Assembly (NCBI GenBank): GCA_037176725.1
Contig: JAZBRS010000020.1
Coordinates: forward strand, 53,782,001-53,846,000
Source of the DNA: Posidonia oceanica
Taxonomy: Eukaryota; Streptophyta; Magnoliopsida; Alismatales; Posidoniaceae
DNA: 64,000 nucleotides
Direction: 5' to 3'
Each line of letters starts with the position of its first letter. Within the stretch, counting starts at the first letter, position 1. Shown piece after piece: positions 1 to 64,000 of this stretch. The position numbers and the translations under genes are program-made. The notes below the pieces were generated by a model. It searched no databases. It was not told the DNA's origin and saw nothing but the letters and a program-made list of their open reading frames with translations.

Positions 1-1170
1 ATCTGTAAAATCTCAAAACACAAAAGAAGCAAATCAGAACCCTAAGAAAAACAATTAAAAATATATTAAACAAGCTATTAACAACTTAAACTTAACTAAA
101 TCAAGTTAAAAGAAAAACCAAACATGCAAGCTAAAAAATGCAAAACAAATCAAAAGAAAACACTGAAAAATCAAGGAAAAAACTAAAATGAGATCTAAAC
201 CCAGCAAAAGTAAAGACCCCACTAAAAGAATTAAAAAACAAACCCTAAAAAAGAAGGATTAAAAATCAAACACTAAAACAAGTAATTAAAGAAGGCAAAA
301 GACTTAACCTAATAAACATAAGAAAAACAAGTTAAAAACTTAATTAAAAAAGAAGAGAAAAACACATCTGAAAGACTTGAAAACACTCTATCAAACCAGA
401 AAAAAACCAACTAAAAAACTTCAAGGAAAATCAACAAATAAAAATCAAAACATAACTTAAAAGACTTAAGAAGGAAAAACCCTAAGAAGACTACAACTTA
501 AAAATCTAAAAAACATCCTGATTAATACGAAATTAAATCCTAAAAAATCCTAATTAACATCCTAAGTGTCCAGCAAGGGAAATACAATTTTTAAAGCAAT
601 TTAAAAAAGGTTTAACAAACATTTAATCAAGTGAAAACCAATTAAAAACAAAACCAAAGCCCTAAAACCCTAATCAAGCCCAAAACACATTAATCAACTC
701 AAAATGACCATTAAAAATCTTAATTAAAATCCTAACCTGCAGCACAATCCTTCTGGCATTTTTATTTATTTTTAGTTTATTTTTACCTATTTTATTTTCC
801 CATTCTACCCTCTCTTTCTTTCTTACTTTTCTTTTTCATTCTTTCTTTTCTTTACTGGGCTCAATCCAGCCCGTTTCCTTTTTTCTTTTATTTCTTTGTT
901 TTTTTCCTTCAGCCCGCACGGTCCGGCCCACGCCCCTCCGTCTTCCTCCTTCTCCTTCTGCAGATTTTTTCTGCAGTTCTTCCCGCGAGCGGCCGGCTAC
1001 AGCCTTCCCTCCATTCAAATTTTGAGCTTCAATCCAATCGTCTACAGCAGCCCGCCGTCTCCTCCATCTCAGCACCAAATCCGGAGCCGGTCGCCTCGCC
1101 GTCTCCTCTGCTGCAGTGGCCGCCGTGGATTTCAAATCTCCCAGCGCGCCAGTAGCCTCCCCTTCACCAG

Positions 1171-1177
1171 ATATAAG
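1171..1177 (+). promoter_or_regulatory. TATA-like box in the LTR of element 1
   Basis: ATATAAG follows a C/T-rich stretch and is identical in the 3' LTR at 20761-20767. A start site about 30 bp downstream, near the TTCATAAGG sequence, would be plausible. This is sequence resemblance only. Confidence 0.3.
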
Positions 1178-2629
1178 CCTCCTCCGTCTTTCCTTCATAA
1201 GGCGAGAGAGAAGAGAGACCGAGCGAGCAACCTTCACCTTCAGAGCGAACTCAGAGTGACCCCAGAATCAAACCCAATTCAGAGAGCCATTTCCACTCCT
1301 TCTCTTCCACCTGAAACGACTCATCCCTTTTCTTCTCTGTCTCCTCCACTTCCAGAAGAGAGAGTGGTCGGAGAGAGTGGTCTGAACCTTCATCTTGGTG
1401 CCCCAGAGAGAGACCCCAATTCCCCAGCCTTCCTTCAGCAGCCACCACCCATTCCCATCCAGAAACCTCCAGCAAAGCCTCCCCTTCCTTTTCCACTGAA
1501 CCAAACCTGTTCCCAGCCTCCACCCTTTTCCCATTTGCCTCCCCAAACTCACCCAGCACCCAGCCTTCGTCTCCCGCCATCCCACGGCCATTCCACCACC
1601 TAAAACCTCCCAGAAACACCCTGAAGCTCCAACTGCAACCCAACCACCTCACTTCACAATTCCCATCACCTCAGCATACAGCCTTCTCCCAAAATTCACC
1701 CAAGTATCCACCAAACCATCACCTTCCAGAAGCACCAAACATCAAACCTAACCCTTTACCACAGCCCCGGAACTCCACTACAAACACTTGAACCACCTTC
1801 TGTCCAGAAATCAACCATCTCTCCAATTTCTCTCCACAGTCTCCCAAAAGCCAATCCGACCACCCAGAACCCTTCACCGGACCTCCAGCAACCTCCCAGA
1901 GGGTCCCATCCAGCCTGAGGAGCAGCGGACACTCCCCCCGGCCTCCGGCTGCCACCTTGCACCCACAACCTACCGGATCTCCCTCCAGTCTTCGCAGCTC
2001 ACGTCTGACCACCTGGGAAGCTCCGGAGGATCGTTCTGAGGCGACTCCAGCCCTCGCGAGCAACGGACGACGCCTGCAGTGACCGGACGGCCTCCACCGG
2101 CGACTGCTGAGGCCACCGACGTCGGGAGGACATCTCAGACGCGGACAACGGTAAATCTTCCTTCCCTTAGCCTCCTCTTCCTCTTCTCTTGCTTCCCCAG
2201 CCTTTAGAATAGGTTTTCTGGCCCCCCTGTTCCGTTTCGACTCGCCGGTCCGGTCGTCTTCCCCGGCGACGTTCTCCGGTCTTCGCGACGATTCAGCCAG
2301 CGAAACGCGACCCCCGTGATCCCCGGAGCTCCGCACAGACGGCAGGAGACTCCTCCGGTCTTCAGAACACAGCTCCGCTGCGTCGAGCGGCCGGACCGAG
2401 TTCCAGAAGTTTTGCAGACCTCCGGCGAGCATTCTGGCGCGTTCCAGGCATCGTCGTCCCTCGCCGATCGTCGCCCTGCCTCCGTCAGCCCCAGAAGCAG
2501 CACCTCCGCCCTCCCGCGCGTCTCCAAGCCCCCTGTGCCGGCATTCATGGGCGCTGGCAGCTTGCTGCTACAGTGCCCATGGCTGCCGGCTTTTACTGTG
2601 TATTTATTTTGTCCTAGCTAAAGTTTTTA

Positions 2630-3620
2630 GGTAAATATTGCATATTTGGTTTAAGTTTCTGTCATTTTACATTCTAGTCCTTATTTCATTTAATCTGCTG
2701 CATTTTTGAATCAAAATCATATTAAATTGCATGATCTGTTTATGGTTTTCAGTATTTGCAATTTGGTCCATTTACTGTGCTGTGCTGTTATTTAATTTTG
2801 CAGTTTAGTCCCTCTGTTTTCGATTTTTGCACATAGGTCCTGTCTTAAATCAGTTCATTTATTTGCATGCATTTTGCCATATTGCATTGCATTTCAGGTC
2901 CCTGCATGTTTCTAATTTTGCATGTAGGCCCATGCACTGTAGGAACTTAGCTTTTATTTTCTTATTTTGCATACTGCATTGCATTTTTTACCTTCTGCCT
3001 TTGCATATTTGCATTTAGGTCCATTTTAAATGGACAGTAACTCTTGCATGCATTTTTAGCTTATTGTATTGCATTTTCAACCCTGTTTTCTTCAAAAATT
3101 GCATTACAGTCCTGTTATCTGATTTTCAGAGCATTTTTTCATTATAAAATTGCATATTTGACCCCTGCATGATTTGAAAATCACACATAGGTCCTTGCAT
3201 CTTTTAAAAAATCATGTGAAAAGACCATTTTGCCCCTAGGTTGCATCCTAGCTCCTATGCTTACCAAATTGCATATAGACCCTCCACTAGTATTCCCAGA
3301 CTCCCCAGAACCCTGTTTTCTGGAAAATTTGCATTTTAGACCCCAGTTTTCTTAAAATTGCTTTCTGATCCCTTTCTGCTTTCAAAAACCTCTTTCAAAG
3401 CATACCCCCTTTTCAAAACAGCTTTCTGAGCCTAGTTTTTTGCAAAATGGACCTCTGTCCTCTCCTGTTTTCGAAATCCTTTCCTGTGGACCCCTGTTTT
3501 CTGGAAAATTTGCATTTTTAGCCCCTTTCTTTTTCAAAATGTTTTCTGAAATCCTGGTTTTTTCCCAGTTTCTTCTCTTTGCTTTTTCTTGCTTTTGCAC
3601 GCATCCTGCATCCATCTAGT
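2630..3620 (+). repeat. Degenerate TTGCATTTNAGNCC-type repeats in LTR
   Basis: Irregular short units of 25-35 bp contain TTGCAT, TTTAGGTCC or TTTAGNCCC, and TTTTCAAAA. The same region recurs in every large LTR of the window: 22220-23210, 34130-35150 and 56920-57900. It is non-coding. The conserved position but loose sequence suggests slow turnover of an old tandem repeat. Confidence 0.7.
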
Positions 3621-3877
3621 CTTGCATTTTAGCATCTTCTTGCACACACCAAGCACTTTTAGCTCCCCTTCACCTGGGAGGACCTTTTTGCACACCCCTA
3701 GGACCTCCTGAACACCTAGATCTGTTCTTCTCCCCTGTTCTGGCCCTTCTGCCTTGAAGCTGCGTTATCTTCCAATCCGGCCGTTGGATCTTCTCAAGTA
3801 AGCTGCCCAGGCGACCGCAGCGAAGCGCCCTTCAGCATGGACCAGACAGATTTCAGATCAGGCTCCCGGATTTCCAG

Positions 3878-4203
3878 GTATGTCCTCCTGAACCCCTGCA
3901 TTGCATTCATTTGCATGCCATCTGCACAGTTTTCCTTGTTTTCGCTTTCTGTCTCTTTGAGCATGTAGAATAGGGCCTCCCCTTTCTACTTCTATCTCCA
4001 AATCCTCGTTTCGCATATCCCTGTGTGTTTTGTGTTGAGTTTTCCCTGGATTTATCACTTAATGTGACTTTCTTCCCCCTTTTTCACGATCCGATCGCAT
4101 CACGAGCTTTGGGCAGCGTGTGAGACACACCGTGGAACGGTTTAGCGGGAAACAGTCGCAAAGAGGTGGCAATCCCTCCGTTTGCACACTCTCCTCTCCG
4201 TAG
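3878..4203 (+). other. Candidate intron inside the LTR (leader intron)
   Basis: A donor-like CCAG/GTATGTCC at 3878 is followed 326 bp later by a pyrimidine tract and CCGTAG/GTCTTCAC at 4203. Equivalent segments with even better donor consensus (CCAAG/GTAAGTCC) occur at 35403-35725 in element 2 and 58138-58460 in element 4, both 323 bp, and at 23468-23793 in the 3' LTR. Conservation of both ends in diverged elements supports splicing, but no transcript evidence is available. Confidence 0.4.
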
Positions 4204-4335
4204 GTCTTCACACCTACTCTGAGCGGTCCTAAATGACGTCTGTTCTTACACACGTTGTTTTGCCTCCCCTTTGGCCTCTTCTGACCTTTTTCTGCATTCT
4301 TGCATTCGCATGGCTTTTCCGAAGTTTTTGCTTCG

Positions 4336-4590
4336 CTGTTTTGGCACCGTTTTGCGTGCCCTTCTGTTCTCTTGCCTTGTTTTGCGTGCAGCCTTGCTTT
4401 CTGGCTTGTTTTACGTGCCGCTCTCGTTTTTGCACCGTTTTGCGTGCCTATTTGCTTCCTTGTCTCGTTTTGCGTGCTGCCTTGCTTTCTCGCTTGTTTT
4501 GCGTGCCGATTTTGTTCTTTTGCTCCGTTCTGCGTGCCTTGCTCTTTTCTCGTCTAGTTTTGCGTATTTTACGCCGTTTTCCCTTGCATG
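4336..4590 (+). repeat. TTTTGCGTGC minisatellite in LTR
   Basis: Degenerate units of about 28-31 bp built on CGTTTTGCGTGCC plus CTTGCTTTCTCG. The 5' LTR of element 1 has one unit more than the 3' LTR (about 23926-24150). Counterparts sit at 35866-35980, 48705-48915 (expanded), 50740-50930 and 58600-58740. ORFs read through it on both strands are low-complexity artefacts. Confidence 0.75.
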
Positions 4591-4854
4591 CTGACTGCAT
4601 TGCATGGTTTCCTCGTCGTTTTGCTTTCTCGCCTTCATTTGCATATAGGGCTGTGATGCTTACTGCCGGGAGTTCTCACGAGCTAGGTTTCGCCTGGTTC
4701 GGAACACAGACAGCGTAGCTGAGCATTTAGAGAGCACGTTTACTTCCTTGTTTTGTTTCTTCCCACTTAGAGCACACCTTGAGCATTCATTTAGGCATTT
4801 ATAGGCACATAGGCATTCAATCCTGCATTTTCCTGCGTATGCGAGCGTAAGCCT

Positions 4855-4924
4855 AGAAAGACCGATTCTCGGGCGTGTCGGGGGTGCCTAACACCTTCCC
4901 CACGCGTAACAGGAGTCCTTGCCC
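4855..4924 (+). other. Ultra-conserved LTR block near the U5 end
   Basis: A roughly 70-bp block contains GGGGGTGCCTAACACCTTCC and recurs almost unchanged in all six LTR 3' ends of the window: 24417-24486, 36260-36329, 49195-49264, about 51173-51243 and 59027-59096. This holds even in the solo LTR, which otherwise differs strongly. GGTG and CACC around CCTAA can form a small hairpin. Its conservation across families implies an RNA-level role such as 3'-end formation or packaging; that role is inference. Confidence 0.7.
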
Positions 4925-5097
4925 TGTCTTCTGGCCCGCAATGACCGTACTGCCCTTATCCTAGGCTAGAGTCATCTCATTTGCATTTGTTTGCATTTGT
5001 TTTCCTTTGCATTGCTTTGCTTTGCATTTCTTGCTCGGTTTTGCGCGTTAATTCACGCATTTCCCTGGTTTTCCTTGTCTCCCGTTAATAGACATGG

Positions 5098-5111
5098 TGG
5101 CGACTCTGATT
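5098..5111 (+). other. PBS-like sequence inside the LTR
   Basis: TGGCGACTCTG lies 124 bp before the LTR end and repeats the first bases of the true PBS at 5224. It follows AATAGACATGG. Counterparts occur at 24660, 36505, 49440, 51433 and 59271. It may be a relic of an earlier LTR/PBS boundary now contained in U5. Confidence 0.5.
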
Positions 5112-5223
5112 TGTCTTATCTTTCCTTTTTCTCCTCGATTTTAAGCGTTTTCGAGTTGAGCCTCTTCCTCGGATCCAATCGCCGCTAAATCAGCGAGCCT
5201 GATTCCGATCGGGATCGCTACAG

Positions 5224-5241
5224 TGGCGACTCCGCTTGGGA
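5224..5241 (+). other. Primer binding site of element 1
   Basis: TGGCGACTCCGCTTGGGA starts one base after the LTR end and begins with the TGG expected opposite a tRNA CCA end. Element 4 has the close variant TGGCGACTCTGCTGGGGA. Ogre-type elements are usually reported to use tRNA-Arg, but I could not match the tRNA here. Confidence 0.85.
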
Positions 5242-6371
5242 TTAGACTAGACTCCGGCTTTCGTTCCCGGCTTTTCGCTCGCCTGTTTTGCAGCTTTGTC
5301 TGCCTTGTGTGCCTTCTTCGCCTGTTTTGCTCGCTTTTCTGTGCAAACACCTGGTGAGTCGCTTCGTAGCTACTTTGCTTAGGTTTTGCACCTCTTTTGT
5401 CTCGATTTGCGCTTTCCTTTGCCTGGCTTTGCTCCTTTGCCTGTTTATTTACTTACTGTCTTGCTTGTGCCCTTATCTCCTTTACAGCCTGCTTACTTTT
5501 ACCTTGCTTTATCTTACTTGCTTATTACTGCTTTAATTTTCGTACATTACATGTCTACATACTTTGTTTGGCTAAAATACATGCTTTTTGAACGTTGAAT
5601 GCTTCTTTTACACTCTTGCTATGTCACTACACACGCACATACTATGCTTACATGCTTTTTGACTTGATGAATGTTTCTTTTTCACCATCATATTCACAAA
5701 CACTCGCACATGCCATGAACATGCCTTTTGTTGTGTTGTATGATGGTTGCTTGCCATTTTGACTGATTTTCTTCCCTTTTGCACTTGCCATGCTTAGGAT
5801 AGTAGAGACTTGTCTGCTTCCCCCATGGTTAACTAAAAAATGCAAGTAAAAGGAACTTCTAGCGGCAACTAGAGACTACAAACAATCCTTCACTCCCTTT
5901 GGTTAATAAAATGTGCAAGATAGAAAACGCTAATCATTTTGCATAAGCATCATATAGGGCATGCATTCTTCTCCTCTGAGTCCACCTACTAGTCTGCGAA
6001 GGACGGTTCCGGCCTCTTGTTCCACTGCTTTGGGCGTGGCATAAGTTGGTCGGTCCGTCCCCTCCTTGTCCGGGGGTCGTGTCGGTGTTAGTAGAGGGTA
6101 CCACCCACGCTTTGGCAGGGTAGAGGCCACCAACACACCACCCTGTCATTACCTGAGCTTTGGGCTGGGAGTTAGACAGGGGACCTACTTTTTCTGACCT
6201 GAGTCGGTGACCCGTACATCCAGGGATACCCGGAGTAGATGGCCTTGCTAGGAAACACTAGTTAGGTAAGGGGGGCATACTAGAAAGCATGCACATCATT
6301 CATGCCACTTAACTAACTCATTTGCATTCATCTTTTAGTTTCTAACCCTAATTTCCTTCTGTTGTGTCAGC
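5242..6371 (+). other. 5' untranslated leader of element 1
   Basis: No long ORF is present, unlike the extra ORF1 described upstream of gag in legume Ogre. Stretches are shared with the leaders of elements 2 (36699-37833) and 4 (59464-60592), notably around 6190-6240 (TTTTTCTGACCTGAGTCGG). The leader ends in a branch-point-like CTAAC, a pyrimidine-rich stretch and CAG at 6368-6370, directly before the gag ATG at 6372. This resembles a 3' splice acceptor. A donor-like CCTG/GTGAGTCG is seen at about 5353. Confidence 0.6.
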
Positions 6372-9052
6372 ATGATCGGTAAGCGAGTTTCCCTTTGCCA
6401 GAGCTCGAGTATCGACCCTCGTTGACGCCCTTTTGCGACTTAGTTGGCGACCATTCCCCTTCCAAGCTATTCGCACTTGCGACGATAGCTCCTCTTAGGA
6501 GACACCTCTTGAACACTCGTCGCAGCCCTGTTCTCACACGCTCTAGGTCAGCGATGGCCCAGTATGTTAGTGAGCCTTCTTTTACTCCTGTCACGGAGGG
6601 TGTTTCTGTTCCGACCCCTCCGGTTGCTCTTTCTGTCCCCCTTGTTCCCCCTCCGACGCCAGGGTTTCCTCCTCTGACGTCTCTAGGTTCTCAGTACACC
6701 CCGGGACAGTGGCAAGCCTCCCTTCCTCCGGATCCGGTCGCCGAGTCTATCTTGACGACCATTACTCGCATTTCGGAGACGCCACTGCCCCCTCCGTCCC
6801 AGGGATACGTCACTTTCGACATCCCTTCCTCCGCAGCTGCGACCTTTTCTGTAGAATCCTTCCCTCCCGGACAGTCTGTGTCCGTGCCACTTGCTTCTCA
6901 ATCCCCGCCGGCACTGCACTTCAGCGTCCCCGCTGTCGAGACACCCGAAGCGCAGTACCAGCACCTGATGGAGCTTGCCCAGAGACTGCAGGGCATGGCT
7001 CTATCAGTTTGTCCTTCTTCTGTCTCTGTCATCCCTGAGGTTCCTGCGAGGCCAGTTCCTGCATTTCATGCATCAACCTCTGCACCTCCGCCTCGACCAT
7101 CGTCGCAACTGCTCACGGTTCCGACAATGGGGGCCCATCTACCGCCTCCTGCACAACACTTGGCACAGCATGCTCCACTTCCTTCTGGTGGTCAATCCTT
7201 TGGATCGGCTGGAGCCCAGTACCTCGCTGGCTCGCTGTCTGGCACCCCGCCTGTACAGCAACTGGCGCTCCGTCATCCACCCCCTAACCCAGCACAGCAT
7301 GGTAGTTATTCTTCTCCTCTTCACCAAGTCCAGCATCCTGCATACACTCCTGCATACACTGTCCCCCAGCACGGATACGCCGGCCATCCCGTTGCTCCAC
7401 CAGGCGACGCTATGGTAGATCCGGAGGAGCACTTAGGTGCGACCCATTCGGCGTATGTGCTCACTACCCCTGTTGATCCCTCTCCTCCAGCAGCAATTCC
7501 AGACCCCATCAATAACCGGATGGACGTCTTGGAGAAGGCACTACGACTAGTGCAGGATACTGAGCACCAGACCTACCAATTTCGGGACCTCTGCTGCTTT
7601 CCAGAGGCGGTACTCCCTCCGAAGTTCAAAATCCCGGACTTCGAGAAGTATAATGGTAGGGGCAGCCCTGTAGCACACCTGAAGGCGTATTGCGGTGATC
7701 TCGCTCAGCTTCAGGCTGACGAGAGGTTGCTGATCTGCTTGTTCCAGAAGAGTTTGACCGGGCCGGCACTCAAGTGGTTCACATCACTCGATATGTCAGC
7801 CATCAAGACTTGGAACGACCTCAGCCAGGCGTTCCTGGAGCAATACTCCTTCAACCTCGATCTTGTCCCAAAGAGGGCGGACTTGATCGCCATCAAGCAG
7901 AACTCTGGCGAGCTGTTCGGGGAGTACGTCGGCCGCTAGCGCGCCCTTGCCTCTCAGGTTCGAGATAGACCCTCTGACGAGGAATCTATCGAGATCGTTA
8001 TCAAAGGGGCGCAGCCGTCTCTCGGGGCTCTGCTTAGCATTCAGCCAGTCACTACTTTTGCGGCACTCATAAGAGCTGGAGCGCGCGTGGAGAGTTCTTT
8101 GCGGAGTGGCAACTTCCCAGCTCTCTCTGCGTTCGCTAAGCAGGCAGTGATCAGCAGCAACAGTGCCAACAGCAGCGCCTCCAACAACCACAACAGTGGC
8201 AGCAACAACAACCGCCCGAAGAGGAAGGATTCGCCGAAACCCGCTGTTGCATTCGTCGATTCTCCTGCTGTGCCTGTTCGCTTGCCGTCTCGGCCTACCC
8301 CAGCTCAAATGGTGTACGCTCCTGCACCTAGGAACCCGCACACACCGCACATCACTACCACCGCTAGACCGGTCTATCCTGCCGCACCGGCCCAGCAAGG
8401 CTCATACCCAAGGCTAAGAAGACCACCCGCTGAGAGGAGGAATTTTGCCCCACTGGTGGAACCACTCACGGCCATCTTACCGAAGGTAGCATCGCTCCTG
8501 AAGTTCCCGGAGGTTCCTCCGCCACCAAGCCCTCTGCCGCATTGGTTTAGGTCGGACCTCTTCTGCAATTTCCATCGAAGTGTCGGGCATTCGACGGACA
8601 ATTGCTTCTCCCTGCGGAACGTAATTCAGGACTTGATCGAATCGGGAGCGATTGTGATCGACACGCACGAGGCATCCACTCAAGCACACACTCATGCATC
8701 TGCATCTCCAGCTGTTCCCCTGCATTCTGGCATCGTCCGCCAACCTTTACCGGAGCACTCTTATCCGGGAGGGGCGGGAACCTCAGGTGTCCACTCTGTC
8801 TTTTCTGCTGGGCCTGCTACTTCTGTAGTAGACCCTTCTAATCTTATCTCTGACATCTCTGAGCCTTTCCCAGTCAGTCTCTATCTGGCGGCAGTTGCCG
8901 GCTCCGAGTCGGGAATCCATTTGATCCGACCGCGTGCCAGGCCGGAGCGCCCTCTCGCGCCCCCCATAGTGCTCCCTCAGGCTCAATCTCCTGTACACCT
9001 TTTGGCTAGAGCCCAGCCTAGTTCTCCCATTCACCTTTTAGGGCAGCCTTAG
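6372..9052 (+). pseudogene. gag: gag of element 1 (broken by a frameshift and two amber stops)
   Basis: Gag forms the cytoplasmic virus-like particle that packages element RNA. The ancestral start is probably the ATG at 6372 (MIGKRV, shared with element 2), but an extra base shortly after shifts the frame. The main frame has its first AUG at 6554 (MAQYVSEPSF), which element 4 shares. A Pro/Ser/Gln-rich N-terminal half is followed by a Retrotrans_gag capsid core from about 7615 (PPKFKIPDFEKYNGRG, then TGPALKWF and TWNDLSQAFLEQYSFN). A TAG at 7937 replaces the Trp codon kept in element 2. Beyond it lie an Asn/Ser-rich stretch and a zinc-knuckle-like C-x2-H-x4-H-x4-C at 8563-8605, ahead of LRNVIQDLIESG. 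A second TAG at 9050 replaces CAG. The frame then continues without shift into protease. Confidence 0.88.
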
Positions 9053-9157
9053 CTACACCTTCTAGGCAGACCTCAATCTGCCCCAGCCTTCCCACCCCAA
9101 CAACCATACCCACTAGATAGACCTCAACCTCCTGTAGGTCCCCCTGTATCCCCTCCT

Positions 9158-11668
9158 GTGCTCGCAGCACATGCTCCAGTCGTCATTGATTTGACCCTGG
9201 ACACCCATCGCGTCCCTTACAGCTACGCCACAGAAATGTGCGCGGAAGTAACGCGATCGGGGAGGGTTTATAGGCCCCCAGCACCGGCAACTAGGCCAAC
9301 TCACCCTAGACCTGTTATACCCCCACCCTCAGGCCAACCCTTAGCAGATCCAACCCCAGATCAGCCTGTAGTTAGCCAAATCCCTAGCCAACCTGTAGTA
9401 ACCCAGCTTCCTGTCACCACCCCTTTGGAACCTGCTAGAATCACCCCTCCAGCTGCTAGGAGAAGTCAACCTAAAGCAGACCTAACCTCCCAGCTTAAGA
9501 AGGTTAAAGCCGACATCTCCATCTGGGATTTGATCCACACTTCTGCCGAGCACCGCGAGGCTTTTCTTCGCGTGTTCCAGGCTGCTCGTGTGTCCCAGTC
9601 CATTGAGCCTTCTGCCTTGGAGAGCATGGTTGGGTTAATCGCGGAGCCCCAGGTCATCTCTTTTACAAGTGATGAGCTGCCTCCGGCAGGGATTAATCAC
9701 AACCAGCCCCTATTCGTCACGGTGCAGTTCAAAAATTTTCGCATTCCCCTAACACTGGTTGATAACGGGTCAGGCCTTAACGTCTGCCCCTTGCGTACGG
9801 CAACCAAGCTTGGATTCAAAGCCGAGGATATCACGCCAGCCGTGAAGGGAATGATTGCTTTTGACAACACTCACCATGACGCTCTAGGGATTCTGATTAT
9901 CCCTCTGGCTATCGGTCCGGTCGTCTTCGACGTAGAATTCTATGTCGTCGACTTGAAGCCTAACTTCAATCTTCTGCTTGGGCGCCCTTGGCTCCACAAG
10001 CATCAGGTCCTTCCTTCGACCCTCCATCGAATGATAAAGTACCATCGTGGCGATGATGTCATCGTCGTCATGGCGGAGAACTTTGAGAAGGAGCGGATTG
10101 AAGCAGTCTCTCCCGTGTCTTCGCAATCCATCCCGTTTGACCCCGAGACTTCTAAAGCCCTCTATCGCGTTAACCGGTGCGAGCCAGTTAACTTCGTTCC
10201 TGATCTTGAACGTGTCAACTCCTTGACCGTTCACAGCAACCCCTTTCGAATGGTCGAGAATGTATGTCACAGGTGGGGTTACATAAAGGGTACGCCGCTC
10301 GGGCGTCACGGCCAAGGGATCGCGGAGCCAATCGTAGCAGTGGAGCGAAGGAAATCTGAAGGCCTCGGCTACGAACCAAAGCTCAACGAAGATCACTGCT
10401 TCCAGCTCAAAGATCGTGCGCCAGCCATCCCCAGAGACCTCACTAACTTTACCAGTGCAGGAATTCTGGGATCAACCGACTACCAAGCCACAGCGCCGGT
10501 AGAGGATTGGGTGTGTATTGAGGACTACTACTCGGATGAGGAGCAGTCTGATGCAACAGAGGCAGTCCCAATCAACTCAGCAGAAACAGTGGTCAGAGCA
10601 GAGGCCCCACAGTCAGTTTATTTAGCTCTCCCTCTGGCAGAAACAGCAGGCAGCTCAGCAGGCCCTGTGGCAGATGCAAGTTCTCATCCTTCAGCAGCCA
10701 CATCAGCTCCTCAGGAACAGTCAGCAGTAGTGCAGGAGACAGAGACACTCCTCTTGGCAGAACCAAGTATGCTACCAGCGGTCACAGACACATCAGTGCC
10801 ACTGCCCCCATCTCTGGAGGGGCAGTCCATCAACTCAGTCAGCAGCGTGGCCCAGCCCGCCCCCTCAGCATCATCTTCAGGAATGCAGCTGGCGCAGTCC
10901 ACTCCGCATTCTCCTGACAACCTGCAGCAGTCATCATGGCAAGACCCTATGGCGTCAGAGGCTGCGCTCTCTCAGTTACGGCCCGATACAAAAGGCCAAC
11001 TGAGCACTACACTCTCCGGGCCCTTCAGCCCTCTGAAGAGCACCCCTGCTTACTCTCCGGCAGTGACCCTGGAAGCTTATCCATTAGTAGCACCGCTGGC
11101 CTGTCTATTTGGGCCTTCTACATCTGAACTGCCATCAGCGGACGCGCCCGTGAACCAGATCATGCAGACTCCAAGGGCGGCGATCCGTCTTGCAGCTGGG
11201 CCAGTGCCGCAGGCCCCCGGCGCCTACTACGTCGACTCCCCCTCAGACGAAAAAGAAGGAGTGGCGATAGAAGCCCAGGTCGATTCTTGGATGTCCGACT
11301 TAGAGTTGCTCTTTCAAGAACAGATCAAGTCGATAGCAGAAGACCTGGCAGACCATCAAGCTGCAGAAAGGAAAGGAAAAGCCGTAGTTACGGATCCTCC
11401 TCTGCAAGAGGACCATGCTTCTATCATGGTCCTAGAAGACTCAGCAGCACCGGACTCCCCTAGACCAGATGAGCTCATCACTCTTCAACCAGAAGGCGGG
11501 TCTAGGTGGTTTGTGCAACCCATGCCTCACCTGAGCAATGCATCGAGCGGCAGTAACCGGATCAGCCGCCAGTCCGGCATATCCTCCACGAGCACACTAG
11601 AAGACCCAGAGGGGGGAGCATCAGCAGTAGATGCAGCAGCAGCAGAGCAGAATGCCTCAACAGCCTAA
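9158..11668 (+). pseudogene. pro: Protease with G-patch-like motif and long linker, element 1
   Basis: The 836-codon stretch is open and in the same frame as gag, so it is the C-terminal part of a gag-pro polyprotein. A ThrProGln-rich lead-in precedes an aspartic protease with LVDNGSGLNVCPL (active Asp codon at 9761). Plant Tat proteases often have DNG in place of DTG/DSG. Downstream, about 10255-10380, lies a G-patch-like segment (GYIKGTPLGRHGQGI, then GLGYEP), as known after protease in several retroelements. About 370 residues of acidic and Ala/Ser/Pro/Gln-rich linker follow. It ends at TAA 11666. The RT that should follow is deleted. The protease cleaves the polyprotein during particle maturation. 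Confidence 0.85.
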
Positions 11669-11709
11669 GCAGCAGAACAGTCGGCAATTTCAGCAGCAGA
11701 ATCAGCAAG

Positions 11710-12606
11710 GCCCCTCCACATCAGCTGCACAACATGTCTTCGCCATGGCCTTTCTCCACCTGGGGGATCGATGTCATTGGCGCCATCCACCCTCCTGCTT
11801 CAAATGGTCATCGTTACATTCTGGTGGCGATTAATTACTTTACCAAATGGGTGGAAGCAGCCTCTTACAGGACAGTCACCGCTGCGGCAACAGAAAAATT
11901 TATCAGAAACAATATTGTTGCCCGATATGGGGTCCCGCACTCTGTCATCTCTGATAACGGCTCAAACTTCATTGCCAAAAGGATCGAAGAATACCTGCAA
12001 AGTCTCAAGATCAATCACCATCGATCCTCGCCCTATCGGCCACAGATGAATGGAGCAGTGGAATCTGCAAACAAGAACATTGTCAAGATTCTGAAGAAAA
12101 TGGCAGAAATCCACAAGGATTGGCATGATAAGCTCCCGTACGCACTCTGGGCGTACAGGACATCAATCCGGACCTCTACAGGAGCCACCCCGTACTCTCT
12201 GGTGTACAGCATGGAAGCGGTGTTACCTGTTGAAGTGGAAATCCCCTCTCTGCGGATCCTGCGGGAAGCTGAGTTGGAAGAAGCAGAATGGGTCGAAGAC
12301 CGCTGCATCCAACTGAACCTGATTGATGAGCGCAGATTGCAAGCCATGCACAACGCTCACTGCTATCAGAAGCGGATGGCCAGAGCATTCTTGAAGAAGG
12401 TCCAGCCCAGAAGCTTCCAGCCAGGGGACCTTGTCTTGCACGCCATTCATTTGCCTGACGGTCGAGGGAAATTCCGACCCAATTGGCGTGGCCCCTTTGT
12501 GGTCAAGCAGATCTTTTCGGGAGGCGCTGTAACCCTTGAGGATATGGACCATGTTGAGCAGTCCGAGCCCGTCAACCTCTGCTATCTGAAGAAATACTAT
12601 CAGTAG
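11710..12606 (+). pseudogene. int: Integrase catalytic core and C-terminus, element 1 (N-terminus deleted)
   Basis: Integrase inserts the cDNA into the genome. The frame opens at the deletion junction near 11710, continues through APPHQLHNMSSPWPFSTWGID and runs to TAG at 12604. The HHCC zinc finger is missing. The catalytic triad is intact: Asp in GIDVIG at 11770, Asp in SDNG at 11953 and Glu in VESAN at 12061. The 35 residues between the last two give the DD35E spacing. The C-terminal part has GKFRPNWRGPFVVK and ends KKYYQ, as in Tat integrases. It lies in a different frame from gag-pro (frame 1 versus 2), so the deletion was not in frame. The ATG at 11734 would give an open 290-residue product. 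Confidence 0.9.
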
Positions 12607-14091
12607 CCGAAAGCGGCCCCGTTGCAGATGCCCTTCTCCCACCTGCACTTGCATTCTCGCCTTCTTGCTTCACCTCTTTTCAAATCATCATCGTCATCCT
12701 TTCAGCTCTTGCACCCTTTCTTTTCGAATCATCATCGTCACCCTCTCAAGCATCACATCTTCTGCCCGGTGATGACAACCGGAAGTGCTTGCCTGCTCTG
12801 GAAAGAGTCACCCTGCCTCACCTGACACTACTTAGATGTCTTGGCAAGTGAGGGAGCCACCACCAATAAGGACAGGCGAACTGCCCAATCTCACAAGGAC
12901 ATACACCTCTGAGGGAGAAAAAATGTTAGGTTGTGAGCTTGAAAAAAGTGAGAATAGACATCTAGGTTTGGGCACGTCCAAGGAACAGAAGACGAAGACA
13001 GAAGCCGGCCCTAGAGATAGGGGTGTGCAGTCTAACCCTGCTCCTTCTACCCATCACACAGCAGACCCAAAGCCTAAATCCATTACAATTCAAGCACCCT
13101 TCTTTTGCCACCAGAATGGGGATAGCAAAAGCCTGAAAAAAAAAAAGAGGAAAAAGATCAAGCAAAAAAAAAAAAAAGAAAAAAGAAAAAAAGAGATAGA
13201 ACAAAAAACAAAAACAAAAAAGGAGAAAAGCAAGCAAAACAAAAAAAAAAGAAGAAGAAAAAGGCAAAGGTAGCCCAAAAAACACAGGCACCGTTATCCC
13301 CCATACTTTACTAGAGATCCCCAGCATGTCAAGCCTGAAAAAGGAGTCTACCACATCCTCCCAAGAGCAAACACATACCTCCTCCTAGCTAGGGGCAGAG
13401 AAAGACTGCATACCTATGAGGGAGAAACCTTTCAAAAAAAAAGAGAGCTGAAAGAATAGGTGTAGGTCCTGAGAGTGCAGCCAGTAGCCTGTCCTCACCA
13501 CATCACCACTTGTATAATGCCAACAACCTGTTCCGGAGCGCCACCAATAAGCCGAGAGTCTGAGTAGGGCCCAGTGAGTCAAGGACCACTCCCTTCCTCT
13601 GCAGCAGGCACCAAAGCACTCCGTACGCTGAGGGCACTCAAGCATCCACCCAAGCATATCCATCCATTCAAGCATACTTATTCATCCAATAATATTCATC
13701 CTCATAAGCATATCACTAGCATCTTGCATTCATGCATCTTCTTTCTTTCCTTTCCCCTTCCGTCAATCTCTCCGCTCTGCAACACGCTCAGGCCCTGAGG
13801 CAGTACTTCTCCCCAGCAGAGGCACATCGACGACACTCAAGCTGCACTGGTCCAGATTTCCTACCAACCTTCGCCCCCATGTCCGCAAGGCTGCTGCAGA
13901 ATCCCCCTGCTTATCAGTGCTTAATTGCTATGTTCTGTTATCACTTTGCCTAGATGCATATTGGAACTACATTTTCAGTCTCAGTTTCTGCTTGCTGTCA
14001 GTGATTACATACTTACGAGATCTGACTATTTATTGATAGTAGGTACCTTCAAGCCTTGCAGTAATCAGCCTGTCTTCTGCAATCAAGTATA
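12607..14091 (+). other. Non-coding spacer between integrase and the extra ORF
   Basis: It has clear homology with 46823-48312 of element 2. It contains purine-rich runs resembling polypurine tracts (GAGGGAGAAAAAATG near 12911; GAGGGAGAAACC near 13409) and an A-rich low-complexity tract at 13136-13265. Apparent Lys-rich ORFs (12836-13273 and its antisense) are products of that tract. I see no gene here. Confidence 0.65.
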
Positions 14092-15294
14092 ATGGGTTTT
14101 CCTACTCTGCTGACTCCCGCACATTGCTCGGAAACCCTGCGAGAGTGGATCGGCAGGCTCACTCAAGTAGACTGTGAAAAGCTGCGCCTGTGGGGCATAC
14201 CAACCAAGCTGCTAAAGGCTACTGATGTGGAGGTCAGCCGCCACCTTCTGTGCGCCGCCGCGAGATTCTGGAAGCCGACGCACCATGTCTTCCGTTTCAA
14301 CAAAACTGAGCTGACACCTACACTGGAAGAGGAGCGTCGGATATGCGGCTTTTCAAAGATCTTGGGGCCCCCTGTTTTCATGAGGCGCGACGGATATCTC
14401 CGGGTCCTGAACCAACTGACTGGGCTCTCCACTCAAGCCTGCCAACAGAACCTAATCTGCACCAGTGGACCAGAGCCTATGCTTCGCCTTGCATACTTTG
14501 ATGATATCTTGAACAAGCGCGCTGACCTCGGAGATGAGCTGTGGCTCCGAGGATTCGTCATCCGCTTTCTGGGCGAACTAATCTTTACTCATGGCTGACT
14601 GACAGTGGCCATCGAGGTCGCAGAAATTGCACTAGCTGTGGTGACCCAGCACATAGACCTGGCACCAGTCGTCTTGGCAGAGACTTATCGCGGGCTGGAC
14701 CGCATTTCTCATCGCTGCCGCCACTTCCACGGTTGCGGAGCACTCATACAAGTCTGGCTGACCGCGCACTTAGAGATGGACCTTCTGCGCCCTCAAGTGC
14801 ATGCTTTCGAAGCTTACTGCAGCAGCGCCTGTACCAGAGCAGACAAGAGCGTCAAAGACGAGTACGAGAGGCTGTCAGCACTGACTGACGATGCTGTAAT
14901 TTGGCGCATCATCCCCTCTGCAGCAGAGCCATTCACAATCTTCTTCAGCGCGCGTGACACGCGGCTGATCATTCTTCCAGGCTTCACAGAAGGCATAGAG
15001 TACCATCCAATCAGGGTCATGCGCCAGTTCGGCTTCCAGCAGGCCGCCTTCATTGACAGTACAGCGCCCGAGCTTCTACAGACTTATCCTCTCAGCACCA
15101 CTGCCCCAACCAAGAAGCTTGCTAGTCTGATGCAGCACGGGGTCCAATCTACAGACGTTGCAGCTGTGAGAAGTACTGGATGCACTCCTGATTATGAAGC
15201 CGAAGTCCGACAGCTCTGGCCAATCACTGAAGTCCCGCCAGGCGGCCCCCTATTCCCCGACTCTAGGCAGCCAAAGAGGGCCCGAGTTGACTAG
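14092..15294 (+). pseudogene. DUF7745-like extra ORF downstream of integrase, element 1
   Basis: A 400-codon frame is interrupted by a single TGA at 14596, most simply a decayed CGA. It starts MGFPTLLTPAHCSETLREW, and the same start is seen in element 2 at 48313. Features that match my memory of plant DUF7745/plant-mobile-domain-like proteins are FWKPTHHVFRF followed by ELTPTLEEE and ICGF; VVLAETYRGLDR with FHGCGALIQVWL; and IEYHPIRVMRQFG with Q two residues later. It ends PKRARVD, a basic tail that could serve nuclear import. Function is unknown. Being sense-oriented, 3' of integrase and shared by two elements, it is an accessory gene of this Tat family. No catalytic motif is visible. Confidence 0.7.
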
Positions 15295-15599
15295 GCCCTT
15301 GTGCGACCATCATGTGGTCTTCTTTCAAATTGTGTTGTACATTTCTGGCCTGCCGCAGGCGTTGTACTTATCAAGATCATATCAATGGAAACTGTTTCTG
15401 CTTTCTGCTTGCACATCAAGACTCTTTGCTGCATTGCATATCATCATCATCATTATCTTGGGCCCTCTAATCAGACTTGCAGACATCCCAACGCGGCGAA
15501 GTCCTCAGCACCCAATCCGGAGCCCAGAGCATCTACAGGCCCGCGACACCAAGCTCCGTTGTCCGGCGTCCCCAGCTGGTCATCCCCGGCTGGACCGCT
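15295..15599 (+). other. No gene seen
   Basis: Region following the stop of the extra ORF and leading into the tandem repeats. It holds a short CATCATCATCATTATC stretch near 15441 and nothing else I recognise. Confidence 0.5.
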
Positions 15600-16316
15600 G
15601 TCCTCTGCGGGCTGGCACCCCAAACTGCCCGGCGAAAGGTCCGTCAACCTGTCATCCTCCTCAGCTGTTCATCCTCAGTTGAGTCCCTTGCGGGCTGGCA
15701 CCCCAAACTGCTCGGCGATGGGTTCGTCAACCTATCATCCATCCACTCGCTTATCTATCTTTGCATCCTGATGCCAGGGGCGCATCGACCATCCCCCGGT
15801 ATCATCCTGATACAAGGGGCATCTTTTGGTCGCCCTGTGGTGTCATCCCCAGCTGATCGCCCTCAGCTGAGTCCCTTGTGGGCTGGCACCCCAAACTGCT
15901 CGGCGAAAGGTCCGTCAACCTGACACTCTTCTCGGCTGGTCACCCCCAGCTGAGTCCCCAGTTGATCACCCTCAGCTGAGTCCCTTGCGGGCTGGCACCC
16001 CAAACTGCTCGGTGAAAGGTCCGTCAACCTGACACTCTTCTCGGCTGGTCACCCCCAGCTGAGTCCCCAGCTGATCGCCCTCAGCGAGTCCCTTGCGGGC
16101 TGGCACCCCAAACTGCTCGGCGAAAGGTCCGTCAACCTGACACTCTTCTCGGCTGGTCACCCCCAGCTGAGTCCCCAGCTGATCGCCCTCAGCTGAGTCC
16201 CTTGCGGGCTGGCACCCCAAACTGCTCGGCGAAAGGTCCGTCAACCTGACACTCTTCTCGACTGGTCATCCCCAGCTGAATCCCTTGCGGGCTGGTACCC
16301 CAAACTACTCGTCTGA
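15600..16316 (+). repeat. Tandem repeat A, about 109-bp units
   Basis: Seven copies of a unit contain GCGGGCTGGCACCCCAAACT, followed by CGGCGAAAGGTCCGTCAACC and, in most copies, CTCGGCTGGTCACCCCCAGC. The four most regular copies (15877 onward) have periods of 108-110 bp. Early copies are diverged and are interrupted by the hairpin at 15770-15844. The antisense ORFs across it are repeat artefacts. Confidence 0.85.
15770..15844 (+). other. Nested stem-loop, copy 1
   Basis: The inner arms CCCCCGGTATC (15793-15803) and GATACAAGGGG (15809-15819) pair at 9 of 11 positions. Imperfect outer arms lie at 15770-15782 and 15831-15844. It has the same layout as the better-paired copy at 16352-16426, with an A-T pair here where that copy has G-C. 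Confidence 0.6.
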
Positions 16317-16351
16317 CAAGCACGACACTCTTGTCATCACTCTCTGCTTTC

Positions 16352-16426
16352 GATGCCAAGGGCGCGCTGGCCAACCCCTGGTGTCAACCCGACACCAGGG
16401 GCATCTTTTGATCGCCCCTTGGTATC
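16352..16426 (+). other. Nested stem-loop, copy 2
   Basis: The inner arms CCCCTGGTGTC (16375-16385) and GACACCAGGGG (16391-16401) are an 11-bp perfect inverted repeat with a 5-nt loop. The outer arms GATGCCAAGGGCG (16352-16364) and CGCCCCTTGGTATC (16413-16426) pair with one bulged C and one G-U. A further small hairpin (GTGACG/CGTCAC) follows at about 16447-16465. Confidence 0.75.
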
Positions 16427-16589
16427 ATTCTTTCCCTCTTTCCCCTGTGACGTTCCTGGCGTCACGGGATGATTTCTTCTCATCATTCCCTTATCCCTTC
16501 TTTGCCGGCCGATAAGTCCGATATCTTATCATTCTCATCATTCCCTCATCCCCTCTTTGCCGGCCGATAAGTCCGATATCTTATCAATC

Positions 16590-17273
16590 AACACTTCTCA
16601 TCATGATCTCATCCCCCTCTTTAGATTAATTTCTCATCATGATCTCATCCCCCTCTTTAGCTTAATTTCTCATCATGATCTCATCCCCCTCTTTAGTTTA
16701 ATTTCTCATCATGATCTCATCCCCCTCTTTAGATTAATTTCTCATCATGATCTCATCTCCCTCTTTAGCTTAATTTCTCATCATGATCTCATCCCCCTCT
16801 TTAGCTTAATTTCTCATCATGATCTCATCCCCCTCTTTAGACCAACTTCTCATCATGATCTCATCCCCCTCTTTAGATTAATTTCTCATCATGATCTCAT
16901 CCCCCTCTTTAGCTTAATTTCTCATCATGATCTCATTCCCCTCTTTAGCTTAATTTCTCATCATGATCTCATCCCCCTCTTTAGCTTAATTTCTCATCAT
17001 GATCTCATCCCCCTCTTTAGTTTAATTTCTCATCACGATCTCATCCCCCTCTTTAGCTTAGCTTCTCATCAGGATCTCATCCCCCTCTTTAGCTTAGCTT
17101 CTCATCATGATCTCATCCCCCTCTTTAGCTTAGTTTCTCATCATGATCTCATCCCCCTCTTTAGCTTAATTTCTCATCATGATCTCATCCCCCTCTTTAG
17201 CTTAATTTCTCATCATGATCTCATCCCCCTCTTTAGATCAACTTCTCATCATTATCTCATCCCCTCTTTGCCG
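16590..17273 (+). repeat. Tandem repeat B, 36-bp unit, 19 copies
   Basis: The unit is ATTTCTCATCATGATCTCAT plus CCCCCTCTTTAGCTTA, with few substitutions. Because 36 is divisible by three, one frame stays open through the whole array (16557-17309) as a 12-residue repeat containing SHHDLIPLF. GCCGGCCGATAAGTCCGATA motifs, each with a GATAAG/CTTATC hairpin, flank it at about 16507, 16559 and 17270. Homogeneity indicates recent expansion. Confidence 0.9.
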
Positions 17274-17520
17274 GCCGATAAGTCTGATATCTTATCATTC
17301 TCATCATGATCTTGCCCCCTCTTATCAATCAATCAATCACTCGTGCTAGGCTGATATCCGAAACTATCTCAGGCTGATATTCCTAAACTATCATCAATCA
17401 ATCACTCGTGCTAGGCTGATATCCGAAACTATCTCAGGCTGATATTCCTAAACTATCTTCTGGTCGATCCATGGTCGGCCCGCAGTTGTGTTATACGGCT
17501 GACATCCAGTAACTGTCCCT

Positions 17521-17628
17521 CGTAATTGCACTTTTCCAGTTGATAGGTCTGTAAACTATCCGCCGGTTGACAGGACCGTAAACTGTCGCTCCAGTTGATA
17601 GGTTTGTAAACTATCGCGTGCAATTACG
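17521..17628 (+). other. Array C module 1 (multibranch stem)
   Basis: The arms CGTAATTGCAC (17521-17531) and GTGCAATTACG (17618-17628) are an 11-bp perfect inverted repeat. They enclose three hairpins (GATAG, GACAG and GATAG types). Confidence 0.8.
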
Positions 17629-17658
17629 TTATACGGCTGACATCCAGTAACTGTCCCT

Positions 17659-17789
17659 TGCAATTGCGGTTTCCAGTTGATAGGTCTGTAAACTATCCTC
17701 CAGTTGATAGGTCTGTAAACTATCCACCGGTTGACAGGACCGTAAACTGTCGTTAGGCTGATACTCCTAAACTATCACCAGCAATTGCA
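17659..17789 (+). other. Array C module 2 (multibranch stem)
   Basis: The arms TGCAATTGC (17659-17667) and GCAATTGCA (17781-17789) enclose four hairpins (two GATAG, one GACAG, one GATA). The arm core GCAATTGC is self-complementary, so this module alone is weaker evidence than the others. Confidence 0.65.
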
Positions 17790-17819
17790 TTATACGGCTG
17801 ATATCCAGTAACTATCCCT

Positions 17820-17954
17820 CATCATTGCGCGTTTCCAGTTGATAGGTCTGTAAACTATCCGCCGGTTGACAGGACCGTAAACTGTCGCTCCAGTTGATAG
17901 GTCTGTAAACTATCCGCCAATTGGTAGGACTGTAAACTACCACGCGCAATCATG
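17820..17954 (+). other. Array C module 3 (multibranch stem)
   Basis: The arms CATCATTGCGCGT (17820-17832) and ACGCGCAATCATG (17942-17954) pair at 12 of 13 positions. They enclose four hairpins, including the GGTAG/CTACC variant. Confidence 0.75.
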
Positions 17955-17984
17955 TTATACGGCTGACATCCAGTAACTGTCCCT

Positions 17985-18113
17985 CGCAATGCCGTTTCCA
18001 GTTGATAGGACTGTAAACTATCCTCCAGTTGATAGGTCTGTAAACTATCCGCCGGTTGACAGGACCGTAAACTGTCGCTCCAGATGATAGACTGTAAACT
18101 ATCCGGCATTGCG
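17985..18113 (+). other. Array C module 4 (multibranch stem)
   Basis: The arms CGCAATGCCG (17985-17994) and CGGCATTGCG (18104-18113) are a 10-bp perfect inverted repeat. They enclose four hairpins. Confidence 0.8.
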
Positions 18114-18143
18114 TTATACGGCTGATATCCAGTAACTATCCCT

Positions 18144-18221
18144 CATGGTTTGTGGCTTCCAGTTGATAGGTCTGTAAACTATCCACCAGTTGATAGGACT
18201 GTAAACTATCCCACAACCATG
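18144..18221 (+). other. Array C module 5 (multibranch stem)
   Basis: The arms CATGGTTTGTGG (18144-18155) and CCACAACCATG (18211-18221) pair over 11 positions with one bulged T. They enclose two GATAG hairpins. Confidence 0.75.
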
Positions 18222-18327
18222 TTATACGGCTGATATCCAGTAACTATCACTCACAACTGCCTCCGGTTGACAGGACCGTAAACTGTCACTCCCGGTTGAT
18301 AGGACCGTAAACTATCCAGTAACTATC

Positions 18328-18384
18328 TTTTTTTTTTTTTTTTTTTTTCTGCGTGACCTTGTCTCAGGAAGACAAAGTCACGCA
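18328..18384 (+). other. Poly(T) run followed by a strong hairpin
   Basis: Twenty-one T residues end array C (18328-18348). The arms TGCGTGAC-C-TTGTCT (18350-18364) and AGACAA-A-GTCACGCA (18370-18384) then pair over 14 bp with one C/A mismatch around a 5-nt loop, CAGGA. Confidence 0.8.
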
Positions 18385-18818
18385 CCCCCTTTCTGCAATA
18401 GGAGAGTTGGCCTCTCTCCCCTCGCGCCCCTTTCTCTTCTCTCTGCGAGCTTGCTCCCCGGGCGGGGACCAGCTGCACCCTGTTTTCCTTCGCTTTGTCG
18501 TGCAAGTCTGGCCTCCCTGCCAGATATTCGCACCACATCGCGCCTTTTTATCATTTCTCCTGCATCATCTCTGCACTTTCTTAGCTAGCACTGCATATCA
18601 CTTTAGCATCATCAGTATCACTTGCACAGCATCAGCATTTTCTTATAGCTGCACTAACTTTTATACTAACTCTTGCATGGCATTTGCATCAGCATGCATA
18701 CACACAGCACAGCATCCATCTGCACTGGCATCTTGCATTGCGGCAACGGGCTACGATCTTCGGTGCATCCGCCGAATAAGTAGCTCACGCCCATAGCAAA
18801 CCGCTGCTCCCGTCGGTC
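18385..18818 (+). other. No gene seen, pre-PPT region
   Basis: The region is pyrimidine-rich, then rich in CATCAGCATTTGCAT-like words. I recognise nothing else in it. The short ORF at 18353-18796 is unsupported. Confidence 0.5.
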
Positions 18819-18902
18819 AGATGGGGTGTCTTGTCAACCCTGAGCAGCGGCCGCGCTCTGCTTGCCCTTGCTCAGGGAGGGGCATCTGTTGACACCCCAT
18901 CT
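18819..18902 (+). other. Inverted repeat around the PPT and LTR start
   Basis: AGATGGGGTGTC (18819-18830) is the exact reverse complement of GACACCCCATCT (18891-18902) inside the LTR start. CCCTGAGCA (18838-18846) is the reverse complement of TGCTCAGGG (18869-18877), which overlaps the PPT. Together they fold the PPT/U3 junction into a long interrupted stem. Confidence 0.75.
18874..18882 (+). other. Polypurine tract of element 1
   Basis: AGGGAGGGG followed by CATC lies directly before the TGTTGACACC start of the 3' LTR at 18887. Its role is to prime plus-strand cDNA. Confidence 0.85.
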
Positions 18903-21900
18903 TGGCAGGCCCGGACCCTTGGAGCCCTCTTGGTGATTGCTGGATCAAACCCCAACCAAACCCTAACCCTAATCCTCCTCTCTACCCTTCAAAATCAGCC
19001 TGTTTTGACCTAAACCTTTACCCCTCTTCCCAACCTCAAAACCTAACCAAAATCCATAGGAAAATCCACCACTATCCACCCAACAAGCCTACCCAAAAAC
19101 CTAGAAATTTCCAAACCTAACCCAATCCCAAAAACCATAGAAAACCTAGGTGAAACTACCCTTTTTCTACACCTTGAAACCCCTCCAAAACCTCCTTAGA
19201 ATCAAACCAAAACTTTAGAACCAACACTTCAAACCCTAGACTACCCACTCAGCAATTTTCACCGAGACCATTAAGACCCTCTTTCACCCAAATTATCCTT
19301 TTCTCTCTCCGGGATTATCATTTTCTCTCTCCTCTCTCTCTCCTGATTATCATCTCTCTTTTCATCCCTTTCTTATCCTTTTTCTGGTCTGGCTGTGGGC
19401 CCCCTCTGTGCCTCTATCCTTCCTCTATCTTATCCCTATTTTTACTTTATTTTTAACACTTTTTCTGAATTTTAAAAAATTGTTTTCCTCCAACCTATCT
19501 CTTTTCCTCTTATCTCCCTCTTTTTTCCATTTCTTTCTTCCTTCTCTTTTTCTTTTCTCCCTTCTGCAAAAATCCACAAAAACCCATAAAAATCTGTAAA
19601 ATCTCAAAACACAAAAGAAGCAAATCAGAACCCTAAGAAAAACAATTAAAAATATATTAAACAAGCTATTAACAACTTAAACTTAACTAAATCAAGTTAA
19701 AAGAAAAACCAAACATGCAAGCTAAAAAATGCAAAACAAATCAAAAGAAAACACTGAAAAATCAAGGAAAAAACTAAAATGAGATCTAAACCCAGCAAAA
19801 GTAAAGACCCCACTAAAAGAATTAAAAAACAAACCCTAAAAAAGAAGGATTAAAAATCAAACACTAAAACAAGTAATTAAAGAAGGCAAAAGACTTAACC
19901 TAATAAACATAAGAAAAACAAGTTAAAAACTTAATTAAAAAAGAAGAGAAAAACACATCTGAAAGACTTGAAAACACTCTATCAAACCAGAAAAAAACCA
20001 ACTAAAAAACTTCAAGGAAAATCAACAAATAAAAATCAAAACATAACTTAAAAGACTTAAGAAGGAAAAACCCTAAGAAGACTACAACTTAAAAATCTAA
20101 AAAACATCCTGATTAATACGAAATTAAATCCTAAAAAATCCAAATTAACATCCTAGTGTCCAGCAAGGGAAATACAATTTTTAAAGCAATTTAAAAAAGG
20201 TTTAACAAACATTTAATCAAGTGAAAACCAATTAAAAACAAAACCAAAGCCCTAAAACCCTAATCAAGCCCAAAACACATTAATCAACTCAAAATGACCA
20301 TTAAAAATCTTAATTAAAATCCTAACCTGCAGCACAATCCTTCTGGCATTTTTATTTATTTTTAGTTTATTTTTACCTATTTTATTTCCCCATTCTACCC
20401 TCTCTTTCTTTCTTACTTTTCTTTTTCATTCTTTCTTTTCTTTACTGGGCTCAATCCAGCCCGTTTCCTTTTTTCTTTTATTTCTTTGTTTTTTTCCTTC
20501 AGCCCGCACGGTCCGGCCCACGCCCCTCCGTCTTCCTCCTTCTCCTTCTGCAGATTTTTTCTGCAGTTCTTCCCGCGAGCGGCCGCCTACAGCCTTCCCT
20601 CCATTCAAATTTTGAGCTTCAATCCAATCGTCTACAGCAGCCCGCCGTCTCCACCATCTCAGCACCAAATCCGGAGCTGGTCGCCTCGCCGTCTCCTCTG
20701 CTGCAGTGGCCGCCGCGGATTTCAAATCTCCCAGTGCGCCAGCAGCCTCCCCTTCACCAGATATAAGCCTCCTCCGTCTTTCCTTCATAAGGCGAGAGAG
20801 AAGAGAGACCGAGCGAGCAACCTTCACCTTCAGAGCGAACTCAGAGTGACCCTAGAATCAAACCCAATTCAGAGAGCCATTTCCACTCCTTCTCTTCCAC
20901 CTGAAACGACTCATCCCTTTTCTTCTCTGTCTCCTCCACTTCCAGAAGAGAGAGTGGTCGGAGAGAGTGGTCTGAACCTTCATCTTGGTGCCCCGGAGAG
21001 AGACCCCAATTCCCCAGCCTTCCTTCAGCAGCCACCACCCATTCCCATCCAGAAACCTCCAGCAAAGCCTCCCCTTCCTTTTCCACTGAACCAAACCTGT
21101 TCCCAGCCTCCACCCTTTTCCCATTTGCCTCCCCAAACTCACCCAGCACCCAGCCTTCGTCTCCCGCCATCCCACGGCCATTCCACCACCTAAAACCTCC
21201 CAGAAACACCCTGAAGCTCCAACTGCAACCCAACCACCTCACTTCACAATTCCCATCACCTCAGCATACAGCCTTCTCCCAAAATTCACCCAAGTATCCA
21301 CCAAACCATCACCTTCCAGAAGCACCAAACATCAAACCTAACCCTTTACCACAGCCCCAGAACTCCACTACAAACACTTGAACCACCTTCTGTCCAGAAA
21401 TCAACCATCTCTCCAATTTCACTCCACAGTCTCCCAAAAGCCAATCCGACCACCCAGAACCCTTCGCCGGACCTCCAGCAACCTCCCGGAGGGTCCCATC
21501 CAGCCTGAGGAGCAGCGGACACTCCCCCCGGCCTCCGGCTGCCACCTTGCACCCACAACCTACCAGATCTCCCTCCAGTCTTCGCAGCTCATGTCTGACC
21601 ACCTGGGAAGCTCCGGAGGATCGTTCTGAGGCGACTCCAGCGCTCGCGAGCAACGGACGACGCCCGCAGCGACCGGACGGCCTCCACCGGCGACTACTGA
21701 GGCCACCGACGTCGGGAGGACATCTCAGACGCGGACAATGGTAAATCTTCCTTCCCTTAGCCTCCTCTTCCTCTTCTCTTGCTTCCCCAGCCTTTAGAAT
21801 AGGTTTTCTGGCCCCCCTGTTCCGTTTCGACTCGCCGGTCCGGTCGTCTTCCCCGGCGACGTTCTCCGGTCTTCGCGACGATTCAGCCAACGGAACGCGA

Positions 21901-24784
21901 CCCCTGTGATCCCCGGAGCTCCGCACAGACGGCAGGAGACTCCTCCGGTCTTCAGAACGCAGCTCCGCTGCGTCGAGCGGCCGGACCGAGTTCCAGAAGT
22001 CCTGCAGACCTCCGGCGAGCATTCTGGCGCGTTCCAGGCATCGTCGTCCCTCGCCGATCGTCGCCCTGCCTCCGTCAGCCCCAGAAGCAGCACCTCCGCC
22101 CTCCCGCGCGTCTCCAAGCCCCCTGTGCCGGCATTCATGGGCACTGGCAGCTTGCTGCTACAGTGCCCATGGCTGCCGGCTTTTACTGTGTATTTATTTT
22201 GTCCTAGCTAAAGTTTTTAGGTAAATATTGCATATTTGGTTTAAGTTTCTGTCATTTTACATTCTAGTCCTTATTTCATTTAATCTGCTGCATTTTTGAA
22301 TCAAAATCATATTAAATTGCATGATCTGTTTATGGTTTTCAGTATTTGCAATTTGGTCCATTTACTGTGCTGTGCTGTTATTTAATTTTGCAGTTTAGTC
22401 CCTCTGTTTTCGATTTTTGCACATAGGTCCTGTCTTAAATCAGTTCATTTATTTGCATGCATTTTGCCATATTGCATTGCATTTCAGGTCCCTGCATGTT
22501 TCTGATTTTGCATGTAGGCCCATGCACTGTAGGAACTTAGCTTTTATTTTCTTATTTTGCATACTGCATTGCATTTTTTACCTTCTGCCTTTGCATATTT
22601 GCATTTAGGTCCATTTTAAATGGACAGTAACTCTTGCATGCATTTTTAGCTTATTGTATTGCATTTTCAACCCTGTTTTCTTCAAAAATTGCATTGCAGT
22701 CCTGTTATCTGATTTTCAGAGCATTTTTTCCATATAAAATTGCATATTTGACCCCTGCATGATTTGAAAATCACACATAGGTCCTTGCATCTTTTAAAAA
22801 ATCATGTGAAAAGACCATTTTGCCCCTAGGTTGCATCCTAGCTCCTATGCTTACCAAATTGCATATAGACCCTCCACTAGTATTCCCAGACTCCCCAGAA
22901 CCCTGTTTTCTGGAAAATTTGCATTTTAGACCCCAGTTTTCTTAAAATTGCTTTCTGATCCCTTTCTGCTTTCAAAAACCTCTTTCAAAGCATACCCCCT
23001 TTTCAAAACAGCTTTCTGAGCCTAGTTTTTTGCAAAATGGACCTCTGTCCTCTCCTGTTTTCGAAATCCTTTCCTGTGGACCCCTGTTTTCTGGAAAATT
23101 TGCATTTTTAGCCCCTTTCTTTTTCAAAATGTTTTCTGAAATCCTGGTTTTTTCCCAGTTTCTTCTCTTTGCTTTTTCTTGCTTTTGCACGCATCCTGCA
23201 TCCATCTAGTCTTGCATTTTAGCATCTTCTTGCACACACCAAGCACTTTTAGCTCCCCTTCACCTGGGAGGACCTTTTTGCACACCCCTAGGACCTCCTG
23301 AACACCTAGATCTATTCTTCTCCCCTGTTCTGGCCCTTCTACCTTGAAGCTGCGTTATCTTCCAATCCGGCCGTTGGATCTTCTCAAGTAAGCTGCCCAG
23401 GCGACCGCAGCGAAGCGCCCTTCAGCATGGACCAGACAGATTTCAGATCAGGCTCCCGGATTTCCAGGTATGTCCTCCTGAACCCCTGCATTGCATTCAT
23501 TTGCATGCCATCTGCACAGTTTTCCTTGTTTTCGCTTTCTGTCTCTTTGAGCATGTAGAATAGGGCCTCCCCTTTCTACTTCTATCTCCAAATCCTCGTT
23601 TCGCATATCCCTGTGTGTTTTGTGTTGAGTTTTCCCTGGATTTATCACTTAATGTGACTTTCTTCCCCCTTTTTCACGATCCGATTGCATCGCAAGCTTT
23701 GGGCAGCGTGCGAGACACACCGTGGATCGGTTTAGCGGGAAACAGTCGCAAAGAGGTGGTAATCCATCCGTTTGCACACTCTCCTCTCCGTAGGTCTTCA
23801 CACCTACTCTGAGCGGTCCTAAACGACGTCTGTTCGTACACACACGTTGTTTTGCCTCCCCTTTGGCCTCTTCTGACCTTTTTCTGCATTCTTGCATTCG
23901 CATGGCTTTTCCGAAGTTTTTGCTTCGCTGTTTTGGCACCGTTTTGCGTGCCCTTCTGTTCTCTTGCCTTGTTTTGCGCGCAGCCTTGCTTTCTCTCTTG
24001 TTTTACGTGCCGCTCTCGTTTTTGCACCGTTTTGCGTGCTGCCTTGCTTTCTCGCTTGTTTTGCGTGCCGGTTTTGTTCTTTTGCTCTGTTCTGCGTGCC
24101 TTGCTCTTTTCTCGTCTAGTTTTGCGTATTTTACGCCGTTTTCCCTTGCATGCTGACTGCATTGCATGGTTTCCTCGTCGTTTTGCTTTCTCGCCTGCAT
24201 TTGCATATAGGGCTGTGATGCTTACTGCCCGGAGTTCTCACGAGCTAGGTTTCGCCTGGTTCGGAACACAGACAGCGTAGCTGAGCATTTAGAGAGCACG
24301 TTTACTTCCTTGCTTTGTTTCTTCCCACTTAGAGCACACCTTGAGCATTCATTTAGGCATTTATAGGCACATAGGCATTCAATCCTGCATTTTCCTGCGT
24401 ATGCGAGCGTAAGCCTAGAAAGACCGATTCTCGGGCGTGTCGGGGGTGCCTAACACCTTCCCCACGCGTAACAGGAGTCCTTGCCCTGTCTTCTGGCCCG
24501 CAATGACCGTACTGCTTTTATCCTAGGCTAGAGTCATCTCATTTGCATTTGTTTGCATTTGTTTTCCTTTGCATTGCTTTGCTTTGCATTTCTTGCTCGG
24601 TTTTGCGCGTTAATTCACGCATTTCCTCGGTTTTCCTTGTCTCCCGTTAATAGACATGGTGGCGACTCTGATTTGTCTTATCTTTCCTTTTTCTCCTCGA
24701 TTTTAAGCGTTTTCGAGTTGAGCCTCTTCCTCGGATCCAATCGCCGCTAAATCAGCGAGCCTGATTCCGATCGGGATCGCTACA
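18887..24784 (+). repeat. 3' LTR of element 1 (complete, 5898 bp)
   Basis: It starts TGTTGACACCCC and ends CTACA (TG...CA). From 19592 on it is nearly identical to the 5' LTR. The first 700 bp (a CCTAACC-rich stretch, then CTCTCT-rich) are seen only here and in elements 2 and 4 in diverged form. It contains the intron-like segment 23468-23793, the minisatellite at 23926-24150, the conserved block at 24417-24486 and the PBS-like relic at 24660. The 3' flank begins CTGGT. The matching 5' target copy is outside the window. Confidence 0.93.
23468..23793 (+). other. Candidate intron in the 3' LTR of element 1
   Basis: Same ends as 3878-4203: CCAG/GTATGTCC and CCGTAG/GTCTTCAC. Confidence 0.35.
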
Positions 24785-25612
24785 CTGGTAACTAAGGGTG
24801 TTTGAATACACTCAATGGTTCGAGAGTCAGATAACCTAGGGCGAGGTTAGCGATACAGTAGGCCCTGTTGAAACAGACGGTCTACCCTCTGTGCCGGTGC
24901 TAGCTGGGGTTGGGGTTGGAGTCCTCAGACGCTCGGGCACCAAAGGGATGCCAGAGTGCGTAACCCCGTGTTGATATCATGTTGATCATGAAAATGATCA
25001 TGACATAAATTGAGGGCTGAGTTCCTAGGGCAAATTGTTCTCCCACACGGGGTAGTCTTCCACGGCATTACAGCTAAGAGATGCGTGTGTCATCTGCAAC
25101 TGCTTGTGGCTGGTGTCATTCACCTGTGGCCAGGTGTTCGATTAGATTTGGAATCGATGTGTGTGTGAGTGTGGATTTGAGATGAATTGTGTTGGATTTG
25201 AGAATGCATGTTTTGTAGAAAATGTGGATAGCTTTATAAAAGCATGTGGTTTTCTTGTAATGAATGTTATGCTTTTAAATAGCATGGATTGCTGTGGTTT
25301 GTGATTGCTTTGGATTTTTAATGCTTTAGTTAATATATTCTGCTGCTGTTTGCCGTGGTTTTGGGTGGCACGTACTGGGTGACTTAGATGTCACTCATGC
25401 GTGTTTTGTGTTATGGTTTTCAGGTGCAGGGTCGAGGTACAGTCCAGCTTGGTGCTTGTTTAGGAGCCACGTAGCCGCACACTGGGGATCTTAGGAGTTT
25501 TGTAATAATTTTGTAAAAGATTTAAATTTATTCTCAATTGTAATTAATTGTTTATCTCTTTTAAATATCATTTGGGTAGTTGATGCTATTTTGGTCGCGC
25601 CGGGGCGTGACA
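24785..25612 (+). repeat. 3' part of a chromovirus-like (Tekay/Del type) LTR
   Basis: The non-coding segment ends CGCGCCGGGGCGTGACA, typical of Tekay-type LTR ends, and passes without gap into LINE reverse transcriptase at 25613. An AT-rich stretch (25500-25575) precedes the end. Its 5' part lies left of element 1, which evidently inserted into it. Family assignment is from memory of the LTR end style. Confidence 0.6.
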
Positions 25613-26374
25613 CCTCTATCCCCGTATTTATTTGTCATTGCCATGTAGACACACACGGCCCTCTTAGAGAAAGTGGAACTGGAGGGGGAGCTCAAGCAAC
25701 CGTCCTGTGGCACAACTTTCGTGTCGCACATAATATTTGCTGATGATCTCCTGGTGTTCCTTCAAGCAGATAAACAGAACGCTCGTCGACTGAAGTCTAT
25801 CTTGGAGGAGTTCTCAACTCTATCTGGACTATCCATCAACCTTCAAAAAAGCACGGTGTACTTTCAAGGTCAGGTGAAGCATCGGCGCTGGATCACATCG
25901 CACCTGGGTCTGAGAAGTGGTGAGCTTCCAGTGAGATATCTTGGGCTGCCGCTGTTGTCGAAGAGGCTCTCAGCCATTGAATGTGAACCTTTAACTCAGG
26001 CGATTACGTCGCGTCTGCAGTCGTGGAAGGTGAGATTCCTATCCTATGCCGGTCGTGTGGAATTGATCCGCTCGGTACTCCTATCCATGCATCTGTATTG
26101 GACCTCTATTTTCGTTCTTCCTGCAAGTGTTCTCCATGCGATTGACCGGTTGCTTCTCCACTTCCTGTGGTATGGTTATGGTCATCGGAAGTTAGTATAC
26201 ATATCCTGGAAGGATGTGGCTTGCCTTAGAGAAGAAGGAGGCTTGGGTATTCGAAGCCCGGGTGATAGCAACAAAGCGGGTGTCCTTCGTCTTCTGTGGG
26301 AGGTGGAGACGAATAGAGAGGCCCTTTGGGTGAAATGGGTTCGCTCCAAATATCTCTGTGGAAGTTCCATCTAG
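25613..26374 (+). pseudogene. LINE B reverse transcriptase, C-terminal part
   Basis: The reading frame begins PLSPYLFVIAM right at the LTR junction, has a TAG at 25646-25648, then is open from 25673. The catalytic motif is FADDLLVF. It is followed by LSGLSINLQKS, LPVRYLGLPL and SWKVRFLSYAGR, the standard plant L1 RT/thumb series, and GGLGIRS. The frame ends at TAG 26372 and resumes in another frame. It would make DNA from LINE RNA by target-primed reverse transcription. Confidence 0.88.
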
Positions 26375-26990
26375 TGTGCTCGGCCACCACAGAAAGCTTC
26401 TTGGGCTTGGAGGGGAATACTCTGAATTAGATCGTTAGCTGCCGACCTTCTGCAATACAACTTGGGGGATGGTCTTACGTTCAGCTTCTTCATGGACCCA
26501 TGGTTGGGTCACCCTCCGATCCATCTGCGCAATGGTGACCGGCTCTGCCGGGATCTAGCTTGTGACAGGCTCTGCAATGTGGGGACCTTCATGGTTGGTC
26601 ATCGCTGGAACCTCCCCACTCCCATGACTTTGGATATGCACGAGGTGTGGTCGGCGATCCATGCTACTCCGATTGTATCTGGTAGTGACTCCATCACTTG
26701 GATCCCCTCAAGTGATGGGTTCACATATCACTCTGCTTGGGAGGCAGTTTGCCATTGAAATCCTAAAGTCCCCTAGGCTTCTCTTATCTGGAATGGTGGT
26801 GCTGTCCCTCGCCATGCTTTCTGCACCTAGAGGGCACTTCGGCGAGGTCTACCCACTCACGACAATCTTCAGCGTTGAGGCTTCGTAATCGCCTCTCATT
26901 GCATACTGTGTTGGAATGCTGTGGAGACGGTTGATCACTTGATGTGGTCGTGTGTGTATGCTAGGCAGGTGTGGTCTGAATTGGCTCCTC
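26375..26990 (+). pseudogene. LINE B zf-RVT region (frameshifted)
   Basis: Fragments in different frames give LGDGLTFSFFMDPWLG (26462-), an open stretch to 26758, then ALRRGLPTHDNLQR and CILCWNAVETVDHLMWSCVY. That cysteine/histidine set is the zf-RVT domain found after RT in plant LINEs. Stops and shifts show decay. Confidence 0.8.
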
Positions 26991-27612
26991 AACTCAGTGT
27001 GTCGGAGATTCCGGAGTCTTCATGCCTGCTAGACGTTACCTTTTTCATCAACTGTCGGTTTCAATAGATGCATGTCTCGAAGCGACTCCAGCACTGTGTG
27101 GGTCGCACCTTCTGTGGAGTAATCTCCGGGATATGGACGGAGAGGACCTAGCAAATTTTTGAAGACATGCACCGACCCATCACTCTGACCATGCTCTGTT
27201 TTGAGTTGAAATCGTTTTAGGTGGAGAGGATGGGTTTTTGAAATATTTTGAAATCTTTTGAATTTTGATGGCATCCGTGGGGCTATTGGACCGAACTCTC
27301 TGTGTACGTGCATGCAATTAGGAGCCTTTTTCTACTCGTGTTATTGGACTGGGTTCAGGCCTGGTTGCTGCCATTTTTCTCTTTTGGATTAGGATTGTTT
27401 ACAATTATGGCTTGGTATGGGATTGGGCCAAATCTGTATGGTTTTGGGTGGCCGATCTGGTTTAGCTTGGGCCTATTTCCTTATGTTTTGAGTCTGTACT
27501 CTTGCTATGGGTCTTGAGGTGGGCTCTCTAGGACCCATGGCATGCTCTCTGTATAGTTTCTTTTTAATATTACTTAGAGGGTCTCCCTCCTTTCGCTTGG
27601 CAAAAAAAAAAA
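26991..27612 (+). other. LINE B 3' UTR and poly(A)
   Basis: No coding potential. It is GT-rich in its second half (27300-27530) and ends with the L1 family 3' signature and poly(A). Confidence 0.7.
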
Positions 27613-29420
27613 ATAATCCACTTATGATCAAAACGATAGCTAAGCATCGCATCACAGATGAAATGTCGATTGATGGAGTCAAAAGCTTTGCTCAAGTCCA
27701 ATTTAATGCACATCCAAGGCCGTCCCTGGTTGGAGTGAAGTTTATGGCATAACTCATGAGCCAGTAGTATCGAGTCATTGATTCTTCATCCCTGAATAAA
27801 TGCAGTTTGGTTCAGATCAATCAGCCTAGGTAGAAGTGGCTTAAGCCTGTTAGCCAGAAGCTTGGAGAGGATACGATAAACAACATTGCATAGGGCAATT
27901 GGGCCATAATCGTCCAATGTAGCAGGGACCGTCTTCTTCAGAACTAGACAAATGAGGGTGTGGTTAACTTGAGCCAGAAGTTTACTTGGTCTAAGAAAGT
28001 TGTTTGCTGCCGCAAGTAAATCCTTAGCAATGACAGGCCATGCAGCTCTGTAGAAAGCTCCATTGAAGCCATCAATGCCAGGAGCACGGTTGGGGTTTAG
28101 ATACTTAATAATCAAATTGAGCTCTTCCATAGAAGCAAGAGTACAGAGAGAGTAATTGTCCTTGGCAGTAATAGATGCTTGAATCAGATGCTCTGGGAAA
28201 TTGCTGCTGCTATGGCACTGATTGTAGAGTTGTTTGAAATGACTCACAAACAAGCTGACAATGCTGGAGTTGTCCTCAATGGTGTCACCATCCACCTCAA
28301 TAGCATGAATTGTGTTCCTATCCCTCCTAGCTCTAATGGAGCCGTGGAAAATTCTAGTGTTTACGTCCCCTTCCTGGAGCCAGCGTATGTGGGACTGCTG
28401 TCGGGCCTTCGATTCCTCCTACCAATGAAGCTCAGTGAGTTGGTGACGGTAATTCTTCTCAGCTTGGAGCAGAGTAGAACTAGAGGGATCCTAAATCAAA
28501 GCAACTAGAATAGCAGCAAGAGAGCACGTACAAGTTTCAATTCTGTCAGACACATTACCAAAGGTCTTCCTAGCCCAGGGGGTAAGTTGAGCTCTGATGT
28601 TGGCAAGCATCTTAGAGAAGTGGAACATAGGATTGCCATTAATCTGATAACGCCAATATTTAGTCACCAAAGGGAGAAAACTAAGATGAGTAGCCCAATG
28701 GTTATAGAACTTGAACAGTCGGTTGGGACACCCTTTGGAAGCATCACTCAGATGTCTCGAAGCGACATGGGCACCACAATTTGGAAACTGAGACATACAG
28801 CTCAGAGAGATGAGGGCTCGATCTAGTCTACACAGAATAGGAGAGGTATGGTTCATATTACTCCAGGTGCAAGCAGAGCCTGTAGTAGGCATCTCCACCA
28901 GAGAAGCATCTTCAATGAAAATGTTAAAGTCAGACATTGCTGAGGCATTGCTAATCGTCGATCCCCGTTTCTTAGAGATGCTGCAAATGCAATTGAAGTC
29001 TCCAGTAAGGATCCACGGGAGTGATGGTTGGTGTCTGAGAAAGTCCTCCCAAAGCTGCCATCGAGAAGATGCATCATTAGCTCCATACACAATAGAGAGG
29101 ATGAACCTTGACTGATTGTGGTGAGAAGACCCTTCTAATTGAATGAATTGGGTAGATTCAGCAAGTTTATTGAGTGTAACTCTGTGCTTGTTCCACAGCA
29201 CCAGAATTCTCCCTAAGGGATTAGAGGAGTTGTTATCAGTGGCCTCAAAGCCATACTAGTGCCTATTGACGATTTGATCCAGATCCCTCTTGAGCTTATG
29301 TTCCAGTAAACATATAACATCACAGTTTACTAGGTGAGTGTAATCCCTAATTGCACGGAGTTTCCCACCATTATTTAAGCCTCAGACATTCCAGCATAGA
29401 ATCAGCATGGAGGATCGGGA
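27613..29420 (-). pseudogene. LINE A ORF2: APE endonuclease and N-terminal RT
   Basis: The endonuclease begins near 29415 with LILCWNV, a stop, then GLNN, and CLLEHKL (catalytic Asn and Glu positions). It continues in the open stretch 29201-28491 with LTGDFNCI, TWSNMN and LDRAL. The normal SDHSP end motif reads RHLSDASKGC here, so the catalytic His has become Ala. After a frameshift, 28295-27786 carries RAPGIDGFNGAFYR, a diverged Leu-rich segment, and DDYGPIALCNVVYRI with LIDLNQTAFIQG: RT blocks 0-3. The frame continues to KAFDSI and HKWI at 27613, where LINE B cuts in. Multiple shifts and stops make it inactive. Confidence 0.85.
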
Positions 29421-29597
29421 GGTTGCTTTGGCTCACGATGGTCATCACAGGTTAGTTCCCGACCTCCAGTGCCCAACAGCCTCGAATGAACCGTCTTTCT
29501 AGTTTGTTGTGCCATGAGAATCAGAGATTCCACCTTCTCGTTCGAGGACCCATGAACGGAGAAGGTGTTCGACCTCTTGCTAGGCGAAGTTGCCAGT
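29421..29597 (-). pseudogene. LINE A ORF1, C-terminal piece
   Basis: Open frame ATSPSKRSNTFSVHG up to a stop near 29402. It is separated from the rest of ORF1 by the solo LTR insertion. No domain is visible; C-terminal tails of plant L1 ORF1 are variable. Confidence 0.65.
29593..29597. repeat. Target site duplication of the solo LTR, left
   Basis: CCAGT. The right copy at 51596-51600 is CTAGT, one C/T difference. Confidence 0.7.
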
Positions 29598-29816
29598 TGT
29601 AGACACCCCATTCTGACAGCCTGGAAGTTGGTTGTTTTCTTTCGCAGGCTCGTGTGGACTCTGGAATGGCATTCCTTATCCCAACCCATTTTCTAACCCA
29701 TTTCCAAGCCCAAAACCTTGCGCAAACCCTAGAAGCCTTTACCAAGCCTCTTTGCAACTCTTACAACATTTCTAGGCCAAGCCCAAGCCCATTTGCAGCT
29801 TGTGCCACCGGAGTGT

Positions 29817-29903
29817 GTTGGACGCTGGAATAGGCAGCGTCCAACGTTGGACGCGGCCTGTGCTAGCGTCCAACGTTGGACGTCCTCTACTCCAGCATCC
29901 AAC
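29817..29903 (+). repeat. 29-bp palindromic units, cluster a (three units)
   Basis: Three abutting units of GTTGGACGC-N11-GCGTCCAAC with variable centres. The last unit has GTTGGACGT and GCATCCAAC arms. Unit junctions form the 18-bp palindrome GCGTCCAACGTTGGACGC. Confidence 0.88.
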
Positions 29904-30600
29904 GACTTGGGTGCAGCAGCGGCTGCTCCGCCCCCTTCGGCTCACCACCCGTCCACTCCACTGCCTCCCTGCACTTACTACCCATCCCTTCCTCTGCTCC
30001 ACGCCATCCACTACCTTCCAAACCCAAGTAACTACCCATCCCCTCCTCATCAGCCCTTAATCCGCTCTCTAACCCCTCACCGCAGCTGCTGACTTTCGCC
30101 GCCCACGCCTGCCACCGCCTCAACCTCGCTGGCCTTCTGACAGTACCCATGCCCTCTCTTGACAACCCACATGGCCTTCCCACACTCATCCGCACCTGCC
30201 AACGCCTGCAATTGCCAGAATTTGGCCTGCAAACACCTCTGTCAGCACTTGAACCCATGCGAGCTGCAACAAAACCGAGAGTTCATGCCATTCTAGCATT
30301 CACCACACCGAGTCTAGAGGAAATTCGCCACCTCCAGAGCGTAGAGTGCACTCCCCTCTCCATCCTCGACCCTTCGCGACCTCCTCCGGAGCTTCGAGCA
30401 GCTCGTGCGACCTCGCCGAAGTAGCTGCTGCCAGCACATCTGCAACTCCGGCAAGTGAGGTGGAGCCACTGTTCCAGGCCACCAAACGGTAAGCTCTTCA
30501 CCCCCGTAGCCTTTGCATGCCTATTAGCACGTCCCCATGCATTCTTGCACTTTCTTGAATCCTTTCGGTTGCGATTCGCGGCCAAGAGAGAGTTCAGTGT

Positions 30601-30657
30601 GTTGGACGCACCAACTGGTGCGTCCAACGTTGGACGCGGCATAGGCCGGCGTCCAAC
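30601..30657 (+). repeat. 29-bp palindromic units, cluster b (two units)
   Basis: Two units. The first (28 bp) has a self-complementary centre, so GTTGGACGCACCA and TGGTGCGTCCAAC form a 13-bp perfect stem. The second has a GGC/GCC-containing centre. Confidence 0.88.
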
Positions 30658-30838
30658 ACTCTCCCTTGCCTTGCTCTTGTTCTGTTGTCTTTCATGCTTT
30701 GTTATTGCTTGCTTTTCTATAAATCCATGCTATATGCTTCCTTAAGTGTTCTCCGATGCTATGCCATGCCTATTTGCTTGTTCCATGCTTGTTTAAATCC
30801 TTTTTGCATGCTTAAATGTCCATCTGTTTTCTGCTTGC

Positions 30839-30896
30839 GTTGGACGCCAAGGTGAGCCGCGTCCAACGTTGGACGCTGGTTCACCTAGCGTCCAAC
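30839..30896 (+). repeat. 29-bp palindromic units, cluster c (two units)
   Basis: Two perfect-arm units. Their centres contain AGGTGA and TCACCT, so the two units are partly complementary to each other. Confidence 0.88.
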
Positions 30897-30925
30897 ACTC
30901 CTATTAGCCAAAACTAGCTGCCATG

Positions 30926-30930
30926 CATAT
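30926..30930. repeat. Target site duplication of element 2, left
   Basis: CATAT; the right copy is CTTAT at 49615-49619, one mismatch. Confidence 0.55.
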
Positions 30931-33900
30931 TGTTGACACCCCATTTTGACAGGCTGAATTAATTGGAATCTTCTGGTGGCTTCTGAAACCAAATCTAGGT
31001 CCAAACCTACACCTTCCTTTCCATCTTTCTCTTCAAATCAAGCCCAAACCAAACCTAGAATCACACCTATTTCCCAAGCCCAAAAACTACCCAAAAACCT
31101 TAGGAAGCCTCACCCTTCCTAACTTAGAAAACCCATAAAAAAACCCTTAGAAATTTCAAACCAAAACCACTCCCAAAAACCCTAGAAAACCTAGGTAAAA
31201 CTACCCTTTTTCTACACCTCAAAACCCTTCCAAAACCTTCCAGAATCCAACTCCAAACCCTAGGTCCAACACTAGAGACCCTAGGCCACACACTCACCAA
31301 ATTTCACCTCTTTTCTAAACCTCTAACCCCTTCATTTCTCCAAATTATTCTTTTCTCTGTCCTAAATTATTCTTTTCTCTCTCCTCTCTCTCTCCTTCAT
31401 ATTCTCCTTCTTTTCACTCCCTTCTCTCTCCTTTCCTTGCCTAGCAGTGGGCCCACATTGTGCATCTCTCTCTTCTATATTTTATTTGTATTTTTATTTT
31501 ATTTTTAGCTTATCCTTTGATTTTCTAATATTTATTTTCCTTCCACTCCTCTCTTTCTTCTTTCTTTCTCCATTTCTTCCTTTTCTTCTTCCTCATCTTT
31601 TCCTTTTCCTTTCTTCCCTTAAATCTTTAAAAATCTTTAAAAAACTCTAATTAAAAGAGGAAAATAGAAAAACAAATCAAAATCCTAAAAAGAAGTAATT
31701 AAAAACTTAAACAAGCAATTAAAAGCAAAAACCTAACTAAATCCAACTAAAACTAAAAACTATGAATACAATCTAAAAAATACAAAACAAACCAAAAGAA
31801 AATGCTATTAAAAAAAAGAAAAAGAAAATTGTAATCAAAACAAACAAAAAAGCAAAAGCCCTTTTAAAAATAACATAAAACAAAACCTAGAAAAAAAGAA
31901 AAAGGAAGAAGAAGCAATTAAGAAACCCTAAGATAAATAATTCAAAAACAAGTAACAAGTCTAAAAGAAACAACCAAAAAAACTTGAAACAATTTAAAAA
32001 CACTTAATTAAAAACTTAACAAGGAAAACATAATTTAAAAACAATTTAAAAAACTTAACAAACATTTTAAACAAAATCAAAGAAACAAATTACAGAAAAC
32101 TTAAGGAGAATCCTAAAAAACTAAAATCAAAAAAACTAAAACTCATCCTAACTAATTAAAAAGCAATCCATTAAAAAGCCTAATTAAAAAATCCCAACCT
32201 AACAAGAAAAACCTAACTAAAAAACAATTAAAAAACTCAACAAACATTTAAACAAAATAAAAAAAAACAAATTCAAGAAAACTTAAAGAAAATCCTAAAG
32301 ACTTAAGACAAAGCTAAAACTCTTCTTAATTAACTAACTAAAAAAACAATCTTATAAAAACCAAATTAAAAAACCTAACTTAAAAACAACTACTTTGAAA
32401 ACATTTTCAAATCTTTTCTATTTTTATTTCTATTTTAATTTTCTTCTTCTTCCTCTTCGTCCTTTCCTTTTCTTCCTTTCTTCCTCTTTCCTTTTAATTT
32501 CCTTTTCTTTTTATTTTTGCCGGCCCAGGCCCTTCTCTCCTTCCTCTCCTTTCTTTTTTTCTTTTATTTTTCTCCTCCCGCGCACAAGGCCCGGCCCACC
32601 ATGCCTTCTCCTCCTTTTCCCTCCTTCTTCCTCTTCCTTCTTCTTCTTCAGACTTCTTCTTCTTCCCGCGGCCAACAGCTTTCCCTCCCTCCTTTGAATT
32701 CAACTTCTTCCCTCGCCATCACCTCACCTACAGCTCGCTCTTTCTCTCTCTTCTCTCAGCATTTCTTCCGGGGGGCATTTACTGCCCGTCTCCTCACCGG
32801 CCGCCTCTCCATCAGCTCCAGTGCTCACGCTAGTGAGATTCAAATCCTCAGCCCACGCCCACTCGCAGCTTCATGCCCTGATAAAGCCTCAGTCCTCCTT
32901 TTCCTTCCACACCTTTGCCAACCCTGAGAGAGAGCACCCTGAGAGCACGAGAACCACCTGCATTCTCCTCCCCTTCCTCTGCCAGAAACCAGCTCTTCCT
33001 CCTCTTCCTTCCCACTGCAATCCAGAGCCTTCAACACCTTCAAAACCTCTCCAAATTCATCCCCCAAATCCACCCAACATCCAGCAATACACAGCCCTCC
33101 ATTCCACTCTCCAACTCATTCCAGAATCCACCCATCCACCTGAAATTCCTCACAGCAACCCAACTCCACTTCCTCCAAAATTCCCGACACCACAAGCCTC
33201 CATTTCGTCCCAAGCTCCACCCTCTAATCCATTGAAACACTACCTTTCCAACCCCCCTAAGCTTCACCTCTAGTTCTCCTCACAGACCAAACCTAGCACC
33301 ACAAACACTTAGCCTCCCTTCTGATCTAGAAAACACCATACTAGCCAACTCCCTCTCCAGGCCTCCACAGACCCATCCAACCATCCAGAACCCATCACCC
33401 AGCATCCAGGAGTCTGCCGGAAGCCTCCATCTGGCCTGAGGAGCAACAGACCTCGCTCCCCACCTTAGATGACCAGCAGTACACCCAAAAGTGCCATTCC
33501 TTCCTCCGATCGTCGAAGCTTCATTCCAGACATCCAGCAAGCTCTGGAGGATCGTGTGGAGCCATTCCAGATGAACGTGGGCCGCCGACAATGCCTCCAG
33601 AGCTCAAACGAACCTCGCTGGCCTTTGCTGAAGTAGCTAATGTTGGGGGGACGCTCTGGACAGCGAAACAGGTACCCTTCTTCTCCGGTAGACTAATCTC
33701 CTCCTCCTTCTGCTTTTCCACCCCTCAGATAGGGGTTTCCCTCCTCCTCGCGCCGAGTCAGCACCCGCTGACCCGTCTTCTCCGGCGAGCTCCGAGCTCG
33801 CCTCGCCGCTCCAGTCTGCAGAACCCTCCGCCGTCGATCGCATGAGCCCTGGGGAGCCTCCAGGAATGCAGACCTACTCTCAGAACCCTCCGGCGATGCT

Positions 33901-36679
33901 CCGATCACCCGCTCTAGCTCTGGACACTCTACAGACCTCTGTCGTCGTCTCCGATCATCTTCAGGCCGTGTCAATGCCCGCCGACGCAGCCTAGACCTCC
34001 GTGCAGCTCTGGAGCAACTCTCCACCGCATCTGTGCCTCACCAGCACCCCCATTTCTCTTCTCCGGTCACTGGTAGCAATTTGCTACAGTGGCTCTTTCT
34101 TCTCCCTTTCACAGTTCCTTTATTTTCTCTTATCCTGCATATTTTACCAAAAATTGCATTTCTGCCTCGCTGTTGTTTTTATTTGCTTTCCAATCCTGCC
34201 ATCGTTTATGAATCATTTAAGTTTGAATTAAAATCATATGAAATTGTATAAAAAACCTACAATTCTATTTATTTGCATGTTAATCCAACTACTATGTATT
34301 TCTTTAAGTTTTATTTTAGTTTAAGCCCAGTATGTTTTTTTATTTACTCTTAGGTCCTCTATTGTTACAATTTCTTTATTTTTCTTTATTTCCAGCCCAG
34401 TTATTTATTTTATTTGCATTTTAGTCCAGTTCCAGTTCATTTAAGTTTCTATCTTTTTAATTTCCAGTCCTGCTGTTTATTTTATTTACATTCTGGTCTT
34501 GCTGTAGTTCAAATATATTTTCTGATCTTTATTTTCTAGTTCAGCATCTTTTTATCTTCTGTTTTGTACCTTATTAAATTGCATTTTAATCCTGATCTTT
34601 ACTTTATTTGCTTTTTAGTCCTCTGATCTGTTGTTAAATCATTTATTTTTCATCTTTTCCTTACTGCATTGCATTTTTATCCTGACTTTCTTCATTTTTG
34701 CACTTAGGTCTTTCATCTACATGCACAACATCATTTTCCAACAATTTTTCCTTATAAAATTGCATTTTAGCCCCTACATGTTTCAAAATTACACATAGGT
34801 CCCCAGCATGTTTACAAAATTCATTTTTCTGCATATGTTACCTTATAAAATTGCATTTTAGCCCCTGCATGTTTCAAAATTGCACATTAGTCCTTCACAT
34901 GTTTTCAAAACTCATTTAAATGCATGTTTTACCTTATTAAATTGCATTTCAGACCCTGTATTTTGTTTTAATTGCATTCAGACCTTCAAGTTTTCAAAAA
35001 CATTGCATATAAGCCCCTAACTTTTCAAAATCCTTGCATTTAGGTCCTCAATTTTTTCAAAGCTTGCATATAGGTCCTTAACTTTTCTGAAAAGTCATTC
35101 TTAGGTCCTTTCTTGCATTTTTGCATATATTGCACCCATGCATCATTGCATTTAGCACTCTTTGCATACACTTAAGCACTCCTAGCTCCCATGTACGTGG
35201 GAGGACCTATTTTGCACTCCCCTAGGACCACTTTTACACTTAGATCCATTCTTCTCCCTTGTTCTTGGCCCTCCTGCCTTGAAGCCTGCATATCTTCTGA
35301 TCGGGCCGCCGGATCTTCACAACCAAGCTACCTAGACAACCTTGGTGGAGCGCACTTCAATGCAGATCAAGCACTTTTCAGATCAGGCTTCAGATCTCCA
35401 AGGTAAGTCCTCCTGAACTCCTGCACAATATTTTTGCACATCATTTGCATTGCATGCATTGTTTTTGCTTCCCGTTTTTTCGAGCATGTAGATTAGGACC
35501 TCCTCTTCTTATCTATCAACTCTATCTTCCCTTTCGCGTACTCTGGGTATCTTTGGGTCGAGTCTCCCTTGGATTTACTACCAATTGCGACTTTCTTCCC
35601 CCTTTCCACGATACGATTGCACCGTGAGCTTTTGGCAACGTGCGAGACACATCGTGGGATGGATTAGTGGGAAATAGTCACAGAATAGTGGTGATCCTTC
35701 CACTTGCTTCCCTTCCCCTTTGTAGGTCTTCACATCTACATTGCATGGTCTTTTAAGTGGTGTTGGTTCTTATACTCACACTGTTTGCTCCCCTTTGCTT
35801 CTCTTGCTCTTCCTCTTTGCATCTGCATCTGCATGGCTTTATCGATGTTTTATTTCGTTTGCTTTGGCACCGTTTTGCATGCCCGCTTCGCTTTTGGCAC
35901 CGTTTTGCGTGTCGATCTTGTTTCTCGCATCGTTTCACGTGCTGCTTCCTTTTCTCGCATCGTTTTGCGTGTTTTACGCTGTTTTCTCTTGCATGTCGCT
36001 TGCATTGCTTGGATTTACTGATGTTTTGTTTTATCGCCTGCATTTGCATTTAAGGCAGTGATGCTTACTGCCTGGAGTTCTCACGAACCAGGGTTCGCCC
36101 GGTTCGGAACACAGACAGCGTTGCTGAGTGCTTAGATTGCACGTTTAATTCCCTGCATTGCATTCTCTCACTTAGAGCACACCTTTGAGCATCCATTTAG
36201 GCATTCATGGCACTTAGGCATTCAAGTCTGCATTTCCCTGCGTATGCGAGCGGAAGCCTAGAAAGACCGATTCTCGGGCGTGTCGGGGGTGCCTAACACC
36301 TTCCCCGCACGTAACAGGAGTCCTTGCCCAGTCTTTTGGCCCGTAATGACCATATTGCCCTTATCCTAGGCATGAGTCATATCATTTACATTCATTTGCA
36401 TCTCTTTTCTTTGGCATTGCCTTGCTTTGCATCTTTTGCTTGGTTTTGCGTGTTAATTCACGCATTTCCCCGGTTTTCCTTGTCTCCCGATATAATAGAC
36501 ACGGTGGCGACTCTGAATTGTCTTATCTTCTTCTTTTCTTTTCTTTTTTCCCTGCTTTAAGTGTTTTCAAGTTGAGCCTTCCTCCTCGGACATAGCCGCT
36601 AATAGTGAACCTGATTCTTATCGGTGCACGTGAGCTTTTGGCAGTGTGCATGGACGATCTGAACACTGGGATTACTACA
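30931..36679 (+). repeat. 5' LTR of element 2 (5749 bp)
   Basis: It starts TGTTGACACCCCATTTTGAC and ends GGATTACTACA. Layout as in element 1: A-rich tract at about 31620-32400, pyrimidine-rich GC segment at 32400-33900, TTGCAT repeats at 34130-35150, candidate intron at 35403-35725, minisatellite at 35866-35980, conserved block at 36260-36329 and PBS-like relic at 36505. It is closest to the LTR of element 4. Internal ORFs are low complexity. Confidence 0.92.
35403..35725 (+). other. Candidate intron in the LTR of element 2
   Basis: The donor CCAAG/GTAAGTCC is near-consensus. The acceptor is CCCCTTTGTAG/GTCTTC after a pyrimidine tract. 323 bp. Confidence 0.45.
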
Positions 36680-36680
36680 G

Positions 36681-36698
36681 TTGTGACTCCGCTGGGGA
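36681..36698 (+). other. Primer binding site of element 2 (degenerate)
   Basis: TTGTGACTCCGCTGGGGA. Compared with the other elements, TGGCGAC has become TTGTGAC, so the TGG expected opposite a tRNA CCA end is lost. Confidence 0.75.
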
Positions 36699-37833
36699 TG
36701 CTAGACTCCGGCTTTCGCTTTGGCTTTTTCGCCGCTTGGGTTTTGCTGTCTTTGTCTGCCTTATGCCTTTGTCTGCCTCTTTTGCCTGTTTTGTTTGCTC
36801 CTCTGTGCCAAATCCTAGCGAGTCGCCTTATGGCAACTTTGCTTAGGTTTTGCACCTACCTCGCTTGTTTCGCCTTGGCATTTGCTTTGTCTTGCTCTGC
36901 TTTGTCTCTGTTGCTTGATTGCTTGCTTCTACTCTTATCAGCTTTACTACTTACCTGTCTTTACTTCCTTTACCTTATTTGCTTATTATTGCTTTATTTC
37001 CTGCATAATGCATGTCTACATACTTGTTTGGCAATAATGCATGCTTTTTGAAGTGATGAATGCTTTCTTTTACACACTTGCTATGTCACTACACACGCAC
37101 ATGCCCTGCATATATGCCTTTTGACATGATGAATGCTTTTTCTTCACTTTCATGCTCACAAACACCTGCACATGCCATGCACTTGCCTTTTGCAGTGTTG
37201 TATGTTATTTGCTTGCCATATCGGGTTGATTTTCTTCCCTTTTGCACATGCCATGCCTAGGATAGTAGAGACTATTTGCTCTCCCTATGGTTAACTAAAA
37301 ATGGCAAGTAAAAAGAACTTCTAGGAACAACTAGAGACTTCAAACAATCCTGCACCCCCTTGGGTTAATAAAATGTGCAAGATAAAAAAATCTAAGCATT
37401 TGCATAAGCATCATATAGGGCATGCATTCCTCTCATCTAAGTCCACCTACTAGTCTGCGAAGGATGGTCCCGATCTCTTGTTCCACTGCTTCTGGCATGG
37501 CCGAAGTCAGTCGGTCTGTGCCCCCTTGTCCAGGGGTTGTGTCGGTGCTACTGGAGGGTATTACCCACGCTTTTGGCGAGGTCAAGGCCACCAACGTGCC
37601 ATCCTATTATTTCCTCAGCTCTGGCTAGGAGTTCGACAGGGGACCTACTTTTTCTGACCTGAGTCGGTGACCCGTATACCTGGGGATACCCGAAGTAGAT
37701 CACCTACTAGGATACACTAGATAGGTGAGGGGGGCATGCTAGAAAGCATACATATCATTCATACCTTCTAACTTAACTCATTTGCATCTATCTTTCAGTT
37801 TCTAGTCCTTGTTTGCTTCTGTTTGTGTCAACA
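36699..37833 (+). other. 5' leader of element 2
   Basis: Homologous to 5242-6371 and 59464-60592. No long ORF. The acceptor-like end reads GTGTCAACA instead of GTGTCAG, so the putative splice site is lost in this copy. Confidence 0.6.
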
Positions 37834-40487
37834 ATGATCGGTAAGCGAGTTCCCTTGCTGGAGCTTGAGTACTGTCCCCTTCTGACACCCCTGTTGCGAC
37901 CTTTGTTCGTGACCATCCCCCTTCTGAGCTATCCGCATTTGCGACGATAGCTCCTATTAGGAATCGCCCTTTTCATCCTCGTCGCAACCCTATCCTCACA
38001 CGCTCTAGGTCAGCAATGGCCTAGTATGTTAGTGAGCCTCTCTTTACTATTATCACGAAGGGTGTTTCCGCTTTGGCCCCTCCGGTTGCTCCTTCAGTCC
38101 CCTTTGTTCCTCCTCTGACGCCAGGGTTTCCTCCCCTGATGCCTCTGGTATCTCAGTTTGTCCTGGGACATTAGCAAGCATCCATTCCTCCAGATACGGT
38201 TGCCAAGTCTATCTTGATGACCGTTACTCGCATTCCAGAGATGCCTTTGGCCCCTCCTTCCTAGGGATACGTCACAATTGACATCCCTTCTACCACTACT
38301 GCGACTCTTACTGTAGGACCTGTTCCTCCCGGACAGTCTGTGTCCATGCTGTTTGCTTCTCAACCTTCGTCGGCGCTGCACTTCAGCATTCCCGCTGACG
38401 GGACGCCTGAGGCACAGTACCAGCACCTAATGTAGCTCGCCTAGAAATTACAGGGCATGGCCCTATCGGTTCGTTCATCCTTTACTCCTGTCGCCTCTGA
38501 GGTTCCCTTGCGGCCAGTTCCTGCATTTCATGCATTTGCCTCTACACCTCTGCCTCGACCATCGTCTCAACTACTCACGGTTCCGACGATGGGGGCCCAT
38601 TTACCGCCTCCTTCTGCACAACACATAGCATAGCATGCACCTCCTCCCCGTGGTGGCCAGTCCTTTGGGCTGGCTGGAGCCCAGTACCCTACTGGCTCGC
38701 TGTCTGGCACCCCGCCTGGGCAGCAACTGGTGCTTCAGCATCCTCCCCCTTCCACAGCACAGCATGTCATCTACCCTCCTCCCTTGCATCAGGCCTAGAA
38801 CCCTACATACATCCCTGCCTACACAGTTCCAGCGCACGGATATGCCGGCCATCTCGTTGCTCCACCAGGCAACGCTATGGGAGATCCGGAGGAGCACTTA
38901 GGTGCGACCCATACGGCGTATGTGCTCACTACCCCTGCCGATCCCTCTCCTATGGCAGCAAATCGAGACCCCATCAATAACCGGATGGACGTCTTGGAGA
39001 AGGCACTACGACTAGTGCAGGGTACTGAGCACCAGACCTACCAGTTTCAGGACCTCTTTTGCTTTCCAGAGGTGGTACTCTCTCCGAAGTTTAAAATCGT
39101 GGACTTCGACAAATATAATGGTAGGGGCTATCCCGTAGCACACCTGAAGGCGTATTGCGGTGATCTCGCCAAGCTCTAGGCTGACGAGAGGTTGTTGATC
39201 CGCCTGTTCCAGAAGAGCTTGACCGGGCCGGCACTCAAGTGGTTCATGTCGCTTGATATGCCAGCCATCAAGACTTGGAACGACCTCAGTCAGGCGTTCT
39301 TGGAACAATACTCCTTCAACCTCGATCTAGTCCCAAAGTGGGCGGACTTGATCGCAACCAAGCAGAATCCCAGCGAGCCGTTCGGGGAGTACGTTGGCCA
39401 TTGGCGCGCCCTTGCATCAGAGGTTCGAGATAGACCCTCTAACGAGGAGTCTATTGAGATCGTTATCAAGGGGGCATAGCCATCTCTCGGGGCTCTGCTT
39501 AGCATTCAACCTGTCACTACTTTTGCAGCACTTAACCGAGCTGGAGTGTGTGTGGAGAGTTCTTTGCGGAGTGGCAACGTCCCTGCTCTCTCTACGTTCG
39601 CTAAGCAGGTCGCGATCAGCAGTAACAGTGCCAACAGCAGCACCTCCAACAACAACAGCGGTAACAGCAACAATCGGCCCAAGAAGAAAGACTCGCCGAA
39701 GACCACTGTTGCATTCGTCGATTCTCCTGCTGCACCTGTTTACTTGCAATCCCAGCTTGCCCCAGCTCAGATGGTGTATGCTCCTGCACCTAGGAATCCA
39801 CCCACACCACAGATCACTACCACCGCTAGACCGATCTACCCCGTTGCACCGGTTCAGCAAGGCTCGTACCCGAGGCAAAGAAGGCCACCCACTGAGAAGC
39901 AGAAGTTCGGCCCACTGGTGGAACCGCTCACGGCCATCTTGCCAAAGGTTGCATCGCTCCTGAAGTTCCCAGTGGTTCGCCCGCCCCCAAATCCCTTGCC
40001 GCATTGGTTTAAGGCGAACCTCTTTTGCAATTTCCATCGAAGTGTCGGGCACTCGACGGACAATTGCTACTCCCTGCGGAATGCTATTCAGGACTTGATC
40101 AAATCGGGAACAATTGTGATCAACACACACGAGGCATCCACTCAAGCACACACTCATGCATCTGCTCATTCAGTTGTTCCCCCTCATTCTGGTATCGTCC
40201 GCCAACCTCTACCGGAGCACTCTTATCCGGGAGGGGCGGGAAGCTCAGGCATTCACTATGTTTTTCCTTTTGGGCCTACTACACCTGTAATAGACCCCTC
40301 TGATCTTATCTTTGATATCTCTGAGCCTTTTCCTGTAAATCTCTATCTTGCGGCTATTGCCGGCTCCGAGTCGGGAGTTCACATGATCCGACCGTGTGCC
40401 AGGCCGGAGTGCCCCTTCGCACCCCCTGCTGTGCTTCCTTCAGCTCAACCCCCTGTACACCTCCTAGCTAGAGCCCAGCCTTGATCC
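37834..40487 (+). pseudogene. gag: gag of element 2 (many stops)
   Basis: The start ATG at 37834 gives MIGKRVPLLELEYCPLL, the likely ancestral gag N-terminus. The MAQYV position reads MA-stop. Stops occur at about 38024, 38174, 38262, 38434, 38443, 38629, 38798, 39177 and 39477. Most are TAG at sites where element 1 or 4 has CAG or TGG. The capsid core is recognisable (PKFKIVDFDKYNGRG, then LTGPALKWF and AFLEQYSFNLDL). The knuckle C-x2-H-x4-H-x4-C is at 40026-40068 in an open stretch (39546-40484) ending in TGA where element 4 has AGA. Confidence 0.85.
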
Positions 40488-40630
40488 CCTGTCCACCTCT
40501 TAGGGCGACCTCAGCTAGGATCCCCTGTACACCTTCTAAGCAGACCTCAGCCAACCCCTGCCTTCCCACCCAACAACCTTACCTCTTAGCCTGACCTCAG
40601 TATCCAGTAGGCACCCCTGTAACCCCTCCT

Positions 40631-43262
40631 GTGCTCGCAGCACGTGCTCTTGTGGTTATTGATTTAACTCAGGATACCCATCGTGTACCTTACAGCTACG
40701 CCACAGAAATGTGTGTGGAAGTAACGCGATCGGGGAGGGTCTACAGACCCCCAACACCGGCAGTTAGGCCAAACTACCATGAACCTGCTATGCCCCCACC
40801 CTCTAGCCAACCCATAGCAGACCCGACCTCAAGCCTACCTGTAGTAAGCCAAACCCCTACCCAACCTGTAGCAAGCCAAGCCTTTACCCAATCTCCTGTG
40901 ATTGTCAAAGCCACCCCTCCTGTTGCCAAGAAAAACCAACCTAAGGCTGACATAACCTCCAAACTTAAGAAGGTCAAAGCTGACATTTCCATTTGGGACC
41001 TGATCCACACCTCTGCCGAACACCACGAAGCTTTTCTTCGCGTGTTCCAAGCCGCCTGTGTGTCCCAGTCTATTGAGCCTTCAGCCTTGGAAAGCATGGT
41101 AGGGATGATTGCAGAGCCCTAGATCATCTCTTTTACAAGTGATGAGCTGCCTCCGACGGGGATTAATCACAATCAACCCCTATTCATCACGGTTCAGTTC
41201 AAAAATTTTCGCATTCCTCTAACGCTAGTTGATAACGAGTCCAGCCTTAACGTCTGCCCCTTGTGTACTGCAACAAAGCTCGGATTCAAAGCCGAGGATA
41301 TCACACCAGCCATAAAAGGAATGACAGCTTTTGACAACACCCACCATGACGCTCTAGGGATCCTGTTTATTCCTCTTGCCATTGGACCGGTCGTGTTCGA
41401 TGTAGAATTCTATGTCGTCGACTTGAAGCCAAACTTCAACTTTCTACTTGGGAGCCCTTGGCTCCACAAGCATCAGGTCCTTCCTTCGACCCTCCATTGC
41501 ATGATAAAGTACCACCGCGGCGATGTTGTCATTGTCGTCATGGCAGAGAACTTTGAGAAGGAGCGGATCGAGGCAGTCTCCCCCGTCTCTTCACAAACTA
41601 TCCCTTTTGACCCTGAAACTTCCGATGCATTGTATCGCGTTAATCGGTGTGAGCCGGTTAACTTCATTCCTGATCTTGAACGTGTCAACTCCTTGGCTGT
41701 TCACAACAACCCCTTTCGAATGGTCGAGAATGTATGTCACAGGTGGAGTTACATAAAGGGTACACCGCTCGGGCGTCACGGCCAGGGGATCGTGGAGCCG
41801 ATCGTAGCGGTGGCGCGGAGGAAATCTGAAGGCCTCGGTTACGAGCCCAAGCCCAATGAAGATCACTGCTTTCAGTTGAAGGATCAGAAGCCGGTCATCC
41901 CCAGGGACCTCACTAACTTCACCAATGCAGGTATTCTGGGATCAACTGATGGTTAAGCCGCGGTGCCGATAGAAGATTGGTTCTGCATTGAGGACTACTA
42001 CTCGGATGAGGAGCAATCTGGCGCAGTAGAGGCAGTCCCAACTGGTGGCAAAGCTCTGGTCAGCACAGAGGCACCTCGGTCGGTTTGTTTGGCCCTACCC
42101 TTAGCAGATACAACAGACAACTTAGCAGGCCCTGTGGCAGGACTGACATGCTTTCACATTTCTGCAGCCACATCTGTATCACAAGCACAAGCAGCAACGG
42201 CAGCTCAGAAAATAGGGACACTCCTTCAGGCACAGTCAAGCAGGCTACCTACGGTCATAGCCGCATCAGTACCGCTGTCACTCTCTCTGGAGGGATAGTT
42301 TGTGAATTCAGTCAGCAGCGCAACTCGGCCCACTTCAACAGCCGCATCACTGAGAATACAGCCGGTGCCGTCCGCTACACATCTTCCTGCCGCAAAACAG
42401 CAACTCTCGTGGCAGGCCCCCATGGTGTCAAAGGCCGCACTCTCACTATCACAACCAGATGCAGAGGTCCAGTTGAGCAGCACAACCTCCCTACCCTTGG
42501 GCCCTTAGAAGAGCACCTTTGCCTGCCCTCCAACTGCAACAGTGACTCTGGCAGCGTACCCGTCTGCGGCCCTGCTGACCAGTCTGTTTGGATCTCAGAT
42601 GCTGAAGCCGCCACAATCAGGCGTGCCTGTGAGCCGGACCACGCAAACATCAAGGGCGGTAATCCATCTAGCAGCCGGGCCAGAGCCGTAGGCCCCCGGC
42701 GCCTACTACGTCGACTCACCCTCGGATGAGGAGGAAGGAGTGGCGGTAGAAGCCCAGGTTGATTCATGGATGTCAGACTTAGAGCTACTTTATCAGGAAC
42801 AGCTCAAGTCAATAGCAGAAGACCTGGCAGAGCACCAAGCTGCAGAAAGGAAAGGGAAAGCCGTGGTTACAGACCCTCCTCTGCAAGAAGACCATGCCTC
42901 TATCATGGTCTTAGAAGAAGACTCAGCTGCATCGGACTCCCCTAGACCAGATGAGCTCATTACTCAGCAATCAGAAGGCGGGTCTAGGTGGTTTGTGCAG
43001 CACATGCCTCGCTCAGGCAGTGTAGCAAGCGGCAATGCCTAGATCAGCCGCCAGTCCAACATACCCTCCACAAGTAGGCTAGCAGACTCAGAGGAGGAAG
43101 CACTAGCAGTCCAAACAGCAGCACCAACAGAGCAAGAGGTAGAATCAGTAATAGAGTTGTCAGCAGCCTCAGTAGCTAGGCCATCAGCAGTGCCATTGAC
43201 AGAATTAGCAGGGCGATTAGCAGAGCCAGCAATAGAGCACTCAGCAGAATCAGTCAGGCCAG
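40631..43262 (+). pseudogene. pro: Protease, G-patch-like segment and linker of element 2
   Basis: The frame matches element 1 protease through the lead-in (TAG at 41120 replacing CAG), the active site and the G-patch-like part. The active site reads LVDNESSLN, so DNG has become DNE and the enzyme should be dead. The G-patch-like GTPLGRHGQGI is kept near 41758. TAA at 41955 replaces CAA. The acidic linker then continues with shifts and TAG codons through 42740-43042 (WMSDLELLYQEQLKSIAEDL) to 43262. Confidence 0.83.
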
Positions 43263-43299
43263 AGTAGATAGAAGAAGTTGCTAGGACGGAGGTCACGCA

Positions 43300-45004
43300 C
43301 CGAGGTTACAAGAATACTCGAGTAAGCGTAACCATCTTGAAGCGTCACCAGGGCCAAGCAGCGGAACATATATACTCTTTTGACATCACAAATCCTTCTT
43401 TTGAGAAAGAGATCCTCTCGGAACTTATTGCATATGGAGAGGTGGATGATACAGGCGAAGACGAGACTGACGAACCATTGCCCGAGTTCTGGCCCTATGA
43501 CGATGATCCAGAAGGCCCCAACCTCCATGTTGAAGAAGAAAAGAGGCTGTTAATATCGGCACAGCTGAGGAAGTCGAGAAGTTCGCAACAGTACCTAGCT
43601 GTCCCCCCAGGCTCGAGTAGAGTTCATCGCATTCCTGAAGGAGTATGCGGATGTCATCTCTTGGAGTTATGAAGATATGGTCGGCCTGGATGTAGAGATA
43701 GTGGTGCACAATCTGCCTTTGAATCCAGATGCCAAGCCAGTAAAGTAGAAGCTAAGAAGATGGCGATCGCAGTGGCTGCTTGTGATCAAAGAAGAGATCA
43801 TGAAACAGCACAAAGTCAATTTCCTGAAGGTCGCCCTTTATCCTGAGTGGCTGGCAAACATTGTACCTGTGCCCAAGAAAGATGGCCGAGTCCGGATCTA
43901 CATCGACTATAGGGACCTGAACAAGGCGAGTCCCAAGGACGACTTCCCATTGCCTCACATTGACATCCTAGTCGACAATACAGCGAGCCACAAAATGCTC
44001 TCCTTCATGGACGGCTTTTCCGGTTATAATCAGATCAAAATGGCTGAAGAAGACATGAAAAAGACTTCATTCATCACCCCTTGGGGAGTCTTCTGCTACC
44101 AAGTTATGCCGTTCGGACTGATGAATGTTGGTGCAACCTATCAGAGGGCCATGACTGCACTGTTCCACGACCTCATGCACTAGGAGGTGGAGGTTTATGT
44201 AGACGACATGATTGCTAAAACCAAAGAGCCTGAAGACCACTTAGCCTGTTTGAAGAAGCTCTTTGACTGCCTGCGGAAGTATAAGCTGTGCTTGAACCCC
44301 AACAAGTGTGTATTCGGGATGTCTTCTGGAAAACTACTGGGCTACATTGTTAGCCAAAGGGGGATTGAAGTGGACCCGATGAAGGCCAAAGCCATCGTGG
44401 ATATGCCACCCCCTCAGACTGAAAAAGAGGTCAGAGGCCAGCTTGGGCGTTTACAATACATTAGTCGCTTCATTGCACAACTTACGCCCATCTACGAGCC
44501 AATATTCAAGCTCCAGAAGAAGAATGCACAGATCGATTGGAGCGAGGAGTGTCAGGTTGCATTTGCCAAGATCAAGCAGTTGTTGATTAAGCCTCCTGTC
44601 TTGGTTCCCCCTACACCAAGGAGACCCCTACTTCTCTACCTTTCTACCATGCAGCATTCCATGGGCGCCGTCTTAGGCCAACATGATGAATCTGGTAGAA
44701 AGGAGCACGCCATTTACTACTTGAGCAAGAAGTTCAACGAATGCGAAGCCAGGTACAGTACAATAGAGAAGACCTGCCTATCTCTTGTCTAGGCTGCACA
44801 GAAGTTAAGACATTACATGATGGCATACCCAGTTCAGCTCTTGTGCCGGCATGATCTTATCAAGTTTCTCTTTCAAAAACCGGCCATGGTAGGCAGATGT
44901 GTTAAGTGGCAGGTGCTACTGTCTCAGTACGACATCACCTTTGCCACTTAGAAGTCTATGAAGGGCCAAGCTATGGCAGACCATCTTGCTGATCTCCCAC
45001 TGCC
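43300..45004 (+). pseudogene. pol: Reverse transcriptase and RNase H of element 2
   Basis: A connecting region (QAAEHIYSFDITNPSFEKEI) leads to RT. Visible RT blocks: NIVPVPKKDGRVRIYIDYRDLN, DDFPLPHID, FMDGFSGYNQIKMAEED, FITPWGVFCYQVMPFGL and the catalytic YVDD at 44196-44207. TAG at 44181 sits where a Trp is expected. The thumb/connection (LGYIVSQRGIEVDP, LGRLQYISRFI) leads into Ty3-type RNase H (LLLYLS, IYYLSKKF, YSTIEKTCLSLV). TAG codons at 44790 and 44950 interrupt it. It converts element RNA to cDNA and degrades the RNA strand. Confidence 0.92.
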
Positions 45005-45104
45005 TGAATATCAGCCACTCCAGACGTAGTTCCCAGATGAAGACATTCTGTTTGCAATGGAGGACTCTGAAGAGAAAGACCCTGAAGATCAGGAGAAATG
45101 GTAG

Positions 45105-45480
45105 TTATACTTTGATTGTGCTGTAAACAAAAAAGGCCGAGGCATAGGCGCTGTGCTGACAACGCCTTTGGGACAGATGATTCCCTTCGCCAGGAAGCTG
45201 ACCTTCAGATGCACCAACAACGAGGCAGAATATGAGGCATGCATCCTAGGACTGAATGTTGCCCTCGAGCATGAGGTGCAGGTGCTATTGGTGCATGGCG
45301 ATGCTATCTGGTGATTTCTCAAGTCAATGGCGAGTGGAAGACAAAAGATCCAAAGCCACTGCCATATCATGAACACCTGCTGAAACTGATAGAGCAATTT
45401 GCGAGCATCCGCTTCACATACATGAACCGAGCAAGGAACGCATACGCAGATGCGTTAGCAATCCAGGCGTCCTGCCTCAG
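45105..45480 (+). pseudogene. Second, archaeal-type RNase H of element 2
   Basis: LYFDCAVNKKGRGIGAVL, TNNEAEYEACILGL, HGDA and, after a one-base shift, ISQVNGEW and NRARNAYADALA. These supply the four acidic active-site positions (Asp, Glu, Asp, Asp) of an archaeal-like RNase H. Its presence after the ordinary RNase H is a hallmark of the plant Tat lineage. The frameshift lies near 45302, and a TAG at 45102 precedes the domain. Confidence 0.85.
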
Positions 45481-45559
45481 CATACCTAAAGACAGCACAG
45501 TGGATGTATCTATTACTCGCATAGAGCAGCCTGCGCACTGTATGAACATTGAAGAGGCA

Positions 45560-46822
45560 GATCCAATAGAGGAGCTGCCCGGGTACCATGACATAAAAGC
45601 TTTCCTGGAGTCTGACAGCTTTCCACCTGGTACCTCAGCAGCAGACAAAAGAACTCTGACGTGTCTGGTGTCAAAGTATGTATTAGGGGCGAGACAGTTG
45701 TACAGAAGATCATACAATCAAATGCTCCTGCGATGCCTGAACAAGTCAGAGGCTGATACGCTGATGCTTTAAGTGCATACGGGGACCTACGGCCCGCACA
45801 TGAATGGCGTCCTCCTGGCCAAGAAGATAATGCTTCAAGGATACTTTGGGCTCACTATGGAAGCAGACTGCTGTCGGTTTGTGTGCAGATGCCACAATTG
45901 CCAAGTGTAGGGCAACTTCATTCGAGCCCCCCCTGAGGAATTGCATAGCATGTTGTCGCTGTGGCCCTTCTCCACCTGGGGGATTGATGTCATTGGCGCC
46001 ATCCACCCTGCAGCTTCCAATGGTCATCGTTACATTCTGGTAATGATTGATTACTTTACCAAGTAGGTGGAAGTGACCTCTTACAAAATAGTAACTACCG
46101 TGGCTACAGAAAAGTTCATCAGAAACAATATCATAGCCCGGTATGGGGTCCCACATGCAATCATCTCTGATAACGGCACAAATTTCATTGCTAAGAGAAT
46201 CGAAGACTATCTATAGAGCTTCAGCATCAAACACCACAGATCCTCGCCTTATCGGCCGTAGATGAACGGTGCAGTGGAGTCCGCCAACAAAAACCTGGTC
46301 AAGATCCTGAAGAAGATGGTGGAAACTCACAAAGACTAGCACGACAAGCTTCCTTACGCACTCTGGGCGTATAGGACATCTGTCCAGACTTCTACAGGAG
46401 CCACCCCATACTCTCTGGTGTATGGCATGGAGGCGGTGTTGCCTATCGAGGTAGAGATCTCGTCACTACGGATCCCGTGCAAAGCTGAGCTGGAAGAAGC
46501 AGAATGGGTCGAGGACCGCTGTGTCCAACTGAATCTAATTGATGAGCACAGGCTGCAAGCTATGCATAATGCTCACTGCTACCAGAAGAGGATGGCTAGG
46601 TCATACTTGAAGAAGGTTCGGCCAAGAGGATTTCAGTCAGAGGATCTTGTTCTGCGTGCCATTCACTTGCCTGATGGTCGAGGGAAATTCCGACCTAACT
46701 GGCGTGGCCCCTTTGTGGTCAAACAAGACTTTTTGGGCGACGCTGTAACTCTTGAGGATATGGATCAGGTCGAGCATACTGAGCCCGTCAACCTATGCTA
46801 CCTCAAGAAGTACTATCAGTAA
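45560..46822 (+). pseudogene. int: Integrase of element 2 (stops)
   Basis: The N-terminal HHCC finger is visible as VHTGTYGPHMNG and CRCHNC (45775-45900). Catalytic residues lie in GIDVIGAI (45986), SDNGTNF and VESANKN, giving the DD35E pattern. Stops: TAA at 45769, then TAG where Trp (FTKW, HKDW) or Gln (YLQ, YRPQ) is expected. From 46418 it is open to TAA at 46820, with the C-terminal GKFRPNWRGPFVVK and KKYYQ. Unlike element 1, the zinc finger is present. Confidence 0.9.
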
Positions 46823-48312
46823 CTGAGGCAACCCCATTGCAGACGCTTCTCCCCCATCTATTCACTTGCATTCTCATCGCTTACATTCTCATCTCCCCAT
46901 ATCTCCTATCCTGTCTCTTACATCTCTATTTCCTGTACATTTGCTTATGCTTCTTCTGTCCTTCTCTTGCATTTCTACCCCATTGCATCCCCATTACATT
47001 TCGTCCTTTCCAAACATCATCTCTTTTCAAATCATCATCGTCATCTTCATAACTCATGCATTGCATTTTCTGCCTGGTGATGAAAACCAGAAGTACTTGC
47101 TTGCTCTGGAAGGAGTACACCTTGCCTCACCCGGCACTACTCAGATGTCTTAGCTAGTGAGGGAGCCACCACCAATCAGGATAGGCGAATTGCTCAAACT
47201 CGTAGGACATACACCTTCTGAGGGAGAAAAAATGCTAGGATGTGAGTTCAAAAAAGAGAGAATAGGCATCTAGGCTTGGGCACATCAAATGGAATAGAAG
47301 TCGAAGATAGAAGCTGACCCTAGAGATAGGGGTGTGCAGTCTAACCCTGCTCCTTCTGCTTATCTCAAAGGAGACCCAAAGTCCACATCCATTACAACCT
47401 AAACACCCTTCTTTTTGCCTCCAAAATGGGGATAGCAAAAGCCTGTGAAAAAGAAAAGAAAAAAAGAAGCCAAACAAACAAAATAAAAAAAAAGAGAGAA
47501 AAAAAAAGAAATGCAAACAAAAAAAAGAGAAAAAGAAAAGGGGTTGAACAAAAATCAGCCAAAAAAAAAATACAAGCAATATCATCCCCCCGTACCTTAG
47601 AAGAAAACCAGGGGTGTAAGCCAAAACAATCCACAACTAGCCACCTCAAAAGCAAAAACTTACCATCTCCTAGCTAGGGGCAGAGAAAGCCTGCACACCC
47701 ATGAGGGAGAAAACAGAAAAAGAGAGAGCAGAAAAAGTAGGTGTAGGTCCTGAGAGTTTGGCAGGTAGCCTGTCCTCACCATACCACCACCTGAATGCTG
47801 CCAACACGCGTTCCGGAGTGCCACCAGCAAGCTAAGAGTTCAAGTAGGGCCCGGTGAGTCAAGGACCACTCCCTTCCTCTGCAGCAGGCACCAAAGCACT
47901 CCGTATGCTGAGGCCAAAGCATACTAATCATCATCTTAAGCATATCAACCAGCATCATGCATACCTCCACTTCCAATCATCTCTTCCCTCTTTCCAATCA
48001 TTCCGCTCTGCAACTTGCCTCGGCTCTGAGATAGTACCTCTTGCCAAGCACGCATTGACGTCACTCGAGCTGTGCTGGTCCAGATCTCCTGCTAGTCCTC
48101 GCCCCCGTGTCAACCAGAATTACCCCTGCTTATGTGTGCTTAGCTGCTTTGTTCTGATATTAACTGCTGAATATATTGAACTGCTTTACCAGCTTCAGAT
48201 TCTGCTTTCAGTTAAAGATTATATGCCTGTGTGATCTGACTGTCTACAGCATTGATAACAGGTACCTTGAAGAATCTGCAGCGTCTGTCTGTTTCACCCT
48301 GCGGCTTGCGCC
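46823..48312 (+). other. Non-coding spacer after integrase, element 2
   Basis: Homologous to 12607-14091. It includes purine runs GAGGGAGAAAAAATG (about 47221) and GAGGGAGAAAACAG (about 47703) and an A-rich tract at 47440-47575. No gene seen. Confidence 0.6.
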
Positions 48313-48637
48313 ATGGGTTACCCTACTCTTGAGACCCTAGTACACTGTTCTGAGACCATGCGGGGTTGGATAGGCAAGCTTACCCAGGAAGACTGTGAGA
48401 AGTTGCGCCTCTGGGGCATACCAACAAAACTGCTGAAGGCGGCTGGTGTCGAAGTAAGTCGTCACCTCTTGTGCACTACCGCAAGATTCTGGAAGCCGGC
48501 GCATCATGTCTTCCACTTTGGAAGGACTGAACTAACACCAACACTGGAATAGGTGCGCCGCATCTGTGGCTTCTCCTGACTGATGGAACTGACCATTTTC
48601 ATGAGGCGTGACAAGTACATAGCGGTCCTCTGCAAGC
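48313..48637 (+). pseudogene. DUF7745-like extra ORF of element 2 (truncated)
   Basis: MGYPTLETLVHCSETMRGW matches the start of the ORF at 14092. FWKPAHHVFHF and ELTPTLE follow, then TAG at 48550 and FMRRDKYIAVL. It is cut near 48638, where LTR sequence begins. Only about a quarter of the protein remains. Confidence 0.75.
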
Positions 48638-49614
48638 TTTGCTTCTCTTGCCCTTCCTCTTTGCATCAGCATCTACATGACTTTATCGATGTTTTATTTC
48701 GCTTGCTTTGGCACCATTTTGCGTGCCCGCTTCGCTTTTGGCACCGTTTTGCGTGCCGATCTTGTTTCTTGCACCGTTTCGCGTGCCTACTTTGCTCTCC
48801 GTACTGTTTTGCATGCTGACTTTGTTTTCTCACACTGTTTTGCGTGCCGATCTTGTTTCTCGCACCGTTTCGCATGCTGCTTCCTTTTCGCGCATCGTTT
48901 TGCGTGTTTTACGTTGTTTTCTCTTGCATGTCGCCTACAATGCTTGGATTTACCAATGTTTTGTTTTATCGCCTACATTTGCATTTAGGGCAGTGATGCT
49001 TACTGCATGGAGTTCTCACGAACCAGGGTTCGCCCGGTTCGGAACACAGACAGCGTTGCTGAGCGCTTAGATTGCATGTTTAATTCCCTGCATTGCATTC
49101 TCTCACTTAGAGCACATCTTTGAGCATCCATTTAGGCATTCATGGCACTTAGGCATTCAGGTCTGCATTTCCCTGTGTATGCGAGCGTAAGCTTAGAATA
49201 ACCGATTCTCGGGTGTGTCGGGGGTGCCTAACACCTTCCCCGCACGTAACAGGAGTCCTTGCCCAGTCTTTTGGCCTGTAATGACCATATTGCCCTTATC
49301 CTAGGCACGAGTCATATCATTTGCATTCATTTGCATCTCTTTTCTTTGGCATTGCCTTGCTTTGCATCTTTTGCTTGGTTTTGTGTGTTAATTCACGCAT
49401 TTCCCTGGTTTTCCTTGTCTCCCGATATAATAGACACGGTGGCGACTTTGAATTGTCTTATCTTCTTCTTTTCTTTTCATATTTCCCTGCTTTAAGTGTT
49501 TTCGAGTTGAGCCTTCCTCCTCGGACATAGCCGCTAATAGTGAACCTGATTCTTATCGGTGCACGCGAGCTTTTGGCAGTGTGCATGGACGATCTGAACA
49601 CCGAGATTACTACA
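48638..49614 (+). repeat. Truncated 3' LTR of element 2
   Basis: Matches 35794-36679 of the 5' LTR and ends CGAGATTACTACA. The minisatellite (48705-48915) has about three more units than the 5' LTR. The first 4.8 kb of the LTR, the PPT and any repeat/hairpin region were deleted. Confidence 0.88.
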
Positions 49615-49619
49615 CTTAT
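49615..49619. repeat. Target site duplication of element 2, right
   Basis: CTTAT; the left copy is CATAT at 30926-30930, one mismatch. Confidence 0.55.
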
Positions 49620-49907
49620 ATTATGCCTATTTTTGATATTTGCTCATTATCCATGCTTACTTAGAGATGCCTGGCCCCTATGGCAACCATGCTTAGGTTT
49701 GCTAGGATCTCTTTAAGTTGCTTACTCCTTTTTGAAAGTTTTAATCTTTCATCTCTATGCATGTTTCCTTTTTTACTTGTCCTCTGAGTTTATTGCTTGC
49801 TGTGGATGTGTATTATTGCTCTGGCATGTTACAGTAGTTTGCATGCATATAGGTGGGGTTAGAGCTGAGCTCCCCCTTTAGTATAGGTAGGTCTGCATGC
49901 TCTGGTC

Positions 49908-49965
49908 GTTGGACGCCAGAGTCTTCAGCATCCAACGTTGGACGCTGCTGGCTCCAACGTCTAAC
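49908..49965 (+). repeat. 29-bp palindromic units, cluster d (two units)
   Basis: Two 29-bp units with C-to-T-type changes in the arms (GCATCCAAC, ACGTCTAAC). Confidence 0.82.
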
Positions 49966-50136
49966 GTCCTGGCTCCTCATTCTATTGTTTAAAGCTTGCA
50001 TAATGCCCTAATCTTGCTTGTTTGCATATCTCCTGTGTCTCCATGCATGTCTTGCCTCAGTAGCAACTGTTCTTTAGCTTCTTTGGATTATTTTGCTACT
50101 TTTATGCATGTTTTTTTGTGTTGTGCCTCCCAGGGC

Positions 50137-50194
50137 GTTGTACGCTGCTGGTGCTGGCATCCAACATTAGACGCCAGGCTAGCTCGCGTCCAAC
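50137..50194 (+). repeat. 29-bp palindromic units, cluster e (two units)
   Basis: Two 29-bp units, arms partly decayed (GTTGTACGC, GCATCCAAC, ATTAGACGC). Confidence 0.8.
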
Positions 50195-50365
50195 AACCTG
50201 GTTGTGCCTCTGGCCTGGCACAAGCTACAGGTGAGGTCTGATTGGTTTCTTATGCTTCCCTTGTTTGCATGTCTGCCCTCTACTCACCTCTAGTAGCCCA
50301 AATGCATGATCCCTATTCTCATCTATCATTTGTATGCTTTTTTCTTTTTTTCCTCTCTGGCCTGT

Positions 50366-50423
50366 GTTAGACGCCTGTCACTCTGGCGTCTAACGTTGGA
50401 CGGCATGGTCAACGGAGTCCAAC
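50366..50423 (+). repeat. 29-bp palindromic units, cluster f (two units)
   Basis: The first unit has GTTAGACGC and GCGTCTAAC, so both arms changed together. The second has GTTGGAC and GTCCAAC outer arms. A single decayed unit may follow at 50606-50634. Confidence 0.8.
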
Positions 50424-51286
50424 AGCCTGCTTGCTTTGATCCTTGATCCTAGCTTGCCCCTTGCTCTGATTCCTCTTCTAATCTTCTGTTAGGTTAGTCT
50501 TGCATGTCATGCACCCATTTAGTTGCATTTTTGCATCTGTATTGCATCCATGTAGCTAGAATGCACTGTTTTCCGAAAATTGCATGCTGTTTGCCTCCAG
50601 CAGGTGTTGGATGCCAGCAATGCTAGCAGATGGCTGACAGCCATTTTGAAATGCCGATTTTGCTTCGCTCGTCGTTTTCTGCGTTTTATTGCTTTTTTGC
50701 CTTGCTGCAACCCCTATGCATGTTGCCCAACCCTTTGTTTTAGTTTTGCACCCCGCTTCGCACCGTTTTCCGTGTTTTGCATCGTTTTCCGTATTTTGCA
50801 TCGTTTTCTGCACCCTGCATAGTTTTCCGCACCCCCCCTTCGCATTGTTTTCCGCGCTTTGCATCGTTTTCCCCCGCTTTTGCCTCGTTTTCCGCATTTC
50901 CCACTGTTTTCTGCACCTGCTTTGCTTTACTGCTTGCATGTCACTTGCATTGCTTGGTTTCCTCGCGATTTTGCTATATCGCCTGCATCTGCATTTAGGG
51001 CCATGATGCTTACTGCTTAGGAGTTCTCACGAACCAGGGTCCGCCTAGTTCAGAACACTAGCAGCGTGGTTGAGCACATAGATACCACGTTTATTTCCCA
51101 TGCATAGCAGGTAGGTATTCATAGCATTTAGGCATTAGGCTAGCAATTCACTGCATTAGCGCGAGATTGCCTAAGAAAGACCGACTCTCGGATGTATCGG
51201 GGGTGCCTAACACCTTCCTCGTGCGTAACAGGAGTCCTTGCCCTTTCTCTTGGCTCGCATCGACCTTTCCTTTATCCTAGGCATGA

Positions 51287-51350
51287 GTCATAGCATAGCA
51301 TAGAATCGCATAGCCTAGTATAGCATAGCTTAGCTTAGCATTGCATCCCT
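51287..51350 (+). repeat. CATAG/TTAGC microsatellite-like stretch
   Basis: Short irregular repeats of CATAGCATAG and AGCTTAGCTTAG types in the solo LTR. Confidence 0.6.
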
Positions 51351-51595
51351 TTGCCCCTCCTTACATCCGGTTTTGCATGTTTTTTCATGCTTAACCCTCG
51401 ATTTTCCCTATCTTCCAATTTAATAGACTCGGTGGCGACTCCAATTTTGTCTTATCATTTCTTTTCTTTTCTTTTGCCAGCGTTTCCGAGTCGAGTTTCT
51501 TCCCTCGGATCCCGCCGCATATAGTGAGCCTATTTTGATCGGTGCACGTAAGCTTTGGTAACGTGCATGGACGATCAGAATTCAGGATTACTACA

Positions 51596-51600
51596 CTAGT
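51596..51600. repeat. Target site duplication of the solo LTR, right
   Basis: CTAGT, matching CCAGT at 29593-29597 except for one transition. Confidence 0.7.
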
Positions 51601-52847
51601 ATCTTACGAGTATGAGGAGTGGCCCTATAAGCTGGTTTACCATTCTGGGCACTCTTATTTGGAGCCCTAGTAGGTGAGGTAGTTGACGGGTGCTCAGCAA
51701 CCGCCGTTGTCGAACGGGGTGCCATCGAAGGTGTGGAATGAGGTGCCATTGGAGGCAGGTTGTCCTCTGTGATAATAACCTCAGTCATAGCTAACAACGG
51801 TCGAGTCACCGTTGGCTTCTCAAGAGTGGGTAGAGGGGGAGTGGACATGCCCCCAAGTGCCACCACGGCCTCCGCTACCCCTGATCATCCATTGGTATTT
51901 ACTTCCATGGTAACGAAGAGACCAGACGTATCAAGCAATGAGCAGGTGCCTAGTTCGTGTCCAAAAGAGTCACAGATGCTACAAGGCATCGGCTCCCAGT
52001 CATAGTCCACAGCGATGTCCTCTAGAACTCCATCCACCTCCATATGGGTAGTCCTAGGGTAGGAGTAGGATGCATCGATCTCAATACACACTCCAGCATA
52101 GTCGACTCTCAGTCCCCTGGCAATGGCTTCATCCATGCACAAAGGAACACCTAGAGTACTCGTGGCCCTGCCTATGAGGGAGGGCGACCAAAACCTAAGT
52201 GGGAGTTTCGGAAACTTCACCCAAATAGAAATGGAGGTGAGCTTTTCCCTCTCAAATTTTGAATCCAGTGTCCAAGGCTGGAGAACCAGAGGTTTGCCTT
52301 TGACAAACCACGGACTACCGTTTAGAGCTTGTTGCTTGTCAAATCATTCGAGAATTTAAAGAACAGATAACCATTACCCTAGGAAAGCACCTGAAGCTCT
52401 CCTTTGACCATCCAGATCTTCTTAAAGTAGTTTGTGAGCGCCGGCACAAAAGGTCGGAGCCTGATGAAGTATCCCATGAGAACACAATACCAGTTTGCAG
52501 CAGCTCTAGCCACTTGCTCCTGAGGACATACAACCACTTTCACCCCATCCTTAATCTCAGGGGTGTAGTATTGTAGTGCTCAAGGAGACAAGCTCTGGCT
52601 CCAGAGCATTTTTCAGCCCAGGTCGTAGGCTGCTCGGCGATTGGAGGAAACGGAGCAGCACAAGACTGAGATCGAGCTTTCTTTGGACCTCGGGAGTGGG
52701 ACCGATTCCTCCTGCCAATGGGATGAGATCCCTGGCCCCCCTTCCTTTAGAAGTAGTGCCTCCCTATCCACGGCCACCATCGAGAGACGGAGGTAAAAAG
52801 TCTACTAGAGTTCGAGAGGTTGCATACGAATTAGCTGTAGACTCCAT
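51596..52847 (-). pseudogene. LINE A ORF1 (DUF4283 and CCHC knuckle)
   Basis: The start is the ATG at 52847-52845 (MESTANSYATSRTLVDF), chosen because homologous plant L1 ORF1 proteins begin with a short polar lead-in before DUF4283. DUF4283 shows as pieces: VARAAANWYCVLMGYF, then FVKGKPLVLQPW, SISIWVKFPKLPL and YAGVCIEID, with frameshifts near 52380 and 52230. A zinc knuckle CSICDSFGHELGTC (C-x2-C-x4-H-x4-C) follows, then a Pro/Thr/Ser-rich region up to the insertion site. ORF1 binds LINE RNA. It is broken by shifts as well as by the solo LTR. Confidence 0.85.
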
Positions 52848-53084
52848 GATTAAAAAGAGCCCTACCCAATACCATTGGAGATTAGGCGCAGAACCCCACC
52901 CTAATCCAGTCAAAGAATTTGAAAACCATCGGGGGAAAGTGCCCACCCAGCACAGTACAGGCAAAAAGCCTGCTCAGCATAGTATGAGGAGTGAGGAAAA
53001 CCTAGAGAGAAGTTGGAGCTTCTCTCACTAGAAAACCACTCCTTCCAACACTAGATTTTTCCATGCTTCCATTCGTGCCCTCGC
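52848..53084 (-). other. LINE A 5' UTR and junction
   Basis: Non-coding on the minus strand up to about 53035, then a junction whose exact base I cannot fix, leading into the chromovirus fragment. The + strand ORF at 52576-53031 is the shadow of ORF1. Confidence 0.5.
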
Positions 53085-53569
53085 AAGTTCCATTTTGATA
53101 CAAAGATCATGTTTTCTTGAAAGTATCACCAGCTAAAGGAGTGAGGAGGATTAGAGGAAAAGGCATATTAAGACCTAGGTATGTGGAACCATTTTGATAT
53201 AATGGAACGAGTTGGTGAAGTTGCATATAGAGTAGCACTGCCACTGCAATATGCACAGTTACATGATGTATTCCAAATATCCATATTAAGGAAGTACATA
53301 CCAGATGAAATTCATGTGATTAAATTTGATATTCCAGAGATTCATGTAGATTTATCATTTGAGGAGAAGCCTATGAAGATTGTGGAGTACAAGGACCATA
53401 ATCTTCGTAAAAAAGTTGTTCCAATGGTGAAGGTCCAATGGTAACATCATGGAATCAAGGAGGCTACTTGGGAATTGGAGAATTAGATGCATAGCAAATA
53501 CTCTAACTTATTTGGTAAGTCGTTTATCTTATAAATTTCAAGGACGAAATATTTATAAGAGGGTTAGAT
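53085..53569 (+). pseudogene. Chromovirus (Tekay/Del-like) integrase C-terminus and chromodomain remnant
   Basis: An open stretch at 53181-53444 contains IMERVGEVAYRVALPLQYAQ, HDVFQISILRKYIPD and KKVVPMVKVQW. It is followed after stops by GIKEATWELEN and SKYSNLF. These match the GPF/Y region and C-terminus of Tekay-type chromoviruses. Upstream GKGILRPRYVEP adds support. It ends with AAGGACGAAAT and a purine-rich ATAAGAGGGTTAG, a PPT-like tract, before the LTR at 53570. The rest of the element is absent here. Confidence 0.8.
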
Positions 53570-53683
53570 TGTTACAAAAGGCTACTTGGATTTGATTTGA
53601 TTCAGGTGCTTGATTTGATTTGTATTGTCTAGTTATTTGATTTGGGTGTTGCTACATTAATAATTGGTTCAAGGTGCCTTGTT
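53570..53683 (+). repeat. Start of a chromovirus-like 3' LTR
   Basis: TGTTACAAAAGG follows the PPT-like tract. Only about 114 bp remain before the LINE tail at 53684. I cannot tell whether it belongs to the same family as the LTR end at 24785-25612. Confidence 0.55.
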
Positions 53684-53719
53684 TGTTTTTTTTTTCCAAG
53701 CAAAAGGAGGGAGACCCTC
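53684..53719 (-). mobile_element. LINE C, 3' tail only
   Basis: On the minus strand it reads GAGGGTCTCCCTCCTTTTGC, then TTGGAAAA and poly(A), the same 3' signature as LINE B at 27570-27612. It is interrupted immediately on its right by element 4 at 53720. The LINE body is expected beyond the far end of element 4. Confidence 0.75.
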
Positions 53720-56700
53720 TGTAGACACCCCATTTTGATAGGTTGAATCAATGGGAATCTTCTGGTGGCTTCTGAACCCAAATCTAGGTCCAAACCTACA
53801 CATTTCCTCTCATCTTTCCCTCCAAATCAAGCCCAAACTTAACCTAGAATCACACCTATTTCCCAAGCCCAAAAACTACCCAAAAACCATAGGAAAACTC
53901 ACCCTTCCTAACTTAGAAAACCTACCAAAAAACCCTTCGAAATTTCAAACCAAAACCACTCCCAAAAACCCTAGAAAACCAAGGTAAAACTCCCATTTTC
54001 TTACACCTCAAAACCCTTCCAAACCATCCAAAATCCAACTCCAAACCCTAGGTCTAACACTAGAGACCCTAGGCCACACACTCACCAAATTTCATCTCTT
54101 TTCCAAACCTCTAACCCCTTCATTTCTCCAAATTATCCTTTTCTCTCTCCTAAATTATTCTTTTCTCTCTCCTCTCTCTCCTCCCTCTTATTCTCTTTCT
54201 TTTCACTCCCTTCTCTCTCTTTTCCTTGCTTGGCTGTGGGCCCACCTTGTGCATCTCTCTCTTCTGTATTTTATTTGTATTTTTAGCTTATCTCTTGATT
54301 TCCCAATATTTATTTTCCTTCCACTCCTCTCTTTCTTCTTTCCTTCTCCATTTCTTCCTATTTTTTTTCATCCACATCTTTTTCTTTCCCTTTCTTCCAC
54401 TAAATCTTTAAAAAACCTTTAAAAACCTTTACAACCCTAAAACAAAAGAGAAACAAATCAAAATCCTAAAAAGAAATAATTAAAAACTTAAACAAACAAT
54501 TAAAAACAAAAACCTAACTAAATCCAACTAAAAAGGGAAACTAAGAATTCAATCTAAAAAATACAAAACAAACAAAAGAAAATGCTATTAAAAAACAAAC
54601 AAAAACCAAAATATAATCAAAACAAACCAAAAGAAGAGTCCCATTAAAAATGATCAAAAACAAATCCTAAAAAGAAAGAAAACAATTAAAAACACTAAGA
54701 CAAGTAATTAAAAATCACTTAACAAATCTAAAAGAAACAATTAAAACTTAAAACAATCTAAAAGACCTAATTGAAAAGAAAAGAAAAGAAAAACTTAACA
54801 AGAAAAACATAACTTAAAAACAATTAAAAAACTTAACGAACATTTAAAACAAAATAAAAAACAATTTAAAGAAGACTTAAGAAAAATCCTAAAAACTAAA
54901 ATAAAAAAACTAAAACTCCTCCTAACTAATTAAAAGCAGTCCATTAAAAAAGCCTAAATAAAAATCCTGACTTAACAAGAAAAACTTAAATAAAAAACAA
55001 TTAAAAAACTTAACAAACATTTAAACAAAATCAAAAAGCAATTTAAAGAAAACTTAAATCCTAAAAACTTAAATCAAAGATTAAAACTCCTTCTAACCCT
55101 AATTAATTTAAAAACAATCTTTAAAAACCTAATTAAAAGTCCTAACTTAAAAACAACTACTTTAAATTGTTTTCAAACCTTTTCATCTTTTGATTCTATT
55201 TTCATTTTAATTTTCTTCTTTTTTCTTCCCTTCCTTCCTCTTCTTTCTTTCTCCTTCCTTTTCTTTTTTGCCTTTCTTTTTCATTTTGCCGGCCCAACCC
55301 ACCAGTTGCTGCCTCCTCTCCCTCCTTCCTTCTTTTCTTTTTTCTTTCTTTTTCTATTACCACGCATCAGGCCCAGCCCACGGCCAGCACACCTCCCCTT
55401 CCCTCCTTCTTCCTCTTCCTTCATCTTCTTCTTCAGACTTCTTCTTCTTCCTGCGAGCTTAACAGTCCTCCCCCCGTTTGAAATCAAATTCTTCCCTCTC
55501 CGTCCAATCCACCTACAGCTCGCATCCACTCTCTCTTCTCTCAGCAGCTTCTCCAGGGGCATTTACTGCCCATCTCCTCGCTGGCCGCCTCTCAACTCAG
55601 CTCCAGTGATCGCACCAGTGGGAATTCAAATCCATAACGCGCCCACTTGCAGCTTCAAGCCTCTGTTAAAACCAGCACTTTGCTCCTCCTTCCAACACCT
55701 TTCGTCACCCAGAGAGAGAGCGTCCTGAGAGTGCAAGAGAGCCTGCAATTCTCCTCCTCCTCCTTAGCAAAAGTCAGGCTTCTTCCTCCTCTTCCTTTCC
55801 ACTGAATCCAAAGCCTTCCCAACTAGCAAATCACTCCAAAATTCATCCCCCAAATCCACCTAACTTCCAGCATTACACCCCCTCCATTCCACGGCCATTC
55901 CCATCCTTGAATCACCCTATAACCACCTGAAACCAAAACAGCAACCCAACACCACCTCCTCCGAAATTGCCAACTCCTTTGAGCCTGAAACTTTTCCAAA
56001 ATCAACCCAGCAACTCTCCAGAACATCACCTTCCTAAATCACCCAAGCTTCCCCTCTAAGCCTCACCACAGCCAATATCCTCCACAGTAAACACTTAGCC
56101 CAATTTTCTGCCCGAAATCAACCCAACACCAAACTCCTTCTTCGAGCAGCCCACTGCCCAATTTAACCTTCCAGAACCCTTCACCTAACCTCCAGGAGTT
56201 CACCGACAGCTTCCAATCAGCCCAGGGAGCAACAAATCCCCTCCTCCACCTCAGACGACCTCTGCTGCACCCAAAACTTCCATTACTTCCACCGGTCGTC
56301 GAAGCTTCGCTCCAACCATTCAGCAAGCTCCAGAGGACTGCGTGGAGCAGATCCCGACGATTGCGAGCTGCCGACGACGCCCGCACCACCCGGACGAGCC
56401 ATGCCGGCCTCTGCAGAAGTCACCCACGTCGGGGGGGACACTCCGGACTGCAGAACAGGTGCTTCTCTCTCCCATTAGCTTAGTCTCCTCCTTCTCTAGC
56501 TTTTCTGCCCCCTAGACTAGGGTTCTGTTTCCCTCTGCCCTGGGTCAGTGCCGCCGTCAACCCTTCTTCTCCGGCGAGGTCCGAACCAGAACTGCTGCTC
56601 CAGCTACAGAACGCCCCTCCGTTGGTCGTCCGAGCTCTAGGGAGCTTCCAGGAGTACAGCCATGCCCCCAGTTTCCTCTGGCGACACTCCAATCCTCTGG

Positions 56701-59444
56701 TCGGCTTCCTCCTGATCTACAAACCTCCGTCATTGTCTTCGATCATCTTCAGGCTGCGTCATTGCCTGCTGACGCCACTCCGACCTCCGCACGTCTCCAG
56801 GGAAGGCCCCCAGCCGCTCAGTGCCTCACCAACACCCCGCATTCACCTTCTCCGGCCACTGGTAGCGCTCTGCTACAGTGGCCTCTTGTTTCCTTCGTTA
56901 CTGTGCATTTATTTATGCTTATCATGCATATTTTACCATATATTGCATATTTGCCTTGCTGATTTATTTATTTGCTTTCCAGTCCTGCCATCGTTTAAGA
57001 ATCATTTAAATTCGAATTAAAACCATATGAAATTGCATAAAAAACCTAATGATTTGCTAATTTGCATGTTAATCCTTTTGTTAAGTAAAAGCTTTAACTT
57101 TATTTTATTTCCAGCCCAGCATGTTTTTTCATTTACTTTTTAGTCCTCTGCTGTTACGGTTTCTTTACTTTTCTTTAATTCCAGCCCAGTTATTTATTTT
57201 ATTTGCTTTTTAGTCCAGTTCTAGTTCATTTAAGTTTCTGTCTTTTTAAGTTCCAGTCTTGCCATTTATTTTATTTACAATATGGTCCTGCTGTAGTTCA
57301 AATGTAGTTTCTGTTCTTTATTTTCTAGTCCAGTAACTTTTTATTTTTGCATTTTAGTCCTGTGGTTGATAAATCTCATTTAATCTTCTGTTTTTTCCTT
57401 ATTAAATTGCATTTTAATCGTGATCTTTATTTTATTTGCCATTTAGTCCTCTGATCTGTTGTTAAATCATTTAATTTCTATCTTTCCCTTACTGCATTGC
57501 ATTTTTATCCTATATTTCTTCATTTTTGCACTTAGGTCCTCCATTTGCATGCACAGCATCATTTTTCTGCATTTTACCTTATAAAATTGCATTTTAGCCC
57601 CTGCATATTTCAAAATTGCATTTCAGTCCATTGCATGTTTACAAAACTTATTTAAATGCATGTTCTCCATATTAAATTGCTTTTCAGACCCTGCATTTTG
57701 TTTTAATTGCATTCAGACCCTCAAGTTTTCAAAAATCTTGCATATAAGCCCCTATCTTTTCAAAATCTTTGCATTTAGGTCCTCAACTTTTTCAAAACTT
57801 TCATATAGGCCCTTAACTTTTCTAAAACATCATTCTTGGGTCCTTTTCTTGCATTTTTGCATGCATTGCACCCATGTATCTCTACATTTAGCATCCTTGC
57901 ACACACTTAAGCACTCCTAGCTCCCATATATGTGGAAGGACCTGTTTTGCACACCCCTAGGGCCCCTTTTACAGTTAGATCCCTTATTTTCCCCTATTCT
58001 TGGCCCTTCTGCCTTGAAGCCTACATATCTTCTGATCGGACCGCCGGATCTTCTCAACTAAGTTACCTAGACAACCCCGGTGGAGCGCACTTCAATGCAA
58101 ACCAAGCACTTCTCAGATCAGGCTTCAGATCTCCAAGGTAAGTCCTTCTGAACTCCTGCACAGCATTTTTGCACATCATTTGCATTGCATGCATTGTTTT
58201 TGCTTCCCGTTTTCTCGAGCATGTAGATTCGGACTCCCTCTTCTTGCTTATCAATTCTATCTCTCCTTTTCGTGTACTCTCAGTGTTTTGGGTCGAGTTT
58301 CCCCTGGATTTACTACTAATTGCAACTTTTTTCCCCTTTTCCACGATCCGATCGCACCGCGAACTTTTGGTTGCGTGCTAGACATATCGTGGGACGGATT
58401 AGTAGGAAACAGTCACAGAACAGTGGTGATACCTCCATTTGCTTCCTTTCCCCTTTGTAGGTCTTCACACCTACATTGCGTGGTCTTTAAGCGGCGTTTG
58501 TCCTTACACTTACACTGTTTGCCTTTCCTTGCTTCTCTTGCTCTTCCCCTTTGCATCTGCATCTGCATGGCTTTATCGATGTTTTATTTCGCTTGCTTTG
58601 GCACCGTTTTGCGTGCCCACTTCGCTTTTGGCACTGCTTTGCGTGCCTGCTTTGTTCCTTGCACCGTTCCGCGTGCCGATCTTGTTTCTTGCACTATTTT
58701 ACATGCCGACTTCTGTTTCTCGCACCGTTTTACGTGTTTTATGCTGTTTTCTCTTGCATGTTGCCTGCATTGCCTGGTTTTACCGATGTTTTGTTGTTTC
58801 GCCTGCATTTGCATATTGGGCAGTGATGCTTACTGCCTGGAGTTCTCTCGGACCAGGGTTCGCCCGGTTTGGAACACAGACAGTGTTGCTGAGCGCTTAG
58901 ACTGCATGTTTAATTCCCTGCATTGCTTCCCATCACTCAGAGCACACCTATGAGCATTTAGATAGGCATTCATGGCACTTAAGCATTCAAAGTCTGCATT
59001 TCCCTGCATATGCGAGCGTAAGCCTAGAAAGACCGATTCTCGGGCGTGTCGAGGGTGCCTAACACCTTCCCCGCATGTAACAGGAGTCCTTGCCTAGTCT
59101 TTTGGCCTGTAATGACCATATTGCCCTTTTCCTAGGCATGAGTCATATCTTTTGCATTCATTTGCATCTCTCTTCCTTTGCATTGCCTTGCATTGCATCT
59201 TTTGCTTGGTTTTGCGTGATTATTCACGCATTTCCCCAGTTTTCCTTGTCTCCCGACTTAATAGACATGGTGGCAACTCTGATTTGTCTTATCTTCTTCT
59301 TTTCTTTCCTTTTTTCCCTGCTTTAAGTGTTTTCGAGTCAAGTCTTCCTTCTCGGACATAGCTGCTAATAGTGAACCTGATTCTTATCGGTGCACGCGAG
59401 CTTTGGCAGTGTGCATGGACGATCTGAACACCGGGATTACTACA
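53720..59444 (+). repeat. 5' LTR of element 4 (5725 bp)
   Basis: It starts TGTAGACACCCCATTTTGAT and ends GGATTACTACA. Same order of parts as element 2: A-rich tract at 54400-55170, TTGCAT repeats at 56920-57900, candidate intron at 58138-58460, minisatellite at 58600-58740, conserved block at 59027-59096 and PBS-like relic at 59271. No credible gene. Confidence 0.92.
58138..58460 (+). other. Candidate intron in the LTR of element 4
   Basis: The donor CCAAG/GTAAGTCC and acceptor CCCCTTTGTAG/GTCTTC are identical to element 2. 323 bp. Confidence 0.45.
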
Positions 59445-59445
59445 G

Positions 59446-59463
59446 TGGCGACTCTGCTGGGGA
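59446..59463 (+). other. Primer binding site of element 4
   Basis: TGGCGACTCTGCTGGGGA, one base after the LTR end; probably the least altered PBS of the three. Confidence 0.87.
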
Positions 59464-60592
59464 TAGACAGACTCCGGCTTTTGCTTCTGGCTTTTCGCTC
59501 GCTTGTTTTGCAGCTTTGCATGCCTTTGTCTGCCTCTTTTTCCTGTCTTGCTTGCTCCTCGGTGCCAACTCCTAGCGAGTCGCCTTATGGCTATTCTGCT
59601 TAGGTTTGGCACCTGTCTCGTCTGCTTCGCCTTAGCATTCGCTTTGCCTTGCTCTGCTTTGTCTCTTTTGCTTGTTTACTTGCTTATTTCTTTGCTTCTG
59701 CTCTTATCTGCTTTACTGCTTACCTGTCTTTACTTTCTTTATCTTATCTGCTTATTACTGCTTTATTTCTCTCACAATGCATGTCTACATACTTGTTTGG
59801 CAACAATACATGCTTTTTGAGTGATGAATGCTTCTTTTACACACTTGCTATGCCACTACACACGCACATGCCCTGAATATATGCCTTTTGACATGATGAA
59901 TGCTTTTTCTTCACTATCATGCTCACGAACACATGCTATGCACTTGCCTTTTGCAATGTTGTATGTTGTTTGCTTGCCATATTTGGTTGATTTTCTTCCC
60001 TTTTGCACATGCCATGCCTAGGATAGTAGAGACTGTTTGCTTTCCCTGTGGCTAACTAAAAATGGCAAGTAAAAAGAACTTCTAGGAGCAACTAGAGACT
60101 TCAAACAATCCTACACCCCCTTGGGTTAATAAAACGCGCAAGATAAAAAACTCTAAGCATTTGCATAAGCATCATATAGGGCATGCATTCTTCTCATCTG
60201 AGTCCACCTACTAGTCTGCAAAGGATGGTCCCGACCTCTTGTTCCACTGCTTCTGGCATAGCCCAGGTCAGTCGGTTTGTCCCCTTTGTCTACGGGTCGT
60301 GTCGGTGTTACTGGAGGGTACTACCTACGCTTTTGGCAGGGTCAGGGCCACCAACACACCACCCTGTTATTTCCTCAACTTTGGCTAGGAGTTCGACAAG
60401 GGACCTGCTTTTTCTGACCTGAGTCGGTGACCTGTACACCTGTGGATACCCGGAGTAGATTGCCTACTAGGATACACTAGATAGGTAAGGGGGCATGCTA
60501 GAAAGCATACATATCATTCATGCCATCTAACTTAACTCATTTGCATCTGTCTTTCAGTTTCTAATCCCTGTTTGTTTCTGTTTGTGTCAGTA
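59464..60592 (+). other. 5' leader of element 4
   Basis: Non-coding and homologous to the other leaders. It ends CTAATC, a pyrimidine-rich stretch and GTGTCAG (CAG at 60588-60590), acceptor-like. The MIGKRV start codon is changed to GTG at 60593. Confidence 0.6.
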
Positions 60593-62311
60593 GTGATCGG
60601 TAAGCGAGTTCCCTTGATGGAGCTTGAGTACTGTCCCCTTCTGACACCCCTGTTGCGACCTTGTTCGCGACCATTCCCCTTCTGAGCTATCTGCCTTTGC
60701 GACGATAGCTCCTATTAGGAATCGCCCTTTTCATCCTTGTCGCAGCCCTATCCTCACGCGCTCTAGGTCAGCAATGGCCCAGTACGTTATTGAGCCTCTC
60801 TTTACTCTTGTCACAGTGGGTGTTTCTGCTTCGACTCTTCTGGTTGCTCCTTTAGTCCCCTTTGTTCCTCCTCTGACGCCAAGGTTTCCTCCTTTGATGC
60901 CTCTGGTATCTCAGTTTGTCCTGGGACATTGGCAAGCATCTGTTCCTCCAAATCAGGTCGCTGAGTCTATCTTGATGACCGTTACTTGCGTTCCGGAGAC
61001 ACCTTTGGCCCCTCCTTCCCAGGGATACGTCTCCATTGACATCCCTTCTACCACTGCTGCGACTCTCACTGTAGGACCTATTCCTCCCGGACAGTCTACG
61101 TCCACCACTAGCGCGCCCTTGCTTCACAGGTCCAAGATAGACCCTCTGACGAGGAGTCTATTGAGATCGTTATCAAGGGGGTGTAGCCATCTCTCAGGGC
61201 TCAGCTTAGCATCCAACCTGTCACTACTTTTGCAGCACTTATCCGAGCTAGAGTGCGCGTAGAGAGTTCTTTACGGAGTGGCAACTTCCTGGCTCGCTCT
61301 ACTTTCGCTAAGCAGGCCGCGATCAGTAGTAACAGTGCCAACAGTAGCACCTCCAACAACAACAGTGGTAGCAGCAACAACCGTTCCAAGAAGAAAAACT
61401 CGCCGAAGACCGCTGTTGCATTCGTCGATTCTCCTGCTGCGCCTGTTCACCTGCAGTCCCGGCCTACCCCAGCTCAGATGGTGTATGCTCCTGCACCTAG
61501 GAATCCACCCACACCACAGATCACTACCACCACTAGACCAGTCTACCCCACCGCACCAGTTCAGCAAGGCTCATACCTGAGGCAAAGAAGGCCACCCACT
61601 GAGAAGTAGAAATTCGCCCCACTGGTGGAACCGCTCACGGCCATCTTGCCAAAGGTTGCATCGCTCCTGAAGTTCCCAGAGATTCGCCCGCCCCCAAATC
61701 CTTTGCCGCATTGGTTTAAGGCATACCTCTTTTGCAATTTCCATCGAAGTGTCGGGCACTCGACGGACAATTGCTACTCCCTGCGGAACGCTATTCAGGA
61801 CTTGATCGAATCGGGAACGATTGTGATCGACACATACGAGGCATCCACTCAAGCACACACTCATGCATCTGCTCATTCAGCTGTTCCCCCTCATTCTGGC
61901 ATCGTCTGCCAACCTCTACCGGAACACTCTTATCCGGGAGGGGCGGGAACCTCAGGCATTCACTCTGTTTTTCCTTCTAGGCCTACTACATCTGTAATAG
62001 ACCCTTCTGATCTTATCTCTAATATCTCTGAGCCTTTTCCTGTAGATCTCTATCTTGCAGCTGTTGCCGACTCTGAGTCGGGAGTTCACATGATCCGACA
62101 GCGTGCCAGGCTGGAGCGCCCCTTCGCGTCCCTTGTTGTGCTTCCTCAGGCTCAACCCCCTATACACCTCCTAGCTAGAGCCCAGCCTAGATCCCCTATC
62201 CACCTCTTAGGGTGGCCTCACCTACGATCCCATGTACATCTTTTAGGTAGACCTCAGCCGACCCCTGCCTTCCCACCCAACAACCTTACCTTTCACCTCA
62301 GTATCCAGTAG
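60593..62311 (+). pseudogene. gag: gag of element 4 (capsid core deleted)
   Basis: The first AUG in frame is 60774 (MAQYVIEPLF). After the Pro-rich N-terminal part, sequence jumps near 61108 from the GQST position to a point corresponding to 7942 of element 1, changing frame. The whole Retrotrans_gag core is missing. The C-terminal part (61253-61609, TAG at 61607, then 61625-62311) keeps the knuckle C-x2-H-x4-H-x4-C at 61733-61775. Without the core no particle could form. Confidence 0.85.
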
Positions 62312-62331
62312 GCACCCCTGTAACCCCTCCT

Positions 62332-63663
62332 GTGCTCACAGCACGTGCTCCTGTAGTTATTGATTTAACTCGGGACACCCATCGCGTACCTTACAGCTAC
62401 GCCACAGAAATGTGCGCGGAAGTAACGCTATCGGGGAGGGTCTACAGATCCCCAGCACCGGCAGTTAGGCCAAACTACCATGAACCTGCTATGCCCCCAC
62501 CCTCTAACCAACCCTTGGGCCCTCAGAAGAGCACCTCTGCCTGCCCTCCAACTGCAACAGTGACCCTGGCAACATACCCATCTGTGGCCCCACTGACCAG
62601 TCTGTTTGGATCTCCGATGTTGAAGTTGCCGCAATCAGGCACGACTGTGAGCCGGACAATGCGAACATCAAAGACAGTAATCCATCTAGCAGCGGGGCCA
62701 GAGCCACAGGCCCCCGGCACCTACTACGTCGATTCACCCTTGGATGAGGAGGAAGGAGTGGTGGTAGAAGCCTAGGTCGATTCATGGATGGGAGACTTAG
62801 AGCTACTCTATCAGGAATAGCTCAAGTCGACTGCAGAAGACCTGGCAGAGCACCAAGCTGCAGAAAGGAAAGGGAAAGCCGTGGTTACGAACCCTCAATT
62901 GCAGGAAGACCATGCCTCTATCATGGTCTTAGAAGAAGACTCAGTAACGTCGGACTCCCCTAGACCAGATGAGCTCATCACTTTGCAACCAGAAGGCGGG
63001 TCTAGGTGGTTTGTACAGCACATGCCTCACTCAGGCATTGTAGCAAGCGGCAGTGCCCAGATCAGCCGCCAGTCCAGCATACCCTCCACAAGTACACTAG
63101 AAGACTCAGAGGAGGAAGCACTAGCAGTCCAAGCAGCAGCAGTAACAGAGCAGAAAGCAGCATCAGTAACAGAATTATCAGCAGCCTCAGTAGCATGGCC
63201 ATCAGCAGTATCATTAACAGAATCAACAGGGCCATCAGCAGTATCATTAGCAGAATCAGTAGGGCCATCAGCAGAGCCAGCAACAGAGCACCAAGCAGAA
63301 TTAGTCAGGCTCGAGCATGCAAAAGAAGTTGCCAGGACGGAGGTCGCGCACCGAGGCTACAAGAACACTCAAGTGAGCGTGACCATCCTGAAGCGTCACC
63401 AGGGCCAGGCAGCGGAACACATACACTCTTTCGACATCACAAATCCTTCTTTTGAGAAAGAGATCCTCTTAGAACTTATTGCCTATGGAGAGGAGGATGA
63501 TACGGGCGAAGATGAGATTGACGAACCATTGCCCAAGTTCCGGCCCTATGACGACGATCCGGAAGGCCCCAACCTCCATGTTGAAGAAGAAACAGAGGTT
63601 GTTAATATCGGCACAGCTGAGGAAGTCAGAGAAGTTCGCATCAGTGTCCAGCTGTCCCCCTAG
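62332..63663 (+). pseudogene. gag tail fused to post-protease linker, element 4 (protease deleted)
   Basis: From 62332 (APVVIDLTRDTHRVPYSY, as before protease in elements 1 and 2) the frame runs into the deletion at about 62511. It then continues in frame in linker sequence (QAPGTYYVDSPLDEEEG). TAG codons at 62773 and 62818 replace CAG. The open stretch 62881-63663 contains Ala/Ser-rich repeats of about 33 bp (63190-63300), then SVTILKRHQGQAAEHIHSFD and an acidic segment ending PEGPNLHVEEETEV. Protease and G-patch-like parts are absent. Confidence 0.82.
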
Positions 63664-64000
63664 GCTCGAGCAGAATTCATCGCATTCTTGAAGGAGTATG
63701 TGGATGTCTTCACCTGGAGTTACGAAGATATGGTTGGCCTTGACGTAGAAATAGTGGTACACAATCTGCCTTTGAATCTAGATACCAAGCCAGTAAAGCA
63801 AAAGCTAAGAAGATGGCGACCGCAGTGGCTGCTTATGATCAAAGAAGAGATCATGAAACAGCACAAAGTCAATTTCCTGAAGGTCGTCCTTTATCCTGAG
63901 TGGCTGGCAAACATTGTACCTATGCCCAAGAAAAATGGCCGAGTCCGGATCTACATCGACTATAGGGACCTGAACAAGGTGAGTCCCAAGGACGACTTCC
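63664..64000 (+). pseudogene. pol: Reverse transcriptase N-terminus of element 4 (cut by window end)
   Basis: After TAG at 63661 the frame continues: FIAFLKEYVDVFTWSYEDM, then MIKEEIMKQHKVNFLK, NIVPMPKKNGRVRIYIDYRD and SPKDDF at the window edge. This is the start of the fingers/palm of a Ty3/gypsy RT. The active site lies outside. Confidence 0.88.

Follow-up and report, generated by a model that had tools for sequence, protein, structure and literature searches.

The question raised by this locus is whether a tandem array of small inverted repeats in the genome of Posidonia oceanica has been kept in a form that folds and, if so, which process has kept it. The array lies at positions 17342–18327 of a 64,000-nucleotide stretch of contig JAZBRS010000020.1, which we refer to as the window, and an earlier note had proposed that matched changes between the arms of 29 stem-loops point to selection on, or gene conversion through, a folded form. 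The original observation stands and reaches further than first described; two levels of pairing, a crossing helix in most units and closing stems around groups of units, are absent from the earlier note. We consider it highly probable that a folded form has been kept, and the argument below concerns both the evidence for this view and the process responsible.

To judge from its sequence, the element that bears the array is a Tat/Ogre-like Ty3/gypsy LTR retrotransposon, probably a non-autonomous one. Its 3' LTR (18887–24784, + strand) begins with TGTTGACACC and ends with GCTACA; its 5' LTR starts before the window and ends at 5222, and the two are 98.3% identical over the part inside the window. 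Matches above cut-off to Retrotrans_gag and rve are found in the element, with the paired LTRs around them. The integrase ORF (11734–12606) has relatives with ~61–62% identity in Gossypium, Trifolium and Theobroma and nearer ones, with 72–82% identity, among metagenome proteins (in both cases among the best 120 of 3126 matches). At the place that corresponds to 11650–11725 (+ strand) a neighbouring element has ~2.8 kb of extra sequence (43135–45941) that includes RT, and the RT piece of this block (44187–44789) has no second match anywhere in the window. We read the array-bearing element as non-autonomous because this block is missing, and any helper-dependent copying of such an element would need signals in cis.

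Between the integrase and the 3' LTR the element contains ORFs with plant mobile domain and DUF7745 matches (14092–15294), followed by 109-bp repeats (15846–16284), 36-bp repeats (16595–17269) and the array; the tandem repeats lie between 15846 and 18327, in a long non-coding region ahead of the LTR. The array itself lies in this non-coding tail; its three + frames contain 29, 23 and 21 stops, and its longest open stretch is 48 codons. A run of 21 T (18328–18348, + strand) abuts its 3' end, a hairpin with arms at 18350–18364/18370–18384 (+ strand) comes next, and 560 nt in all separate the array from the 3' LTR. In the same tail, a repetitive 250-aa frame (16557–17309) runs across the 36-bp repeats and stays open because 36 is a multiple of 3; its sole Pfam match is weak and under the cut-off. 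Arms at 18821–18830/18891–18900 (ATGGGGTGTC/GACACCCCAT) could form a hairpin that takes in a purine-rich stretch together with the first part of the 3' LTR, and a second arm pair (18838–18851/18864–18877) is nested within it. Further along the window, 30931–64000 contains two more related elements, whose LTR-like starts lie near 30931 and 53720; the first of the two includes an additional LTR-like 3' piece (48676–49614), which suggests nesting. The stretch 25673–29201 has an RVT_1 match at 25673–26374 (+ strand) and minus-strand ORFs whose appearance suggests a LINE.

A direct scan of 16401–18400 yields 32 units, 29 in the array and three upstream. Those in the array have exactly complementary arms of 4–5 nt, occur within 17342–18327 and span 17353–18316. 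By arm type, 20 are GATA(G), eight are GACA(G) and one is GGTAG/CTACC, which is identical to the count in the earlier note, and local pairing is possible in 29/29. Three designs are found, namely long (n = 18), S (n = 6) and R (n = 5): the GATA(G) arms belong to 12 long, five R and three S units, the GACA(G) arms to five long and three S units, and the GGTAG/CTACC arms to a long unit. The loops, previously given as 7–9 nt, measure 8–9 nt if the long units are credited with their fifth pair. Four R units with GATA/TATC arms lie at 17353–17368, 17376–17392, 17418–17433 and 17441–17457; the same scan places S linkers with GACA/TGTC arms at 17501–17517, 17639–17655 and 17965–17981, and S linkers with GATA arms at 17800–17816, 18124–18140 and 18232–18248 (all + strand). 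The upstream units, of the same style and on the same strand, have GATAAG/CTTATC arms and are found at 16511–16530 (with crossing CGG/CCG), 16566–16585 and 17277–17296 (with CGG/CTG). The density of hairpins in the array is more than chance, with 25 perfect 5-bp hairpins with loops of 8–9 nt in 17300–18330 against 110 in the whole window outside 16400–18400. For the GGTAG/CTACC unit at 17923 an exact partner is found only within that unit, so the matched change there is local.

The units are in turn enclosed by a second level of pairing. Five modules of 2–4 units each have their own closing arms of 9–13 nt, and one further stem of 9 bp closes all five, with its 5' arm (GCAGTTGTG) at 17482–17490 and its 3' arm (CACAACTGC) at 18252–18260; the module arms, which form long-range inverted repeats, begin shortly downstream of an S linker and stop immediately ahead of the following one. 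All coordinates are on the + strand. Module 1 (17521–17628) has arms 17521–17531/17618–17628 and long units at 17542, 17569 and 17597. Module 2 (17659–17789) has arms 17659–17667/17781–17789, long units at 17679, 17706 and 17733, and an R unit at 17760. Module 3 (17820–17954) has arms 17820–17832/17942–17954 with one C.C mismatch, and long units at 17841, 17868, 17896 and 17923, and module 4 (17985–18113) has arms 17985–17994/18104–18113 and long units at 18004, 18031, 18058 and 18086. Module 5 (18144–18221), with long units at 18165 and 18192, has arms 18144–18155/18211–18221 that contain one bulged T; because of the bulge it was missing from the list of inverted repeats and was added from the letters, and its stem is present in the minimum-energy fold of that module. 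Two long units (18269–18287 and 18298–18316) follow 3' of the outermost stem. In the ensemble of the whole array, pair probabilities are close to 1 throughout the stems of modules 1–4 and the outermost stem, except at their end pairs.

The arms share their flanks (CCCT before, TTCCAG inside and TTATACGG after), and therefore the modules are homologous; the arms nonetheless differ between modules. When the six 5' arms are combined with the six 3' arms in all 720 ways, the matched set ranks first with −96.3 kcal/mol, ahead of −83.0 for the runner-up and a mean of −47.3; for the five modules alone it likewise ranks first among 120 pairings. For base-by-base comparison we counted from the window letters 45 cells, that is, nine in-register positions in five modules, with the bulged T of module 5 omitted. 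The 5' arm departs from the commonest state in 11 of them and the 3' arm in the identical 11, with no one-sided change; ten of the doubly changed cells are paired and one is C.C. Watson-Crick pairs occupy 44 of the 45 cells, a number reached by none of 100,000 within-position shuffles (mean 29.4), and when states shared among modules are merged, eight of nine are paired. These tests treat the modules as separate and are weakened by shared descent. There are no G.U pairs among the 63 cells of the closing stems, which would be unusual under selection on RNA. We take the matched changes in the module stems to be the strongest evidence in the case. It is mainly these changes, with the same 11 of 45 cells altered on both arms and none on one side, that make selection on a folded form, or copying by way of one, the best reading. 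The earlier treatment of the 29 pairings as independent is not supported.

The long units contain a further helix. CAG(T) just 5' of the first arm complements (A)CTG in the loop, units with CGGT have ACCG in the loop, and the order of the four strands makes such a unit a candidate H-type pseudoknot with loops of 1–2, 1–2 and 4 nt (TAAA). A crossing helix of at least 3 bp whose first loop measures 1 nt or longer occurs in 23 of the 32 units (3/3 upstream, 3/5 R, 17/18 long and 0/6 S), including the R units 17376 and 17441, where it is AGG/CCT. It is weak and has no first loop in the six S units, and is absent from units 17353, 17418 and 17923. Its stack sums range from −4.2 to −7.9 kcal/mol per unit. 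A blind scanner detects 18 candidate pseudoknots on the + strand of the array against a mean of 0.69 and a maximum of 4 in 100 shuffles, and 3 on the − strand against a mean of 0.93 and a maximum of 5. Among the perfect 5-bp hairpins with loops of 8–9 nt, a crossing helix on the + strand accompanies 18 of the 25 that lie in the array but 4 of the 110 outside it; on the − strand the corresponding numbers are 3 of 25 and 1 of 110. As the units are mutual copies, these counts speak for the presence and strand specificity of the crossing helix and not for the number of its origins. The units would fold as small pseudoknots or switch between two hairpins. The description of the units as plain stem-loops is probably incomplete, since a second, crossing helix varies in a matched way and the units stand inside closing stems.

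The strand specificity bears on the suggestion that the stretch acts as DNA, either through cruciforms or as paired half-sites for a DNA-binding protein. Closing stems free of G.U and arms that are symmetrical on both strands would suit this explanation, but plain binding sites are expected to hold their letters rather than change in pairs, modules of 78–135 nt make poor cruciform loops, and only one strand gives the crossing helix loops of a workable length; we regard a role as DNA as very improbable.

Within the units, covariation is less telling. The 29 pairings had been presented as so many cases of maintained pairing, but they do not count as independent evidence: the 18 long units reduce to 7 distinct 24-nt cores, with one inferred change per variable column in a tree-aware test. 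Pair counts were made on these 18 units as 12 distinct rows, in which all cells of helix 2 (the arms) and 87.5% of those of helix 1 (the crossing helix) are paired, and pairing falls to 25–46% when partner columns are slid by 1–3. In eight cells both sides have changed, where shuffles give 2.7 (0/500 reach 8), and matched change is present both in helix 1 (AU in eight rows, GC in four) and in helix 2. Two of the five measures fail to favour structure, namely the number of pairs in which both sides have changed (3, with 2.0 in shuffles; 132/500 reach it) and the further pair types (4 against 5.9; 500/500). Covariation over the repeat phylogeny, which the earlier note had named as a check, is not significant in the long units alone: on a tree-aware null that is home-made and not R-scape, and with the gap of unit 18086 shifted by one column, the two best covarying pairs, one in each helix, have E = 0.92. 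When events are counted, the product is 1.7e-7 if the search is confined to the named helices and 7e-5 if any helix of at least 3 bp is allowed, on the presumption of independent lineages and with closing-stem cells taken from arms picked as paired. Unit 18298 combines the variant CGGT/ACCG form of helix 1 with the common GATAG/CTATC form of helix 2, so the two helices vary apart. U.U faces are common in the outer pair of helix 1, where 5 of the 12 distinct rows are unpaired, and the residual states of the unit helices (two that read G.U on the + strand, in 17597 and 17277, and one A.C, in 17923) are too few to decide. The more independent evidence consists of the few double changes within units together with the module stems, neither of which the earlier note reported.

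These results can be set against the simplest alternative, an ordinary hypervariable tandem repeat in which chance palindromic variants of the monomer spread by duplication and pairing is not maintained. Such arrays are common in Tat elements (available parts of PMC7004042, PMC11963269 and PMC3305785), and the lack of significant covariation in the long units alone and of an energy excess in the array speaks for this alternative. Against it stand the arms, which differ between modules and yet match within each, and a Watson-Crick count beyond the reach of every shuffle. Arm pairing and the module-stem counts already disfavour it, and we consider it improbable.

The energies are as follows. In comparison with shuffled controls, which had been proposed as a check, the array has no excess stability in sixteen windows of 120 nt (mean z −0.07 on the + strand and 0.07 on the − strand; 40 shuffles each), and as a whole it has a weak excess (z −1.84; 0/20 shuffles equally stable). 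Seven units folded singly give z from +0.76 to −1.76. Windows at 15.3–16.6 kb have a mean z of −1.51 (+) and −0.62 (−) with 40 shuffles each, and those in the stretch 3' of the array −1.26 (+) and −1.20 (−). Strongly negative values flank the array (15300–16600 and 18281–18580) and reach −5.1 at 16361–16480 on the + strand. Two homologous hairpins are found on this upstream side, at 15793–15819 (GGTATC/GATAC, two mismatches) and 16375–16401 (GGTGTC/GACACC, perfect over 11 bp), both inside CCCC...GGGG, and they present a further matched difference of A-T to G-C.

In a nested model that omits the crossing helix, all five modules have rod-like minimum-energy folds, and the modular design falls short of these in stability by 4.8 to 11.6 kcal/mol; stacking of the crossing helix might close the gap. 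The rods suggest another explanation, that the transcript folds into long rods that serve as, or decoy, a Dicer substrate and yield small RNAs. Large internal loops interrupt the rods, however, and the matched change in unit 17923, which pairs exactly only with itself, is local, so that we give this explanation little credence.

The main rival invokes a mutational process: a strand being extended by reverse transcription or DNA replication would switch onto its own complementary arm, one arm would be rewritten as the complement of the other, and pairing would be kept without function or selection. According to one argument, template switching both generates hairpins and preserves them through matched changes in the absence of selection (PMC8794818, in the part available), and abnormal strand transfer has been proposed for the 3' tandem repeats of Tat elements (available part of PMC7004042). 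The absence of one-sided changes from the 45 module-stem cells and of G.U from the 63 closing-stem cells also fits such correction well. Against it, the C.C cell and the bulged T are unlike a corrected stem, one switch cannot correct both crossing helices of a unit, and crossing helices on one strand only are left unexplained. The sense-only crossing helix, the C.C cell and the bulge fit selection on RNA better, and we consider hairpin-templated correction possible but rather doubtful.

Searches for relatives leave the case resting on a single copy of the element. Blastn of 16401–18400 against the rest of the window gave three matches, all between the T run and the A-rich 13154–13194, and the other elements in the window contain no sequence similar to the array. 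The unit pattern matched 13 stretches in IMG/VR with one site each; because the same 119 nt surround every site, we rejected them as one shared phage-contig sequence without an array. The S-unit pattern had no match in IMG/VR, and the integrase protein and integrase alignment gave 8 and 19 candidate stretches there, none of them a relative; against genome contigs the alignment found one 31% relative, in a contig of 5.4 kb. The array had no match among plasmids. An Rfam scan of 15800–18900 found nothing at gathering score and nine matches up to E = 10, including RF04326, the plant virus exoribonuclease-resistant RNA (17.3 bits with 31 needed, E = 3.5, − strand, 18191–18235). No tRNA-like family is among the nine, nor is any ribozyme family, and a resemblance of the R units to a hammerhead core was set aside.

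Our leading but unproved reading is that helper-dependent replication has placed the sense RNA under selection, and we hold it slightly more probable than otherwise that the folded form was kept by selection on that RNA. According to this reading, the units would sit in a branched scaffold of five closed modules and an outermost stem, and the repeated motif would act through its many copies, offering multiple binding sites to a protein provided in trans, of which the Gag or RT of a helper element is the most likely; an RNA without RT would thereby be recruited, protected and copied. The parts of this proposal differ in strength. That the sense transcript of this non-autonomous Tat/Ogre-like element has in the array a structured RNA domain of this kind is a tentative suggestion, less probable than not; that it serves as a platform for helper proteins is possible but more doubtful; and the full version, in which compensatory change has preserved a branched 3' domain with about twenty pseudoknots in tandem and a helper can thereby capture a copy that lacks RT, is unlikely as it stands. 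If true, the maintained fold may explain the mobilisation of RT-less copies, and the array would be a testable case of RNA selection versus template-switch correction inside one sequence. If some Tat 3' repeats hold a maintained RNA fold, they become candidate cis-acting signals of these very large elements.

Known systems resemble the array in some respects and differ in others. In the 3' untranslated regions of alfalfa mosaic virus and ilarviruses, arrays of coat-protein-binding hairpins form a many-site protein platform; several like hairpins are present there, with short single-strand linkers, and closing stems such as those found here are not known from them. The 3' UTR of TMV contains three consecutive pseudoknots whose structure rather than sequence matters for replication (PMC4683447, available part). 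This upstream domain resembles our candidates in that H-type pseudoknots follow one another near the 3' end of a plant RNA, within its 3' UTR, but it has three beside a tRNA-like end, whereas the array has ~18 candidates by the scanner in closed modules of a retroelement, with a T run, then a hairpin and then the 3' LTR downstream of it; no homology is claimed. The tandem pseudoknots of furoviruses, considered as another comparison, were dropped, the accessible part of PMC5382211 containing no description of them.

Among LTR retrotransposons, yeast Ty1 has a 5' pseudoknot of which disruption of either stem lowers the helper-mediated transposition of a mini-element, and Ty3 has two potential pseudoknots (PMC5454406 and PMC11381356, respectively, in the parts available). 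Ty1 is similar in that a pseudoknot in the RNA matters for helper-mediated transposition, but it has one long-range pseudoknot at the 5' end with stems of 7–8 bp, in contrast to many tiny candidates at the 3' end. Our literature search found no tandem pseudoknots in a retrotransposon and, among the matches listed, nothing relevant on structured 3' tandem repeats in LTR elements, most subscription papers lying outside its scope; a packaging or replication signal made of repeated pseudoknots is a kind not met for LTR retrotransposons among those matches.

The hypervariable 3' regions of these elements are reportedly the subject of a 2009 paper in Gene. Tandem repeats between the coding region and the 3' LTR are usual in Tat elements (PMC7004042, PMC11963269 and PMC3305785) and seed satellite DNA (PMC7004042). 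In these three texts the terms "hairpin" and "secondary structure" are absent, as is "pseudoknot" from the two that were checked for it. The repeats of the Tat/Ogre/Retand group, including the Gmr9/GmOgre minisatellites, occupy the same place as our array and are likewise tandem and composed of interleaved families, but they are described as DNA repeats, and maintained pairing and closing stems lie outside that description.
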